This document shows, one piece after another, positions 1-64,000 of a stretch of 64,000 bases of DNA. The stretch is from Paralichthys olivaceus (lineage: Eukaryota; Chordata; Actinopteri; Pleuronectiformes; Paralichthyidae). Positions within the stretch are counted from its first letter, which is position 1. Each line of letters starts with the position of its first letter. The notes under the pieces are model-generated. The model ran no database searches. It saw nothing but the letters and a program-made list of their open reading frames with translations, and was not told the origin of the DNA. Location: the NCBI RefSeq assembly GCF_024713975.1, contig NC_091116.1:3000463-3064462 (forward strand), in the 5' to 3' direction. Both the position numbers and the translations under genes were made by a program.

Positions 1-306
1 GCACTGACATTCTGTGATTAAGCATTGTATTGTTGTGTGTTGTTCATGTGTTCAATGTGATTTGACACTGCAAATAAAGGTTTCATATTTTAATTTCATT
101 CATAGATTCATGGCTATTGAGCAGTGCTTTGTGAGTGTTGGTCGAATACTGTCACTGGCATAAAATATTAATGAAAATGCATATTATTAATATTTGTATG
201 TGTGTATATTAAATCAATACAATTGTCAATGCTTCTGCATATGTGTTTGACTGTTTCCATTTAACTTAATTTACTATGTTCCACTTAATACTGGGCTAAA
301 AGGATT
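1..306. repeat. Dispersed repeat block, inverted copy of 41177-41404
   Basis: The block reads as the reverse complement of 41177-41404 with small indels. Shared landmarks are 'AATAAAGGTTTCATATTTTAA', 'GGCTATTGAGCAGTGCTTTG' and 'TTAATACTGGGCTAAAAGGA'. The left copy is longer by an AT-rich insertion near 150-225. No coding potential is seen. From 307 to 600 the DNA is AT-rich and I see nothing recognisable. Confidence 0.75.
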
Positions 307-600
307 TTTTTATGTAATATTTATGTCTTTGTTATTCACATTAGTCATCCAATCATTACTGATTTGATGATATAGAGCTCAATCTGAATGCAGACAATTA
401 TTTCTTCAATGCAAAATATATTTTAAAAATCTTGCCTCCATTTGTTTACATATGATAATGAACAAAAATAATAACCAACAGATTTGACACATCTCACACA
501 ATTCATTGACCCTCAGCATCCAGCCCTTCATCAGCCGTGAGTGTGGCACATTAAGTCATTCTTTGTCGTATATTGTCATCAATAATTTAATAATAATTTA

Positions 601-820
601 TCTCAGACTCCCTCTCCGGAATCGAACCCTGAATCCCTGTTACCTGTGGTCATTGTAGGCACAAAAAGTACCATTGAAAGTTGATAGGGCAGACATTCGA
701 ATGAGACGTCGCCACCACGAGGGCCAGCGATCAGTTCGAGGTCATCTAGTGTCACCAAAGCAGCCGGGGCACCACGGGTCTGATAAATGCACACGTCCCC
801 GAAGGTCAGCGCCCGTTGGG
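601..820 (-). pseudogene. 18S rRNA gene fragment (antisense, truncated)
   Basis: Read on the minus strand this is a stretch of the 5' part of eukaryotic small-subunit rRNA, from 'CGCTGACCTTCGGGGACGTG' through 'GGCGACGTCTCATTCGAATG' and 'CTGCCCTATCAACTTTC' to 'GGTTCGATTCCGGAGAGGGA'. It covers roughly nucleotides 150-380 of the gene. Substitutions are scattered and part of the variable helix just before the GCTTTGGTGAC motif is missing. The rest of 18S, 5.8S and 28S is absent, so this is an isolated, non-functional insertion and not an rDNA unit. Any protein reading of this stretch is spurious. Confidence 0.93.
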
Positions 821-1719
821 GAAGCGGAGAGCGGGCGGGGAGTGGAGTTTGGTTGGGGGGGTGGGATTTTGCGGAAGTTATTTTGCAAAAGGGGTAAGAA
901 CTCATACATCGCCTGGTACACTGGCGCTGACAAGTAGAAAAATTTTGCTTAATTTTGCCTTTATACACCAAATTAAAGATTAGACTCTCCTCTTCCCAAC
1001 AATATCAGCTTTCCACCCTAGCACAAACTGGCTGCTAGTAATCAGACATTTAGTGTGGTCCATTTCAGGCAGCTTTCGGAGCTGGGGCAGAAGTCAAACT
1101 TCTTTCACTTACAATGTTTGAACACTGCTGCTAATGTGTTTAAACATGTTTAGGCATGTGCAGGAATGTGTTTAATTAGTTGTAACTTCATAAAAAAGGA
1201 CTTTATGGCAAGTAATTACATATCGTCACAACCTCACTCAGTCTGAGAATCATCATCACTGGTGGTGCACTTTTCAGCTTGAGTAAATTATCTGTTAATC
1301 TCAGGCAGGTCTCTCAATACAGCAAAACAATTCTTTACAAACTACTTTTCTATCAATGGTCTTTTTATTAATGATAAAATACATATAAGACAATCAATGC
1401 ACAGGAAAAAAGTTTTTTAGATTTTTCGTACAACATCCATAACACAAAACAATCCCTTGTCAAAACATCCGGACATGGACATACTTAAACATCTACTGAC
1501 AAAAAAATGTAAATAGACAGAATAATAATAATAATAATAAAAAATAAAAAAATTACAACCACGCTTGGAAAGATAAAAGATTAATAAATTTAATAACTGA
1601 AAAAAGCACAGCACAGACACCACCAAAAAAAGGTGAAATACATGAAAAATAGATACATAAATAAAATAGATAATAAACATTTAAAAAATTTAAAAATAAA
1701 AAAAATAAAAGGGGGGGGG
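821..1719. other. Gene-free AT-rich spacer
   Basis: I see no gene here. 821-1380 is unremarkable; 1500-1720 is A-rich, with an (AAT)n stretch near 1522-1540 and a G10 run near 1711-1720. The L1 sequence on the minus strand begins to be recognisable just after this. Confidence 0.5.
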
Positions 1720-2404
1720 GCTACTCAAAAATTATTGTTGAAGGTTTTTCATAAAATACCAAGAAGGGGCGCCATACTCTGTAGAATTTGTTTTCTGATC
1801 CCCGAATAGTGTATCTAATCTTCTCTAGATTCATGCAGGATATCATGTCTCTGAGCCAATGTGAACAGCAAGGAGGAGCTGGGTCCTTCCACTTAAGTGA
1901 AATAGCTCGTCGGGCTAGTAAAGAGGCAAAAGCAAGAAAGTTGAGCATAGCTTTATGTAAGTTCAAATCTGGAGCAATGCCAAAAATACCAGTCAAGGGA
2001 TTGGGCTCAATTCGATGATGGAGGATATCTGATAACGGAAAACCAATGTCCAAAAGTTACCTAAAGAGGGACATGTCCAATACATGTGGTAGAGTGAGGC
2101 AGGTGCGCCTTTACATTTATCACATGTAGGGTCGACATCAGGATACATTCGCGCTAATTTGGTTTTTGATATGTGGATTCGATGCACTACTTTAAATTGT
2201 AAAAGTGCATGTCAAGAACACATAGAAGAGGAGTGTATCCGATCAAGCACCGAGTCCCATGTGTCCTCTGTAAAGGTGTAATTTAGGTCTTGCTCCCAAG
2301 CAGTTCTTATAGTTGCCACTGAAGAGCAGTGCAGTTTGGAAATAAGGTTATATAGATTGGACAAGATACCTTTAGAGGTGGGGTTAACAGAAAGAAATGG
2401 CTGA
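1720..2404 (-). mobile_element. L1-type LINE no. 1, ORF2 3' part
   Basis: The minus-strand frames encode the C-terminal end of an L1-type ORF2 protein. A zinc-binding block 'CDKCKGAPASLYHMYWTCP' (CxxC...H...C) follows 'VHRIHISKTKLARMYP'-like sequence. Upstream in the element is 'SVNPTSKGILSNLYNLI'. The frame is broken between 1993 and 2212. The same element continues at 7187-9768; the two halves are separated by the plus-strand L2 at about 2405-7186, so this is the distal half of a split copy. It is dead: frames are shifted and the RT box is mutated in the other half. Confidence 0.85.
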
Positions 2405-2662
2405 CGTGCTGACGTATTGCGGTGAGCGTATTGTGTCACTTCCGGTGTTAGCTACTGTGTGTTGTATCGGTCTCTTCTCCTCTTCGTCTCTCACTGTACC
2501 CTTTCACATCCTAATCATTTACACTAATTCTGAGTTGCTTTCATAGTTGTGCTATCTTGACTTGTCGCTCGTACACCCCCTTGTCTCAGCGACTCGTTGA
2601 TAAAACCACTGTGAGCTACACACTACCCGTTAGCTAAAGCAATTTAGCATTAGCAGCTAACG

Positions 2663-3555
2663 ATGGCTTCTCCCTCTCACTCCCCTGCTCTCTCCTGCTC
2701 AGTGTGTTTGATTATCAGTCACCCTTCTGCCTCCTTTAGCGATAACGATACATGTGTTAAATGTAGCTTATTTGCCAGGATGGAGGCGAGGATGAGCCTT
2801 TTAGAGTACCATGGAGAGTAGATCGTGTAGCGATGTAGTTAGACAGTCCCCAGTAGCCGGTGCGAGCCACATAGCTGTAGCTTCTCCAGCCCCCCCAGCA
2901 GTTCCCGAGCAGCCGGGAAGACAGGTGGGTTGGGTGACTGTGCGAAACAAGAAGCGTAGCCCTAAACCGAAGCCCCAGGTTCACCACCAACCCGTTCACG
3001 TGTCAAATAAATTTTCCCCACTCAGCGACACACCCGCTGAGAAACAAACTCTGGTTATTGGCGACTCTATTCTAAGGAACGTGAAGTTAGCGACACCAGC
3101 GACCACAGTTAAATGTATTTAACTGTGGTATGTATGTATACGGGGCCAGAGCGGGCGACGTAGAGTCCTATTTAAAACTGCTGGCTAAGGGTAAGCGTAA
3201 ATACAGTAAGATTATTATTCACGTCGGCAGTAATGACCTCCGACTACGTCAGTCGGAGATCACAAAAATCAATATTGATTCGGTGTGTACATATGCAAAG
3301 ACAATGTCGGACTCCGTAATTTTCTCTGGACCCCTGCCTAATGTTTCCAGCGATGACACGTTTAGCCGCACGTCATCCTTTCACCGCTGGCTGTCGAGGT
3401 GGTGTCCAGATAACAACGTGGGCTTCGTTAACAATTGGAAAACTTTTTGGGGGAAACCTGGTCTGATTAGGAGAGACTGTATTCATCCCACTTGGGATGG
3501 AGCAGCTCTCATATCTAGAAACATGACGACATTTGTTAGAATGTCCACACCGTGA
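2663..3555 (+). pseudogene. L2-A ORF1, esterase-domain protein, frameshifted
   Basis: The reading starts at ATG 2663 and uses three frames in succession: 2663-2821, about 2811-3122, and 3130-3555. The first part has paired cysteines ('CVKC'), the middle part is proline-rich and basic. The last part is an SGNH-hydrolase-like domain with block I '[11 protein letters not shown]', a G-x-N-D block '[10 protein letters not shown]' and a final D/H block '[11 protein letters not shown]'. In fish L2 elements this ORF1 esterase is thought to aid RNA or membrane interaction. Breaks near 2815 and 3120 mean no intact ORF1 protein can be made from this copy. Confidence 0.85.
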
Positions 3556-3706
3556 CAATCCAGAGTTGAGACCAGGAGGCAGAGTCGCAGTCTTACACGC
3601 TTCTCTGCGCCTCTATTCAAACAGTCACCATCACAATGTCCTATAGAAACTGTGTCTGCGAACCCGACCACCTAATTTCTTTAAATCAAAAGTACACAGG
3701 AGAGGG

Positions 3707-6475
3707 GTGATACACTCAAACTTAGTCAAAATTAACACAGCCAAACCATCAGCTAAAAACATAACTATAAAATGCGCTTTATTAAATATCAGGTCACTAA
3801 ATTCAAAATCTTTACTCATAAATGATCTCATTACTGATCATCAAATAGATTTATTATGCTTAACCGAAACTTGGCTACAAGACGGAGAATATGTAGGTTT
3901 AAATGAAGCGACGCCCCCAACCCACTCTAATACTCACATTCCTCGGAACACAGGCAGAGGTGGAGGGATTGCAGCAATCTTTAAATCTGATCTATCTATC
4001 AACCCCCGACCAAAAGAGAGTTATAACTCTTTCGAAAATCTTAGAACCAGCCTCGTCCACCCAAGCCTGACGTCACATAAACCAATTAATATAGTCATCA
4101 TTTATCGTCCACCCGCCCCTTACTCTGAATTCCTATCTGAATTCTCTGAATTTTTATCAGAACTAGTCCTTAAAACAGATCAAATCATTATAGCCGGTGA
4201 TTTCAATATTCATGTAGATGTTGCCAATGACAGCTTTAGTTCAGCATTTAAATCAATAATAGACTCCATTGGTTTCACTCAACATGTGAATCAACCGACC
4301 CACTGCCTGAATCACACTCTTGATCTTGTCCTGACATATGGCATTGACATAGAAAATATAACAATATTCCAACAGAACCCGCTTCTGTCTGACCATTTTT
4401 TACTTACATTTGAATTCAGAATTGTTAATTATGTCAATTCTGGACGGAAAGTCTATTACAGTCGATGTTTATCTGACAAAACTGTTCACAAATTTAAAGA
4501 ACTGCTCCCCTGGTATAATTCCCAAACGCGCGTTCTAAAACAGACATCGCGGAAGCTAGAAAGGAAGTGGCGCTCCACCAATCGCCAAGACTTCCACCTA
4601 GCCTGGAAGAATAGCCTTATAAATTACAAAAAAGCACTTAGAAATGCCCAAACCTCGTATTATTCATTACTAATAGAAGAAAATAGGAACAACCCCAGGT
4701 TCCTCTTCAGCACTGTAGCCAGGCTGACAGAAAGTCACACCTCTACTGACCCATCTATTCCTCTAGATCTGAGAAGCAATGACTTCATGAGCTTCTTCAC
4801 TAATAAAATTACAACCATCAGGGATAAAATCCACCACCTCCTCCCAGTGAATAACACTGATTCATTGTCTGGTCCTGAAACCATAGCACCAGATTTATGT
4901 CTAAACAAATTTTACTCTATTGATCTTCCTGAACTGACCTCGTTAGTTTCATCATCTAAACCAACTACTTGTCAGCTGGACTCTGTTCCAACTAGACTTT
5001 TTAAAGAAGTCCTCCCCCTAATTGACAGTTCCATTTTAGATCAGATTAATATGTCTTTGCTAACCGGCTACGTACCACAGGCTTTTAAGGTAGCCGTTAT
5101 TAAACCTCTGCTTAAAAAGCCTACGCTTGATCCAGAGGTTTTAGCTAACTATAGACCCATATCCAACCTGCCCTTCATTTCCAAAATCCTAGAAAAAGGT
5201 GTTGCTAACCAGTTGTGTTATTACTTAGATAGTAACGGTTTATTGGAAAAATTTCAGTCAGGATTTAGAACCTATCACAGCACAGAAACAGCACTATTGA
5301 AAGTCACTAATGACCTTCTTATGGCATCAGATGATGGACTTGTCTCTGTCCTCGTCTTGTTGGACCTTAGTGCAGCCTTCGACACAATAGATCATAAGAT
5401 TCTGCTACAGAGATTAGAACAACATATAGGAATTAAAGGAACAGCACTACACTGGTTTAAATCATATTTATCAGATAGATTCCAATTTGTAAATGTTAAC
5501 AATGACTCCTCCATGCACATGCAAGTTAATCATGGAGTTCCACAAGGTTCTGTCCTTGGACCAATACTCTTCACCCTATATATGCTCCCCTTAGGCAACA
5601 TTATCAGACAGCACCACATACAATTCCACTGCTATGCAGACGACACCTAATTGTTCATTTCCATGAAGCATGATGAATCTAATCGCCTAGTTCAACTTCA
5701 GGAATGTCTCAAAGATATCAAGGCCTGGATGACCCAAAATTTTCTACTTTTAAACTCAGACAAAACTGAGGTTGTTGTAATTGGCCCTAAACATCTCAGA
5801 GAAACACTGTCTGACCAGATAGTCACTTTGGATGGTGTCAGTCTGGCTTCCAGCTCCACTGTGAGGAACCTTGGAGTGTTGTTCGACCAAGACATGTCAT
5901 TTGACCCCCATATTAAACTAGTGTCTAGGACGGCTTTCTTCCATCTGCGCAATATTAACAAAATTAGAAACATCCTGTCTAAGCAGGATGCTGAAAAACT
6001 AGTCCACGCGTTTGTAACCTCTAGATTAGATTACTGCAACTCTCTATTAGCAGGATGCTCCATGAAGACTGTTAAAAGTCTCCAGTTGGTCCAAAATGCT
6101 GCAGCACGAGTGCTGACAGGAACTAGAAGGAGAGATCATATCACTCCTGTCTTAGCTTCCTTACATTGGCTACCGGTAAAATTTAGAATAGAATTCAAGA
6201 TCCTGCTCCTCACTTTTAAAGCCCTCAACAATCACGCCCCCTCATATATCAAAGAGCTGATAACACCTTATTATCCGAGTAGATCACTTCGTTCCCAAAA
6301 CACAGGCTCTCTAGTGGTTCCAAGAGTCTGTAAGAGTAGAGCAGGAGGTAGAACATTTAGCTATCAGGCTCCTCTCCTGTGGAACCAGCTCCCACTCTGG
6401 GTTCGGGAGGCAGACACTGTCTCAGCATTTAAAGTAAAACTAAAAACCTTCCTCTTTGACAAAGCCTATAGTTAG
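3707..6475 (+). pseudogene. L2-A ORF2 (endonuclease + reverse transcriptase), one nonsense codon
   Basis: One long frame of about 922 codons is interrupted only by a TAA at 5648-5650, directly after the catalytic 'YADDT'. The AP-endonuclease occupies the first ~230 codons ('LNIRSLNSK', 'LCLTETWL', '[11 protein letters not shown]', '[10 protein letters not shown]'). The RT follows ('[16 protein letters not shown]', '[13 protein letters not shown]', '[13 protein letters not shown]', 'YADD'). The C-terminal part includes 'SLHWLPVKFRIEFKILLLTFKAL'-type sequence typical of L2/CR1 elements. The minus-strand copy at 14830-14890 has a glutamine codon at the stop position, so CAA to TAA is the likely change. 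ATG 3707 is the first in the frame; the true start could be upstream. Confidence 0.92.
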
Positions 6476-7107
6476 GGCTGGATCAGGTGAGTCCTGAACC
6501 ATCCCTTAGTTGTGCTGCTATAGGTTTAGACTGCTGGGGGAACTCCCATCATGCACTGAGCACTTCTTCACTTCCCTCTGTCTCTCTGCCCCCCCACACC
6601 TGTTTATTTATTTATTTGTTAGTTTTAACATGTCATCATGTCAAAGTGTCACTTTGTCCTCCCATTGTCCCTCTGGCTCTTCTCTCTATCTCGTTTCAGA
6701 TAACTTCGGCACCGGGACTACAGGACAAAAACGACCACCATCACCATTGTCTTAATTTATTACAAGAACTTAGCAATTTATTTATATATCTAGTCATGTT
6801 GTAGATCTATACATTGTTATTGTTATGGTTAGCCTTGATTTTGATGGTGCCAAATTGTTACCGGTCTCTCTCTCTCCACCTCATCTCTCTCTTCTCTCCC
6901 CCGCTCTCCACCCATCTCTCCTTTCCTCCCCCCTTACTTTTCTTTCCTCACCCCAACCGGTCGAGGCAGATGACCGCCCACATTGAGCCTGGTTCTGCCA
7001 GAGGTTTCTCCCTGTTAATGAGGGAGTTTTTCCTCTCCACAGTCGCCTGTGCTTGCTCATTGTGGGAACTGTTGGGTTTCTCTATGTTAATATTGTTTTA
7101 AGGTCTT

Positions 7108-7186
7108 GACCTTTAAATGTAAAGTGCCTTGAGATAATGTAAATTATGATTTGGCGCTATATAAATAAAATTGAATTGAATTGAAT
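7108..7186 (+). repeat. L2-A 3' terminal recognition region and TTGAA tail
   Basis: The stretch 'AAAGTGCCTTGAGATAATG' followed by 'GGCGCTATATAAATAAAATTG' and three TTGAA-type repeats is the conserved 3' end. It recurs in reverse at 13388-13460 and 17117-17190. In L2-like elements such an end is where target-primed reverse transcription begins. Confidence 0.85.
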
Positions 7187-9768
7187 ATCAACAGGGGTAA
7201 CTGGGGGTTTATAAGGAAATTGGGTCGTTAAGCGCTGTATAAAAGTCCTAATTTGTAAAAATCTAAAAAAGTGGGTTTTGGCAATGCCAAAAAGTTTCTG
7301 TTAGTTGAGAAAAGCTCGCAAAACAATTATCAATGTATAGATCTTCAAAGCATCTCAAACCTTTTCTGTGCCAAATATTGAATGCGCCATCAGCCATTGA
7401 AGGAGCAAATAGATGGTTAGCAGCAATTGGGCTTTTAAGTGAAAAAAGCTGTAGTCCAAAACTTTTCCTAAATTGGCCCCAGATTAACAGGGAGTGTTTA
7501 ACTACTGGGTTGCTCTTGGGAATATCCGAAGCAAGTGGAAGTGCGGCACCTAAGAGGGCAGGTAAGGAAACAGGGTTACTGGCACAGACCTCCATTGTAA
7601 CCCAGGCCGGGGAAGTGGGTTCGAGATGGAAATGTCTCCAAAATAACAAACACCCAATATTCACTGCCCAGTAGTAGTACTGGAAATTAGGCAGAGCCAT
7701 TCCCCCTGCCTGCTTGGATCTTTGGAGAAATGCTTTCCGCAGCCGAGGGTGTTTACCATTCCAAATGTAAAATATCAATAATGAGTCAAGGGCTCTAAAA
7801 AACTATTTGGGGATGAGAACGGGAAGACATTGAAACAAGTAGAGGAACTTTGGAAGCAATGTCATTTTAATCGAGTTTATTCTTCCAATAAGGGACAGAG
7901 ACAAAATCTGTTTTGCCTGATCAAATAAAGTGAGAAAATTTGATTTAAACAAGTTTTTGAATTCTCTGGTGACACAAATTCCGAGGTAATTAAATTGATC
8001 TTTCACCACCTTAATGGGAGATGGGTATAGTTAAGTTTAAGAGCTTCTTTATTAATTGGGAATAGTTTGCTTTTATTTAAATTGACTGAAATTATCTAAG
8101 ATCGTGAGGGCTTCTGGTAGAGAAGTGGTTGGTTTTGAAACAAACAGAAGTAGGTCGCCTGCATACAGCAAGACTTTATGTTCGACTCCTCCCCTCCATA
8201 TTCCCTGTACCCGCCCATTGCTACGTAAGGCAATTGCAAGAGGCTCAATGGCAATTGCGAAAAGGAGTGGGCTTAGTGGGCGACCCTGCCGGGTCCCACG
8301 GTGTAAATCAAAGTATTCAGAGTAATGACTATTGGTCAAAACAGTGGCTGAAGGACATTTATACAATGTTTTGATCCAGGACAAAAAGACAGAACCAAAA
8401 CCAAATTTTCCAAGTGTAAAAAAAAAGATAGTTCCACTCTACTATATCAAATGCCTTCTCAGCATCCATAGAGGCAAGGCACTCTGAATCCACATGTTTG
8501 GGGGAGTACAGAATATTAAATAGCCGACGAATATTGTAAAACGAATGGCGTCCTTTAATAAAACCAGTTTGATCTGGCGATATTACAGAAGGAAGGATAT
8601 CCTCCAGTCTGTGGGCCAAAACTTTGGCGAGGATCTTTACATCCGTGTTTAGCAATGAAATCGGTCTGTATGAAGCACAATCTAGTGGGTCTTTGCCTTT
8701 TTTCAGCAACAAGGAGATACAGGCCTGATTGAACGAGGGAGGGAGTGCACCTGAGTTTAAGGAATCAGAGAACACTGAGCACAGGACGGGGGCTAGATCA
8801 GCAGAATTTTTTTAAAAGAAATTTGATGGAAGCCCATCTGGGCCAGGGGATTAACCTGATTGCATAGAAGATATAGCTGCTGAAATTTCCTCCTGGGTGA
8901 TGGGCGCATCCAGGTTATTTCTCAGGTCTTGAGAAAGGGACGGTGAGTCAAGGTTATTAAAGAAGTTTTCCATAATATTAAAGTCTGCTGTACAATCTGA
9001 AGAGTATAAATTTGAGTAGAAAGTTCTAAACTTGTCATTAATCTCTTTCTGGTCAGATGTTATACATCCATTATCAGTCTGTACTCCAGCAATAAGTTGG
9101 TTCATTCTCAACCCACGCAGCTGAGTAGCCAGGAGTTTGCCAGTTTTTCCACCGTGCTCATAATAGTTACTTTTACTCCGAAGTAAGAGACTTTCGACTT
9201 CATGAGAGGAAAGAACGTTAAATTCGGCCTGAAGTTTCAAGCGCTCCTTGTACAGATCAGGTGAAGGTGAATTTACATGTTGTTTATCTATGTTTAAAAT
9301 CTGATTAGCAATGTCAGTCTGTTTCTGCTTTGAGCACTTGTTTTTATATGCTGAGAATGATATAATTTCTCCTCCTAAGTACGCTTTCATAGCTTCCCAA
9401 ATTGTTTTATTAGACACATCAGGTGTTCTATTGATGCTTAAAAAAGTTTTAATATGTGTAGAGATGTGTGAGAGAAAGCTCTCGTCGGAGAGTAACAATG
9501 GATTTAGTCTCCAGTGTCTCCTTGTATAGTCAGCATCTGGAAAAGCTAGTACCAGAACCAGGGGAGCGTGATCAGAAATAACAATACTTTCGTATTTACA
9601 TGACTTAAGGTTTGAGATGAATTTATTATCTATAAAAAAATAATCAATTCGAGTGTAAGTGTGGTGGACATGGGAAAAGAAGGAGTATTCTTTTCCTGTA
9701 GGATACAAGAACCGCCAGGGATCAGAAAGGCTAAAATCATCAAGAAATGCTTTAATTTCTTGATGACA
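7187..9768 (-). mobile_element. L1-type LINE no. 1, endonuclease end and RT part of ORF2
   Basis: Minus-strand frames give, from 9768 downwards, the end of an AP-endonuclease ('YTRIDYFFIDNKF', 'ISDHAPLVLVL'), a linker, the RT ('CASYRPISLLNTDVKILAKV', 'SPDQTGFIKGRHS', 'SMDAEKAFD', 'GTRQGRPLSPLLFAIAIEPL') and the post-RT region ('FIYNGK/IWNGKHPRLRK'-like). The catalytic box reads YAGD instead of YADD (near 8150), and stops or frameshifts lie near 8360, 8060 and 7800. The element is 5'-truncated at 9768, next to an A run on the plus strand (9769-9786), and continues at 1720-2404 beyond the inserted L2. Confidence 0.88.
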
Positions 9769-10116
9769 AAAAAAAAAAAAAAAAAAACCCCTGAACCCCA
9801 AGCTCACACAGCGCTCTGTGGAGCAAGCTCAGAAAGACCTCTTCAGGTCTCGTACTATACATCCCCAGAATATACTTCCTATTTCACTAGCTCCAACATA
9901 GGTTTTTAATATTTAACCCTATGACAAAAAAGCAATCAAAACTGAACGACTAACACTCAATACACCATAAAGCTAAAACAACTATGAGCAATAACATAAC
10001 ACAGGTTATCATGCCTCTTCTCCCTGCACGCTGCACCTCCAGCTGTAATAATCTCCCCAAACCAGGACTACTCCGGCGAGAAATAAAAATATATTTTTAT
10101 ATATAATAAAAAATAC
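9769..10116. other. Spacer with poly-A run
   Basis: An uninterrupted run of about 18 A residues starts at 9769 and abuts the truncated L1 end. The remaining sequence has no recognised gene or repeat. Confidence 0.5.
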
Positions 10117-10865
10117 GACTGCATCAACTGGTCTTGTCAAAAGCTTTAATCAGTTAAGTTGGATTTTCATGCATTATAAACAGGAGACGGAGGGGATCCC
10201 CCTCTCTGTCCGCAGTGGATGGGCCAGCAAGGATGTATTCTGTATATATTTGGCAGCACTTGCACATCAAACACATTGGCCATGAGAACTAAATCTACTT
10301 TCCCTACATGTATCTATCAACGGCCTCTGCCAGGACTGGTTGGGGTGAGTGGAGAAAAAATATATATAGGGGAACAAAAGGAAATAAAGGGGGGGTGGAG
10401 TCACAGTCTCTGGTCATTGGCTTGAATCCAGCCCGGGAATCACCACCTGGATGTTGGCATGGTCTTCCAAGGGCGCGTTGGTCCCTCCGGGCACTCCTAC
10501 CTCCCTCATGGTCCAACATGTGCAGTAGTAGTAGTGAACATGGCTCCAAGGTAAGAGGTCCTCAGGTGAGAGTGCTGGTGGTTGCATGACCCTCCACGTT
10601 AGCCCTGCGACAAACCGGTGACCTCACTAGGTCCATCCCTCATCAGGACCCGAGCCAGGATGGGTTCCAGAGAGCCGCACAGCATGGACCAAGGAGGGGA
10701 GGAGAAGACCCAAGGAATTAGAGACATGTAATAAGATACAATAAAATAAACAAGGCAGAGAGAGAAGAGAGAAGGTGCTGGTTTCTGGTGCCTGATGGGT
10801 GATCCCCCAGCCGTCTAGGTCTATAGCAGAATAACTATGGATGACTATGGCTCATGACATATCCA
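10117..10865 (-). mobile_element. L2-type LINE family C, 3' end, with a short insertion
   Basis: Reverse-complement match to 39302-39792 over both ends: 'GATGCAGTTTTT' side at 10117 and 'CCATAGTCATCCATAG' side near 10850. Shared internal landmarks are 'CATGCTGTGCGGCTCTC' and 'GATGAGGGATGGACC' (read in reverse). Between about 10300 and 10565 extra sequence interrupts the match; it includes 'GAATCCAGCCCGGGAATCAC' and 'CCTCATGGTCCAACATG', resembling the body of the tRNA-derived repeat at 27366. Only the 3' UTR of the LINE is present. Confidence 0.7.
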
Positions 10866-11374
10866 CGCTTGTAAAGTCATTTTGAAAGAATTACTGGTAG
10901 TGCTGGAAGTGTGTAAATCTCAGAATCACTTTCTAGTTAACTTTGAGCCTTTTACCACGATAACAATATACCTCTTCATGGCCCAACAACTCACACCTCG
11001 GGCAGGGTGGGGCTAAAAGTCTAGCTGGCCCCTAATGCAAACAACAGACCCAATACAAAATTGATTTAGACTTGAAGGGAACAGTCTTGATTCTATGAGC
11101 TTCTAAACAGAATGCTATGCTTGTGTTTCCTATTGATGAACAGTTCTGACTTGCAGTGCCTGCTCTCAATTTCAAGTCAATGTCATTGCCACAAATTTTT
11201 CAAAACATGAAAAGGCCCACTTTACTATCTTATTATTACAAAAGTGATATTTCAAGAAAAAAGTTTCAAATGGTTTTCATTGTCTGTTACACAAATAAAC
11301 CAATTCCAGAAGTACATGTTGACATTACATCTGCTCAACTTTCGAAATACAAAAAATTGGCTAAAAATAGTCTA
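10866..11374. other. No gene seen
   Basis: Mixed-composition DNA without long frames of recognisable product and without a repeat that I can pair elsewhere in the window. Confidence 0.4.
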
Positions 11375-11580
11375 TTGCCGGGTATCGAACACAGGCCTTC
11401 TGCGCTAAACGTCCCTTACACGTTCCCATTCATTCTCTATGGTAGTGTTAAATCACTATGCACGTAATGCCCCTCCCGGCGACTGAACATTATGGCGCTG
11501 TTTCAGCTTCATCTCTGTCTCTCTTCCTCGACTTTTCCTTCAACTTCCGTGACTGAAGAACAACAAACTACAGCAGATGT
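11375..11580 (-). repeat. tRNA-like dispersed repeat R, copy 1
   Basis: Minus-strand copy of the repeat also found at 12600-12935 (-), 29030-29296 (+) and 37828-38205 (+). Shared parts are 'GAGATGAAGCTGAAACAGCG', 'ACTACCATAGA' plus 'AATGAATGGGAA', and a B-box-like block 'GTTCGATACCC'. Unlike the other copies it has no LINE-B sequence joined to its left end, which shows R is an independent unit. Confidence 0.65.
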
Positions 11581-11754
11581 TGCTCTACAACTACTTTACG
11601 CATGTGATGTGTTTTATTCAGCAAAGGTAAGAGACTGTTTGACTAAAGACCAGATAAATGATGGGCAAATGTATGTGTCACAGTGTCTCTTTGTTTTTTA
11701 TATTAAATTACATCCATCTCTGTGATTTTCTGTTACTGTATTTGTACATGATTT

Positions 11755-12015
11755 TTGATGATATATTGGATATATTTCTTGGCTTAGACTAATAAACTAA
11801 AAGAAAAAAAAAGATTATATCTATCAATGTGAATGTGTACAAATAAAGTCTATTGTTGTCTTGTTGTCTTAAGGCCTCAGCCCCCTCCACTGTCCCCAGC
11901 AAAGTGAAAGGACACTCAAAAGTTTTATTTAACAATTTCCACACTGTGACCCATATGTGTTTTTCAGCATGTAAATAGAATACAAAGTAAATAGAGGAAG
12001 TAAACAGTACTATAC
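11755..12015. repeat. Dispersed repeat block, inverted copy of 38845-39085
   Basis: The block pairs with 38845-39085 in reverse orientation. Landmarks are 'TTCTTGGCTTAGACTAATAA', 'CTCAGCCCCCTCCACTGTCC' and 'TTCAGCATGTAAATAGAATA'. There is no coding potential. It is part of the set of inverted blocks shared between 1-17 kb and 35.6-41.4 kb. Confidence 0.75.
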
Positions 12016-12160
12016 TGGTTGTAACTGAACCATTGATCTTTTCAGGAATCTACATGCTGAGATCTCCTCTGCCCCTCATATACCTGAACAACCACACAGT
12101 AAGATGTATCATACGGCTAATCTTGAGTATTATTGGGCCCCAATCCGCTCCTCCTTCAAG

Positions 12161-12356
12161 ATGACCCTCATCCTGCTCATCATGAACAACCTGCTGCCCA
12201 TCACCAGGGGGACGCCTCTCATCAGTGAGTGTCCGACCCCTGTGATGCTGGAAAGGGAACATTTCTTGGTAGAAAGTAGTTCCACTGCTCAGTGCATCAT
12301 CCCTCCAATGAAGAGGAGCAACACAGTCACAGTCTTCTTTAACCCAGCTACTAGAG
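12161..12356 (+). CDS. Exon-like ORF, possible secreted/receptor N-terminus
   Basis: Outside any repeat that I recognise, ATG 12161 opens 'MTLILLIMNNLLPITRG', a hydrophobic stretch like a signal peptide, followed by a cysteine-containing segment ('SECPTPVMLEREHF', 'STAQCIIPP', 'VTVFFNP') and a possible donor AG|GTAT at 12356. The frame is also open upstream to a possible acceptor (TTTTCAG) at 12046. The cysteine spacing is reminiscent of an Ig-type domain as in IL-1-receptor-like proteins, but this is a guess. It may be a lone pseudo-exon; no neighbouring exon is visible. Confidence 0.3.
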
Positions 12357-12599
12357 GTATATTGATATTATCTATACAATTTATATATCTATATCTATAT
12401 ATTATTTATATAAATTATGCTGAACAAGTCATGAAAACTTTAATCAGACAGTTGGAATAAGTGGTTCTGACCAAGCAACATTCAGTGGAAGTAGAGCAAA
12501 ACTGTTGTCCTCTTTCAGATGATATTTCTTCTATTTGTCTTTTACAAAGTACCCTGAGCAAATAGATAATAATGTATGAGATGGAGAACATATTTTCCT

Positions 12600-12935
12600 C
12601 CTCTACAATCCCTCTTTTCTAGATCCTGTGCAAACTTGATGAATGGAAGGGGAGGAACCCATTTAATGTGGATGCAGGTGTGGATTCAGTTTTTTAAATT
12701 TTTTTCACTTTCACAGGAAATTCTCGACATTTTATGTAAAAAATATGTTCCTCTCCATCAGGGAATCGACCCCGGTCTCCCGCGCAGCAGCCGTGGATTG
12801 TTTAGCTAAACGGCCCTAAACACATTCCCATTCATTGTCTATGGTAGTGCTAAACCACTATAGACGTAATGCTCCTCCCGTAATGTCACTGAAAATTTTG
12901 GCGCTGTTTCAGCTTCATCTCCAGTTCTCGGGAGT
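12600..12935 (-). repeat. tRNA-like dispersed repeat R, copy 2
   Basis: Minus-strand copy closely matching 37828-38205. Read on the minus strand it has 'GGGCCGTTTAGCTAAACAAT' (A-box-like), 'GCGGGAGACCGGGG' and 'TCGATTCCCTGATGG' (B-box/T-arm-like), then an AT-rich tail with 'TACATAAAATG' and 'CACATTAAATGGGTTCC'. The head resembles a tRNA D-arm to T-arm region, suggesting a tRNA-derived SINE. The LINE-B 3' end joins it at about 12930. Confidence 0.65.
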
Positions 12936-13387
12936 CAGGGTCGAGGGGAAGTCTGAACAAATGAGTCTTGAGTCTTTTGCGGAAGATGGAATGCGATTCC
13001 GCTGTCCTGACATTGGTCGGGAGTTTGTTCCACCACTGATGTGCTAAAACAGAGAAGAGTCGCAACTTCGCTGAGTGGGCTTTGTTTGCTCTCAGTGATG
13101 GGGGTACCAGTCGGCCAGCTGATGTAGATGAGCAAAGTGTTCTCGCTGGGGCATGTGGTCTGACTAGTGTTTGAAGGTAGACAGGTGCAGTTGCATTGAC
13201 GGCCTTGAAGGCCAGCACCATCATCTTGAATCGGATGCTGGCCCCAACAGGAAGCCAGTGGAGGTCACGGAGGAGGGGGGTCACATGGGACAATTTGGGA
13301 AGATTGTAAACGAGGCACGCTGCAGCGTTCTGGATACGCTGCAACGGTTTAGCTGCAGAGGCTGGGAGTCCAGCCAAGAGGGAGTTC
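12886..13387 (-). mobile_element. L2-type LINE family B, ORF2 C-terminus (copy 1, distal part)
   Basis: The minus-strand frame encodes the end of an L2/CR1-like ORF2: 'PLQRIQNAAACLVYNLPK', 'PLLRDLHWLPVGASIRFKMM', 'LVRPHAPARTL', 'NKLPTNVRTAES'. It is separated from the rest of the same copy (14947-16923) by the L2-A fragment at 13388-14946. The two plus-strand relatives at 28208-29137 and 35664-37924 are closely similar in this part. Confidence 0.85.
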
Positions 13388-14946
13388 AGTTCAATTCAAT
13401 TTTATTTATATAGCGCCAATTCATAATTTACATTATCTCAAGGCACTTTACATTTAAAGGTCAAGACCTTAAAACAATATTAACATAGAGAAACCCAACA
13501 GTTCCCACAATGAGCAAGCACAGGCGACTGTGGAGAGGAAAAACTCCCTCATTAACAGGGAGAAACCTCTGGCAGAACCAGGCTCAATGTGGGCGGTCAT
13601 CTGCCTCGACCGGTTGGGGTGACGAAAGAAAAGTAAGGGGGGAGGAAAGGAGAGATGGGTGGAAAGCGGGGGAGAGAAGAGAGAGATGAGGTGGAGAGAG
13701 AGAGACCGGGAACAATTTGGCACCATCAGTATCAAGGCTGACTATAAAAATAACAATGTAGTGATCTACAACAGGATTATATATATTAATCAATTACTGA
13801 GTTATTGTAATAAATGATGACAATGGTGATGGTAGTCGTTAGAGTTCAGAGTTATCTGAAACAATATAGAGAGAAGAGCCAGAGGGACTATGGGAGGACA
13901 AAGTGACACTTTGACATGATGACATGTTAAAACTAATAAATAAATAAATAAACAGGTGTGGGGGGGCAGAGAGACAGAGGGAAGTGAAGAAGTGCTCAGT
14001 GCATAATGGGAGTTCCCCCAGCAGTCTAAACCTATAGCAGCACAACTAAGGGATGGTTCAGGACTCACCTGATCCAGCCCTTACTATAGGCTTTGTCAAA
14101 GAGGAAGGTTTTTAGTTTTACTTTAAATGCTGGGACAGTGTCTGCCTCCCGAACCCAGAGTGGGAGCTGGTTCCATAGGAGAGGAGCCTGATAGCTTAAT
14201 GTTCTACCTCCTGCTCTACTCTTACAGACTCTTGGAACCACTAGAGACCCTGTGTTTTGGGAACGAAGTGAGCTACTTGGATAATAAGGTGTTATCAGCT
14301 CTTTGATATATGAGGGGGCGTGATTGTTGAGGGCTTTAAAAGTGAGGAGCAGGATCTTGAATTCTATTCTAAATTTTACCGGGAGCCAATGTAAGGAAGC
14401 TAAGACAGGAGTGATATGATCTCTCCTTCTAGTTCCTGTCAGCACTCGTTCTGCAGCATTTTGGACCAACTGGAGACTTTTAACAGTCTTCATGGAGCAT
14501 CCTACTAATAGAGAGTTGCAGTAATCTAATCTAGAGGTTACAAACGCGTGGACTAGTTTTTCAGCATCCTGCTTAGACAGGATGTTTCTAATTTTGGTAA
14601 TATTGCGTAGATGGAAGAAAGCCGTCCTAGACACTAGTTTAATATGGGGGTCAAATGACATGTCTTGGTCGAACAACACTCCAAGGTTCCTCACAGTGGA
14701 GCTGGAAGCCAGACAGTGTTTCTTTGAGATGTTTAGGGCCAATTACAACAACCTCAGTTTTGTCTGAGTTTAAAAGTAGAAAATTTTGGGTCATCCAGGC
14801 CTTGATATCTTTGAGACATTCCTGAAGTTGAACTAGGCGATTAGATTCATCATGCTTCATGGAAATATACAATTGGGTGTCGTCTGCATAGCAGTGGAAT
14901 TGTATGTGGTGCTGTCTGATAATGTTGCCTAACATTAGGCAACATT
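13388..14946 (-). mobile_element. L2-A copy 2, 5'-truncated, inserted in L2-B
   Basis: A minus-strand relative of 5620-7186: the 3' tail (TTGAA repeats) is at 13388, then the 3' UTR, the ORF2 C-terminus (14065-14742 frame, 'SSSTVRNLGVLFDQDMSFDP') and the RT end with 'CYADDTQLYISMKHDESN' near 14870. The truncated 5' end carries a 12-bp foldback: AATGTTGCCTAA and its inverse TTAGGCAACATT at 14921-14932 and 14935-14946, after which L2-B sequence resumes. About 95 bp of L2-B are missing at the insertion when compared with 28590-28700. Confidence 0.88.
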
Positions 14947-16923
14947 TGTAGAGGGCAGACCTGCAGGATCGGGCCACAGCAGTGATGTTGGGGGGCGCAG
15001 GACAGTCCATCGTCTAGGATTACGCCCAGGTTCCTTGCCGTCGACGAAGATGGTACCGTGACATCCTCGACAGTGACTTACAGGTCCATAAGAGGGCAGT
15101 ATTTCCCCGCGATGAAGAGCAGTTCAGTTGTCGAAGGTTGAATTTGAGGTGATGCGTAGCTGTCCAAGCGGAGATGTCTGCCAGACATTCCGAGATGCAC
15201 GTCACAACGTGGGTGCTGGAGGAGGATGTGGGAAGAGAGAGGAACAGTTGGGTGTCGTCAGCATAACAGTGGTAAGAGAATCCATGCGATGTGATTGCAG
15301 AGCCTAGCGATCGAGTGTATAGTGAAAACAGAAGTGGTCCTAATACTGAGCTTTGAGGGACACCAGTTTCCAGAAGGCAGGGATTGGACAAGGAGCCATT
15401 CCATGTGACCTGAAAGGTGCGATTTGTCAGGTATGATGTGAACCAGGTCAGAGCAGAGTCAGCAATGCCAAGTTCAGCCAGAGTGGAGAGGAGGATTTGG
15501 TAGTTGACTGAGTCAAACGCAGAGGATAAGTCAAGGAGAATGAGGACTGACGAGTCGGACGAGGCTCTGGCGGCACCGAGAAACTCAGTCACTGTGAGGA
15601 GGGCCGTCTCAGTGGAGTGACCAGTCCTGTAGCCTGACTGATTAGGGTAAAGGAAGTCATTTTCTGAAAGATAGGAGGACAGTTGGTCTTAGACTGCATG
15701 TTCCAGTGTTATAGAGAGGAATGAAAGAAGAGATACAGGTCTGTAGTTTCAGATGTCAGCTGAGTCTAGGGTGGGTTTCTTTAGGAGTGGCTTTACCATG
15801 GCTGTCTTGAAAGGAGCTGGAATAATGCCTGAAGTGAGGGAGGAGTTGATCGGAGTGGTGAGGAATGGCAGGATGTCATGAGAGATGTCTTGGCGAAGGG
15901 AGGAGGGAATCGGGTCAAGGGAACAGGTGGTGGCACGGTTAGACGTCACTAGCGTGAGAACATCTTCAGAGGAGAGAGGGCTGAAGCAGGTAAGGCCATC
16001 AGAGGTGAGGTTTGGGGGAGGTGCTTTCTGGATGGGCATAGGAGTAAATGAGGAGCTGATGTCTTTTACTTTCTTGGTAAAGTAAGTTGGAAAGTCATCA
16101 GCAGTGAGGGAGGAAGGAGGGTGAGGAGAAGGAGGGGTGAGGAGAGAAGAGAATAAGCAGAATAGTTTCCTGGGGTTGGAGGCAGAGGAGTTGATCTTTG
16201 ACAGGTAGAAGGCAGATTTAGCTGCTGATACTGTTGAGGTGAAGTCAGAGAGGATGTGGTGCTAATGGGCAAGGTCATCAGGATGATGTGATTTTCTCCA
16301 TTTTCTCTCTGCTGCTCGTAGCACCGATCTATTGGTTCGCAGAGATTCAGACAGCCAGGGAAGGGGGGTGGGTGATCGTGCCGGTAGGTAGGTGAGAGGA
16401 TATAGAGCATCTAAAGAGGACAAGAGGGAGGATAGCAGAGTGGAGGAGGCTTCCTCAGTGGACATTAGTGAAAATTGGTCTGTAGATGGTAGTGAGGAAA
16501 GAACAGTAGAGGAGAGAGCAGAGGGAGAGAGGGATTTCAGATTGCAGCGGGTAATGACTGTGTGAGGCCTGGGGGCGAGGGAGGTGGTGAATTTTAAGGG
16601 GAGAGAGAAAGTGACAGCGTGGTGGTCAGACACAGTGAGTGGGGTAACAGAGGGTGGTGAGGTACTACAGGATCTTGTGAAGACAAGATCGAGTTGGTTC
16701 CCAGCCCGGTGGGTTGGTGGAGAGGGGAAGAGGGTGAGGTCAAATGTGGAGAAGAAGTCAATGAATTCAGAGGAGCGCAGCTTCTCTGGGGGATGTTGAA
16801 ATCACCCAGGACAACGAGCGGTGTGCCATCGTCAGGGGAGCAGCTCAGGCAGTGTTTTCTGGAGTGATCCAGGTCTCGGTAAGGGCCAGGAAGTGAAGAG
16901 TCTGCAGGGAAGCATAGTAACAT
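14947..16923 (-). mobile_element. L2-B copy 1, endonuclease to RT part
   Basis: Minus-strand frames encode, from 16923 down, an endonuclease fragment ('VVLGDFNIPQRSCAPLNS', 'MSDHHAVTFSLPLKF'), a linker, and RT blocks ('TTCSLDPIPSSL', '[15 protein letters not shown]', 'LLDLSSAFDSVNYQIL', 'VLGPLLFSLYTRSLG', 'YHCYADDTQLFLSL'). Several frames are used, so it is dead. It is 5'-truncated at about 16923. The family differs from L2-A in sequence throughout but has the same domain order. Confidence 0.88.
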
Positions 16924-17116
16924 AATTGACAGATATGTATGTCACGTTGTCTTAGGGAAAGTCTTTGCATTTTATATATAATAACATCGATATGTGTGCT
17001 TTTCTGTTCCTACTGCATATACAGTAGTAGTAAGTAGCGTGAGCTTAACTTAGCAACACCACAACAAAACTTTACTGTAAGGTTATAAAGTTAATGTTAT
17101 TTCCGTGGGACATGAA
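16924..17116. other. Short spacer, no gene seen
   Basis: AT-rich sequence between two minus-strand LINE fragments; it ends at the TTGAA tail of the next L2-A copy. Confidence 0.4.
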
Positions 17117-19391
17117 TTCAATTCAATTCAATTTTATTTATATAGCGCCAATTCATAATTTACATTATCTCAAGGCACTTTACATTTAAAGGTCAAGGCC
17201 TTAAAACAATATTAACGTAGAGAAACCCAACAGTTCCCACAATGAGCAAGCACAGGCGACTGTGGAGAGGAAACACTCCCTCATTAACAGGGAGAAACCT
17301 CTGGCAGAACCAGGCTCAATGTGGGCAGTCATCTGCCTCGACCGGTTGGGGTGAGGAAAGAAAAGGAAGGGGGAGGAAAGGAGAGATGGGTGGAAAGCGG
17401 GGGAGAGAATAGAGAGATGAGGTGGAGAGAGAGAGACCGGGAACAATTGGGCACCATCAGTATCAGGGCTGATTATAACAATAACAATGTAGTGATCTAC
17501 AACAGGATTATATATATTAATGAATTACTGAGTTATTGTAATTAATGATAACAATGGTGATGGTAGTCGTTTTTGTCCTGCAGCCAGAGTTATCTGAAAC
17601 GAGAGAGAGAGAAGAGCCAGAGGGACTATGGGAGGACAAAGTGACACTTTGACATGATGACATGTTAAAATAAATAAATAAATAAATAAACAGGTGTGGG
17701 GGGGCAGAGAGACAGAGGGAAGTGATGAAGTGCTCAGTGCATGATGGGAGTTCCCCCAGCAGTCTGCTTTGGTGCTGTCTAATAATGTTGCCTAAGGGGA
17801 GCATATATAAGGTGAAGAGTATTGGTCCAAGGACAGAACCTTGTGGAACTCCATGATTAACTTTCATGTGCATGGAGGAGTCATTGTTAACGTTAACAAA
17901 TTGGAATCTATCTGATAAATATGATTTGAACCAGTGTAGTGCTGTTCCTTTAATTCCTATATGTTGTTCTAATCTCTGTAGCAGAATCTTATGATCTATT
18001 GTGTCAAATGCTGCACTAAGGTCCAACAAGACGAGGACAGAGACAAGTCCATCATCTGATGCCATAAGAAGGTCATTGGTGACTTTCAATAGTGCTGTTT
18101 CTGTGCTGTGATGGGTTCTAAATCCTGACTGAAATTTTTCCAATAAACCGTTACTATCTAAGTAACCACACAGCTGGTTAGAAACGGCTTTTTCTAGGAT
18201 TTTGGAAATGAAGGGCAGGTTGGATATGGGTCTAGAGTTAGCTAAAACCTCTGGATCAAGCGTAGGCTTTTTAAGCAGAGGTTTAATAACGGCTACCTTA
18301 AAAGCCTGTGGTACGTAGCAGGTTAGCAAAGACATATTAATCTGATTTAAAATGGAACGGTCAATTAGGGGGAGGACTTCTTTAAAAAGTCTAGTTGGAA
18401 CAGCTGACAAGTAGTTGGTTTAGATGATGAAACTAACGAGGTCAGTTCAGGAAGATCAATAGAGTAAAATTTGTTTAGACATAAATCTGGTGCTATGGTT
18501 TCAGGACCAAACAATGTATTAGTGTTATTCACTGAGAGGAGGTGGTGGATTTTATCCCTGATGGTTGTAATTTTATCAGTGAAGAAGCTCATGAAGTCAT
18601 TGCTTCTCAGATCTAGAGGAATAGATGGGTCAGTAGAGGTGTGACTTTCTGTCAGCCTGGCTACAGTGCTGAAGAGGAACCTGGGGTTGTTCCTATTTTC
18701 ATCTATTAGTAATGAATATTAAGAGGTTCGGGCATTTCTAAGTGCTTTTTTGTAATTTATAAGGCTATTCTTCCAGGCTAGGTGGAAGTCTTGGCGAGTG
18801 GTGGAACGCCACTTCCTTTCTGGCTTCCGCGATGTCCGTTTTAGAACGTGCGTTTGGGAATTATACCATGGAGCTAATCTCCTCTGACTTACTTTCTTCT
18901 TTTTTAATGGGGCGACAGCTTCAAGTGCTGTTTTTAGTGAGGCTGCAGTACTATTTACAAAGTTATCAACTAGTGTGGGAGTAAGGTTTTGATAATCTTC
19001 TTGTATTGTACTGACACATGGCTGAGAGGGAAGGGAAGAGGGGAGCAGTTCTTTAAATTTGTGAACAGTTTTGTCGGATAGACATCGACTATAATAGAAT
19101 TTCCGTCCAGAATTGACGTAATTAACAATTCTGAATTCAAATGTAAGTAAAAAATGGTCAGACAGAAGAGGGTTCTGTTGGAATAGTTATATTTTCTATG
19201 TCAATGCCATATGTCAGGACAAGATCAAGAGTGTGATTCAGGCAGTGGGTCGGTTGATTCACATGTTGAGTGAAACCAATCGAGTCTATTATTGATTTAA
19301 ATGCTGAACTAAGGCTGTCATTGGCAACATCTACATGAATATTGAAATCACCTGCTATAATGATCTGATCTGTTTTAAGAACTGTTTTAAG
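17117..19391 (-). mobile_element. L2-A copy 3, internally deleted
   Basis: Begins with the inverted TTGAA tail at 17117 and the 3' UTR. At about 17765 the 3' UTR is joined directly to RT sequence upstream of the YADD box, so about 870 bp (equivalent of 5650-6525) are missing. RT and linker follow ('[20 protein letters not shown]', '[13 protein letters not shown]'), then the endonuclease C-terminal part up to 19391, where the copy is truncated. Reading frames are broken, including near 18410 and 18720. The deletion fuses RT and UTR sequence into one artificial frame (17517-18410) that should not be taken as a gene. Confidence 0.88.
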
Positions 19392-19889
19392 ATAATTGCA
19401 TTTATCACTGCAGAAATCTTTTGTGATTTACCTCTAAACCTCTGATCAAATTATTATTATTATTGGGATCAGATGTTTTTTCCGTTCCCATAACCCCTTT
19501 TGGTCCAAAGTTCTAAAACTTTCAATACCAATTGTTTTTGTTCTCCTTTGCCTAATATAACATGGAGATCAGAATTTGATACCTTTCCAGTCAGTCAATC
19601 TAAGCTACTGAGACAACACAATGATTGAACACACAAGAAAGTGTTACTTACAGAGGTGAGGGAAGAGTTAAGAATCTTCCATTGATATGCATATATCAAA
19701 TCCTCTAGTTACATCTACGCCTTGTGATGTTAAAATTAGCATATTACTCAATGAACACATCAAATCTCTACCAATAAAATCTATCAGCCAGCGTGGTGAC
19801 AACAAAAATTAATGTTTAAAATTTCCTTAACCTCATTTTAACAAAACAATGGTACAGATTATCTCTCTATATACTGTCCCCAGCTCCAC
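19392..19889. other. No gene seen
   Basis: AT-rich spacer with a short (ATT)n run near 19451-19465. I find no gene or known repeat. Confidence 0.4.
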
Positions 19890-21180
19890 CGCTACTCAAT
19901 CGCACTATGTGTATTGGTTCTCAGGACAATCCCTGATCTAATGTCCAATTTTGCCACATTTGAAACAAGCGTCAGTTCTTCCACGTCCCCTTCCTCTCCG
20001 TCCATGACTTTTCTTGTGCCCGCAGACTTGGTTTTGATATGCTGCCAGTTGTCCTTTTTCTTTTTCTTGCTGTTCAAGAGTTTTCCTGCATGATCAGCAT
20101 GACCCCGTGGTGGATTCACCATTCTCCACTCCTGTGCAGAGACGGATCTTGCCACTTTCGAATACTGAGTCCCCATCTCAGTCATCAGCAGTCTCTGCTG
20201 TTCAGTGCTGGTTCCAGTTGCACTGCATACCGCTCCCCCACTTAACACTTGTGGGAGAGATCAAATGGTAGGTTCTTTCATATTGGTGAATGTCCATGGT
20301 CTGGAGATCAGCTGAGTGTTTCCATCTCCTGCAGCCACCTCCACCATCGGTGCTTGCAGGGTTGCATTCAAATCATAAATTGCCTCCTTCCCGGTTCGCC
20401 GTGGAGTATGTGAGTGGTGCATGATGGAGGCCTATCCACCTCCTCTGCTGCAACAAGGTCGAGGTCTGGATGGAGGTTAGGGACAGCTGGAGCTGCCGCC
20501 TGCGCCCTCTGCACCGGTAGCAGCTGAGTGTCCTGCTGGTCATCGCACTGCACCGCTGCTGGCTGTAGTTGTCCTCTCGGTGGAGCTGAGTCCAGATCAG
20601 GGTCTAGTCGGACACACTGAGACTTGGAGATTAGTTCAATGCCTACCTTCTGTAAACTGTCCCTGATATTCACTTCAGTTAACCAAAATTCACACGCTCC
20701 AGTACAAATATCCCTACATTTCTTTTTTCCTTCTAATAGTTCCTCACTAACTCGTTCCTCTCTAACTCTACACTTACTATCACTTATTAACATATACTGA
20801 ACATTAAGAAAAGAAAGTGGATTAGCATTATCCTTATCTTTCTTTCCTTTGCCAATGTTTAAACCGATTTCTCTAATAGGTTGTCTCAGCAGTTTTAACA
20901 TAACTCTTATTTATCAATTTAAACTCCCCATTTGTTCAACAAAATACAAAATTTGGAGGACCAAAGTTATGCTGATATGGGAAAAGACATTTACAAATTC
21001 CCTAATTTATTTTAATCCGTTCTTTTTAATTTACTTTTGTTAAAAATGTGTTGTTAGGATTTTAATTTTAGGATTTAAGTCTTTCTTAATAACCTCAAAA
21101 AGCCAATTATACCCCTAATATACTTAAGTTTACTTAAATGTACTTACCTTTGGGGGTTGAGAACTTCTCTTAAAGCAGAT
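19890..21180 (-). pseudogene. Endogenous retrovirus gag remnant
   Basis: On the minus strand a matrix-like segment ('FPYQHNFGPPNFVFC', near 20950) is followed by disrupted capsid-region sequence and, at 19929-19970, a zinc knuckle of the form CxxCxxxxHxxxxC ('CFKCGKIGH'), with an in-frame TAG at 19938-19940 directly after the histidine. Frameshifts and stops occur throughout. Only gag is present: no protease, RT or env lies downstream, where L2-A copy 3 begins after a spacer. With the LTR at 21846-22320 it forms the 5' end of an ERV-type element in minus orientation. Class assignment (ERV1-like) is inference. Confidence 0.75.
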
Positions 21181-21823
21181 TCATGGCAGTGTCGAGATGA
21201 TCCTGGCTCAGGTCTCAGTCCTTCAGTCCCAGTCACATCTCCAGTGCAAAACTCTATTTACTATATTATATCATAGTTTGTTAAATCATGAACTCGACGT
21301 CAGAACCCAATATAACAAGTGTATTAAAATCAACAAACACTCCGTATATTCCTATTATTATATCTTGTATATATCCATACTCCTTAACTCTGTGACCTCC
21401 TCTCAGATCACCAACCTGCTTATTCTAATACCATACTCATTAGTTCCCAATTAACTATGTGACCTTCTCTAAGATCACTAAGAGGCTTATTCTATATTAA
21501 CTCTGTGGTCTCCAAGACCACCCGTGATCTCCAAGATCACCCAAAGCTTCCTTGATTCTACATCGGTTCCAAACCTTGCCATGCCGACACGTCTGTCACT
21601 CACCCTGTGAGAGAACCGTTTCCCTTCTGAATTTGTCTTCCCAGAAAGACAGTGTCTTTGTGCTAATTGGTCCGCTGGATCACAGCAGTGAGAGCACTCT
21701 TTGGTTCTCAGGCATCAGGCCCTCACGTCTCTACCTTCTTTTGTCAAGGAGGTTGAGGTCCCAGACTCCCTGCGCAGTTTTACCTTTCAGCCCTGAGATC
21801 CAGAGTGTCTTCTCACAAGAGTG
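21181..21823 (-). other. ERV leader region
   Basis: Sequence between the gag remnant and the primer binding site on the minus strand. It holds no long meaningful frame and would correspond to the untranslated leader and packaging region of the provirus. Confidence 0.45.
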
Positions 21824-21841
21824 ATCCTGCCGACAACACCA
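21824..21841 (-). promoter_or_regulatory. ERV primer binding site, tRNA-Ser-like
   Basis: Four bases after the LTR end, the minus strand reads TGGTGTTGTCGGCAGGAT. It begins with the TGG expected opposite a tRNA CCA end. It matches the complement of the 3' end of vertebrate tRNA-Ser (ATCCTGCCGACTACG plus CCA) at 16 of 18 positions by my reading. Confidence 0.65.
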
Positions 21842-21845
21842 AAAT

Positions 21846-22320
21846 TGTGGTGGCAATTTCTGTGAAACAAGCACAAAGTCAAACACTTCTTTCTGAAAGT
21901 TAAATTCAGCATCTGCAGATGGACTCATCAGTACACATCACCTGAATGGCATGCACAAATGAGCAAAGAACATAGGAGAATCAGTGTTCCTATAACTCGC
22001 AGCCCCCTCCCACTAAGCATGCAAAGGTATTTATTACCCTCCTGTAGTTTCTCTCAGTGGAGGAGATATCCTGTCCATTTGTTTACATGTTCTGTGGATG
22101 ACCCCCCTGTGAGACCCCAGGTGTGAGATCCCAATCAGAGATACCAAGAGATACCATAAAGTTGTGGTTTCTCGAGGCCATAAAACTCAAGTCTCTTAAG
22201 CCACCATCATAAACCTTAAGGTTACCCTTTTAGATTACAATTTGGTCAACTCTTTGGTCAGTCATTCACATACATACATCATGCAATTAAACATACACAA
22301 ATGTAAAAATTTCCATTGCA
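21846..22320 (-). mobile_element. ERV 5' LTR (475 bp)
   Basis: The boundaries are TG...CA: the top strand starts TGTGGTGGCAATTTC and ends TTTCCATTGCA. They are supported by a second, internally deleted copy with the same two ends at 23326-23444. On the minus strand an AATAAA signal lies at 22030-22035. The adjoining primer binding site and gag on the same strand identify it as the upstream LTR. No partner LTR is found in the window. Confidence 0.75.
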
Positions 22321-22522
22321 GGAGCAATGTAAGCCATGCTTCAGCATAAGGTCATATATCATCTGGGGCTCAGTGCATCGCACTGTGATCATGTTGGTGG
22401 CAGACCCAGGTGGCAACACTACCAGGCTGTGGGGTTCCTGTCAGGGTGACATGAAACAAACAAACGATTTGTGGAAAAGGAGTATATAAACTTTTCTTTT
22501 TTTTTTTTGAGAAAAAAAAAGT

Positions 22523-22969
22523 TTAAGAGAGGATGTGCTCAGTACTTACATGTCTGCAGGATAGCTTAAACATCATCCTATGGTCTGCAACGGTCAGCTC
22601 TTTTCTTAGGGTCCGACTGCACGCTTTCACCAATGCTACTGTCTTCATGACATTTTCGTAGAAGCTAACTCCTGGCTGAATCTCAGTGTATGTGACACTA
22701 TATTGGTTGACAATTTCAGTCAATGGTTGTTTATCTGTCAACAATAACTCAAAAGCTCCAGAGCCCAATAGATTAAACGTCGGGTCTGCCCATAGCCTCT
22801 TCATTGTAGAGAACAGTTTGGCTATATAACTCCAAACACCAGCGCTGGATAGGTGAGCGCAAATAACTCTCAAATGCTGGGTCTCATTTTCTGTACAGTT
22901 CCACCTGCTCATGTACCACCAAGACCTGATGTGGGTTAATTGATGTGAGGCTGTGGCACACGGCACCAT
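22523..22969 (-). CDS. Unrecognised exon-like ORF, 148 codons
   Basis: An open minus-strand frame without low complexity, containing 'HLSSAGVWSYIAKLFSTMK', 'LGSGAFELLLTDKQPL' and 'VALVKACSRTLRKEL'. It reads into 'CAGACAT' followed by GTAAGTACTG, a strong splice-donor consensus at about 22549, so the last codons may be intron. The frame upstream is open only for a short distance and a stop lies near 23000. I do not recognise the product. It may be one exon of a gene or a transposon remnant; no partner exon was identified. Confidence 0.3.
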   Translation of the reverse strand: MVPCATASHQLTHIRSWWYMSRWNCTENETQHLRVICAHLSSAGVWSYIAKLFSTMKRLWADPTFNLLGSGAFELLLTDKQPLTEIVNQYSVTYTEIQPGVSFYENVMKTVALVKACSRTLRKELTVADHRMMFKLSCRHVSTEHILS

Positions 22970-23325
22970 CGGACAACCACTGTCATGTACTCCATCATCT
23001 TAAAGCTTGTTGAGCAGACAGAGATCTGTTTCTGAGGAGAAACCAAGCACAGAACGATCTTTTCTGCTTTTATGCACTGATGAGGACCTTAAAATGTCCG
23101 TACAGATCTGAATCATCCCACTTCATAAATTTATCCAAACACCCCTTGTTTGTCTCACCAAGGTTTCTCATTTTTTTTAAACGAAAGGTGGTTGGATAAA
23201 TTACAAAATATCTGGTTGGATATACAACATGTGATTGGATAAATGAGAAACCTGACCGGAGCAACGACGTCCGGTCGAATAAACGAGAGGTGGTCGGATA
23301 AATGAAAAAACATCTGGTTGGATAT

Positions 23326-23444
23326 TGTGGTGGCAATTTCTGTGTCTCTTAAGCCACCATCATAAACCTTAAGGTTACCCTTTTTAGATTAACAATTTGG
23401 TCAACCATTGTCCGCTCATGCAATTAAATGTAATTTCCATTACA
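23326..23444 (-). mobile_element. Internally deleted solo ERV LTR
   Basis: Shares the first 19 bp (TGTGGTGGCAATTTCTGTG) and the last ~100 bp (from CTCTTAAGCCACCATCATAA to TTCCATTACA) of the LTR at 21846-22320 and lacks the middle ~350 bp. No internal retroviral sequence is attached. Confidence 0.7.
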
Positions 23445-23475
23445 GGTTAAAACAAATAGGAGAATGTAACAAACT

Positions 23476-23826
23476 TCAGGAGCTTGAAGTACCATTGTAA
23501 TCTTTTTTTTTTATTTTAACTGAATTTTGGAGAAGAAGATTGTCCTCAACTAGATGCATTGGATAATCCATAGTAGAAAACAGGAGAGCTGACAGAGAGC
23601 TTTTTCTTGCAGCATTCAATTCCATTGCCATCTTCTCCTGAGCCCCCTGTGCCTCGACAGCAACGGCAGCTGCCATCTCTTCCAGAGCCTCCTGTGTCTG
23701 GACAGCAGCGACAGTGTCAGCTGCCATCTCTTCCAGAGCCTCCTGTGTCTGGACAGCAGCGACAGCGTCAGCTGCCATCTCTTCCAGAGCCTCCTGTGTC
23801 TGGACAGGGAGAAGGAACTCTGTCAC
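23476..23826 (-). CDS. ORF with 17-residue repeats (51-bp minisatellite)
   Basis: An open frame of 116 codons whose N-terminal half is three copies of VQTQEALEEMAADTVAA-type units (51 bp each, about 23650-23812), predicted helical and acidic. The rest runs into 'SLSALLFSTMDYPMHLVEDN' and lysine-rich sequence coded by the T-rich run at 23500-23520. The related stretch at 53999-54211 has two units. The upstream 'CTCCCTGTCCAG' sequence may be an exon start, in which case the ATG is not the true start. Product unknown; it could be an exon of the gene beginning with the signal-peptide exon at 23961-24086. Confidence 0.35.
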   Translation of the reverse strand: MTEFLLPVQTQEALEEMAADAVAAVQTQEALEEMAADTVAAVQTQEALEEMAAAVAVEAQGAQEKMAMELNAARKSSLSALLFSTMDYPMHLVEDNLLLQNSVKIKKKDYNGTSSS

Positions 23827-23910
23827 CTGGAGCCCCGTAAATCACCTTTCCTTTGCTACATGAACACAATCAGACACATTAGAAGACAGATACAAACGGA
23901 GGCTCAGAGG

Positions 23911-23935
23911 TGTGTGTGTGTGTGTGTGTGTGTGT
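23911..23935. repeat. (GT)n microsatellite
   Basis: About 12 GT units; the matching place in the paralogous segment, 54342-54366, also has a GT run. Confidence 0.9.
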
Positions 23936-23960
23936 TTGCATTAATGTGTGTGATACTTAC

Positions 23961-24086
23961 AATAATCCAACAGGAGCCAGCCTCACCTCCAGGTGTTTGG
24001 TCAGCTTCACTGCTGGCACATTGTTGAACTGGAGACAAGAACAGACACAAAATAAGAGATAAGACAACCTGCATCATCTGTGTCAT
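23961..24086 (-). CDS. Signal-peptide exon, copy 1
   Basis: ATG 24086 opens 'MTQMMQVVLSLILCLFLSP', a good signal peptide, followed by 'QQCASSEADQTPGGEAGSC'. The exon ends at 23961 before GTAAGTATCA, a strong donor. A candidate second exon starts after TTCATGTAG near 23867 but meets a stop after 10 codons, so this copy seems inactive. The near-duplicate at 25167-25292 keeps the frame open longer. The product is not recognised. Confidence 0.4.
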
Positions 24087-24431
24087 CTGTCCCCTTGGTG
24101 TCAGAGAGTTAAAACCACAACCTGTTAGTTATAATAGTTTTCATCCAGGATTGTATCAGTGCCTCATCCATAAGCAAGTCATACACTATACTGAGCCTTT
24201 ATAATCAGTATCAAAGTCCCCGTCTCTTCTCTGCCCACTTAAATACTTCTTATTCATCCAGTAATGAAATGTAACAGAATACTTTATATTAACAAAAGTA
24301 AAAGTAAAGTCACATTATTAAAACCTACTCTACTATAAGAAAAATAGGTCATTAAAATATTTGCATAAATACATTTGGTCAGAAGTATAAATGCATGTAT
24401 ATCTGCATGTATATCTGTATGTATGTATATG

Positions 24432-24482
<51 letters not shown>

Positions 24483-24769
24483 TTTTTATAAATGCGATTT
24501 TAATTTTATTTTGGTAAATCATTTGTTTTATTATATTTCTAATATCTATTTGGTATGTATCATAATGCATATCAACAATGAACTGGTGTCTTTCTTGTTT
24601 TGCACAAGTTAAATCTGGATATATAGATGTGTCATGATGTCAAGAATTATAGTTAGAGAACAGTTTTAGAAGTGTGGTCATAGACACAGCTGGATGAGGT
24701 TTGTGTGACACAGAGTCTCAAACCTACAAAGCAAAGACACATACTCTCTTTTCAACGTTGGGGTCAACG
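24087..24769. other. Spacer with (TA)n microsatellite
   Basis: No gene is seen. About 24 TA units occupy 24432-24479, flanked by TG/TA-rich repeats from 24390. Elsewhere the DNA is AT-rich and unremarkable. Confidence 0.6.
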
Positions 24770-25002
24770 ACTGCACAGTCAGGAGTTTCGAGCTCAGCAA
24801 CAGCGTTTAGTGTCTGTTCCGTCTTCGAAAGCTTGACATACAGCATGTCATCATCCTGCTAGCTCTCACGTTTTCTCTTTCTGTGGAAAAACAGAAAAAA
24901 CACAGAAAGCATGAATTACCAATGTGTAAAACTGTGAGGAAAGAAAAGAACATATAAATTCATGACAGACAAGGTGACTGTGAACTAGTCAGGCAGACTT
25001 AC

Positions 25003-25292
25003 TGTGAGTGGCGGTTGTTCACGGGAGAAGGAAGTCTGTCTCCTGGAGCCCCGTAAACCCCCTTTCCTTTGCTACATAAACACAATCAGACACATAAGAA
25101 GACAAATAGAAACAGTAGCTTAGAGGTGTGTTTGTGTGTGTTTGCATTAATGTGTGTGATACTTACAATAATCCAACAGGAGCCAGCCTCACCTCCAGGT
25201 GTTTGGTCAGCTTCCCTGATGGCACATTGTTGAACTGGAGACAAGAACAGAAACAAAATAAGAGATAAGACAACCTGCATCCTCTGTGTCAT
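25003..25292 (-). CDS. Putative small secreted protein, two exons
   Basis: Exon 1 (25167-25292, 42 codons) starts at ATG 25292 with 'MTQRMQVVLSLILFLFLSP' and ends before GTAAGTATCA. The candidate exon 2 (25003-25071, 23 codons) follows a pyrimidine-poor but usable TTATGTAG acceptor, is in phase, and ends before GTAAGTCTGC. A third candidate exon follows TTTTTCCACAG at 24880, where the frame stops after four codons, giving a predicted 69-residue product: a signal peptide plus a short basic mature part rich in arginine. The arrangement is a tandem duplicate of 23805-24120. No family is recognised, and spliced RNA would be needed to believe it. Confidence 0.35.
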
Positions 25293-25692
25293 CTGTCCCC
25301 TTGGTGTCAGAGAGTTAAAACCACCACCACACATATTTATACCTAACCCAGCCTTGTATAATCTCTGTCCTGATCTTAATATTGTCCTCCTGAACATGAT
25401 GAACCAAAGATGAATAATATCTGTAACCTGTTAACCTGCTCTGTGGTGTTTCCCAGAACTCTAAAGCACAGCACTATCACTGACACCACTGATTCTTTAA
25501 TCAACCACAGAAGAAATCAATCATGCAGTTTTTACAATTTAATACATTTCTTCGTGCCAAACGAGAGGTTTCTAACAAAGTAAACGTCTCTATACTCAGT
25601 CAGGTTAACTTCTCTGAGTACTCATGAATACTCCTCCATTAATAAGTATATTTCTTGATAGAGGTATTGATAAAGTTCCTCTGAATCTCTCT

Positions 25693-25971
25693 CTAACCAA
25701 TAGTAAGTACCTCTGGTTGTGTCTGGTTGTGAGGCCCTGTCTGGCTGAACTCTGGGCCTGACTGCAGGACATTTTGCTGCTGGTCGTTCAGTTCAGCATG
25801 GGGTTCAGCAGGATACTGCTCCTGGGATGGATTGTTGGTGATGCGCTCAAACAGGTCCCGAAATGCATCCCGCTCCAGCACCTCCCTTTTCTCCGCCCAA
25901 CATGCTGACCACTGGCTCCTCATCCTGGCAGTTGTGCACCTGTCTCTTTCACTGTTGTTCTCCTGTGACAT
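25693..25971 (-). CDS. MSQENN-family ORF, copy 1
   Basis: ATG 25971 opens a 92-codon frame beginning 'MSQENNSERDRCTTARM' and containing 'QWSACWAEKREVLERDAF' and 'TNNPSQEQYPAEPHAEL'. The start is preceded by GTTTCTCAGCA, a possible acceptor. Near the end, after 'PHNQTQ', the frame shifts relative to the longer relative at 54422-54892, whose tail ('SDSEELYQYLYHERYLLMEE') is still visible here in another frame at 25620-25690. The end may therefore be a splice donor (AG|GTACTT) or a frameshift. Hydrophilic, glutamine-rich, no signal peptide. Function unknown. Confidence 0.45.
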   Translation of the reverse strand: MSQENNSERDRCTTARMRSQWSACWAEKREVLERDAFRDLFERITNNPSQEQYPAEPHAELNDQQQNVLQSGPEFSQTGPHNQTQPEVLTIG

Positions 25972-26546
25972 TGCTGAGAAACTAGGTTTGAGACACTTTT
26001 AAAGGGTAAAGTATCAGAGATAAAAACACCAAGTGTAAACTATATCTACTACTTCAGTACAATCCAGAGGGAAATCCCCTACATTTCAATGCTCTACATT
26101 TACACGACAAGATAAATGATAATCACTATTTTTACCTCAGCATGCTACTTACATAGCTTACATACTGATAAATACATATAACATTCTGATAAATACATAT
26201 AACATGCTGATAGATGCATATTATTGATCAAATATTATTTATATTATATATTATTATATATATTTGTTTTATTAACAATCAGTCCACAGAAGCTTGTGTT
26301 TACAGATAACTGCATCTTAGTTTTAAAAAAAATGTCGATGTGAGTATTACCTGTTGGGTTCACTGGTTAATCAGTTGGCTGATGAATAATAATATCAATA
26401 ACTGATGTTAAAGAAAGTCAGTATTTTAGACTGAAAATGTAGATTTTCTCTCCAGGCGTCTCTCTCTGCGGTCCACTAGTGAAATGATCAAAGTCACAAA
26501 TTGCTCTGATCATATATCCTTACATTAAAGTTTAAAACTCCTTTAA

Positions 26547-26575
26547 TCCTTTGTTGTTGTCATTGCAACAAAGGA
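26547..26575. repeat. Conserved 10-bp hairpin
   Basis: TCCTTTGTTG and CAACAAAGGA are separated by 9 bases. The same arms and spacer length are kept at 56232-56260 in the paralogous segment, set within 'TTAAAACTCC' repeats. It lies upstream of the minus-strand MSQENN ORF, so it could be regulatory or simply a shared relic. Confidence 0.7.
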
Positions 26576-27130
26576 GAGTTAAAACTCCTCTTTTAAATAA
26601 TTCTTGAAGCCCCTCAATAGAATATGTTATATTCTGCAATTAAATTTGTTGAACATAAACCACTGAGTATTTACTGTTCATGTTTAAGCTTTCTTGCAGC
26701 ATTCAATATATTAAACATATTCTCCTTTAAATCCTCTCTCTGAGCTTTGAATTTGACTTCAGGTGACTCTAAAATCAATATTTTTTTTCTTTCTGTTTAA
26801 GTCCTTTAAGATAGTTTTAAATACTACTTATATATTATAACAGTGTAAATGTTGGATTGCTCCACATAACTTTTATAATCTGCACGGAGTTTGGCTGGAT
26901 AATTGTTTTGTTATTTTATCCATATGGTTTTATCATAGAGACTAATTGCAATAACTGCAATCACCTGACCATAGGTAGCACATAGACGACCTGTTTGTTG
27001 GAGAGATTTCAACCCAAACAAATGATGATGGGAACATTTTGTGTTTGCTCAAGCACTGCTGCTGCATCACGTATAAAACACATAAAAACTTCAATCTGTG
27101 TCTTTCTTCACTTTTATGACTTTTGGGAAG

Positions 27131-27365
27131 CAATCAAAAACTGTTCAAAAATCAGTTTGTTTCAATAATTGTTTTTGAAGCAAGACAATACCGGGACATG
27201 AGTTTATCCACAGGTATTTTTATTTTTATTTAACAAATACAATACATTTGGAGGCAGTTGTGTATTTTGACTCTTCTCCATTTGACTGAGCACCGGAGCA
27301 TTTCTACAATCTCTTATCAAATTCAGAAGAACAGCAATATATTTGTCTTTACATATGTAACTCAG
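27131..27365. other. No gene seen
   Basis: AT-rich spacer after the end of the paralogous segment. Confidence 0.4.
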
Positions 27366-27640
27366 CGGGCAGCACGGTCAAGCAGCAGTTAGCACTGTGA
27401 CAGCACGAAGGTTCCCAGTTCTAATCCCAGTTTGGCCTTGGCCATTCTGTGTGGAGGCAACATGTCCTCCTCATGTCTGTGTGGGAGACATGGAGAGTAG
27501 AGGTTAATTGGAGACACTTATTGTTTGTTACCCTGCTGGAAAACTGTTCAGGATGTACCCTGCCTCTAATGTCAACTGGGAATGGCAACCTTGAAGGTTT
27601 AGCAAAATAGATATTGGATGGATAAATAAACCAACCATTC
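27366..27640 (+). repeat. tRNA-derived SINE-like repeat
   Basis: The head 'GGCAGCACGGTCAAGCAGCAG' plus 'TTAGCAC' resembles the A-box part of the common fish tRNA-derived repeat, and 'GTTCCCAGTTCTAATCCC' its degenerate B box. The body follows the usual order: 'GTGTGGAGGCAACATGTCCT', 'GGTTAATTGGAGAC', 'GTACCCTGCCTCTAATGTCA'. It ends in 'GATATTGGATGGATAAATAA'. Confidence 0.7.
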
Positions 27641-27867
27641 TAAACCCCTTTTTCTGATGTATCATATAAGTGAGGCTTTCTCTGTAGTATCTGGCATCAT
27701 GAGTTGTCCATGTTGCTTATTCACTCATAAGGTAAGCATTTGAACATTGACTATGAAAACTGGTTATAAACCGGTTGTTTTAAATGGATTAAAAAAGTAA
27801 CACATCAGCCAAAATTAAAATATAATGTGCTATGTGTGACCAACTGCTTATTCATTTCTGGATGGTC

Positions 27868-27925
27868 CGTCACATTATTGGAAATAATATTAGTTAGGTG
27901 ATAAGTTGCAGCATCATGTCCCAAT
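27868..27925 (+). repeat. Short repeat shared with 61123-61180
   Basis: 'GTCACATTATTGGAAATA', 'TATTAGTTAG' and 'CATGTCCCAATTGG' occur in the same order at both places with few changes. The flanks differ. It is probably the end of an unrecognised transposable element; 27926-28207 shows nothing further. Confidence 0.55.
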
Positions 27926-28207
27926 TGGCAGTGGCGAACCGTGAGCACTACAGCTGGGCCTTCACCTCAGCCATCACCGCAGAGAAAAGAAATCATCATG
28001 GAAAAAAGCAACAGTACGATGAATTGAAAGGGTTTAACAACTGCAATCCTTTAATTAACTATGACAAAGATGTAAATAAATAGACCATAACATCATTAAC
28101 ATTCTCCACGACAAGAAACATTCTCAACATTAACTTCAGAAAACTGGAGACCATTTAGGCTACATAGTTGAAATTAAATAAACATACTCTAACGCCAAAA
28201 TCTGAAA

Positions 28208-29137
28208 ATGGGACACTTCTGTTTTCACTATACACTAGATCACTAGGCTCTGCATCACATCGCATGGATTCTCTTAACACTGTTATGCTGACGACACCCA
28301 ACTGTTCCTCTCTTTTCCTACATCCTCGTCCAGCACTCACGTTGTGACGTGCATCTCGGAATGGCTGGCAGACATCTCCGCTTGGACAGCTGTGCATCAC
28401 CTCAAACTCAACCTTAGTAAAACTCAACTCCTCTTCATCCCGGGGAAAGACTGCCCTCATATGGACCTGTCAGTCACTGTCGAGGATGTCACGGTATCAC
28501 TTTCGTCGACGGCAAGGAACCTGGGCGTAATCCCCGACAATGGACTGTCCTGCACCCCCAACATCACTGATGTGGCCTGATCCTGCAGGTTTGCCCTCTA
28601 CAATATCTGCAGGATCCGGTCTTTCCTCACAAAAGACACAAAACAACTCCTGGTCCAAGTGCTGGTCATCTCCCACCTGGACTATTGCAACTCCCTCTTG
28701 GCTGTACTCCCAGCCTCTCCCAAATTCTCCCATGTGACCCCCTCCTCCGTGACCTCCACTGGCTTCCTGTTGGGGCCTGCATCCGATTCAAGATGATGGT
28801 GCTGGCCTTCAAGGCCGTCAATGGAACTGCACCCATCTACCTCCAAACACTGGTCAGACCACATGCCCCAGCGAGAGCACTTCGTTCATCAGCTGGCCGA
28901 CTGGTACCCCCATCGCTGAGAGCAAACAAAGCCCGCTCAGCGAAGTTGCGACTCTTCTCTCTTTTGGCACCTCAGTGGATGAACAAACTCCCGAACAATG
29001 TCAGGACAGCGGAATCGCTTACCTTTGTTGGTGAAAACAGACACACAAAGTTGTTGTTGAGATCAATACTCCTGATGCTTCTTCTTCAGTCAGTCCTTGA
29101 AGTTAAAAGAGAAATCGAGGAAGAGAACTGGAGATGA
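28208..29137 (+). mobile_element. L2-B copy 2, 3' part
   Basis: Plus-strand relative of 12886-15330. It starts at RT with 'CYADDTQLFLS' coded near 28285 and runs through 'SVTVEDVTVSLSSTARNLGV', 'PLLRDLHWLPVGACIRFKMM' and 'VRPHAPARALRSSAGRLVP' to a stop at 29135-29137. The frame changes near 28580 and 28690, so it is dead. It is 95% or more similar by eye to 37150-37924, including the junction to the tRNA-like repeat R, so the two are probably duplicates of one composite unit. Confidence 0.85.
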
Positions 29138-29296
29138 AGCTAAAAACAGCCCCAACATGTTCAGTGGCCACGAGAAGCATTACGTCCATAGTAGTTTAGT
29201 ACTACCATAGACAATGAATGGGAAAGTGTTCAGGGCCGTTTAGCTAAACTAACCACGGCTGCAGCGTGGGGGCCAGTCGAGAATACTGGACCAGTC
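29030..29296 (+). repeat. tRNA-like dispersed repeat R, copy 3
   Basis: Matches 37828-38080 from 'GAAGTTAAAAGAGAAATCG' through 'CTACCATAGACAATGAATGG' and 'GGCCGTTTAGCTAAAC'. The B-box part is not kept: the copy diverges into 'GGCTGCAGCGTGGGGGCCAG'. Confidence 0.6.
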
Positions 29297-30690
29297 CAGC
29301 AAGCCAATAGGATCGAAGCATTCTCTCTGGGTCCGTTCATTTATTTATTTATTTCCGATTCCCCAAAAGACAGGGTTCACATCCCGACCGCGCTGTTATT
29401 GAATGTGATATTTCTGAGCAAAAAGCATTGAAAATACGTGGCGATTAACAATTAATTACGTTTTTGTAAGTAAAAATATATATTTTTGCAGTTTATAGAA
29501 TGTAAATGCTACTACATTGAAAATGGTGAAATACTACTTCAACCTATTTCCAGTGTCTTTGTGGAGATCTTATAATGTTTTTTTATGTCTTCACATGATT
29601 TTAACAGTGTGTTTAATTATCATTAAAATCCTCCATTCTTATGACTCAGAACTTTTTGTCTTTGTGGAAATCTTTTAATGTTTTTTTTTAGTTCTTCACT
29701 TGTTTGTAACAGTGTGCTTAATTATCATTAAAATCCTCCTTTCTTATGACTCATGACTACTATGACTACTATATTGTTTTTATTTAAGCAGGACAAAAAG
29801 GCAGTGTGCAATATTTCAAAGAAAGTTCCAGTTTTATTTATTATGTGAAATAATGTATATATGACAAATGAAATAATTGGACTGTAAGTAAAGTTTTAGA
29901 AATAATATAGATAATTTAAGACAACAATTAGATATGACAATGACACAGTACATACATAGGGAGGGGGAGTATACAGTGATAGATACAGTGCTGGTTAATA
30001 TGACAAGTAGAAAACTGGTGTTTCTGGTCATGCAATAATGTTAAAGTAAGTAAAAAAATTAAGTAAAAGAAAGAAAAAACTATACAGCTATATTCAGCTC
30101 AACAGAAGTCTAAAGAACCTATGATCTATAGACATATAACCATGCAGAACAATTAACATAATAACCCAATAACATATGAACCTTTTCATGTTTACAATCT
30201 ATTTACTTTCATACAGAAGACTAGACGGAAGCATTGACTTATTTACATCCAAACGATTGTTAACAACAGAGCACTAAGTACATCTGTACAACAAAACAGT
30301 CCAAACTATGCACAAAAGATCAAGTTTCTACATACTGGCATATATACCTTTCACACATTCATACATTCAGACATTTGTAAAATAAAGAAAGAAATTTAAA
30401 AAAAAGAACACAACAAACAAACCAAACTAGTTTCTGGTGTGTACATTTTCATGCATTCACACATAAATAAAAGAACAAAAGAAAAGAAAAACAATATATG
30501 TACACTTTGTTTTACAACTATTAATGTGTAGTCTATTTACATATACACAGACAAAGAACCTGTACGTCTAGAGACATATACACAAGTCAAATAAGAAACA
30601 TTAAGAACAATAATGAAATAAACAATAATGAAATAAAATAATGAAATAAAATCAAATAAAATGGGTACAAACAATGGGTATACAGGGAAA
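29297..30690. other. AT-rich region with a ~108-bp tandem duplication
   Basis: No gene is seen. Two imperfect copies of a unit beginning 'GTCTTTGTGGA' and ending 'TTCTTATGACTCA' occupy about 29550-29652 and 29658-29757. The remaining 900 bp are AT-rich, including A-rich stretches at 30385-30500 and an 'AATGAAATAA' repeat near 30610-30660. The latter lies just 3' of the large minus-strand gene; no AATAAA was assigned with confidence. Confidence 0.6.
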
Positions 30691-31757
30691 TCATTTCTTC
30701 CTTTCTTCCACAGTTCTTTGTCTCTCAGCCTCATAGAAAGGAGACTGCCGAAACTCGGGCCAGCTCATCTCCTTGGCCATGCCCTTATCTCTGTACAAAG
30801 AGTACACCTTTGATGGGCAATAAATGTATTTCCCTGCCACTCCAGGGAAGCCCGTGTGAATGTGAGGGCTGTTTGGTCCCTGTTTCAGTTCCAAGCGGCA
30901 GAATCTGCAGAGGCGGACTGTTGGTTGTGGGTGTGGTTGTGGGTCTGGTTGTGGGTCTTGTCTCTTCCTCTTTTTCTCCCTCTTATCATCCACCCGTTTT
31001 CTGGTCGCCTCCAGCTCCCTCTGAAAGAACTCTGTCCGCGCAAACTCCTCAAAGGACATTTTGGGGTCTGAGAGTCCCTCAGCAGCATAAGTCTGATGCA
31101 CCTTTCTAGAGCAAAAGAAATAGCACACAGACCCTTGCTGGTAAAAGTGGTGGACAGTGGATCCATCAGTTTGAAATTCAGACTTGGGCTGTCCACAGGC
31201 AAGACAGGTTTTTGTCTGTCTTCTCTTCTGCTGTTGCTGTTGTTGTTGCTGTTGCTGCTGGTACTGCTGCTTCTTCAAAACATCCTCCACTATTTTGTCT
31301 ATCGACTCTTGTGACAGATGTGTGGGTGGTGCAGGTGGATTCACGGTGGCGGGCTCCATGGTGACCACAGGAACGGTGGTTGTCTCACTCCCCTTTGTCA
31401 AAGAGTGCCACAGATGTTGAGTCTCCTCAAGTGATTCCTGGCCCGTGTTCAAAGATGAACTGATGTTCAGCAGTTTGGCCAGGTGCTTCACATAGCGGGA
31501 GATGTGTAGCTTGGTTGTGGGATGAAGCAGGCTGTTCGGATCTGTTGCGGCTTGATGGACCATGCTTGCATAATCTTGATCCACAAGATTAAGCATGTCC
31601 TTCTCCCCGTGGTACCTCTGCAGCAAGCTGTCGATGGTGGCTCTCATGGGTGCCGTCCACCTTGTGTGGTCAAACACATAAACCCGTCCACCTGTCTTGA
31701 CGGGTCCAGTGCGGGCACTCCTCGGCGAGGACCGCTGTGGCAGGGCATATGAAAGTT
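30691..31757 (-). CDS. Large transposase-like gene, exon 6 (last)
   Basis: Acceptor TTGTGTTTCAG precedes 31757 and the stop TGA is at 30691-30693; 1,067 bp, entering in phase 1. It encodes about 355 C-terminal residues. Near the middle is a glutamine tract (11 Q) from a CAG/CAA-type run at 31220-31262. After it come two similar zinc-binding-like units: 'CLACGQPKSEF' ... 'CYFFCSRKVHQTYAAEGL' and 'CRFCRLELKQGP' ... 'YIYCPSKVYSLYRDKGM', each CxxC ... H ... C with a shared 'C-S-K-V-x-x-x-Y' end. A basic, proline/glutamine segment separates them. The tail is charged. The frame is fully open, in step with exon 5. Confidence 0.8.
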
Positions 31758-34700
31758 CTGAAACACAATAAAGAAAAATTAGTTCCTTAGTTAATCATTT
31801 AAAATCATTACAATGTAATACAAATATGTATGCCCCAAACTCTATGTTAACTTACCCATTGCTGCGGGAGGTTCCTGGCTTTCGTCTGTCGTCGGCATCT
31901 CGTGCTTTAGACGATGGCCAACAAATGGTGCTGGTCCAGGGGATGGTGCGTCAGGGTGCTGTGTCCAGCTGGAGGAGGGTGCTGGTCCGGGAGGTCGTGT
32001 GCCAGAGCGCGGTGTCCAGCTGGTGGCGGGTGTCACCTCTGGTGCTTGGGCAGGACCGGGTGACGGAGGCACAAGAGCAGCAGGTTCAGCAGTCTTTTGT
32101 GCTCTGTGTTTGGCCCAATCCAGAGGGACTGGACGGCAGCCTGGCTCATGGTACTCCAAGCCAAACTTCTCGCCGGTGTCCCTGTCAGAGAGGTGGAGTG
32201 CAGGATACTTCTCTTCTCCAGTCACTCTCCTTGAGGCAGAGTTCAACTCCGCTGTCAAAGCTGGATCGAAGACAGCAGGGAGGATGACGCCTGGCTGCTT
32301 CAGGTCCACCAGCCGTTGAAAGTTCCACCGCGCCACTCCGGTCATGCCCTGGGCCTGGAACAGTTCGGTGGAGACATGAGTCCCCGTGACCCACTGGGCC
32401 TGGTGGAAGTGGTACCCCTCCTGCTGCGACGTACCTCTGACAGGGATCCATATCGGAACTTTGGCGCCTTCTCCAGCTACGTGGTTTAGCTGGAGAGTTC
32501 CTCCGTACCTGTACATAATGCCCTCTGTGAGTTCAGGGTCGCTGAGGCAACCACGGAGAATGTGGACTCTCTGGATGCGCCATCTCTTAAGCATGGACCG
32601 CTTAAAGAGTCGGACGCCGTTGGGGTCCGTGGCGAGGTGAAAGTGTTTCATCACTTTCTCGACTCTGTCCAGCAGCTCTGCGGGGTGTGGGATTCTGGTT
32701 CTGCAGTGCTCTCTAGTGTGTTGCTTCGTGGGATTGGCCGGACGGATCCGGCAGAACTCGTAGGCGTCCCGGAGTCGCTTCAAGTCCTCCTGATCCACCA
32801 CAGAGAAGGCAGCAGAGAGGAGCTGGCAGAACGTGCTATACAGGCTGTGGTGTTCGGAGACGCACTCGCGTGCAAAACGCCTCATACAATGGAACAGGTC
32901 CAGTTTTACAACAATGCTGCCATTGAAATGAGAGGGTGAGGCACAGGTGTTTGCCAGCGGTCCAGCGGTGGCTTCAGCAATAATGGAAGGGGTCGTCTTC
33001 CACGCTTCCCAGTGCAAATGCTCATCAGGAAGGCAGTCTGGGATTTTGAACGGAGCACAGCAGTCCCTGCAAGGCACAAAGATACATAAGCATTACTGTC
33101 AGGACTGTCTTGCACTTTTATTTGTGTAGTCCCTCTGTACCCTTATGTCTCTTCCTGTTTCCCATTGTTTACTTCCTGTCTTTTGTACTTCCTTATTCCT
33201 GCCATGTGTGCCTCTGTTTACCCTTGTCATGTGTTCCTGTGTCTCCACCCCTCACCTGTTCCCAATTAGTAGTCTTGTCAATTCCCTTGTTTAGTTCATC
33301 TGTGTCTTGTTATCTAGTTTGCCCTTGTGCATGTAAACCCTTGTCTTCCCCTCAGTCTCTGCTGGTCATCGTTTCGTGTGTTTCATGTTATATGTTACTA
33401 TCGCGGTTGGTTTCATAGTCCTGTCCTTTTTTGTAAGTCTTAAGTTTGATTAAATGTGCATTTTGGGTACTGCACAGAAGAAAACCCTGGCTATTCTTTT
33501 TTCAACAAAGTTATTTTGTTAATTAGACATGGCATCGGCAATTTGAGTGACAGTGAAAAAAGAATATTGCTGTTCTCACCTGTCCATCCAGTGGTAGCCT
33601 GCCTTTTCCACTCCCGCGTCACTGTACCTCTTGGCCATTCCTCGGTACATCGGCTCCAAGGACCTCTCAGTCTCAGCCTGAACCATCACCCAGGAAACAA
33701 TCAGCCAGTTCTCGTTCATTACTGCATAACTGGACATGACTCCAGATGCCAACGTCACTTTGCGCGCAACCTTCCTGGTGTGATCAGACCTAAAGGTCTG
33801 CCCGAAGGTGCCCTGGAGGAGTTTGGAAATGGCCGGCTCCTGACGTCTGTACTCGTTCAGAAGGCAGTCAGTCAGGTAAAAACCAGACACAGAGACTCCA
33901 CACCAGCCATCAGGATCGTCGTATGATCCGAAAGCACGAGGCTGGTTTTCCCTCCTCAGGAACTGCCCGATGGTCCTCTGTCCGTGCACGCCAGCCTCAG
34001 CATCCCAGACACCCTCTATGGCTTGTAGGTAGGCCAGGTGAGCTCGCTCATACCTGAGATGCAGGAGCTCGTTCACTTGGTTTGCCATGTCGTTCGGCGA
34101 CTTCCCAGTGCGCCTCAGCTCGTGCATCACTGACTTGCAGATGGCCTTCTTGTAAGTCACAAGCGCGGGCAGAAGGTTCAAGAAGCGCTTGGGCAACATC
34201 TCAAGCCATGGCGGACTGTCAGCATACCAGTACTTGCCACAAGCCTTGCAGGAGAGTCGCGAAGACAACATGTAGTATTGACCACTGGTGCAAACAATCA
34301 CACGAGGCCTGCCCACACCAGCTGAGACCACCTGCGGATGAGGACAGCCATGATGACATGGCAGGACGTAACAGTTTCTCATCCTGGCCATGATGTCAGC
34401 CTCAGGCTTCCAAATGAAGAAAGGATGGAGCCGAAAGAAGTTGGGGGATGGGAGCTCAGCCGTCGTCTCAATTAGCTCAGGTTGTGGGGGTAGACGCCAC
34501 AGGGAAATTGTGTTGCCGGGGTTACGCACTGGCCGAGACCCAGGCCACAGCCCGAGATCCTTTAGCTCTGTCTTCATCCACATCTTCTGCTGGTGTGAAC
34601 AGTTCCAGTGGAGGACATCTTGGTCCTGCCTCAGCAGAGGCACACGAACAGGTTGAGGGACAGGAACAGGCGCCTGAGCTGAGGGAACTAAGATTTTTAG

Positions 34701-35273
34701 AAGGAAAACAGATAGAACAAAATGGTTATTACTGCCCTGTTATTCATTATTGATTTAATAGTTAGATATTAGATAGATAATAAAGCAGTGTTAAGACAAC
34801 ATCTTAGTGTCAGGAGTTCGTAAAATAGAGTTTGTCTGCATGCTCTTACCATCTTCAGCACTGTCCTCGAAAGTAAGCACTTTGCGTGCAGCGGTGTGAG
34901 CAGCGCTTGTGCTGGGACCTAAAAAAGAGTGAAGTCTTTCTGTTATGCATTTGTACAGGCTATAAGCATGAAAAAGAAAATGACACTGAGTTAAATAAGC
35001 CATGCATTAAGCAGAAAGCATACCTTGAGTTGACTCTGTCTCCTGCACCAGGAATGCCAGCTGTGGTGGAAGGGCAACGGGTGTCCTCTTCTTCACACTC
35101 TGAGAGGCTGGAGCTGTGGGAAAGTATACAGTCAAAATGAAACAATTAATATTTTCTAAATGAACACAACATTTGATAACACAAACAGGATAAGAGTGTT
35201 TTTACCATCAACTGGTGATGCCCGCGGTTGACCAGTTGTATCAGGGGGGGTTTGGACAGCGTCTCCGATGGGA
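30691..35273 (-). CDS. Intact six-exon KDZ/DUF6729-like transposon-derived gene
   Basis: Whole-gene entry. Six exons (35206-35273, 35024-35113, 34850-34918, 33580-34687, 31856-33066, 30691-31757) sum to 3,613 bp and give one uninterrupted frame of about 1,203 codons. Every junction is GT/AG and in phase, which neutral decay would not keep. Order of parts: low-complexity N-terminus, Cys/His cluster domain (~residues 100-220), RNase H-like Asp/Asp core (~440-480), basic and proline-rich region, poly-Q, two zinc-binding-like units at the C-terminus. Such proteins are typical of large eukaryotic DNA transposons of the KDZ type or genes derived from them. I see no terminal inverted repeats. It may be an active transposon gene or a domesticated host gene. 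Family naming is from memory and tentative; gene reality is well supported. Confidence 0.75.
31856..33066 (-). CDS. Large transposase-like gene, exon 5 (core)
   Basis: This 1,211-bp exon lies between acceptor CCTTGCAG (33067-33068) and donor GG|GTAAGT (below 31856). It begins with the completed codon of '...WMDR' followed by 'DCCAPFKIPDC', then 'VVKLDLFHCMRRFAREC'. These two aspartates in an Asp...Asp arrangement, the second followed by 'xFHxxRR', look like the catalytic core of an RNase H-fold transposase; this is inference. Later come 'RFKRSMLKRWRIQRVHILRG'-like basic sequence, 'GTSQQEGYHFHQAQWV', 'ARWNFQRLVDLKQPGV' and a proline-rich C-terminal part. No internal stop in about 403 codons. 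Confidence 0.82.
33097..33475 (+). mobile_element. LTR-like insertion in intron 4
   Basis: Starts TGTCAGGACTGTCTTGCAC and is pyrimidine-rich with 'CACCTGTTCCCAATTAGTAG' and 'GATTAAATGTGC' near the end, like fish LTRs of the type at 62102. It lies wholly within the intron (33067-33579) of the large minus-strand gene and on the opposite strand. The right end is uncertain and I found no target duplication. Confidence 0.4.
33580..34687 (-). CDS. Large transposase-like gene, exon 4
   Basis: A 1,108-bp exon from acceptor AATCTTAG (above 34687) to donor CAG|GTGAGA (below 33580), in phase with both neighbours. It encodes about 369 residues. A cysteine/histidine cluster 'CYVLPCHHGCPHPQ' and a later 'CKACGKYWYADSPPW' suggest a zinc-binding domain; 'FFRLHPFFIWKPE' before it and 'KAICKSVMHELRRTGKSP' after it recall what I remember of DUF6729. 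Then come 'LLHLRYERAHLAYLQA', 'GYDDPDGWCGVSVSGFYL'-like sequence and the end '...AGYHWMDR', which carries the first candidate catalytic Asp across the splice junction. Confidence 0.82.
34850..35273 (-). CDS. Large transposase-like gene, exons 1-3 visible
   Basis: Three short exons: 35206-35273 (68 bp), 35024-35113 (90 bp) and 34850-34918 (69 bp). Acceptors are GTTGTAG, TTTCCCACAG and TTTTTTAG; donors are G|GTAAAA, G|GTATGC and G|GTAAGA. All three introns after them are phase 1 and the joined frame is open into exon 4. The encoded peptide is low-complexity, Pro/Ser/Thr-rich ('APASQSVKKRTPVALPPQ', 'AARKVLTFEDSAEDG'). No start codon is seen in 35206-35273, so at least one upstream exon is missing; I could not identify it in 35274-35570. 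Confidence 0.7.
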
Positions 35274-35575
35274 CTACAACAGAGAACATAATTTGTCATT
35301 TGAGAATTCACAATGTACAAAAGTTTCAGTGTTAGTAGGAACTAAAACAGCCATACGTATACTTCTCCTGCTTCTCATAGCTTCACAAATGTAAAATGTC
35401 TAATTCCCACACTACAGATCAGTCTTTGTAAATACAGGGAACACAAACTTATCAATGTTAGGCCTCAGTGGAAATTACTTTTCAAATTCCAGATCACTGT
35501 ACAAGGCCACAACACACAATGACTTATCCTTAAGAGAACAGCGCCACCGTCCTGTCGATGTGGATATTGCACCAA
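35274..35575. other. Upstream of the large gene, nothing assigned
   Basis: Could contain the 5' exon and promoter of the large minus-strand gene, but I see no convincing start codon with a donor, nor a TATA element. Confidence 0.35.
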
Positions 35576-35647
35576 TCCTCGTTAGTATAGTGGACAGTAT
35601 CTCCGCCTGTCACGCGGAAGACCGGGGTTCGATTCCCCGACGGGGAG
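35576..35647 (+). tRNA. tRNA-Asp (GTC)
   Basis: A 72-nt sequence that folds as tRNA-Asp: acceptor TCCTCGT pairs with ACGGGGA before the discriminator G, with one G-U; anticodon loop CTGTCAC has GTC at 34-36; T arm CGGGG-TTCGATT-CCCCG is perfect. Compared with the usual vertebrate gene, the 27-43 pair is T-A instead of C-G (both sides changed) and two bases differ in the D loop. A run of four T residues is not seen close downstream. It lies 16 bp before the truncated L2-B copy, so the terminator may have been lost to the insertion. Functional or a recent pseudogene; structure favours functional. Confidence 0.85.
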
Positions 35648-35663
35648 AAGCATTCTTCTTGAC

Positions 35664-36413
35664 ACTCTTCAACATCCCCCCAGAGAAGCTGCGCTCCTCT
35701 GAATTCATTGACCCACCGGTCCAGGAATCAACTCGATCTTGTCTTCACAAGGTCCTGTAGTACCTCGGCACTCTCTGTTACCCCAATCACTGTGTCTGAC
35801 CACCACACTGTCACTTTCTCTCTCCCCTTAAAATTCACCACCTCCCTCGCCCCCAGACCTCACACGGGCAACACCCGCTGCAATCTGAAATCCCTCTCTC
35901 CCTCTGCTCTCGCCTCTACTGTTCTTTCCTCACTACCATCTACAGACCAATTTTCACTAATATCTACTGAGGAAGCCTCCTCCACTCTGCTATCATCCCT
36001 CTCGAGGACAGAGAGCATCTAAAGAGGTGTCCTCTTTAGATGCTCTCTGTCCTCTCACCTCCCTACCGGCAGGATCATCTCCCCCCTCCCTGGCTGTCTG
36101 AATCTCTGCGAACCAATAGATCGGTGCTACGAGCAGCAGAGAGAAAATGGAGAAAATCACATCATCCTGATGACCTTGCCCATTACCACCACCTCCTCTC
36201 TGACTTCACCTCAACAGTATCAGCAGCTAAATCTGCCTTCTACCTGTCAAAGATCAATTCCTCTGCCTCCAACCCCAGGAAACTATTTTCCTTATTCTCT
36301 TCTCTTCTCTTCTCTTCTCACCCCTCCTACTCCTCCCCCTCCTTCCTTCCTCACTGCTGATGACTTTCCAACTTACTTTACCAAGAAAGTAAAAGACATC
36401 AGCTCCTCATTTA
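35664..36413 (+). mobile_element. L2-B copy 3, endonuclease part
   Basis: Plus-strand relative of 16790 down to 16030. Coded pieces are 'FNIPPEKLRSSEFI' (frameshifted from the GDFNIP box), 'TVSDHHTVTFSLPLKF' and 'SVLRAAERKWRKSHHPDDL'. The copy is 5'-truncated at 35664, contains the hairpin at 36004-36054, and is interrupted at 36414 by a MITE. Confidence 0.85.
36004..36054. repeat. 24-bp perfect inverted repeat (3-bp loop)
   Basis: 36004-36027 (GAGGACAGAGAGCATCT...) is exactly complementary to 36031-36054, with TGT between. The related L2-B copy at 16395-16440 has only one arm, so the other arm is a local inverted duplication in this copy. Confidence 0.92.
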
Positions 36414-36931
36414 AGCCTAGTTTATGCTTCTGCGTCACGTCGACGCCGTAGCTACGGCGTAGCTACGGCGTAGACGCAGACCCCTACGCCGTAGCCTGAC
36501 GTGCGCCTCCCAAAAATCCTAACTACGCGGACGTCGACGGGGACCGTAAGCGCTGTGATTGGTCCGCTCAGAACGTAAGTTCCGGCAGTTGCTTTTCCGG
36601 TCTTTCTTCCTCGTCGTAAAAACCAGCTCCGCAAACGTTTTCTTTGTAGCTTGCGCTTCAACATTTGCAATATAAGCATTTGTTCTTCAATATTGATGAG
36701 CTCCAACAACAAAAACAGCTGCTCCACCTCGGTCGCCATTGTTTACTGTTGTTTACTTTACGGAAGAAAAAGCGAGGATTCGGCTAAAACCACACAACCA
36801 CACCGCTACACCCCCTAGCGGCATGGCGGTGAATTGCAGAGCAACGCGTTCCCTCGACGCAGAACTTCGAATGCTCAACGACCTACGGCGTAGGTACGGC
36901 GTCGACGTGACGCAGAAGCATAAACTAGGCT
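36414..36931. mobile_element. PIF-Harbinger MITE (518 bp)
   Basis: Terminal inverted repeats of 37 bp match perfectly (start AGCCTAGTTTATGCTTCTGC), followed by repeated ACGGCGTAG motifs. The target triplet TTA is duplicated at 36411-36413 and 36932-36934; the empty site is visible in the L2-B copy near 16045 (CATTTACTCC on the minus strand). A three-base TTA/TWA duplication is characteristic of PIF-Harbinger. The interior keeps a minus-strand frame of 95 codons from ATG 36739 ('MATEVEQLFLLLELINIEEQ'), which resembles the start of a Harbinger transposase gene, so this is probably a deletion derivative. Confidence 0.9.
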
Positions 36932-37924
36932 TTACTCCTATGCCCATCCAGAAAGCACCTCCCCCAAACCTCACCTCTGATGGCCTTACCTGCTTCAGCC
37001 CTCTCTCCTCTGAAGATGTTCTCACGCTAGTGACGTCTAATCGTGCCACCACCTGTTCCCTTGACCCGATTCCCTCCTCCCTTCTCCAAGACATCTCTCA
37101 CGACACAGCTGACATCCGTAACTACAGACCTGTATCTCTTCTTTCATTCCTCTCTAAAACATCTCCGCTTGGACAGCTGTGCATCACCTCAAACTCAACC
37201 TTAGTAAAAACTGAACTCCTCTTCATCCCGGGGAAGGCTGCCCTCATATGGACCTGTCAGTCACTGTCGAGGATGTCACGGTATCACTTTCGTCGACGGC
37301 AAGGAACCTCAGCGTAATCCTCGACGATGGACTGTCCTGCACCCCCAACATCACTGATGTGGCCTGATCCTGCAGGTTTGCCCTCTACAATTTCTGCAGG
37401 ATCCGGTCTTTCCTCACAAAAGACACAACACAACTCCTGGTCCAAGTGCTGGTCATCTCCCACCTGGACTATTGCAACTCCCTCTTGGCTGGACTCCCAG
37501 CCTCTCCCAAATTCTCCCATGTGACCCCCTCCTCCATGACCTCCACTGGCTTCCTTTTGGGGCCTGCATCCTATTCAAGATGAAGGTGCTGGCCTTCAAG
37601 GCCGTCAATGGAACTGCACCCGTCGACCTCCAAACACTGGTCAGACCACATGCCCCAGCGAGAGCACTTCGTTCATCAGCTGGCCGACTGGTACCCCCAT
37701 CGCTGAGAGCAAACAAAGCCCGCTCAGCGAAGTTGCGACTCTTCTCTGTTTTGGCACCTCAGTGGATGAACAAACTCCCGAACAATGTCAGGACAGCGGA
37801 ATCGCTTACCTTTGTTGGTGAAAACAGACACACAAAGTTGTTGTTGAGATCAATACTCCTGATGCTTCTTCTTCAGTCAGTCCTTGAAGTTAAAAGAGAA
37901 ATCGAGGAAGAGAACTGGAGATGA
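36932..37924 (+). mobile_element. L2-B copy 3, RT remnant and C-terminus
   Basis: Continues the copy after the MITE: 'MPIQKAPPPNLTSDGLTCF', 'TTCSLDPIPSSLLQDISHD', 'DIRNYRPVSLLSFLSKT', then a deletion that removes most RT blocks including YADD, and 'SLSRMSRYHFRRRQGTSA' onward to the ORF2 end at 37924. From about 37180 it is nearly identical to 28370-29137. Confidence 0.85.
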
Positions 37925-38205
37925 AGCTAAAAACAGCCCCAACATGTTCAGTGGCCACGAGGAGCATTACATCCATAGTAGTTTAGCACTACCATAGACA
38001 ATGAATGGGAAAGTGTTCAGGGCCGTTTAGCTAAACAATCAACGGCTGCCGCGCGGGAGACCAGGGTTCGATTCCCTGATGGCGGGGAACCTATTTCTTT
38101 ACATAAAATGTTGAGAATTTCCTGTGAAAGTGAAAAAAATAAAAAACCTGAATCCACACATGCATCCACATTAACTGGGTTCCTCCCCTCCATCAAGTTT
38201 GGTAG
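37828..38205 (+). repeat. tRNA-like dispersed repeat R, copy 4 (best preserved)
   Basis: The plus strand has 'GGGCCGTTTAGCTAAACAAT' (A-box-like), 'GCGCGGGAGACCAGG' and the B box GGTTCGATTCC at 38065-38075, then 'CTGATGGCGGGGAACC' and a shared tail ending 'CCCTCCATCAAGTTTG'. The order is that of a tRNA-derived SINE head. It matches 12600-12935 (reverse), 29030-29296 and 11375-11580 (reverse). Confidence 0.7.
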
Positions 38206-38408
38206 AAAAAGGTTAATTCTTTTTTTTAGTAATCTGGCAAACAAATAAACCAATAAACAAACAGAGGTAATAAATGGATCCTTCTTTTTTTACCATTGTA
38301 ATTGTAATTTCAAGAACATTTAAATATCCTAAATAAATAAAACAAACAAAAAACAATAAAATAGACTCTTTTGTAAAGTTCTGGAATTGCCGTTTGTGAC
38401 ATGTATTT

Positions 38409-38600
38409 TCACGCAGGCAATTCATACTGTCTGTCAAACGTTTGCAGCATTTCTCTAAATAGTTTGAAGCCGAAATATTCCCACACCAGGGCTGTGGCAT
38501 TTGGCTTTGCAATCATCTTTTTGCCTCGCGTTGCTCCGCACGAGGCTGACTTGCTGCACTCTGTGTGTGTAGCCAATGCTAGCAGTCCAGCCTCCCCCAC
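38409..38600 (-). pseudogene. hAT-type transposase fragment, BED-finger start
   Basis: The minus-strand frame contains 'KKMIAKPNATALVWEYFGFK', which matches the opening of the BED zinc finger in hAT transposases and ZBED proteins. The cysteines and histidines that should follow are absent; the frame runs into unrelated sequence ('LFREMLQTFDRQYELPA'). It is therefore a fragment cut within the finger. Confidence 0.55.
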
Positions 38601-38623
38601 AGAGACAAAGAGACTGGATGACT

Positions 38624-38707
38624 GACAAGAGGGTTCACTCCGTTCATTCCGCTATGGAACAAACGAGCTTAGGTGCTGAGACTGAGCACGGAGTGAACCC
38701 TCTTGTC
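38624..38707. repeat. 20-bp perfect inverted repeat, 44-bp loop
   Basis: GACAAGAGGGTTCACTCCGT (38624-38643) is the exact complement of ACGGAGTGAACCCTCTTGTC (38688-38707), with a further GGAT/ATCC pair outside. It lies just upstream of the minus-strand BED-finger fragment. Confidence 0.9.
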
Positions 38708-38844
38708 ATCCAGCCAGCTTGGAGGCAAGAGACGAGGAAAACAAACATGCATGCACATGGCAATATATCGAGGCCGGAAAAATTATTGAGTTCATTTTAA
38801 TTTATCGTGCGATTAATTGATTTATTGATTATCAGCCTAGGCCC

Positions 38845-39085
38845 ATATATACTATTTACTTCCTCAATTTACTTTGTATTCCATTTACATGCTGAAAAAC
38901 ACATTTGGGCCACAGTGTAGAAATTGTGAAATAAAACCTTTGACAGTGCTCCCACTTTGCTGGGGACAGTGGAGGGGGCTGAGGCCTTAATACAACAATA
39001 TACTTTATTTGTACACATTCACATGGATAGATTTAATCTTTTTTTTTGTTGAGTTTATTAGTCTAAGCCAAGAAATATACACAGG
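38845..39085. repeat. Dispersed repeat block, inverted copy of 11755-12015
   Basis: Reverse-complement match to 11755-12015 along its length, including 'GGACAGTGGAGGGGGCTGAG' and 'TTATTAGTCTAAGCCAAGAA'. No coding potential. Confidence 0.75.
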
Positions 39086-39096
39086 AATACACACAG

Positions 39097-39270
39097 GCTT
39101 ACAGCATACCAGGAAGGGACATAGCAGACACAATAAGTAGCATAAGGGACACAATAGCACACATGAAAGGAGGGATAATCTTAAATTTAGATATAAACAA
39201 AGCATTTGATAGAGAAGATCACAGTTACTTATATAGTGTATTAGAAAAAGTAGGGTTTGGGCCTAGTATG
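39097..39270 (+). mobile_element. LINE reverse transcriptase fragment
   Basis: A 58-codon plus-strand frame reads 'SIPGRDIADTISSIRDTI' and 'GGIILNLDINKAFDREDH', which are RT blocks (PGR...D and LDxxKAFD) of an L1/Tx1-like LINE. It stops abruptly at the telomeric repeat. Confidence 0.75.
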
Positions 39271-39301
39271 GTAGGGTTAGGGTTTAGGGTTAGGGTTAGG
39301 T
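39271..39301 (+). repeat. Interstitial telomeric repeat
   Basis: GTAGGGTTAGGGTTTAGGGT followed by TAGGGTTAGG: about five TTAGGG units, one with an extra T. It lies exactly between an RT fragment and the 3' end of an L2-C element. Confidence 0.88.
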
Positions 39302-39792
39302 AATGTCCCTACATTTAAGGCTAGACTTAAAACCTTCCTTTTTGATAAAGCTTTTAGCTCTACCCTGAACCATAGTCATCCATAGCTATGCTGCTATAGG
39401 TCTACACTGCTGGGGGATCATCCATCAGGCACCAGCACCTTTCTATCTTCCTCTCTCTTCTTCACTCTCTGCCTGGTTTATTTTGTTATATCTTATTACA
39501 TATCTCTAATTCCTTGGGTCTTCTCCTCCCCTCCTTGGTCCATGCTGTGCGGCTCTCCGGAGCCCGTCCTGGTTCGGGTCCTGATGAGGGATGGACCTAG
39601 TGGAGGTAGCCAGTCTGTCGCATGGGCCAATGTGTTTAATGTGCAAGTGCTGTCAAATATATCCAGTATATATCCTTGCTGGCCCATCCACTGCAGACAG
39701 AGGGGGAAAGCTGACGTGGAGCTCCGGGATCCCCTCCCTCTCCTGTTTATAATGCATGAAAATCTAACTTGACCAGTTGATGCAGTTTTTGC
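39302..39792 (+). mobile_element. L2-C 3' end, copy 2
   Basis: Begins with the coded end of ORF2 ('TFKARLKTFLFDKAFS') and a 3' UTR with 'CTGCTATAGGTCTACACTGC' and 'CTGTTTATAATGCATG'. It is the inverted counterpart of 10117-10865, without that copy's insertion. 39793-39995 holds nothing that I recognise. Confidence 0.75.
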
Positions 39793-39995
39793 CGCCGACT
39801 TGTTGATGCCTTTTGAGTACCTGTAGAGGGCTCCGATATGGATGATACTTCATCCTGTTGCTCCTCCATAGATGTTTCTTTAGGTGTCTGGAGATATTAA
39901 TGACAGATATCAGACTGATGAAATCAAGTAAAAATAAATGTTCCAATACAGTCAATATCTTTCATGTGTGTATGTGGCAGTGTAGATGTATTTCA

Positions 39996-40999
39996 CTACA
40001 TCAACTGAGAATTATATAAAACCCCCGACCGTGGGGCAGGAACAGGAACTGGGGGGCCGCTCGCTGTAACCCCCAGCCGAGGGGCAGGAACTGGCGAGAC
40101 GACTGCTTGAACCCCCGACCGCGGGGCAGGAACAGGAACTGGAGATCCACTCGCCGTAACCCTCAGCCGAGGGGCAGGAACTGGCGAGACGACTGCTTGA
40201 ACCCCCGACCGTGGGGCAGGGACTGGAACCGGAGTGGAGCCAGACGGGACCCGCAACCGAGGGGCAGGAACAGGAAGTGGAGAGCCACTCGCCGTAACCC
40301 CCAGACAAGGGGCAGGAGCTGGCGAGACGACTGCTTGAACCCCCGACCGTGGGGCAGGAACTGGAGCGGCGACCTCCGAGACCGAAACGTGAGTAGCATC
40401 TGCCGGGATCTCCGACGCCGGAACATGAGTGACGTCAGCCGGGACCCCCGACGCTGGAACGTGAGCAGCATCTGCCGGGATCCCAGACGCCGGAACGTGA
40501 GTGACGTCAGCCGGAACCTCCGATGCTGGAACTTGAGTAGCGTCTGCTGAGACCCCCAACGCCGGAACGTGAGTGACATCAGCCGGGACCCCCGGCGCTG
40601 GAACGTGGGGGGCTTCTGCTAGAATCCATGATATCCTGACTTGAGGTTGCCGCTTGTGAGCTGGTGGAGATGGATGGAAACAGAGTGAGGGGGCTCCCCT
40701 CCGGTGTCCACCCCGCACCGCAGCGATTCTACACAGAATCCAAAAGCCAGGCGGGTGCCGAGGTAGTGATCAGCAGGGGGAGTTGGGGGTGAGAGGATGT
40801 CCTTGAGTCTCTTCTCTAAGGTCACCAGGTGCGGGACAAAGTGGCTGACCCAGGGTCTGTCCTCAAGCCAATCCCGCACAGGTGCCATCCTCTCCAGGAG
40901 CTTTGCACGCTGCTTGGTGCCTGCGGTGCTTAGCTCGTCAACTAAGGAGTCTAAATAAAAAACCTTGCTACAAAAAAGATAAAGCTCTGCTTGGTCCAT
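39996..40999 (-). pseudogene. ORF with proline-rich tandem repeats, LTR-element-like
   Basis: ATG 40999 opens 'MDQAELYLFCSKVFYLDSLV' and runs about 95 sensible codons ('DWLEDRPWVSHFVPHLVTLE', 'LKDILSPPTPPADHYLG'). A frameshift near 40690 leads into a second frame with about seven units of PADVTHVPASGI type (39 bp each, 40380-40600) and about four longer units built on PVPAPRSGVQAVVSP and PRLGVTASG (40000-40370). The ATG lies 15 bp after an LTR-like end (41014-41155). I think it is the internal part of a non-autonomous LTR element. No RT, protease or zinc knuckle is visible, so its family is unknown. Confidence 0.5.
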
Positions 41000-41013
41000 A
41001 TCTGGTTGGTACT

Positions 41014-41160
41014 GTCAAGGCTGGAGGGTGTGGGGAGGGAACAAACGTGGTAGGAAAAAGGGAAGGGAAGGACCAAAACGCAGAAACTAAATATTCTTTA
41101 ACATAAAGTGTCTTTTATTTAAAAAAGGTAAAAGTAACGAAATAAATCTTCATAATTCAT
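41014..41160 (-). mobile_element. LTR 3'-end fragment
   Basis: Matches 62102-62245 ('CAAACGTGGTAGGAAAAAGG', 'AAAACGCAGAAACTAAATAT', 'AAAGTGTCTTTTATTTAAAA'). Read on the minus strand it has AATAAA followed by GACACTTTATG and ends ...CTTGACA, an LTR-like end next to the ORF at 39996-40999. Confidence 0.6.
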
Positions 41161-41176
41161 ACATAAACCAATCCTT

Positions 41177-41404
41177 TTAGCCCAGTATTAAGTGGAATAT
41201 ATTAAATGAAATGGAAACAGTCAAACACATCTGTAGAAGCATTGACAATTGTAGAGACCGTATTTGACCAACTCTCACAAAGCACTGCTCAATAGCCATG
41301 AATCTGTGAGTGAAATTAAAATATGAAACCTTTATTTGCAGTGTAAAATCCCATTGAACACATGAACAACACACAACAATACAATGCTTAATCACAGAAT
41401 GTCG
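41177..41404. repeat. Dispersed repeat block, inverted copy of 1-306
   Basis: Reverse-complement match to the first 306 bp of the window, without the AT-rich insertion. It lies just beyond the LTR fragment. Confidence 0.75.
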
Positions 41405-42200
41405 GTGCCTGTGTTATCAACTCAGTGCATCGATAGCTCTCACAGACTAAAATCACATAGATCAACATGTAAATACACATCCTCTCAATTATTTCACATC
41501 ACTTTTAGAAACCATCCAGCATCAAGGTCCTCACACTCACACACACACACACACACACACAGACATTTTTTTACAAACATGAATCCAAACTTGCTGCACA
41601 AACACACAATTCCCCATGCTCTCAGTGACACACAATGCAACAATTAGTTTGCAAAAATGTACCCACTTCCTGCTGATGGTAAAGTAGTTGACTACAGTTG
41701 CTTTACAGTGTTTTCCATTTTCATGATTTTATTTTCATCCAGCTACATTTATTTTATAATGCTTGTGCTGTTAAGATTTCACACTATGTACTTACTGACA
41801 CATGTACTTTTACTAATTTAAAGGATCTACATACTTAATTCAACACTTCATAGCATATTTCATTAATTCCCTCAAGCATATCACACATTATCTAATGGAT
41901 CTGAAATCCTTGATTGATTTTCTTCATTTGGTCAAGAGACTAACCTCAGTCTCCGACAGGGATCACTGTAGCTATCAGTGCAACATTTGTATAGTAGCTG
42001 CCTAGCTCAGGATTTGTGTATGCTCCGCAATGATGTGCATCATATAGAAGTCAACCTGATAAACCCAGAGGGGCCGCCTTGTTGTGCAGTTATAAAAATT
42101 GCCATGGAAACGGTTGCTTCTTAAAAATCTTCTTTGATGATTGATGTGGGGGCAACCATCAAAGGGATTGCTGGCCTCCAAATCCTTATCAAATCCAATC
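41405..42200. other. Spacer with (CA)n microsatellite
   Basis: No gene is seen. A CA run of about 12 units occupies 41537-41560. The sequence from about 42195 on pairs in reverse with the window end (63960-64000). Confidence 0.55.
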
Positions 42201-42260
42201 AAAGAACCAAAAACTCTAGACATTAAAGGATATTTCTTTGGTCCTCTGAATTACCAAACG

Positions 42261-42268
42261 TATAAATA
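42261..42268 (+). promoter_or_regulatory. TATA box of coiled-coil gene copy A
   Basis: TATAAATA within 'CGTATAAATAACAAGTTCCC'. The same element is kept in the inverted copy at 63933-63940 (minus), with the same spacing to the gene, which supports a promoter role. Confidence 0.6.
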
Positions 42269-42446
42269 ACAAGTTCCCTTGCTTCAAGTTATTAGCTTGT
42301 GAAAATAACAGACTGTCAACTGAGAAGACCACAGTCCTCGTTAGTGAAGACAACAATCCTGCCTACTGAGACAACCGGTGATTTGTTCAGTAAAAAAATC
42401 ATCAAGAAGACACTGCTCTCATAACTACAAATCCCCATTTACCGAA

Positions 42447-42671
42447 ATGAACATTCTGGTAAGAAATTTTTTTTTTAGAAATGTATGTTCAGGTTGTGTT
42501 GAGTGGACTTTTAATAATGAATTCCATGTTTCTATTTTTCAGACATGTGGAACAATGCAGTTTGAGATTAAGGCTCTGAAAGAGAAGCTCAAACAGAACG
42601 ATGAGCTCCTTTTAAGCGAGCAGGAGAAAATGACAGCTCGCTCTAAAGCCCACATTGGCGAAAAAAAGTAA
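42447..42671 (+). pseudogene. Coiled-coil gene copy A, truncated
   Basis: Exon 1 ends at 42458 after 'MNIL' (ATG 42447) with donor GTAAGA; an 84-bp intron ends TTTTTCAG at 42542. Exon 2 encodes 'TCGTMQFEIKALKEKLKQND' and then leaves the family sequence ('LLLSEQEKMTARSKAHIG') to a stop at 42669-42671. Copy B (63255-63902, minus) has the same intron length and position and a further ~100 residues. The farther upstream ATG of copy B is GTG here and that frame has a 1-bp indel. The gene is cut about 10 bp before L1 no. 2, and that L1 lacks its 3' end, so the junction looks like a rearrangement breakpoint. Confidence 0.65.
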
Positions 42672-42679
42672 TCGTGGTA

Positions 42680-44936
42680 AGATGTTCATTTTGATTATGT
42701 CTATTCGATTATGCAAGTCCAGAGGTAATAAGGTCCACCTATTCAAATCTGCCTTTATTTCTTTGTTAAGTGGTAAGTAGTTTATAGCGTATATATTGGA
42801 TAAATCTTTTGGGATGCTGATCCCGAGATATTTTACAACATCATTGTCCAAATTAAAGATAAACGGATTAAGTAGTTGTGCTGCGGGTGTATAATTGTAT
42901 GGCAATATTTGTGTTTTGTTTATGTTCAATTTGTAACCTGAGTAGTGACCAAACGTTTTCAAACAGGAAAATAATTTAGGCAAGCTCAATTCGGGCTGGG
43001 AAAGAGTAACCAATACATCATCCGCGTAAAGGCAGGTCTTATATTCAGTCCCTTTAATCCAAATTCCTCTTATTTCATGATCTTCTCTAATTGCTTGCGC
43101 TAGTGGCTCTATGAATAAAGCAAACAAGGCCGGGCTTAAGGGGCATCCTTGTCTACATCCTCTTTCAAGCTGAACAGGGTTTGATAGACTACCATTTATT
43201 TTTATTCTGGCTGTAGGGGAGTGGTATAGGTTTTTTAAAGATAGAATAACTGAGCTATTAAAACCAAATCTCTGCAGGGTTAAGTATAAGTATTCCCAGC
43301 TGACCGAGTCAAACGCCTTTTCTGCATCTAGGCTGAGAACAATGGATTTATCTTCATTTTTACTCATATGCTCCATTAGATGTAAGGCCCTTCTTATGTT
43401 GTCTTGTGTCTGTCTGTTTTTTAGGAAACCTGTTTGATCATCATCTATTATATCTGGAATTATATTTTCTAATCTTTTTGCAATTATTGAGGCATATAGT
43501 TTGTAGTCTATGTTTAGAATTGAGATGGGTCTATACGAGCTACATTCAGACTTGTCCTTACCCGTCTTTGGGATGACAGAAATAATTGCCTGTCTCCATG
43601 ATATTGGTATTTCTCCCCCCTTCAGCGTAAAATTAAAGCATTTCAATAGTACCGGTGCTAAAATCTCTCTAAATGTTTTGTACCATTCCGCTGGATATCC
43701 GTCCGCACCAGACATTTTATTTGTTTTAAGTCTCGAAATGGCACTGTCTAGTACTTGTTTTGTTATCTCACATGTCATTATACTATTCTGTTCCGTTCCA
43801 ATGGACGGCAGGTCCAATGAGTTCAAAAAATTAACAATGCTTGGGGATTCTGCACTATCCAGTTGTGTGTACAGACCCTTATAGTAATTTTCAAAGCATT
43901 GTTGTATTTCTTTCAACTTATGACACACTTTGCCAGATTGTGTATCTTTAATTTTATGGATGGACCTTTCATCCTGTTGTTTTTTTATCCTTCAGGCTAA
44001 TAATCTTTTGGCTCTTGGCCCATTGTCATAGTATCTTTGTTTAGTGAATTTAAGTTTAATCTCTTCTTGACTGTCATATATCCTATTTAAATTTTGTTTA
44101 GTCACTTTTATCTGATCTAATACTTGGGGGTCATTAAGTTCCATATGTTTGATTTCTAAGTGTTTTAGTTGTATAAGTAAGTCATTCAGTTGTTTCTGCC
44201 TTTCTTTTTTTTTAGTAGAAGACAACATTATGAGTTTCCCCCTGATTACAGCTTTGGAAGCATCCCATATGTTACTTGGAGATACTTCATCATTGTCATT
44301 GTGTTCTAAATACTCTTTAAATTCTTTTTCAATATATTTTTTGCACGATGGGTCATTTAATAGGCTAGTGTTAAGCCTCCAAGTTGTGTTTTTAACTTCG
44401 GTATCCAGATGTAGAGATAGATATACCCCTGCGTGGTCCAATACGTCTTTAGCACCTATATCACATTGTGTGATTCTATGCCTGTCAAAGTTGAACATGA
44501 AAAAATAGTCAATTCGTGAATGTACGCTGTGAGGGTGGGAAAAAAAAGTAAATTGTCCTTCTGTCGGGTGAGTTTGCCTCCAGATATCCATCAAACCTGC
44601 TTCATGAAGAAGTGTTTTGACTGTAACTGTCTCAGGGTTCGTTCTTTTCGTTAAGTTAGAGGAGTTCAAGGGAGGGTTGTAGCTGTACATTCCAGTCCCC
44701 ACCACAAATGAGCACACCTGAGGTCTCCTCAGCAATTATGTCAAATATTTTTTTAATAAATATCTTATCGTTGCCTGGGGGTCTATAAACGTTTAGCAGT
44801 GTCACAGGTTTCTGGTCTATATGTCCCTTTACTAAGATGTAACGCCCCTCTGTATCCGTTAATTGCTTTGAAAATTGGAATGTTACCTTATTTGAAATCA
44901 GTATTGCTACCCCTCTTGTTTGCTTACGTCCAAAAG
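42680..44936 (-). mobile_element. L1-type LINE no. 2, ORF2 part 2
   Basis: Minus-strand ORF2 after the Gypsy insertion. Endonuclease blocks ('TRGVAILISNKVTFQF', 'VYRPPGNDKIF', 'SRIDYFFMFNFDRHR', 'VLDHAGVYLSLHL') are followed by RT ('SSYRPISILNIDYKLYASII', 'LSLDAEKAFDSVSWEYLYL', 'RGCRQGCPLSPALFALFIEP', 'CLYADDVLVTLSQ'). The catalytic YADD is intact. Frames change near 44700 and at about 43985. The element ends at 'IIKMNILPRLLFF', well short of a normal C-terminus, so 3' sequence has been lost. Confidence 0.9.
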
Positions 44937-45410
44937 TGTTAGGCTTAGTTCTTGAGTTGGACCCCAAAGCAGACGCGGACTGGAGGTTTGCGGTTTAACA
45001 GAGTTTATTTATACGAACACAAAACAGGAGCAGGCTGGGGTGGCAGGGTGCAGGCTGGCTCGATGATCCAGGGTGAGACGAGGATGAATGGAGGAGCAGC
45101 GAGGCGCACGGAAAGACTGGGTAGAAGGAAGGAGATACGAGGGTTAGTAATATCCATGAAACGAACACGGGAGTCGGGGACATCGATAGCACATGAAAAT
45201 ACCGGACGGGACGGAATAATCTGGCACAGGAGTGGAGTCAGGACCAGGCGTTTATAGTGGGGATGATGAGGTGATAGAGATCAGGTGCGCCTCGTCGCTG
45301 CAGCCAGGAACCAGCCACGCACCCTTGCCACACACACAACCTGCACTGAGAAAACAGAAAAGGGGAGGGGGAGAGACACCACAACAAAACACCAAACAGA
45401 AATCACCACA
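44937..45410 (-). repeat. 3' LTR of the Gypsy element
   Basis: 474 bp, top strand from TGTTAGGCTTAGTTCTTGAG to AATCACCACA. It carries TATAAA (minus, 45251-45256) and an AATAAA signal for the minus transcript near 45001. It differs from the 5' LTR only at one position that I noticed (CGCACCC here, CGCCCCC there). Confidence 0.93.
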
Positions 45411-45422
45411 GTACCCCCCCCT
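45411..45422 (-). promoter_or_regulatory. Polypurine tract
   Basis: On the minus strand GAGGGGGGGGTAC lies directly before the 3' LTR. Such a purine run primes plus-strand DNA synthesis in LTR elements. It overlaps the stop codon of pol. Confidence 0.8.
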
Positions 45423-48400
45423 CAAGAACCGCCTCTTGGCGGTCTACCTGGCTTGTCCGGGAAACGAGTATAAAAGTCAGTGAGGATAGTGGGGTCAAGA
45501 ATAAAAGCACGGGAAACCCATTGACGTTCCTCCGGCCCATACCCCACCCAATCCACCAGATATTGGTAGCCCCGCCCTCGCCGACGTACATCCAAGATTT
45601 CCCTTACTGTGTAAGCCGGATGGTTATCTATGAACAGGGTGGGTGGAGGGGGCTCGGCCGGAGGGCTTAGAGGGCTAGAGGACACTGGCTTGAGGAGAGA
45701 GACGTGGAAAGCAGGGTGGATCCTAAATGAAGGGGGAAGCTTGAGTCTCACCACACATGGGTTAATGACCCGATCGACCTCATACGGTCCAATGTACCTG
45801 GGGGTCAACTTCCGGGACTCCGTCTGGAGGGGTAGATCCCGCGACGACAACCAGACCTTTTGACCTGGCAGGTACACAGGAGCAGGGGTGCGATGTCGAT
45901 CGGCCAATCGCTGATTGCGGGCGGTGGTGCGGATGAGTGCTGCCCGAGCCTCGCGCCAGACCCGACGAGCACGTCGGAGGTGCGCCTAGACGGATGGAAC
46001 CGCCACGTCAGTCTCCTGGGCTGGGAAGAGTGGAGGCTGGAAGCCATTGGCGGCCATGAAGGGAGACATCCCTGTGGCAGAGCAGACCAGGGAGTTGTGG
46101 GCATATTCGACCCAGGGAAGGTGGATGGCCCAGGAAGCCGGGTGTTGTGCTGTCACGCAGCGCAGGGCCGCCCCCAGATCCTGATTGGCCCGTTCTGTCT
46201 GGCCGTTGGTCTGTGGATGGTAACCCGACGATAGGCTAGCCGACGCCCCCAAAGCCTGGCAAAACGCCTTCCAGGTCCTGGCTGAGAACTGTGGCCCCCT
46301 GTCCGACACGATGTCCACGGGGATGCCATGTATCCGGAACACGTGATCGACTAGTAGGTTGGCGGTCTCGAGGGCGGATGGTAACTTAGCGAGCGGAATG
46401 AAGTGAGCTGATTTAGAAAAGCGGTCCACTACGGTCAGGATAACAGTGTTCCCTTCAGAGGGGGGTAGACCCGTGATAAAGTCCACCGCTATATGCGACC
46501 AAGGGTGGTGAGGGATGGGCAGGGGGCGCAGCAATCCCGCAGGAGCCTGATGAGACGCCTTACTCCGGGCGCAGACAGAACAGGCGGCGACAAACGCCTT
46601 GGTATCCGCCGCCATGGAGGGCCACCAGAAGCGTTGCTGCAGCAGGTTCAGGGTACGGCGACATCCAGGATGACAGGAGATCCGGGACGAATGTCCCCAC
46701 TGAAGGACTGGAGATCTGACAGACGGGGGAACAAACAACCTGTTTGGTGGACATCCTTCTGGGACAGGCTGATCTCTCTGGGCCCCCTGGACCACACCTT
46801 CAATCTCCCATCCTGCTGCTCCCACCACACAGGAAGATGGTAGTATGGTGCTCCCAGATGTGTCCTCCACCAGCGGGGAAAACTGACGTGACAGTGCATC
46901 GGGCTTTATGTTCCTCGACCCCGGACGGTAGGTAAGGGTGAAGTCGAACCGCCCGAGGAACAACGCCCACCGAGCCTGGCGCGAGTTGAGCCTGCGGGCA
47001 GTGCGCAGGTAAGTCAGGTTCTTGTGGTCGGACCAAACAATAAACGGGTGAGTAGAACCCTCAAGCCAGTGCCTCCATTCCTGCAGGGCCAGGACTACCG
47101 CCAACAGCTCCCGGTTACCCACATCATAGTTTTTTTCCGCCGGGGAAAGCTGGCGGGAGAAAAAGGCACAAGGGTGCTGCTTCAGGTCCGTGGTAGTGCG
47201 CTGAGAGAGCACAGCACGGCCCCCACCCCGGAGTCAGAAGCATCCACCTCCACAATAAACTGCAGAGCAGGATCTGGGTGAATTAATACAGGAGCAGAGG
47301 AAAATAATGTTTTGAGTCTGGAGAACGCCCCCTCGGCTGCCTGTGACCAAACAAAAGGAACCTTCACTGATGTGAGCTTGGTGAGGGGTGTAGCAACTCT
47401 GCTGTAGTCTCGGATAAACCTACGGTAAAAATTGGCAAACCCGAGAAATCTCTGTAGTTGCTTTCTTGATGTAGGAGTGGGCCATTCGGCCACTGCCTTA
47501 ACCTTGGCAGGGTCGGTCTTGATTTGCCCCTTCTCCACAATAAAACCCAAAAAGCTCACCGAGGATACATGAAAAATACATTTCTCCGCTTTGACATATA
47601 GTCTGTTTTCCAGGAGTCTTTTCAGTACAATGTTCACATGTTGAATATGCTCCTGGGTAGAACGTGAGAAAATCAGAATGTCATCAAGGTAAACAAAAAC
47701 AAAACTGTTGAGCATATCTCTTAACACATCGTTAATGAGCGTCTGAAACACGGCAGGGGCATTAGTGAGGCCGAAAGGCATGACCAAATACTCAAAGTGT
47801 CCCAGGGGAGTGTTAAACCCCGTCTTCCACTCGTCCCCCTCTCTAATTCTCACTAAGTGGTAAGCGTTGCGAAGGTCCAACTTGGAGAATATAGTAGCCT
47901 TGTGCAGGGGACCGAAGGCTGAGTCAATGAGTGGGAGGGGATACTTGTTCTTGACCGTGATATCATTGAGGCCCCTAAAATCAATGCACGGGCGAAGTGA
48001 TTTATCCTTCTTCTCCACAAAAAAAAACCCTGCCCCCAATGGTGAAGAAGAAGGACGAATAAGTCCCGTAGCCAATGAGTCTGTGATATAGGTCTCCATG
48101 GCCTCTCTCTCCGGTCTAGATAAATTATATAGCTTACTGGATGGAAAGGGGGCGCCAGGTAACAAATCAATACCGCAGTCATAAGGTCTATGGGGAGGAA
48201 GAGCTACTGCTAACTCCTTATTAAACACTTCCTGGAGGTGATGATATTCTGCCGGAACCAAACTGAGATCCACCGGCGTGGGTGGAGAAGGTGCGGTAGT
48301 CAAAGTGGAAGGAACGGCGGAGTGTAGACAGTGGGAATGACAAAATAAACTCCAATTAGTGATGGAGGAGGAGGACCAGTCAATGTGAGGATTGTGAAGT

Positions 48401-48735
48401 TTTAACCAAGGGAGACCTAAAACTACTGGGGAAACAGGAGATGGGATAACGTAAAAAGATATTGCTTCGTGATGATTTCCGGAGAGCTGAAGGGAAATGG
48501 GAATAGTGCGATGAGTAACCTTAGCTAGGAGTCTACCATCCAGGGCGAACACCCTCTTAGGCTGCGGCAGGAGCTGAGAGGGAATTTTAGACTGGGTAAC
48601 CAGTTCAGAGTCAATGAAATTGTCATCTGCCCCAGAATCAACTAAAATAGACAACGGAAGGGAGGTCTGATCCCAAGACACAGTACCTTTCAGAGTCAGG
48701 CGAGGAGGAGACGAAACAACAGCAGAATGGCTCAC
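45422..48735 (-). pseudogene. Gypsy pol (PR-RT-RH-IN-chromodomain), two lesions
   Basis: The frame opens at about 48735, -1 relative to gag, which it overlaps at the gag stop. Protease '[13 protein letters not shown]'; RT '[20 protein letters not shown]' and '[11 protein letters not shown]'; RNase H '[12 protein letters not shown]', '[14 protein letters not shown]', '[10 protein letters not shown]'; integrase zinc part (H...C 'CHPGCRRTL', 'CSVCAR') and core Asp/Asp/Glu ('[10 protein letters not shown]', '[10 protein letters not shown]', 'NGQTERANQ'). At the C-terminus a chromodomain-like block ('[20 protein letters not shown]', '[12 protein letters not shown]') identifies a chromovirus. A frameshift lies in RNase H near 47190-47210, and a TAG at 45986-45988 separates integrase core from chromodomain. 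Both appear to be recent. Confidence 0.93.
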
Positions 48736-49808
48736 CAGTGCTCCTCTTGTGGCTGGTGAGCCCCCCCTTTTGGCCGAGATGGGCAGAGTGTAATCCGATG
48801 ACCGTCCAGGCCACAGTAAAGGCAGAGTCCACGGAGATGGCGACGTTGACGCTCCGTAGGTGTGAGTTTCATCCTCCCCAGGTGCATTGGTTCCTCGATG
48901 TCGAGGAGAGCAGGTGTAGATCCCGGAGGAATCCTGTCGGAGGAGGACGGCGGCAGCGGAGAGGGCGCAAGCCCCCGATGGTGAGGGCTCCTTGTCCGCA
49001 TCACGGGAGGGGTATGGCTCACCCTACCTGATCTCTCCCTGCGCCGCTCGCGGAGACGATTATCTAGACGTATAGCTAGCGAGATCAAATCGTCTAGAGA
49101 GGTCGTCTCGTCACGAGCGGCCAACTCATCCCTCAGCTCGTCCCTTAATCCCCGGAGAAAAACCCCTTGAAGCGCTCGCTCATCCCAGCCGCTATCGATC
49201 GCTAGAATGCGGAAGTCGATCGAGTGGTCAGCCACGGATTTCTCTCCCTGACAAAGAGAAAGGAGCCGGCTACTGGCCTCCTTACTACGCAGAGGGTGGT
49301 CAAAAACTTTTAGGAATTCCTCGGTGAAAGAGGAAAAAGAAAAACCAATCTGCGAATTACTGCGGGAAATGGCAACAGCCCAAGCCGCGGCTCTCTCCGA
49401 CAATAAACTCATGACGAAGGCAATCCGCGACTTGTCTGTGGAGTATGTTAACGGCTGCTGATCGAATACGAGGCTGCACTGATGGAGGAATTGTCTACCT
49501 GAGCCTAACTGCCCTGCAAACCTGGCGGGTGTGGGGATGAATGGTTCCCGGGGCTGTGTGGGAAGAGCGACCGGAGAAGCTGCTGGTGGAGATGCTGGAA
49601 CTGGAGCTGGAGCGGGAGCGAGCGCCGGAGTCGTCAGCGTGGAGAAGTGAGTAGTGAGCTGTTCCATGCGGCCACCGATCAGTGCCACGTTGGAGGTAAG
49701 GTTCTGTAGAGTCTCCATTACCTCGTTCAGGGCTCTCTCGTGCTGCCCAACACGAGTTCCTTGGGACGAGAGAGCCAGTCTGAATTTTTCCGCATCCGCG
49801 GGGTCCAT
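48732..49808 (-). CDS. Gypsy gag, intact
   Basis: ATG 49808, only 17 nt after the 5' LTR, opens a 358-codon frame '[20 protein letters not shown]'. A proline/alanine-rich linker (~residues 65-95) is followed by a capsid-like helical part ('[19 protein letters not shown]', '[15 protein letters not shown]', '[20 protein letters not shown]'-type). Near the C-terminus a single zinc knuckle '[14 protein letters not shown]' has the CxxCxxxxHxxxxC form. The frame can be read further up into the LTR, but the first ATG after the LTR fits the family. Gag would form the particle core; it is the one intact gene of this element and could still be made. Confidence 0.9.
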
Positions 49809-49813
49809 TTTTG

Positions 49814-49825
49814 GCCAGATTATTC
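49814..49825 (-). promoter_or_regulatory. Self-priming primer binding site
   Basis: Directly abutting the 5' LTR, the minus strand reads GAATAATCTGGC. This is exactly complementary to GCCAGATTATTC in the same LTR (50103-50114), 31 nt after the TATAAA start, that is at the expected 5' end of the transcript. No TGG-tRNA type site is present. This is the arrangement of self-priming Tf1/sushi elements. Confidence 0.85.
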
Positions 49826-50299
49826 TGTTAGGCTTAGTTCTTGAGTTGGACCCCAAAGCAGACGCGGACTGGAGGTTTGCGGTTTAACAGAGTTTATTTA
49901 TACGAACACAAAACAGGAGCAGGCTGGGGTGGCAGGGTGCAGGCTGGCTCGATGATCCAGGGTGAGACGAGGATGAATGGAGGAGCAGCGAGGCGCACGG
50001 AAAGACTGGGTAGAAGGAAGGAGATACGAGGGTTAGTAATATCCATGAAACGAACACGGGAGTCGGGGACATCGATAGCACATGAAAATACCGGACGGGA
50101 CGGAATAATCTGGCACAGGAGTGGAGTCAGGACCAGGCGTTTATAGTGGGGATGATGAGGTGATAGAGATCAGGTGCGCCTCGTCGCTGCAGCCAGGAAC
50201 CAGCCACGCCCCCTTGCCACACACACAACCTGCACTGAGAAAACAGAAAAGGGGAGGGGGAGAGACACCACAACAAAACACCAAACAGAAATCACCACA
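49826..50299 (-). repeat. 5' LTR of the Gypsy element
   Basis: 474 bp with TATAAA at 50140-50145 (minus) and the predicted transcript start at about 50114. The first 12 transcribed bases, GCCAGATTATTC (50114 to 50103), pair with the primer binding site. Confidence 0.93.
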
Positions 50300-50494
50300 A
50301 AAAGATGAGTAATAAGTATTTTTAAAGCCAAAGCGTTTTAATTTTTCGTGTTCCTCATCACAGAGGTGAGTCTCTTGCCAGAAAACCATTTGCTGTTTCT
50401 CTCTCTTCATTTTAGTTAGTAGCTTGTTCCTTTTGATGGGGTTAAGCAAACCATTAACATTCAAAGTGATAACTTTGTACTCCTGGTTTATCAT
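50300..50494 (-). pseudogene. L1 no. 2, ORF2 start (endonuclease N-terminus)
   Basis: ATG 50494 opens 'MINQEYKVITLNVNGLLNP' and 'KMKREKQQMVFWQETHLCDE', the first blocks of an L1 AP-endonuclease, including the catalytic-type N and E positions. The frame is cut at 50300 by the Gypsy element and resumes at 44936. Confidence 0.88.
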
Positions 50495-51163
50495 CCTATC
50501 CCATTAGACCAATAAACACATAATGCTCCTCCAATGACCTGAACATGTAAACAAAAAAAAGTATGTGCTACACAGTAAAACATAAAAGTAGTGACCTCCA
50601 AAAGTGAAGTACAAATGTAACTTCTGAACAGGGAGGGGAGGCCTCCAGGAGGAGGGCCCCTCCAGGTGCGCATTGATGTCATCAGTGTCATCAGAGCACA
50701 CATCCAGCGGCTTGAGTGCAGATAAATCCCCCCCAGATTACTGGTCCAGAGAGTGACTAATGTTTTGGCTAAGTATACTCAATACCATAGCAATTTATAT
50801 AAACAGGTAAAGTAACAGGACTGATATTCAAACTTTAATCAGCCACGAACACTGTTCAAACATCTTATAGGCTACATATATATATATCTGTGTGCGTAAA
50901 CTCTGACGTAGGCTATTATCTCTAGTTACTCACGAGTGCATCTCAGATACAGTTCTCCTAAAGCCTTTGAGAGTGTTGAAATCTCCGTAGCTTCTCTCGG
51001 GCTCGATCGATGCCTGCGGTGTGGTTTCGGCGTTTGGTGGGCTCGCGGAGCTCCCAGCCTGCGTCTGTCAGTCTCCTCCGGGGCGCCGTGTCTGCGCCGC
51101 TCCGTTGGTTGCCGACAGCCACAGGTGCAGCGGTCTCTTCACCAGGCGACAGAATCCCCCTCT
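50495..51163 (-). other. L1 no. 2 inter-ORF region
   Basis: About 670 bp between ORF1 and ORF2 on the minus strand, longer than usual for the family. It contains a TA-rich run at 50877-50888 and no convincing frame, so a further insertion is possible. Confidence 0.5.
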
Positions 51164-52003
51164 TCAGCATGTCCTCCGCTGCCTCTTTTGCATTAGTGTA
51201 CGTCGTCGGTCCCTCCTCATAAAAGACTCGGAGCCTTTTGCAGGTGCGGGTGTCTGGAACCTCAGCCCTTTTGCCTTTAATACTTTCCTCAGCGGGGCAT
51301 ATTCCTTTCTTTTCTTCATGGTTTCCACCGGGTAATCGTGGTCGAAAAAAACTCTCTTTCCATTAAGATGAACCTCCTTCTTTCTCCAAGCAGTGCTCAG
51401 CACCAGTTCTTTGGTGCTGTAGGCGAGAAAATAGGCGATCATGGATCTCGGGGCGGCGTGGGGAGGTGGCTTCGGGCCGAGAGATCGGTGGCAGCGTTGT
51501 ATTTTAAGGTCAACGTCGGGGAGCGACAACTCTGATTTGATAAACTCCTCTAAGAATGCACAGGGATTGTCGTGCTCCTCTCCCTCGGGGATTCCAAAAA
51601 TGCGGAGATTATTTCTGCGGGAGCGTGCTTCTAGGTCCACTAATTTGGATAGAATGTGCTCTTGTTGCTGCAAAGTTTCAAGCAGCACGCTCTTTGCGTT
51701 AGCGTCCCATTCTTCCACCTCGGCCACTCGTGTCTCTACTTCGTCCAGTCTGACCTGTGCATTATTCAGCTCCACACCGATCTCACTCAGCTTCTGGTTC
51801 ACTTCTTCTTTAAAGTTCCCCAGCTCTTCCTTCATGTCTCGCTTAACTGTCTCGCAGAAACCATTCAGTTCCCTCTTCAAGTCGGCATGTCCTGCCTTTA
51901 TGTCAGCGTGGATTGCCTTGATGCTAGCTTGCAGAGTGTTCATGTCCACGCGCTCGTTAGCTTCGACCGTGTCGACCTCTACATCAGCTTCTCCACTCGC
52001 CAT
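51164..52003 (-). CDS. L1 no. 2 ORF1 protein, intact frame (279 aa)
   Basis: ATG 52003 to stop at 51164. Residues ~15-125 are heptad-rich coiled coil ('IHADIKAGHADLKRELNGFC', 'LDEVETRVAEVEEWD'). An RRM-like part follows ('RRNNLRIFGIPEGEE', 'LPDVDLKIQRCHRSLGPKP') and then a basic C-terminal domain ('LHLNGKRVFFDHDYPVETM'-type, 'KKRKEYAPLRKVLKAKGLRF'). This is the trimeric RNA-binding ORF1p of L1 elements, which coats the LINE RNA. The frame is intact though ORF2 of the same element is broken. Confidence 0.88.
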   Translation of the reverse strand: MASGEADVEVDTVEANERVDMNTLQASIKAIHADIKAGHADLKRELNGFCETVKRDMKEELGNFKEEVNQKLSEIGVELNNAQVRLDEVETRVAEVEEWDANAKSVLLETLQQQEHILSKLVDLEARSRRNNLRIFGIPEGEEHDNPCAFLEEFIKSELSLPDVDLKIQRCHRSLGPKPPPHAAPRSMIAYFLAYSTKELVLSTAWRKKEVHLNGKRVFFDHDYPVETMKKRKEYAPLRKVLKAKGLRFQTPAPAKGSESFMRRDRRRTLMQKRQRRTC

Positions 52004-52183
52004 TTCCTCGTGTTCCGATCTGTTTTGATAATAATGTTCCTAGCCTTCCTTAGTTTATATTTCCCCATTAAATTTGTAATAAAATAAGCCGGAATAATTC
52101 TCTAAAAATGGGGAAATTCGTGGACCAGTCTGGGAGCTCACAAACTTCTCTGCTGCCCGCCTCGCCGCCATCACCGGAAGTCG
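52004..52183 (-). mobile_element. L1 no. 2 5' UTR
   Basis: Short leader upstream of ORF1 with 'CGACTTCCGGTGATGGCGGC' at its start (minus strand), a pattern seen at the 5' end of fish L1 copies. The exact 5' boundary is an estimate. Confidence 0.5.
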
Positions 52184-52204
52184 TATTGTGTTCTTTTTGA
52201 AGGA

Positions 52205-52640
52205 AGTTGATCTATGGGTTTGAAGCCCATAGGCCCTGAAGATCCGGAGGCCCATAAGTTTAGGCTCTCAGAGGAAAACTGAATGTATACGTTAGGGCTC
52301 TAACGGTCACTCTAAATTTTAGCTGACGCCTTTCCCTTCCTGTTACCAGGCAGATGAGGAGGTCTGGAGGAAAGCCAGATGTGTTTTCTTTAGGTTTACG
52401 ACGACAACTCTCATATATAAACAGGGAGTTGAATCTGTTAGGCAGAAGAGATTCACATTTGCCCCGAATCTCTCTCCAGGCAGAAGAGATTCACATTGGC
52501 CCTGGATCTCACTCCAACCAGACTGCAGTGCTTGTATTGATGCTGAACTTTTTGTAATAAACCTTTTATACAATCAAGACGGTGTCAGCGGAGATTCCTT
52601 CATCCTCTTCACATCATCGCTACCCCAATATACAACAAGA
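52205..52640 (+). mobile_element. Probable solo LTR
   Basis: TATATAA at 52414-52420 is followed by AATAAA at 52556-52561 and a short downstream part, the order of U3-R-U5. Two ~38-bp tandem units containing 'GGCAGAAGAGATTCACATT' lie at 52441-52516. Boundaries and target duplication could not be set, and no internal viral sequence follows. Confidence 0.45.
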
Positions 52641-52889
52641 CTTGGCGTAATATATGGACATAGCCAGACCATATATTATATAGATTATTTAAACAAAATT
52701 TCTTACTTGTAAGTCACGGAAAAAGTGAGCATGAAGTAGGGAAAAGTTGTCTTTTAGCTCTATATCGGATGCAAAATTATTATTTATGTACAAGTCTGTG
52801 TTACCGGCGCCAGACCTAGGGTAAATCTGGACCGGCAGCAAGGGTTACACAGGCTAGGGAGCACTACGTAACCGGTAAATACACACTTT

Positions 52890-53680
52890 CTGTAGGTTTG
52901 AAGAAGGGAGAAGACCAGATGTTAGCATCTTGCTCAGACTGAAATCATTTATTATCATTTGGACAAATACACATCAGTCATTTTCCTATTGAGTTTCACT
53001 CTCATATTAAAGTGCTTGCTGTTCAAATTATATTCAAAATATTACAACAATGACATGACAAATACAGAAATACTATCAAATAAAACTGAAACACACAGTC
53101 CCTTAACATACATTCCTACACTGACTCAAACACTACACTTACAATTAATTACATTAATTTGACACACACATAGCACATCACACAAACCAGCCCCCTTACT
53201 CTTAACACTTCCTCACATTACACAAACATTTGACACTCTTGTACACACACTGAAACACATCAGCAGCATTTAATAATCATCACGTGACCAGGCTGTGACT
53301 GGGATGGTAAAGATAAATATGAATTAACATGTGAGTATTCGCCAAATGCTGGCTATTAATAATTTTAACCACTTTAAAAACAGTTTGGTTAGGTCACAGA
53401 CCCATAATATCACTCACACGGACCCATTACACCGGTGGCTGAAACCACAGCGTGAACTGCGCATGCACTCGCCATGACGAAGTGCGTCAGGATGGCGAGT
53501 CACTAAAATATACTTTTTCATACTTTTCAAAATCATCGACACTCACAAAACATCCAACGTAACTTTACTAAATTCGGAACAAAGATGAAATTGTAGAACT
53601 GAGTTCTACATTACCTGTAGATTTGAAGAAGGGAGAAGACCAGATGTTAGCATTCTGCTCAGACTGAACTCATTTATTAT
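52890..53680. repeat. 66-bp direct repeats, TRIM-like spacing
   Basis: 'GTTTGAAGAAGGGAGAAGAC' and 'CAGATGTTAGCAT' are in both 52890-52955 and 53615-53680, which differ at about five positions. The 659 bp between them are AT-rich and non-coding. Short direct repeats around a non-coding interior could be a terminal-repeat element or a plain duplication. Confidence 0.5.
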
Positions 53681-54421
53681 GAGCTGCGCATGCGCCAAGC
53701 CTGTGATCAGGTCTCCCGTGTGAATCCACAGTATAGTACCAACAGCACCACCTACTGATGTGGAGTAAGACTTTACTATTAAAACTGTTGGAATAGCTCA
53801 GTTGCTTTCAAAAAATTAGGGCGGTGTCTGTTTACAATTAAAACTCAATGCATAGCTTTTCTATCCTATTACATCTGCAATAGTAGTCAGTCCCCTGTCC
53901 TTCCAGTAAATAAAGGCCTGATCATATTGAGACGGAATCAAATTATGGTTAAAACAAATAGGAGAATGTAACAAACTTCAGGAGCTTGAAGTAACATTTT
54001 AATCTTTTTTTTTTATTTTAACTGAATTTTGGAGAAGAAAATTGTCCTCAGCTAGATGCATTGGATAATCTATTATAGAAAACAGGAGCTGTTTCTTGCA
54101 GCAATCAATTCCATTGACAGCCTCTTGTGTCTGCACAGCAGCGACAGTGTCAGCTGCCATCTCTTCCAGAGCCTCCTGTGTCTGGACAGCAGCGACAGTG
54201 TCAGCTGCCATCTCTTCCAGAGCCTCCTGTGTCTGGACAGGGAGAAGGAATTCTGTCTCCTGGAGCCCCGTAAATCACCTTTCCTTTGCTACATAAACAC
54301 AATCAGACGCATTAGAAGACAGATACAAACGGAGGCTCAGAGGTGTGTGTGTGTGTGTGTGTGTGTGCATTAATGTGTGTGATTCTACCAAAGTAAACGT
54401 CTCTATATTCAGTCAGGTTCA

Positions 54422-54892
54422 CTACTCTGAGTACTCATGAATTACCCCCTCCTCCATTAATAAGTATCTTTCGTGATACAGGTATTGATAAAGTTCCTCT
54501 GAATCGCTCTCTAACCTATAGTTAGTACCTTGCCCTGCGTGGCTGAACACGAGGCCTGACTGCAGGAAACTTTGCTGCTGGTGGTATATGGCAGCAGCCA
54601 GTTCACCATGGGGTTCAGTAAAATGCTGCACCAAGCTGAGAGGTGATGCTATAGGGGGGGTGTCCTCATCAGAACCAGTCCAGTCAAACATTTCATGCCA
54701 TTCCTGAGCAGGGACATCTTGAGATGGTGGATGGATGTTTGTGTCCTCTGACAGTTTGTTGACCACTGCCCGGACTATGTCCAACAACTCTTTGTCATCC
54801 TGCTCCTCCTCAGTAAGGTCAAATTCTGCCCTCAGGTTCAGAATATGCTGAGGTGTGTAGCCGTCTATTCCACTGTTGTTCTCCTGTGACAT
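54422..54892 (-). CDS. MSQENN-family ORF, longest copy (156 codons)
   Basis: ATG 54892 opens 'MSQENNSGIDGYTPQHILNL'. An acidic helical part follows ('AEFDLTEEEQDDKELLDIVR') with 'QEWHEMFDWTGSDEDTPPI', then a glutamine-rich part and a C-terminus 'SDSEELYQYLYHERYLLMEE'. The frame is open upstream to 54952 but the family start and a possible acceptor (TTTCTTATCA before the ATG) favour 54892. Relatives are at 25693-25971 and 55376-55636. The protein is acidic, soluble and without recognised domain. Conservation of the C-terminal block in all three copies, even where frames are shifted, suggests it was once coding. Confidence 0.5.
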   Translation of the reverse strand: MSQENNSGIDGYTPQHILNLRAEFDLTEEEQDDKELLDIVRAVVNKLSEDTNIHPPSQDVPAQEWHEMFDWTGSDEDTPPIASPLSLVQHFTEPHGELAAAIYHQQQSFLQSGLVFSHAGQGTNYRLESDSEELYQYLYHERYLLMEEGVIHEYSE

Positions 54893-55375
54893 TGATAAGA
54901 AACTGGGTTTGAGCCACTGTAACAAGCTTACATGATGATAAATACAAATCAATGATCCAATATTATCATGTATTATGAAATAAAACTATACAAGAATCTA
55001 ATACTTTTATTTAGAAGCTGTTTTGTTGTGATATTTTTTCACTGTGGTTTTGCTTCTGTATTAACCATCAGCCAATGAGCTAAATGGAGATATGGACACT
55101 TACTATGCTTTACATCCCCTGTCAACATGATTTCTTTGTAAGTATGTTCTTTCAGATACAAATAAAAAAATCTATTCTATAGTTATCTTACAGGATCACA
55201 TAACTGCCTCGTCCATAAGCAACTCATATACTTTACTGGGCCATTATAATAAGTCTCTATACTCAGTCAGGTTCACTACTCTGAGTAATCATGAATTACC
55301 CCCTCCTCCATTAATAAGTATCTTTCTTGATACAGGTATTGATAAAGTTCCTCTGAATCTCTCTCTAACCTATAG

Positions 55376-55636
55376 TTAGTACCTTACCTGTGTCTGGTTG
55401 TGAGGCCCTGTCTGGCTGAACTCTGGGCCTGACTGCAGGACATTTTGCTGCTGGTTATTCAGTTCAGCATGGGGTTCAGTAGGATACTGTTCCTGGGATG
55501 GATTGTTGGTCATGCGGTCAAGAAGGTCCTGAAATGCAGCCTTCTCCAGCACCAGTCTTTTCTCCGCCCAACATGCTGACCACTGGCTCATCATCCTTGC
55601 ATTTGTGCCTCTTTCAATGTTGTTCTCCTGTGACAT
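55376..55636 (-). CDS. MSQENN-family ORF, copy 3 (86 codons)
   Basis: ATG 55636 opens 'MSQENNIERGTNARMMSQWS' and the ORF is colinear with 25693-25971 ('ACWAEKRLVLEKAAFQDLLD', 'TNNPSQEQYPTEPHAELNN'). It ends after 'NQTQ' at CAG|GTAAGG, a plausible donor. The usual tail ('DSEELYQYLYQERYLLMEE') follows out of frame at 55290-55370. Confidence 0.45.
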   Translation of the reverse strand: MSQENNIERGTNARMMSQWSACWAEKRLVLEKAAFQDLLDRMTNNPSQEQYPTEPHAELNNQQQNVLQSGPEFSQTGPHNQTQVRY

Positions 55637-56231
55637 TGCTGAGAAACTGGGTTTGAGACACTTTTAAAGGGTAAAGCTTCAGAGATAAAAACACCAAGTG
55701 TAAACTATATCTACTACTTCACTACAATCCAGAGGGAAATCCCCTACATTTCAATGCTCTACATTTACACGACAAGATAAATAATAAGAATATATCTATT
55801 TTTACCTCAGCATGCAACTAACTTACATGCTGATAAATACATAAAACATGCTGATAGATGCATATTATTGATCAAATATTATTGATCAAATATGATCATT
55901 TATTGAGATATTTATATATTATATATATATATATATATATAATATTTATTTGTTTTATTAACAATCAGTCCACAGAAGCCTTTGTTTACAGATAACTGCA
56001 TCTTAGTTTTAAAAAAAGGTCGATGTGAGTATTACCTGTTGGGTTCACTGGTGAATCAGTTGGCTAATGACTAATAATATCAATAATTGACGTTAAAGAA
56101 AGTCAGTATTTTAGACTGAAAATGTAGATTTTCTCTCCAGGCGTCTCTCTCTGTGGTCCACAGGTGAAATGATCAAAGTCACAAATTGCTCTGATCATAT
56201 ATCCTTACACTAAAGTTTAAAACTCCTTTAA

Positions 56232-56260
56232 TCCTTTGTTGTTGTCATTGCAACAAAGGA
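56232..56260. repeat. Conserved 10-bp hairpin (P2 copy)
   Basis: Same arms (TCCTTTGTTG / CAACAAAGGA) and 9-base spacer as 26547-26575. Confidence 0.7.
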
Positions 56261-56862
56261 GAGTTAAAACTCCTTTTTTAAATAATTCTTGAAGCCCCTC
56301 AATAGAATATGTTATATTCTGCAATTAAATTTGTTGAACATAAACCACTGAGTATGTTTAAGCTTCCTTGCAGCATTCAATATATTAAACATATTCTCCT
56401 TTAAATCCTCTCTCTGAGCTTTGAATTTGACTTCAGGAGACTCTAAAATCTAATATTTGTTTTTTTTCTGGTTAAGTCCTTTAAGATAATTTTAAATACT
56501 ATGTATTATATATTATTATAGTGTAAATGTTGGATTGCTCCACATAATTTTTATAATCTGCACAGAGTTTGGTTGGATAATTGTTTTGTTATCTTATCCA
56601 TATGGTTGTAGAGACTAATTGCAATAACTGCAATCACATAGGTAGCACATAGACACCCTCTTTGTTGGAGAGATTATCAACCCAAACAAATGATGATGGG
56701 AACATTTTGTGTTCGCTCAAGCACTGCTGCTGCATCACGTATAAAACACATAAAAACTTCAATTTGTGTCTTTCTTCACTTTTTTAAACTGTAACGTTTA
56801 TTAGGTTTTTTTCCATTTTCACAAGAGACGTATACAAAAACAACAAAAATAAATAAATAAAG

Positions 56863-57204
56863 TGTGGGAATACTCGGCCCACTCCGGGGAATGACGGGAG
56901 GAGAGATCGGCTTGCGTAAAGTCTTTTATTTAGGTTGCCTTCCTTGGCAACCCACACACATATATATGTCTCTCGCTATCTCTCTTTATCTGGGTGGGTC
57001 TTTAATCCCGCTCACACGCACGCACACGTCCGCTGCTCTCCAGGTCTCAGGACGCCAGCCTACTACAAGAGACAGAACCAGGTTACAAGCATGCTTTTAT
57101 TGATTGCCCTGATTACCTGATTCTGCCCAGCTGTTGGATCACCAGCTGAGCCACTCCTCCCTGTTGTCCAGCAGTTGGCGCCCTAACCATACCCCACCGC
57201 CACA
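56863..57204 (-). mobile_element. Solo Gypsy-type LTR (342 bp)
   Basis: Top strand TGTGGGAATACTCGGCCCAC to CCCCACCGCCACA, flanked by a perfect 5-bp duplication TAAAG (56858-56862 and 57205-57209). On the minus strand it has AATAAA signals (CAATCAATAAAAGCATGC and CTAAATAAAAGAC). No internal sequence remains, so it arose by LTR-LTR recombination. It differs in sequence from the LTRs at 44937-50299. Confidence 0.85.
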
Positions 57205-60200
57205 TAAAGCAATAGACATAAACAAACAGTGTCAACAGTCATGGCTGCAGGTATCCATATTCTACAAAATCAGATTTACACAGTTTACATGTCTTTTGTT
57301 ATATCATACAGCACCCACTTTTTCCACTTTGTATTAGAAACATCTTCCTTCAGTTGAAGTTGGTAAGTCATTTTCTCCATACAGTATATTTCTCCTACAA
57401 TCCCTAACCATTGTTCTATGGTAAGAGATTCAGTCTTGTAACAGTTCCTTGTTATTGTCTTAGTTGCATTCAACAATATCTTGACTATATATCTATCACT
57501 CCCAGTTACACTTTCAGTTTCATTTCCAAGGTACATAGTTTTGTTTTCATTTGGTATTTCATATCCCAGTATGTCTTTAATTATGGCAACGACATCATCC
57601 CTAAAGGAGCGCAGCTTGGGGCACATCCAGAAAATATGTGCATGGTTAGCTTCTTTGCTCCCACATGCCCACCAGCATGGTTGTTCTGTAGCATTTTGTC
57701 TACTTTTTATTTTAGGTGTGATGAAGAAAGGGGTCAGATTTTTCCACCCAAATTCCCTCCACATTCATGAGTTTGTGGTAGTGTGTGGTGTTTCACACAT
57801 ATCAAGCCACTCCTCAGGGGTGATGCCAATGCCCAGCTCCCTCTCCCATCTAGCCCTAATGTAATCAGTTGAAGCACCCGTAAAGTCTCTGAGGTTTTGA
57901 TATAACACAGATACCACCTTGATTTTTGACCCATTATATTAGTACATCTATCACTCCGTTTAATATTTTTGCGCTCCCTATTTCCCTTATTAGATAGCTG
58001 TAGGTATCTAAAAAGAATCCAAATTTTTTAATCCATACATTTCTCTAAGGTCCTGAAAAGACATTATGTTTCCATTCTTTAGTATTGTACACATGGCAGT
58101 GATTCCCTTCCTCTCCCAGTTCCTGTATGTCAGGTCACTCAAGTTTGGCTTGGATCTTTCATCATATGCAATCCAGCTCAACAATCTCACTTTCTTTTCC
58201 AATCTATGCCTTTTATTGAAATCAGCCCAGATAGTCAGTGTGTGGGAGGTTATTGGATCTATTGAACCTTTTAGTAGTTTTTATCAATGTAATGTTGCCC
58301 AAAAGGGATTGCACTGGTTTGTTAGCCACCCTCATCTCAATCTCTTTCCATTTGGAGTTATAATGCTTGTCACACCACTTGACCAAGTTGTGCTGCCTCA
58401 TAATAATCCTTTAAATTTGGGAGTGCCATACCCCCCCGATTCTTAGCCAGTTGTAGCGTGCTATATTTTATTCTTGGATTTTTTACCACTCCAAATGAAC
58501 CTCGATATCATTTTGTCCCAGGTTTGAAATCTTTCTAATGGTATCTTGACAGGAATGGATTGGAAGAAATACAACAGCCTCAGGAAAATGTTCATTTTAA
58601 TAATGTCAATCTTTGAACTGAAGTCCACTGGTCCGACCATATCCTCTTAATTTGTAGATGAATCTGATTCCATGAAAACATGGCTGGATTTATCTTCTGA
58701 AGATGGCTTATCTGTTTTGTTAGGGTTACCCCAAGATATTTTATGCTTTCTGAGTTCCATTTCCATTTATAAGCATTTGTAATTTCTTGGGAAGGGGTAT
58801 AATTAAAAGCCAGAATCTGTGTTTTATTCACATTTGTTTTATATCCTGAGTGGTCTCCGTATATACTTATAAGTTTCATCAAATGTGTTAGGTTTGTATC
58901 AGGTCTTTCTAAATATATTATTACATCGTCTGCAAACAGACTTATTATTATGTTGTGTTTTTCGTCCTGTAATAAATCCAGTTTGGTCCTCGACAATTAA
59001 TTCTGTCATGAAATTCTGATATCTCCTTGCTATAATGGATGTGTATATCTTGTAATCTACATTGAGCATAGAAATGGGTCTGTGAATATTCTGCGTCTTT
59101 ACCGTTTTTGGGGATTACAGATATGATTGCTTCATTCCATGAGGGTGGCAATCTACCTTCCTTAAGGGTACAGTTACAGGATGAAACAAGGAGAGGGGTT
59201 AGTTCTTCTCTAAAAGTTCGGTACCACTCTAATGGAAATCCGTCACTTCCTGGTGATTTATTTGTCTTAAGCCTGGATATTGCCTTAGTTATTTCTTCAG
59301 GAGTTAGAGGTGCTGTAAGAGCATTGTTTTGCTTTTCTCCAATAGATGGCAGATCAAGAGAACTAAGGAACTGTCTCTTTGCATCTTCGTCCAATGAGTG
59401 TGGCTGAGAGTATAGTTTTTCGTAGTATTCTCTGAATGTGTTCTCTATTTCTACTTCATCATGTCTTAGATGGTCTGTGGAAGAGTCTCTGGTCTTATAT
59501 ATCGTGTTTATCACTTGTTGTTTCCTAATTCTCCTTGCCAGAAGCCTTGTGGCTTTAGGGCCTGCTTCATAATAATCTTGTTTCAGAAATCTAAGTTTTT
59601 TGTCTATTTCGCTCCGTAGTATATTATCTATTTCCCCTTTAATATCTTTTATTCCTTGTTGGAGTTGGGCTGTGCAAGTGGTTTGGTGTTGTACCTCAAG
59701 ATCCTGATTTCTTCTGTGTCATTTTCCACAATACTTTTCTTTATTTCATTATTAATTTGTTCTATTGTTGTCTTGCTGTTTAGTATGCTTACATTCAGTC
59801 TCCAAGTAGTATTTTTCTGCCTTTTATTCAAAAGTACATTTAAGTGGACTGCACTGTGGTCTGAGATGTCAGCCACACCAATTCTACAGTCTTGTACTTT
59901 GTGTTAATCCCAATTGTTCATAAAAATATAGTCAATTCTAGAGTGTGTGTTATATAAAGTAGAGTAATGTGTATAGTCTTTTTCCTTCGGATGCAGTTCA
60001 CGCCATACATCAACCAGTCCATGTTCCTTCAACGACATGTTTACAAATTTAGATATATGTGTCTTATTTTTTTTTATAAATGTTGTGTCTACCCTATGAT
60101 CCATTATCATGTTAAAATCACGAGCACATATCACTATACCTTCAGATTCTAATGCCATGACTGAGAATAATGATTTAAAGAATTGTTTAGTACTCTCTGG

Positions 60201-60500
60201 AGGAGCATATACATCAATTAACGTAACCATCTCTTCCTGTAGTTTCCCTTTCACTATAATATATCATCCTTCTGGATCCTTGATTTCTTTTAGACATTCA
60301 AATTTAGTTGAGTTTTGTATAAGTATTGCCACATCTCTTTTGTTGCTTTGTTTACAAGTACTGTAATTTTCATGCTCTTCCTGGGAAAGGTGTGTTTCCT
60401 GCATGAAGATAACTTGAGCCTTAAGTTTTCTCATTTTCAAAATTATCTTAGTCCTTTTAATTGGATTATTTAACCCATTAACATTTAACTACACTAACGA
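57205..60500 (-). mobile_element. L1-type LINE no. 3, decayed ORF2
   Basis: Minus-strand frames in pieces. They run from the endonuclease start ('KAQVIFMQETHLSQEEHE'-coding near 60390) and 'VIDVYAPPESTKQFF'-like sequence, 'SRIDYIFMNNWD' and 'ISDHSAVHLNVLL', through RT ('TKAISRLKTNKSPGSDGFPL', 'LFADDVIIYLERPDTNL') to the C-terminal zinc-binding block 'PCWWACGSKEANHAHIFWMC'. At least six frameshifts or stops and a deletion around the second RT motif make it dead. No ORF1 is attached; the 5' end is near 60500. The 3' UTR may extend past the solo LTR to about 56790. Confidence 0.88.
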
Positions 60501-61122
60501 TATGCTGTTCATTTATAGCTTTGGAAAATGGCGTTATACTCTTCCTTCGGACCCTTATTGCAGTCATGAGAACAAACAACATCCCAAAGAACATTGAGCA
60601 ACTCAGCAATAAAAAAAAAAAAATCAAGAAGAATACAACAGTAGGCACTTGCCCCCCACGTTTCCCCCGTGGGTTGAGGGGGTATTCCCATGAAATATGG
60701 GTGCCCCTCCTTAGTGAGGTCCATTCTTGTTATCCAGATTCTCTTGAACATCTGTCTCATTATAGCTCACACATACAGCGTCCGATCAGTCCTACAGTGA
60801 AGACTATTAAGTCCAATCACCCAGGTCCACCTATATACAAACTCTTAGACTATTTGTCTTCAGTGTCTTACATGTGTTATCTTTCACATACTTATTCATT
60901 TAGATGCACTCACATACTTTATTTGTCCATTCCTCTGTATTTCTGTAGTTTATGTTTTGCTTGTGTTGCGGTGTCCTCTTTGTTTCCTACCTGTTGCCAT
61001 GGCCACGGGCCGCTGTCCCAGTGTTTCGTAATTCTGGCCATGAGTGTCTGGAAAAGGATTCCTCTCTCTTTTAAAACTTTTTTAATTCCTGCGTACTACT
61101 TTCTTTTCTGAATTATTTCTCT
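60501..61122. other. No gene assigned
   Basis: Possibly the ORF1/ORF2 junction region of an L1 (minus) near 60501-60760, with an A run at 60609-60623. 60760-61120 is T-rich DNA without a recognised feature. Confidence 0.4.
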
Positions 61123-61180
61123 GGCATAGTCACATTATTGGAAATAGTATTAGTTAGTTGATAAGTCGCAACATGTCCCA
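61123..61180 (+). repeat. Short repeat shared with 27868-27925
   Basis: Same ordered motifs as 27868-27925 (ATTATTGGAAATA, TATTAGTTAG, TGTCCCAATTGG); the flanks differ. Confidence 0.55.
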
Positions 61181-61669
61181 ATTGGAGATCAGCCGTGCTG
61201 CACTGCTGCTGCGCCTGTGGAACAAAGAAGAAATGAACACAGTATCACTAATTCCAGCTCTGTCCAACAATCCATATATAATAGCTCCAAAGACTCCTGG
61301 AAGAGACATTGTCCTACCCTGAAGAGCAGTCGTCCACATGAGGAAAACACAAATGGTGGCCACCTCACAGCCCCAGTGGTGTGACTACTCTCTTGGAGAT
61401 TCTCCCATCACAGTGTCCTCTCCATGCAGTCTCTCTGAATCTTCATCTGACGTGGCTGGCGGGAGGGGTGCGTGGACCAGTTCACATGTGAGAACAAAGC
61501 CTTTGCAGGGACTGGAGAATATGCTCTGCCTTTTGGGTGAGGATAAATCCATATTTAGGCGAAAAAAATGGATGCGACTAAAGAGGAGATGGAGAGCCCG
61601 TCATCGGCAGCGATCACTTAAATAAAGTTGACATTATGGCTTCATTGAATGAAAATTAATTTAACCTAC

Positions 61670-61885
61670 CTCGATGTGCTTCTTCAGGTTGGACGGGGAG
61701 TTTTTGAATGCCAATATTTCAGTCACTCTCGGAAGGCAGAATAGGCACTTAATCCGGTAGGAAGAATCTTTCACTCCAACGTACGAAAATATTTCTTGCA
61801 AATACGGCCACGGTGTGTGTAACGTTATCTTCATCACCACCACGGAGTTCACCAAGTTTGCCACTTTAGTCGAGATGCTCGTCAT
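61670..61885 (-). CDS. BED-finger first exon (ZBED/hAT-like)
   Basis: ATG 61885 opens 'MTSISTKVANLVNSVVVMKI', followed by a BED-type zinc finger: 'TPWPYLQEIFSYVGVKDSSY' then 'CLFCLP' (CxxC) and 'NSPSNLKKHIE' with the histidine. The exon ends at 61670 before GTAGGT, a good donor, in the position where fish ZBED/hAT genes of this kind have an intron. No downstream exon with the transposase body is seen on the minus strand down to 60500. It is either the first exon of a hAT element cut off here, or an isolated duplicate. The finger would bind DNA. Confidence 0.55.
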
Positions 61886-62101
61886 CTGCTACCGGAGCGG
61901 TAACGTTAGCAGCAGAGCCGGCAGCAAGTGCTTCCATGATGGCATCAATAATGTAACATGCCCGGACAAGCGGGACTTGTTCTTCTTCATGCTTGGCGGT
62001 TGACATGACAACAAATGTTTATGGCATTACGTCACCAACTCAAATTTCTTCTGATTTTAATTTGTAGGAATGAGTAATGAAGATGGTTAGGAGAAAAGTA
62101 T
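61886..62101. other. Region 5' of the BED-finger exon
   Basis: GC-richer than its surroundings and could be the 5' UTR or promoter of the minus-strand exon. An alternative ATG at 62004 reads into a stop after 48 codons in another frame. Confidence 0.35.
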
Positions 62102-62548
62102 CTGTCAGGTTTAGAGGTGAGGGGAGGGAACGAACGTGGTAGGTAAAAGGGAAAGGAAGGACCAAAACGCAGAAACTAAATATTGTTTAACATAAAGTGT
62201 CTTTTATTTAAAAAGGTAAAAGTAACAAAAGAAATCTTCACTTAACAAAAGTCACACTCAAAAACAGGAGTGGAACAAGGAAGGACAAGAAACAACTTAC
62301 AAGGAAACGTGGCGAGAGGTGACGGGACACATGAACACGACTAAGGTATCCAATGACAAACAGGACATGACAAGAATTGACGACGTACTAACAATCACAT
62401 GGGGGGAACACAAAGACTTAAATACACACTTGAACTAATGAGTAACTGGGGACAGGTGGCACAAGACAAACAGGTGAACATGATGAGGGCAGGAAGTCAA
62501 AGGGAGCAGGGACTACAAAATAAAACAGGAAACAGAGGAACACTGAAC
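62102..62548 (-). mobile_element. Solo LTR-like element
   Basis: Starts TGTCAGGTTTAGAGGTGAGG and shares its first ~140 bp with 41014-41160. Read on the minus strand it has TATTTAAG, then AATAAA (in TTTAAATAAAAGACAC) about 210 bp later and ends ...CCTGACA. The left end is clear; the right end near 62548 is an estimate. No coding sequence is attached. Confidence 0.6.
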
Positions 62549-62559
62549 AAACTTAAAAC

Positions 62560-63060
62560 ATGAGTACAAAATGTAACAAAAACACTGTTGAGACATGAAC
62601 TGAAAACTCTCTTCATAAACGAGAACAAAATACAATAACAAGACAGGGATGAACACAGGAGGAGCACAGGGTGAAACATACAGGAACACAGAAGGGAACA
62701 TGAGAGAACACAGGATGAACATAGCGAGGGACAAGGAGAGGAACACAGGAGAGGGACACAGAGAACAACACAGGATGGAGCACAGAGGAGAGCAGAAGGG
62801 AACATGAGCGAGGGACACAGAGGGGACATAGAACAAACATGAATTCCAAACGTAACAATAATGCAATTTAAACTAGAATTGAAAACACTCTTTCTAAAAG
62901 AGGACAAAATACGATAGCCCCTGACAGAAAACAATACCAGTGACAGAAAACACCATACCGTGACAGAATACAATATCAGTGACAGAAAACACCAAAACGT
63001 GACAGAATACACTACCAGTGACAAAAACTCTGTAACCATGACAAAATAATACCATAACCG
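62560..63060. repeat. Tandem repeats: ~262-bp duplication and ~20-bp units
   Basis: 62563-62650 is repeated imperfectly at 62825-62925 ('GAGAACAAAATACAATA' vs 'GAGGACAAAATACGATA'), and GGAACACAGG-like short units fill the space between. From 62921 to 63059 about seven units of TGACAGAAAACACCA type (19-20 bp, pairing into a 39-bp period) follow. The long minus-strand frame here (62497-63168) is low-complexity and not a gene. Confidence 0.7.
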
Positions 63061-63254
63061 TGGTAGTATCAGAGTAAAAGTACACATTTTATTTAGGAAA
63101 TGTAGTGGAGTAAAAGTGAAAGTTGTCTGAAATAAAAAATAACAAAGTAAAGTGAAATTTCTACTCAAGTAGAAATGTAAAGAAGTATTTGTACTTGGTT
63201 ACATTACAACACTGGGTAAGGTCAGCTCAGGTGCTGTTGGATGGGCGCTGCTGA

Positions 63255-63902
63255 CTACTTCCAACGCTGTGGCTTTCTCAACCCCAGAGCGTGGCGGATT
63301 CTCTTCCAGAGTGAAGTCTTCTTTGGTTTCTCAGGGAGAACACTGGAGAGAGACTTCTTCTCAGTGACATCATCCTTACTCTCTCCATTGAGCTCCCTAC
63401 TGGAAACATCAGCTTCATGACAGTGGCAGACCACATTGTAAGAAGCTTTGAGCTTCATCAGCTCTTCTTGGAGAACCTTCTTCTCCTGGAGCTCAGTGTT
63501 GAACTTCTCCTGGTTGGTAGTCTGATTTTGATAGACCTCATGATAAGAAGCTCTGAGCTTCATCAGCTCTTCCTGGAGCGTTATTCTCATCAGAAGCTCA
63601 TCGTTCTGTTTGAGCTTCTCTTTCAGAGCCTTAAACTCAGACTGCATTGTTCCACATGCCTGAAAAATAGAAACATGGAATTCATTATTAAAAGTCCACT
63701 CAACACAACCTGAACATACATTTCTAAAAATAATAATTCTTACCAGAATGTTCATTTCGGTAAAGGGGGATTTGTAGTTATGAGAGCAGTGACTTCTTAA
63801 TGAATTTTTACTGAACAAATCACTGGTAATCTCAGTAGGCAGGATTGTTGTCTTCACTAACGAGGACTGTGGTCTTCTCAGTTGACAGTCTGTTATTTTC
63901 AT
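63255..63902 (-). CDS. Coiled-coil gene copy B, two exons
   Basis: TATA at 63933-63940; exon 1 ends at 63744 (donor GTAAGA), intron 63660-63743 (84 bp, ends TTTTTCAG), exon 2 63255-63659. From ATG 63902 the spliced protein has 187 residues; from the later ATG 63755 ('MNIL') it has 138. The second start is favoured because it alone is shared with copy A (42447). The protein has heptad-rich helices with a repeated unit 'LQEELMKLRASYHEVYQNQT' / 'LQEELMKLKASYNVVCHC' and a very basic end 'WKRIRHALGLRKPQRWK'. The basic tail suggests RNA/DNA or membrane binding. Family not recognised. The frame is intact. Confidence 0.6.
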   Translation of the reverse strand: MKITDCQLRRPQSSLVKTTILPTEITSDLFSKNSLRSHCSHNYKSPFTEMNILVRIIIFRNVCSGCVEWTFNNEFHVSIFQACGTMQSEFKALKEKLKQNDELLMRITLQEELMKLRASYHEVYQNQTTNQEKFNTELQEKKVLQEELMKLKASYNVVCHCHEADVSSRELNGESKDDVTEKKSLSSVLPEKPKKTSLWKRIRHALGLRKPQRWK

Positions 63903-64000
63903 AAGCTAATAACTTGAAGCAAGGGAACTTGTTATTTATACGTTTCGTAGTTCAGAGGACCAAAGAAATATCCTTTAATGTCTAGAGTTTTTGGTTCTTT
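63903..64000 (-). promoter_or_regulatory. Promoter region of coiled-coil gene copy B
   Basis: Reverse complement of 42193-42300 almost base for base ('AAAGAACCAAAAACTCTAGA', 'ATATTTCTTTGGTCCTCTGAA'). It includes the TATA box at 63933-63940. The similarity runs to the window edge and may continue. Confidence 0.65.

Follow-up and report, generated by a model that had tools for sequence, protein, structure and literature searches.

The minus strand of the window, by which we mean the whole stretch of 64,000 nucleotides of Paralichthys olivaceus DNA analysed here (C24:3000463-3064462), carries a long multi-exon frame that raises a simple question: is this a gene kept by the host, a transposon that can still move, or what a transposon has left behind? 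We consider it very likely that the gene was left by a transposon of the Dada superfamily, most probably of the Dada-tD/tV type, encoding a predicted DDE transposase likely directed at tRNA-Gly and tRNA-Asp genes, in their anticodon arm, and that the window copy has lost its 5′ end and is decaying neutrally. The Dada identity is based on motifs, zinc clusters and the ends of sister copies. Dada elements have been described before, targets and decay included, and the window copy adds a member. What is modestly new is the assignment of DUF6729 as the zinc region of Dada, a link that we did not find in the literature searched, and the occurrence of one lineage against halves of both Gly and Asp tRNA genes.

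The window gene and its protein

The frame running from 35273 to 30691 is real. Its six exons (35273-35206, 35113-35024, 34918-34850, 34687-33580, 33066-31856 and 31757-30691), identified from splice sites and open frame, are joined across five GT/AG introns into 1,203 in-phase codons with no internal stops, as an earlier note made from the sequence had described. On the strength of the splice sites, the open frame, a DUF6729 match (E 3.4e-15) and 104 homologues, 30691..35273 on the minus strand is annotated as the C-terminal 1,203 codons of a Dada-type transposase gene. The window frame begins at a splice acceptor; an in-frame ATG is present at 35299-35297.

DUF6729 (residues 134-305; 33999..34514, minus strand) is the sole Pfam family at E≤1 in the joined protein, and this region, delimited by the Pfam match and by cysteine columns, holds the N-terminal C...C / CxxC zinc cluster. 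The codons of C186, C190, C222 and C225 lie within 34239-34358, and their columns are kept in 52/52, only 42/52, 51/52 and 51/52 of the aligned relatives, respectively. The cysteine clusters pointed out earlier are indeed present, at residues 186-225, 1033-1064 and 1132-1162, as is the tract of 11 glutamines at residues 1015-1025 (31228..31260, minus strand), which a reading of the protein and a comparison of the three close copies show to vary in length. The two C-terminal cysteine units, recognised from the cysteine pattern and a unit-to-unit comparison, occupy 31111..31206 (unit 1, C1033xxC...C1064) and 30817..30909 (unit 2, C1132xxC...C1162) on the minus strand. The second is a diverged repeat of the first, with 13 of 40 positions identical (E 3e-7, single comparison), and the kinship claimed for them is thereby upheld; both were read by eye as CxxC...H...C. 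The N-terminal CCCC and C-terminal CCHC clusters are putative zinc binders of the kinds by which Dada proteins are recognised.

The Pfam search recommended by the earlier note supports a large DNA-transposon gene with DUF6729, in keeping with the DDE-type motif set described below, and found nothing at E≤1 of the KDZ type that the note had named beside it. A KDZ (Kyakuja-Dileera-Zisupton) transposon gene would account for a large cysteine-rich transposase in a fish, and Zisupton elements are present in fish. With no such family among the Pfam matches at E≤1 this identity was dropped; the relatives, moreover, end at tRNA halves, and we regard a KDZ origin as hardly conceivable.

Catalytic motifs and fold

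Motifs were read from an alignment (A2) of 54 of the 112 retrieved proteins, chimeric or fragmentary ones being left out. The predicted first catalytic aspartate is D377 in SDHTRK (33783..33785, minus strand), an aspartate in 52 of the 53 relatives with a letter at that column. The predicted second, D444 in WMDRDCC (33582..33584, minus strand), is encoded just before the exon 4/5 junction and is D in 49/52 and N in 3/52. It is followed by a DxxH motif, D501-H504 in LDLFHC (32889..32900, minus strand; D 47/48, H 43/48), and by the predicted third catalytic residue, E661 in GTSQQEG (32418..32420, minus strand), which is invariant (49/49). Strict patterns applied to all 112 proteins, fragments and chimeras included, recovered the four motifs together in 30 and the D + D + E set in 56. 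We take D377, D444 and E661 as the putative catalytic residues because of their order, spacing and alignment. Both the DDE triad and the DxxH after the second aspartate that mark Dada can thus be read from the window protein. The earlier proposal of two catalytic aspartates flanking a splice junction survives in part: that of WMDRDCC is the predicted second residue of the triad, that of VVKLDLFHC belongs to the DxxH motif, and the first aspartate (377) and the glutamate (661) of a DDE-type set that does exist had been missed.

Structural comparison yielded a weak fold match to ISCth4 (PDB 6xgx, 6xg8), with 14% identity over 220 aligned residues. Foldseek returned zero matches against PDB and BFVD at E≤0.001, and a sequence-profile search of PDB zero matches at E≤1. 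The P element and RAG1 are not among the fold matches listed, though either may still be related in fold. An initial structure model of low quality (mean pLDDT 54.8) was left unused.

Relatives in fish and sea cucumber

The first homologue search used query residues 80-850, scored the 7,986 candidates sharing most words and returned 104 proteins; those with a name all belong to fish, and most are labelled 'uncharacterized' or 'hypothetical'. Two further searches added eight, including three from the sea cucumber Holothuria leucospilota, to give the total of 112. Besides A2, an alignment A1 was made of 65 of the 104 proteins, and a tree of 42 of the 112. A link between DUF6729 and Dada would allow many of these 'uncharacterized' fish and sea-cucumber proteins to be labelled likely transposases.

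On the basis of identity the fish proteins were divided into two groups, A and B. In a quick tree with 43 rows (the window and 42 proteins) the window protein falls inside group A, with a support of 96 (starred) for the 15-row set; a branch with a support of 94 sets group A off from the other rows, and the nearest protein to the window in the tree is from Megalops (85% identity). Group B includes proteins of several species whose tD/tV families are named in PMC8869645, a match by species only and not by sequence. As a separate observation, tarpon and wrasse proteins cluster with cypriniform ones (support 92), contrary to host phylogeny, and are 88% identical to a Carassius protein over 371 residues; on these sequence grounds horizontal transfer might lie behind the grouping.

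Relatives from several fish orders extend about 275 residues upstream of the window frame. The upstream exon that they share with the two sister copies described below carries FGKYKGK, and in the relatives this region has a weak ExoX-like_C match (Pfam E 0.004-0.016, below the curated cut-off).

Sister copies and broken tRNA genes

Copy number, which the earlier note had wished to see determined, was addressed in the window's own genome of 588 Mb in 25 contigs. A 601-base probe found three close copies, 97-98% identical (the window, C12:1.69 Mb and C24:3.147 Mb), and a protein search at least 49 exon-level matches, with 32 of 227 candidates scored. The latter include more distant relatives on other chromosomes, of which those at C5:23.47 and on C14 match query P0005 at 62-69% over core exons.

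In the C24 sister the 5′ end reads ...GTTTAGCTAAAC followed by 13 nt, CGCGCG and the 3′ half of a tRNA-Gly gene (34/35 nt); the C12 sister has the same end and then an Asp-like 3′ half, a weaker match. CGCGCG was found at the 5′ end in both, the Dada hallmark being a 6-7 bp target-site duplication at both ends. A copy on C5 abuts a tRNA-Asp 3′ half and one on C14 a Gly-like 3′ half, each lacking the palindrome. In all four (the C24 and C12 sisters and the C5 and C14 relatives) the break lies in the anticodon arm and the gene is oriented opposite to the tRNA, which is the pattern that defines Dada-tD/tV (anticodon arm of tRNA-Asp, -Val or -Gly, opposite orientation). Since two sister copies end against halves of broken tRNA genes, we do not consider this a new host gene.

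Among nine other gene-bearing loci for which at least part of the 5′ flank was searched, four have a Dada 5′ end at a tRNA 3′ half. No tRNA half was seen at the remaining five: the C13 copy is truncated within subterminal repeats, that at C10:25.56 is interrupted by another element, on C4 the Dada 5′ end is absent in the stretch examined, and at C5:21.30 and C10:24.34 none was found within 1.5 kb of flank each. Every located 5′ end of a gene-bearing copy (4/4, on four contigs) stands against a tRNA 3′ half that is broken in the anticodon arm. The target preference is taken from the loci read, and insertion into multicopy small-RNA genes, which is characteristic of Dada, is seen in relatives, not in the truncated window copy. 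Eight palindrome ends were read in the window and at both sister loci; a tRNA half follows five of them, the other three being homologues of one another.

These junctions also bear on the possibility that the gene belongs to another C/DxxH superfamily (MuDR, hAT, P or Kolobok) resembling Dada, its tRNA neighbours stemming from tRNA-rich flanks. The locus adjoins an intact tRNA-Asp gene, and about 56 bp past the tRNA-Gly half in C24 lies a minus-strand piece that we take to resemble the 5′ part of a tRNA-Val gene (L007:998-1036), as such a reading would have it. Chance neighbourhood leaves unexplained why every located 5′ end, on four contigs, stands at a tRNA 3′ half, and the domain order agrees with Dada. 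Despite the DxxH motif being common to all four superfamilies (PMC8869645), we judge this alternative very unlikely. As to KDZ, a search for inverted words of ≥13 nt between the terminal 60 nt of the C24 element and the roughly 6 kb past the 3′ end of the gene found none, whereas Zisupton is reported to have TIRs and 8-bp duplications (PMC12730594). Dada elements are described as being without TIRs. In the window, whose copy has no 5′ end, no inverted pair of ≥25 nt brackets the gene.

The window contains further tRNA-related sequences. The intact tRNA-Asp (GTC) gene (35576..35647, plus strand) is flanking DNA outside the element; it was tried as the insertion target and dropped, the C24 sister showing it to be a mere neighbour about 1.6 kb beyond the element 5′ end. 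A related Dada-type 5′ end at 38025..38082 on the plus strand (GTTTAGCTAAAC, 13 nt, CGCGCG and a tRNA 3′ half) is a separate copy or derivative. Its tRNA half at 38043 had been considered as the window gene's own flank, which was dropped because it follows Rex1-like LINE sequence and recurs at 12784, and as unrelated to Dada, which was dropped because the sister loci show a Dada-type 5′ end of another copy or derivative. Further such ends occur at 29238..29268 (plus strand; the same palindrome and 13 nt, no recognised tRNA 3′ half) and at 12751..12811 (minus strand; then a tRNA-Asp-like 3′ half), and a degraded Dada-like end at 11404 on the minus strand precedes a tRNA 3′ half that is Gly-like, the match being 82% over 28 nt.

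Directly inside three of the Dada-type ends are fragments that we take to be of a Rex1-like LINE (window 28372-29270, 35668-38025 and 16800-12811); 28372-29270 and 37159-38057 have 900 bp in common (97%). The LINE-carrying ends may represent a non-autonomous Dada derivative. Other elements were noted in passing. Window 36413-36932 is an element of about 520 bp whose inverted repeats are 50 bp long and 96% complementary, and a relative of this element was seen by eye inside the 5′ region of a C10 Dada copy (L032); 36003-36055 forms a near-perfect hairpin with arms of about 24 bp, which microRNA models match far below their cut-offs; and 42612-43991 on the minus strand is a reverse transcriptase frame (RVT_1, E 3e-43). 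Upstream of the C4 Dada copy (L033, C4:27783600-27787375) is a frame that looks to us like an integrase of the retrovirus or Maverick type.

State of the window copy

The sisters reveal that the window gene is not the intact gene it had been taken for. Both have an upstream exon, of which about 226 codons were matched (C24:3150727-3151404 and C12:1692526-1693203), with no DNA match anywhere in the window; the N-terminal ~275 residues of the relatives find at best a protein match of E 0.09 there. Compared with the C24 sister, a deletion junction at 35412..35416 has removed about 4.5 kb comprising the 5′ exon, the element 5′ end and the tRNA-Gly 3′ half, window positions 35416 and 35412 corresponding to 3149855 and 3154386. 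Window exon 1 is in addition one base shorter than in both sisters. The sisters have lesions of their own: the C12 copy has a one-base deletion in exon 5, and the C24 copy lacks one base of exon 4 and stretches of 31 and 8 bases of exon 5. The window copy is predicted from its sequence to yield no full-length transposase.

Coding divergence among the three copies is 0.58, 0.76 and 0.84%, and pN/pS is 1.50 and 1.05 for the window against the two sisters and 1.33 for the third pair. The two comparisons of the window with its sisters reject an omega of 0.2 (P 1.5e-4 and 8e-5); for 0.5 the rejection is not clear (P 0.06 and 0.07), and a value of 1 fits. Because such low divergence is coupled with pN/pS of 1.05-1.50, we read the close copies as being in neutral decay and not domesticated. 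Decay arithmetic, assuming 0.05-0.15 indels per substitution in an unconstrained frame of the length of the window gene, puts the probability that the frame has no lesion at 0.05 for a divergence of 0.6-1.1%, and the probability of at most one lesion at 0.05 for 0.9-1.7%. The observed divergence and the single slip agree with this arithmetic, and neutral decay therefore fits.

The suggestion in the earlier note that the gene is a domesticated transposase under selection, a Dada transposase kept by the host for a cellular role like the dDada of cyprinoid fish, has to be weighed here. It could draw on the 1,203 open codons, on the five intact pairs of splice sites and on the internal ATG, which could start a shorter protein. 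The substitution pattern, the loss of the 5′ exon and the frame slip in exon 1 all speak against it, as does the retention of every catalytic residue, these being often mutated in published dDada (PMC8869645); we find it highly improbable. Of the note's other option, recent activity, the family's part can be retained: divergence of 0.58-0.84% suggests a family functional until recently, of which the window copy itself is a decayed member.

The copies also share flanking DNA, window 24001-29501 with the C24 sister (97.4%) and 24469-35416 with the C12 sister (97.9%), which implies that they are at least partly segmental duplicates and not three independent jumps. The C12 and C24 copies nonetheless bear different tRNA halves past their 5′ ends. 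On a larger scale, large parts of window 24001-41284 match C24:3.136-3.160 Mb, mostly at 96-98% and falling to 87% at the right end, and up to window 35416 there is a match to C12:1.68-1.69 Mb (98%).

Proposed mechanism and implications

By analogy with Hermes and ISCth4, D377, D444 and E661 would hold metals in an RNase H-like core and cut the element ends, and H504 of the DxxH motif may contact the phosphate at the cut, as happens in Hermes and, judged by position, in ISCth4. A helical insertion between the DxxH and the glutamate could, on the same analogy, order the DNA. The DUF6729/zinc region and the C-terminal units probably bind the element ends, the target or both. A candidate recognition site is the 12-nt palindrome that the sub-lineage carries 13 nt inward from its 5′ end. 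The transposase is likely to have inserted the element into tRNA-Gly and tRNA-Asp genes, in the anticodon arm. A single deletion of about 4.5 kb later removed the 5′ exon and 5′ terminus of the window copy, and exon 1 slipped out of frame with its sisters.

More speculatively, the family could form an undescribed arm of Dada that aims at an anticodon-stem motif common to Gly, Asp and Val tRNA genes and not at one tRNA, its 5′ end marked by the 12-nt palindrome 13 nt from the cut. DUF6729 would then be the zinc-binding module with which all Dada transposases read the element end or the target, and an ExoX-like FGKYKG module would stand ahead of it. We offer this as a tentative idea that is rather doubtful at present; the ExoX-like FGKYKG module goes unmentioned in the available parts of two Dada papers (PMC8869645, PMC3706591).

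Few DNA transposons insert at a defined sequence. Dada elements do, and their targets are multicopy genes, so that these elements are candidates for site-directed gene insertion, and the window family supplies a set of 5′ junctions for testing target recognition.

Comparison with known systems

The closest described elements are the Dada-tD/tV of ray-finned fish, which insert into the anticodon arm in opposite orientation (Kojima 2022, PMC8869645). In Dada-tV, CGCGCG replaces CACGCA, and insertions are recorded in tRNA-Val, -Gly, -Asp and -Ala (PMC8869645). The window family shares with them the opposite-oriented anticodon-arm insertion, the CGCGCG junction, tRNA-Asp and tRNA-Gly as targets, fish hosts and the DDE + DxxH motifs (PMC8869645); unlike them, the window copy is 5′-truncated, and its group A is separate from group B. 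Dada-U6_DR likewise has many exons and combines DDE and DxxH with CCCC before the core and CCHC after it (Kojima and Jurka 2013, PMC3706591). The spacing between its two aspartates is 68 against 67 in the window protein and that from D to E 176 against 217, its target is U6 snRNA, and the window gene differs in having two C-terminal cysteine units (PMC3706591). ISCth4 of the IS256 family (PDB 6xgx, 6xg8) is, by contrast, bacterial, has terminal inverted repeats and moves by copy-out/paste-in. Finally dDada, the domesticated Dada-U6 of Cyprinoidei, has the same superfamily origin as the window gene. It persists at a single locus, often with mutated catalytic residues (PMC8869645), whereas the window gene retains these residues and its copies decay.
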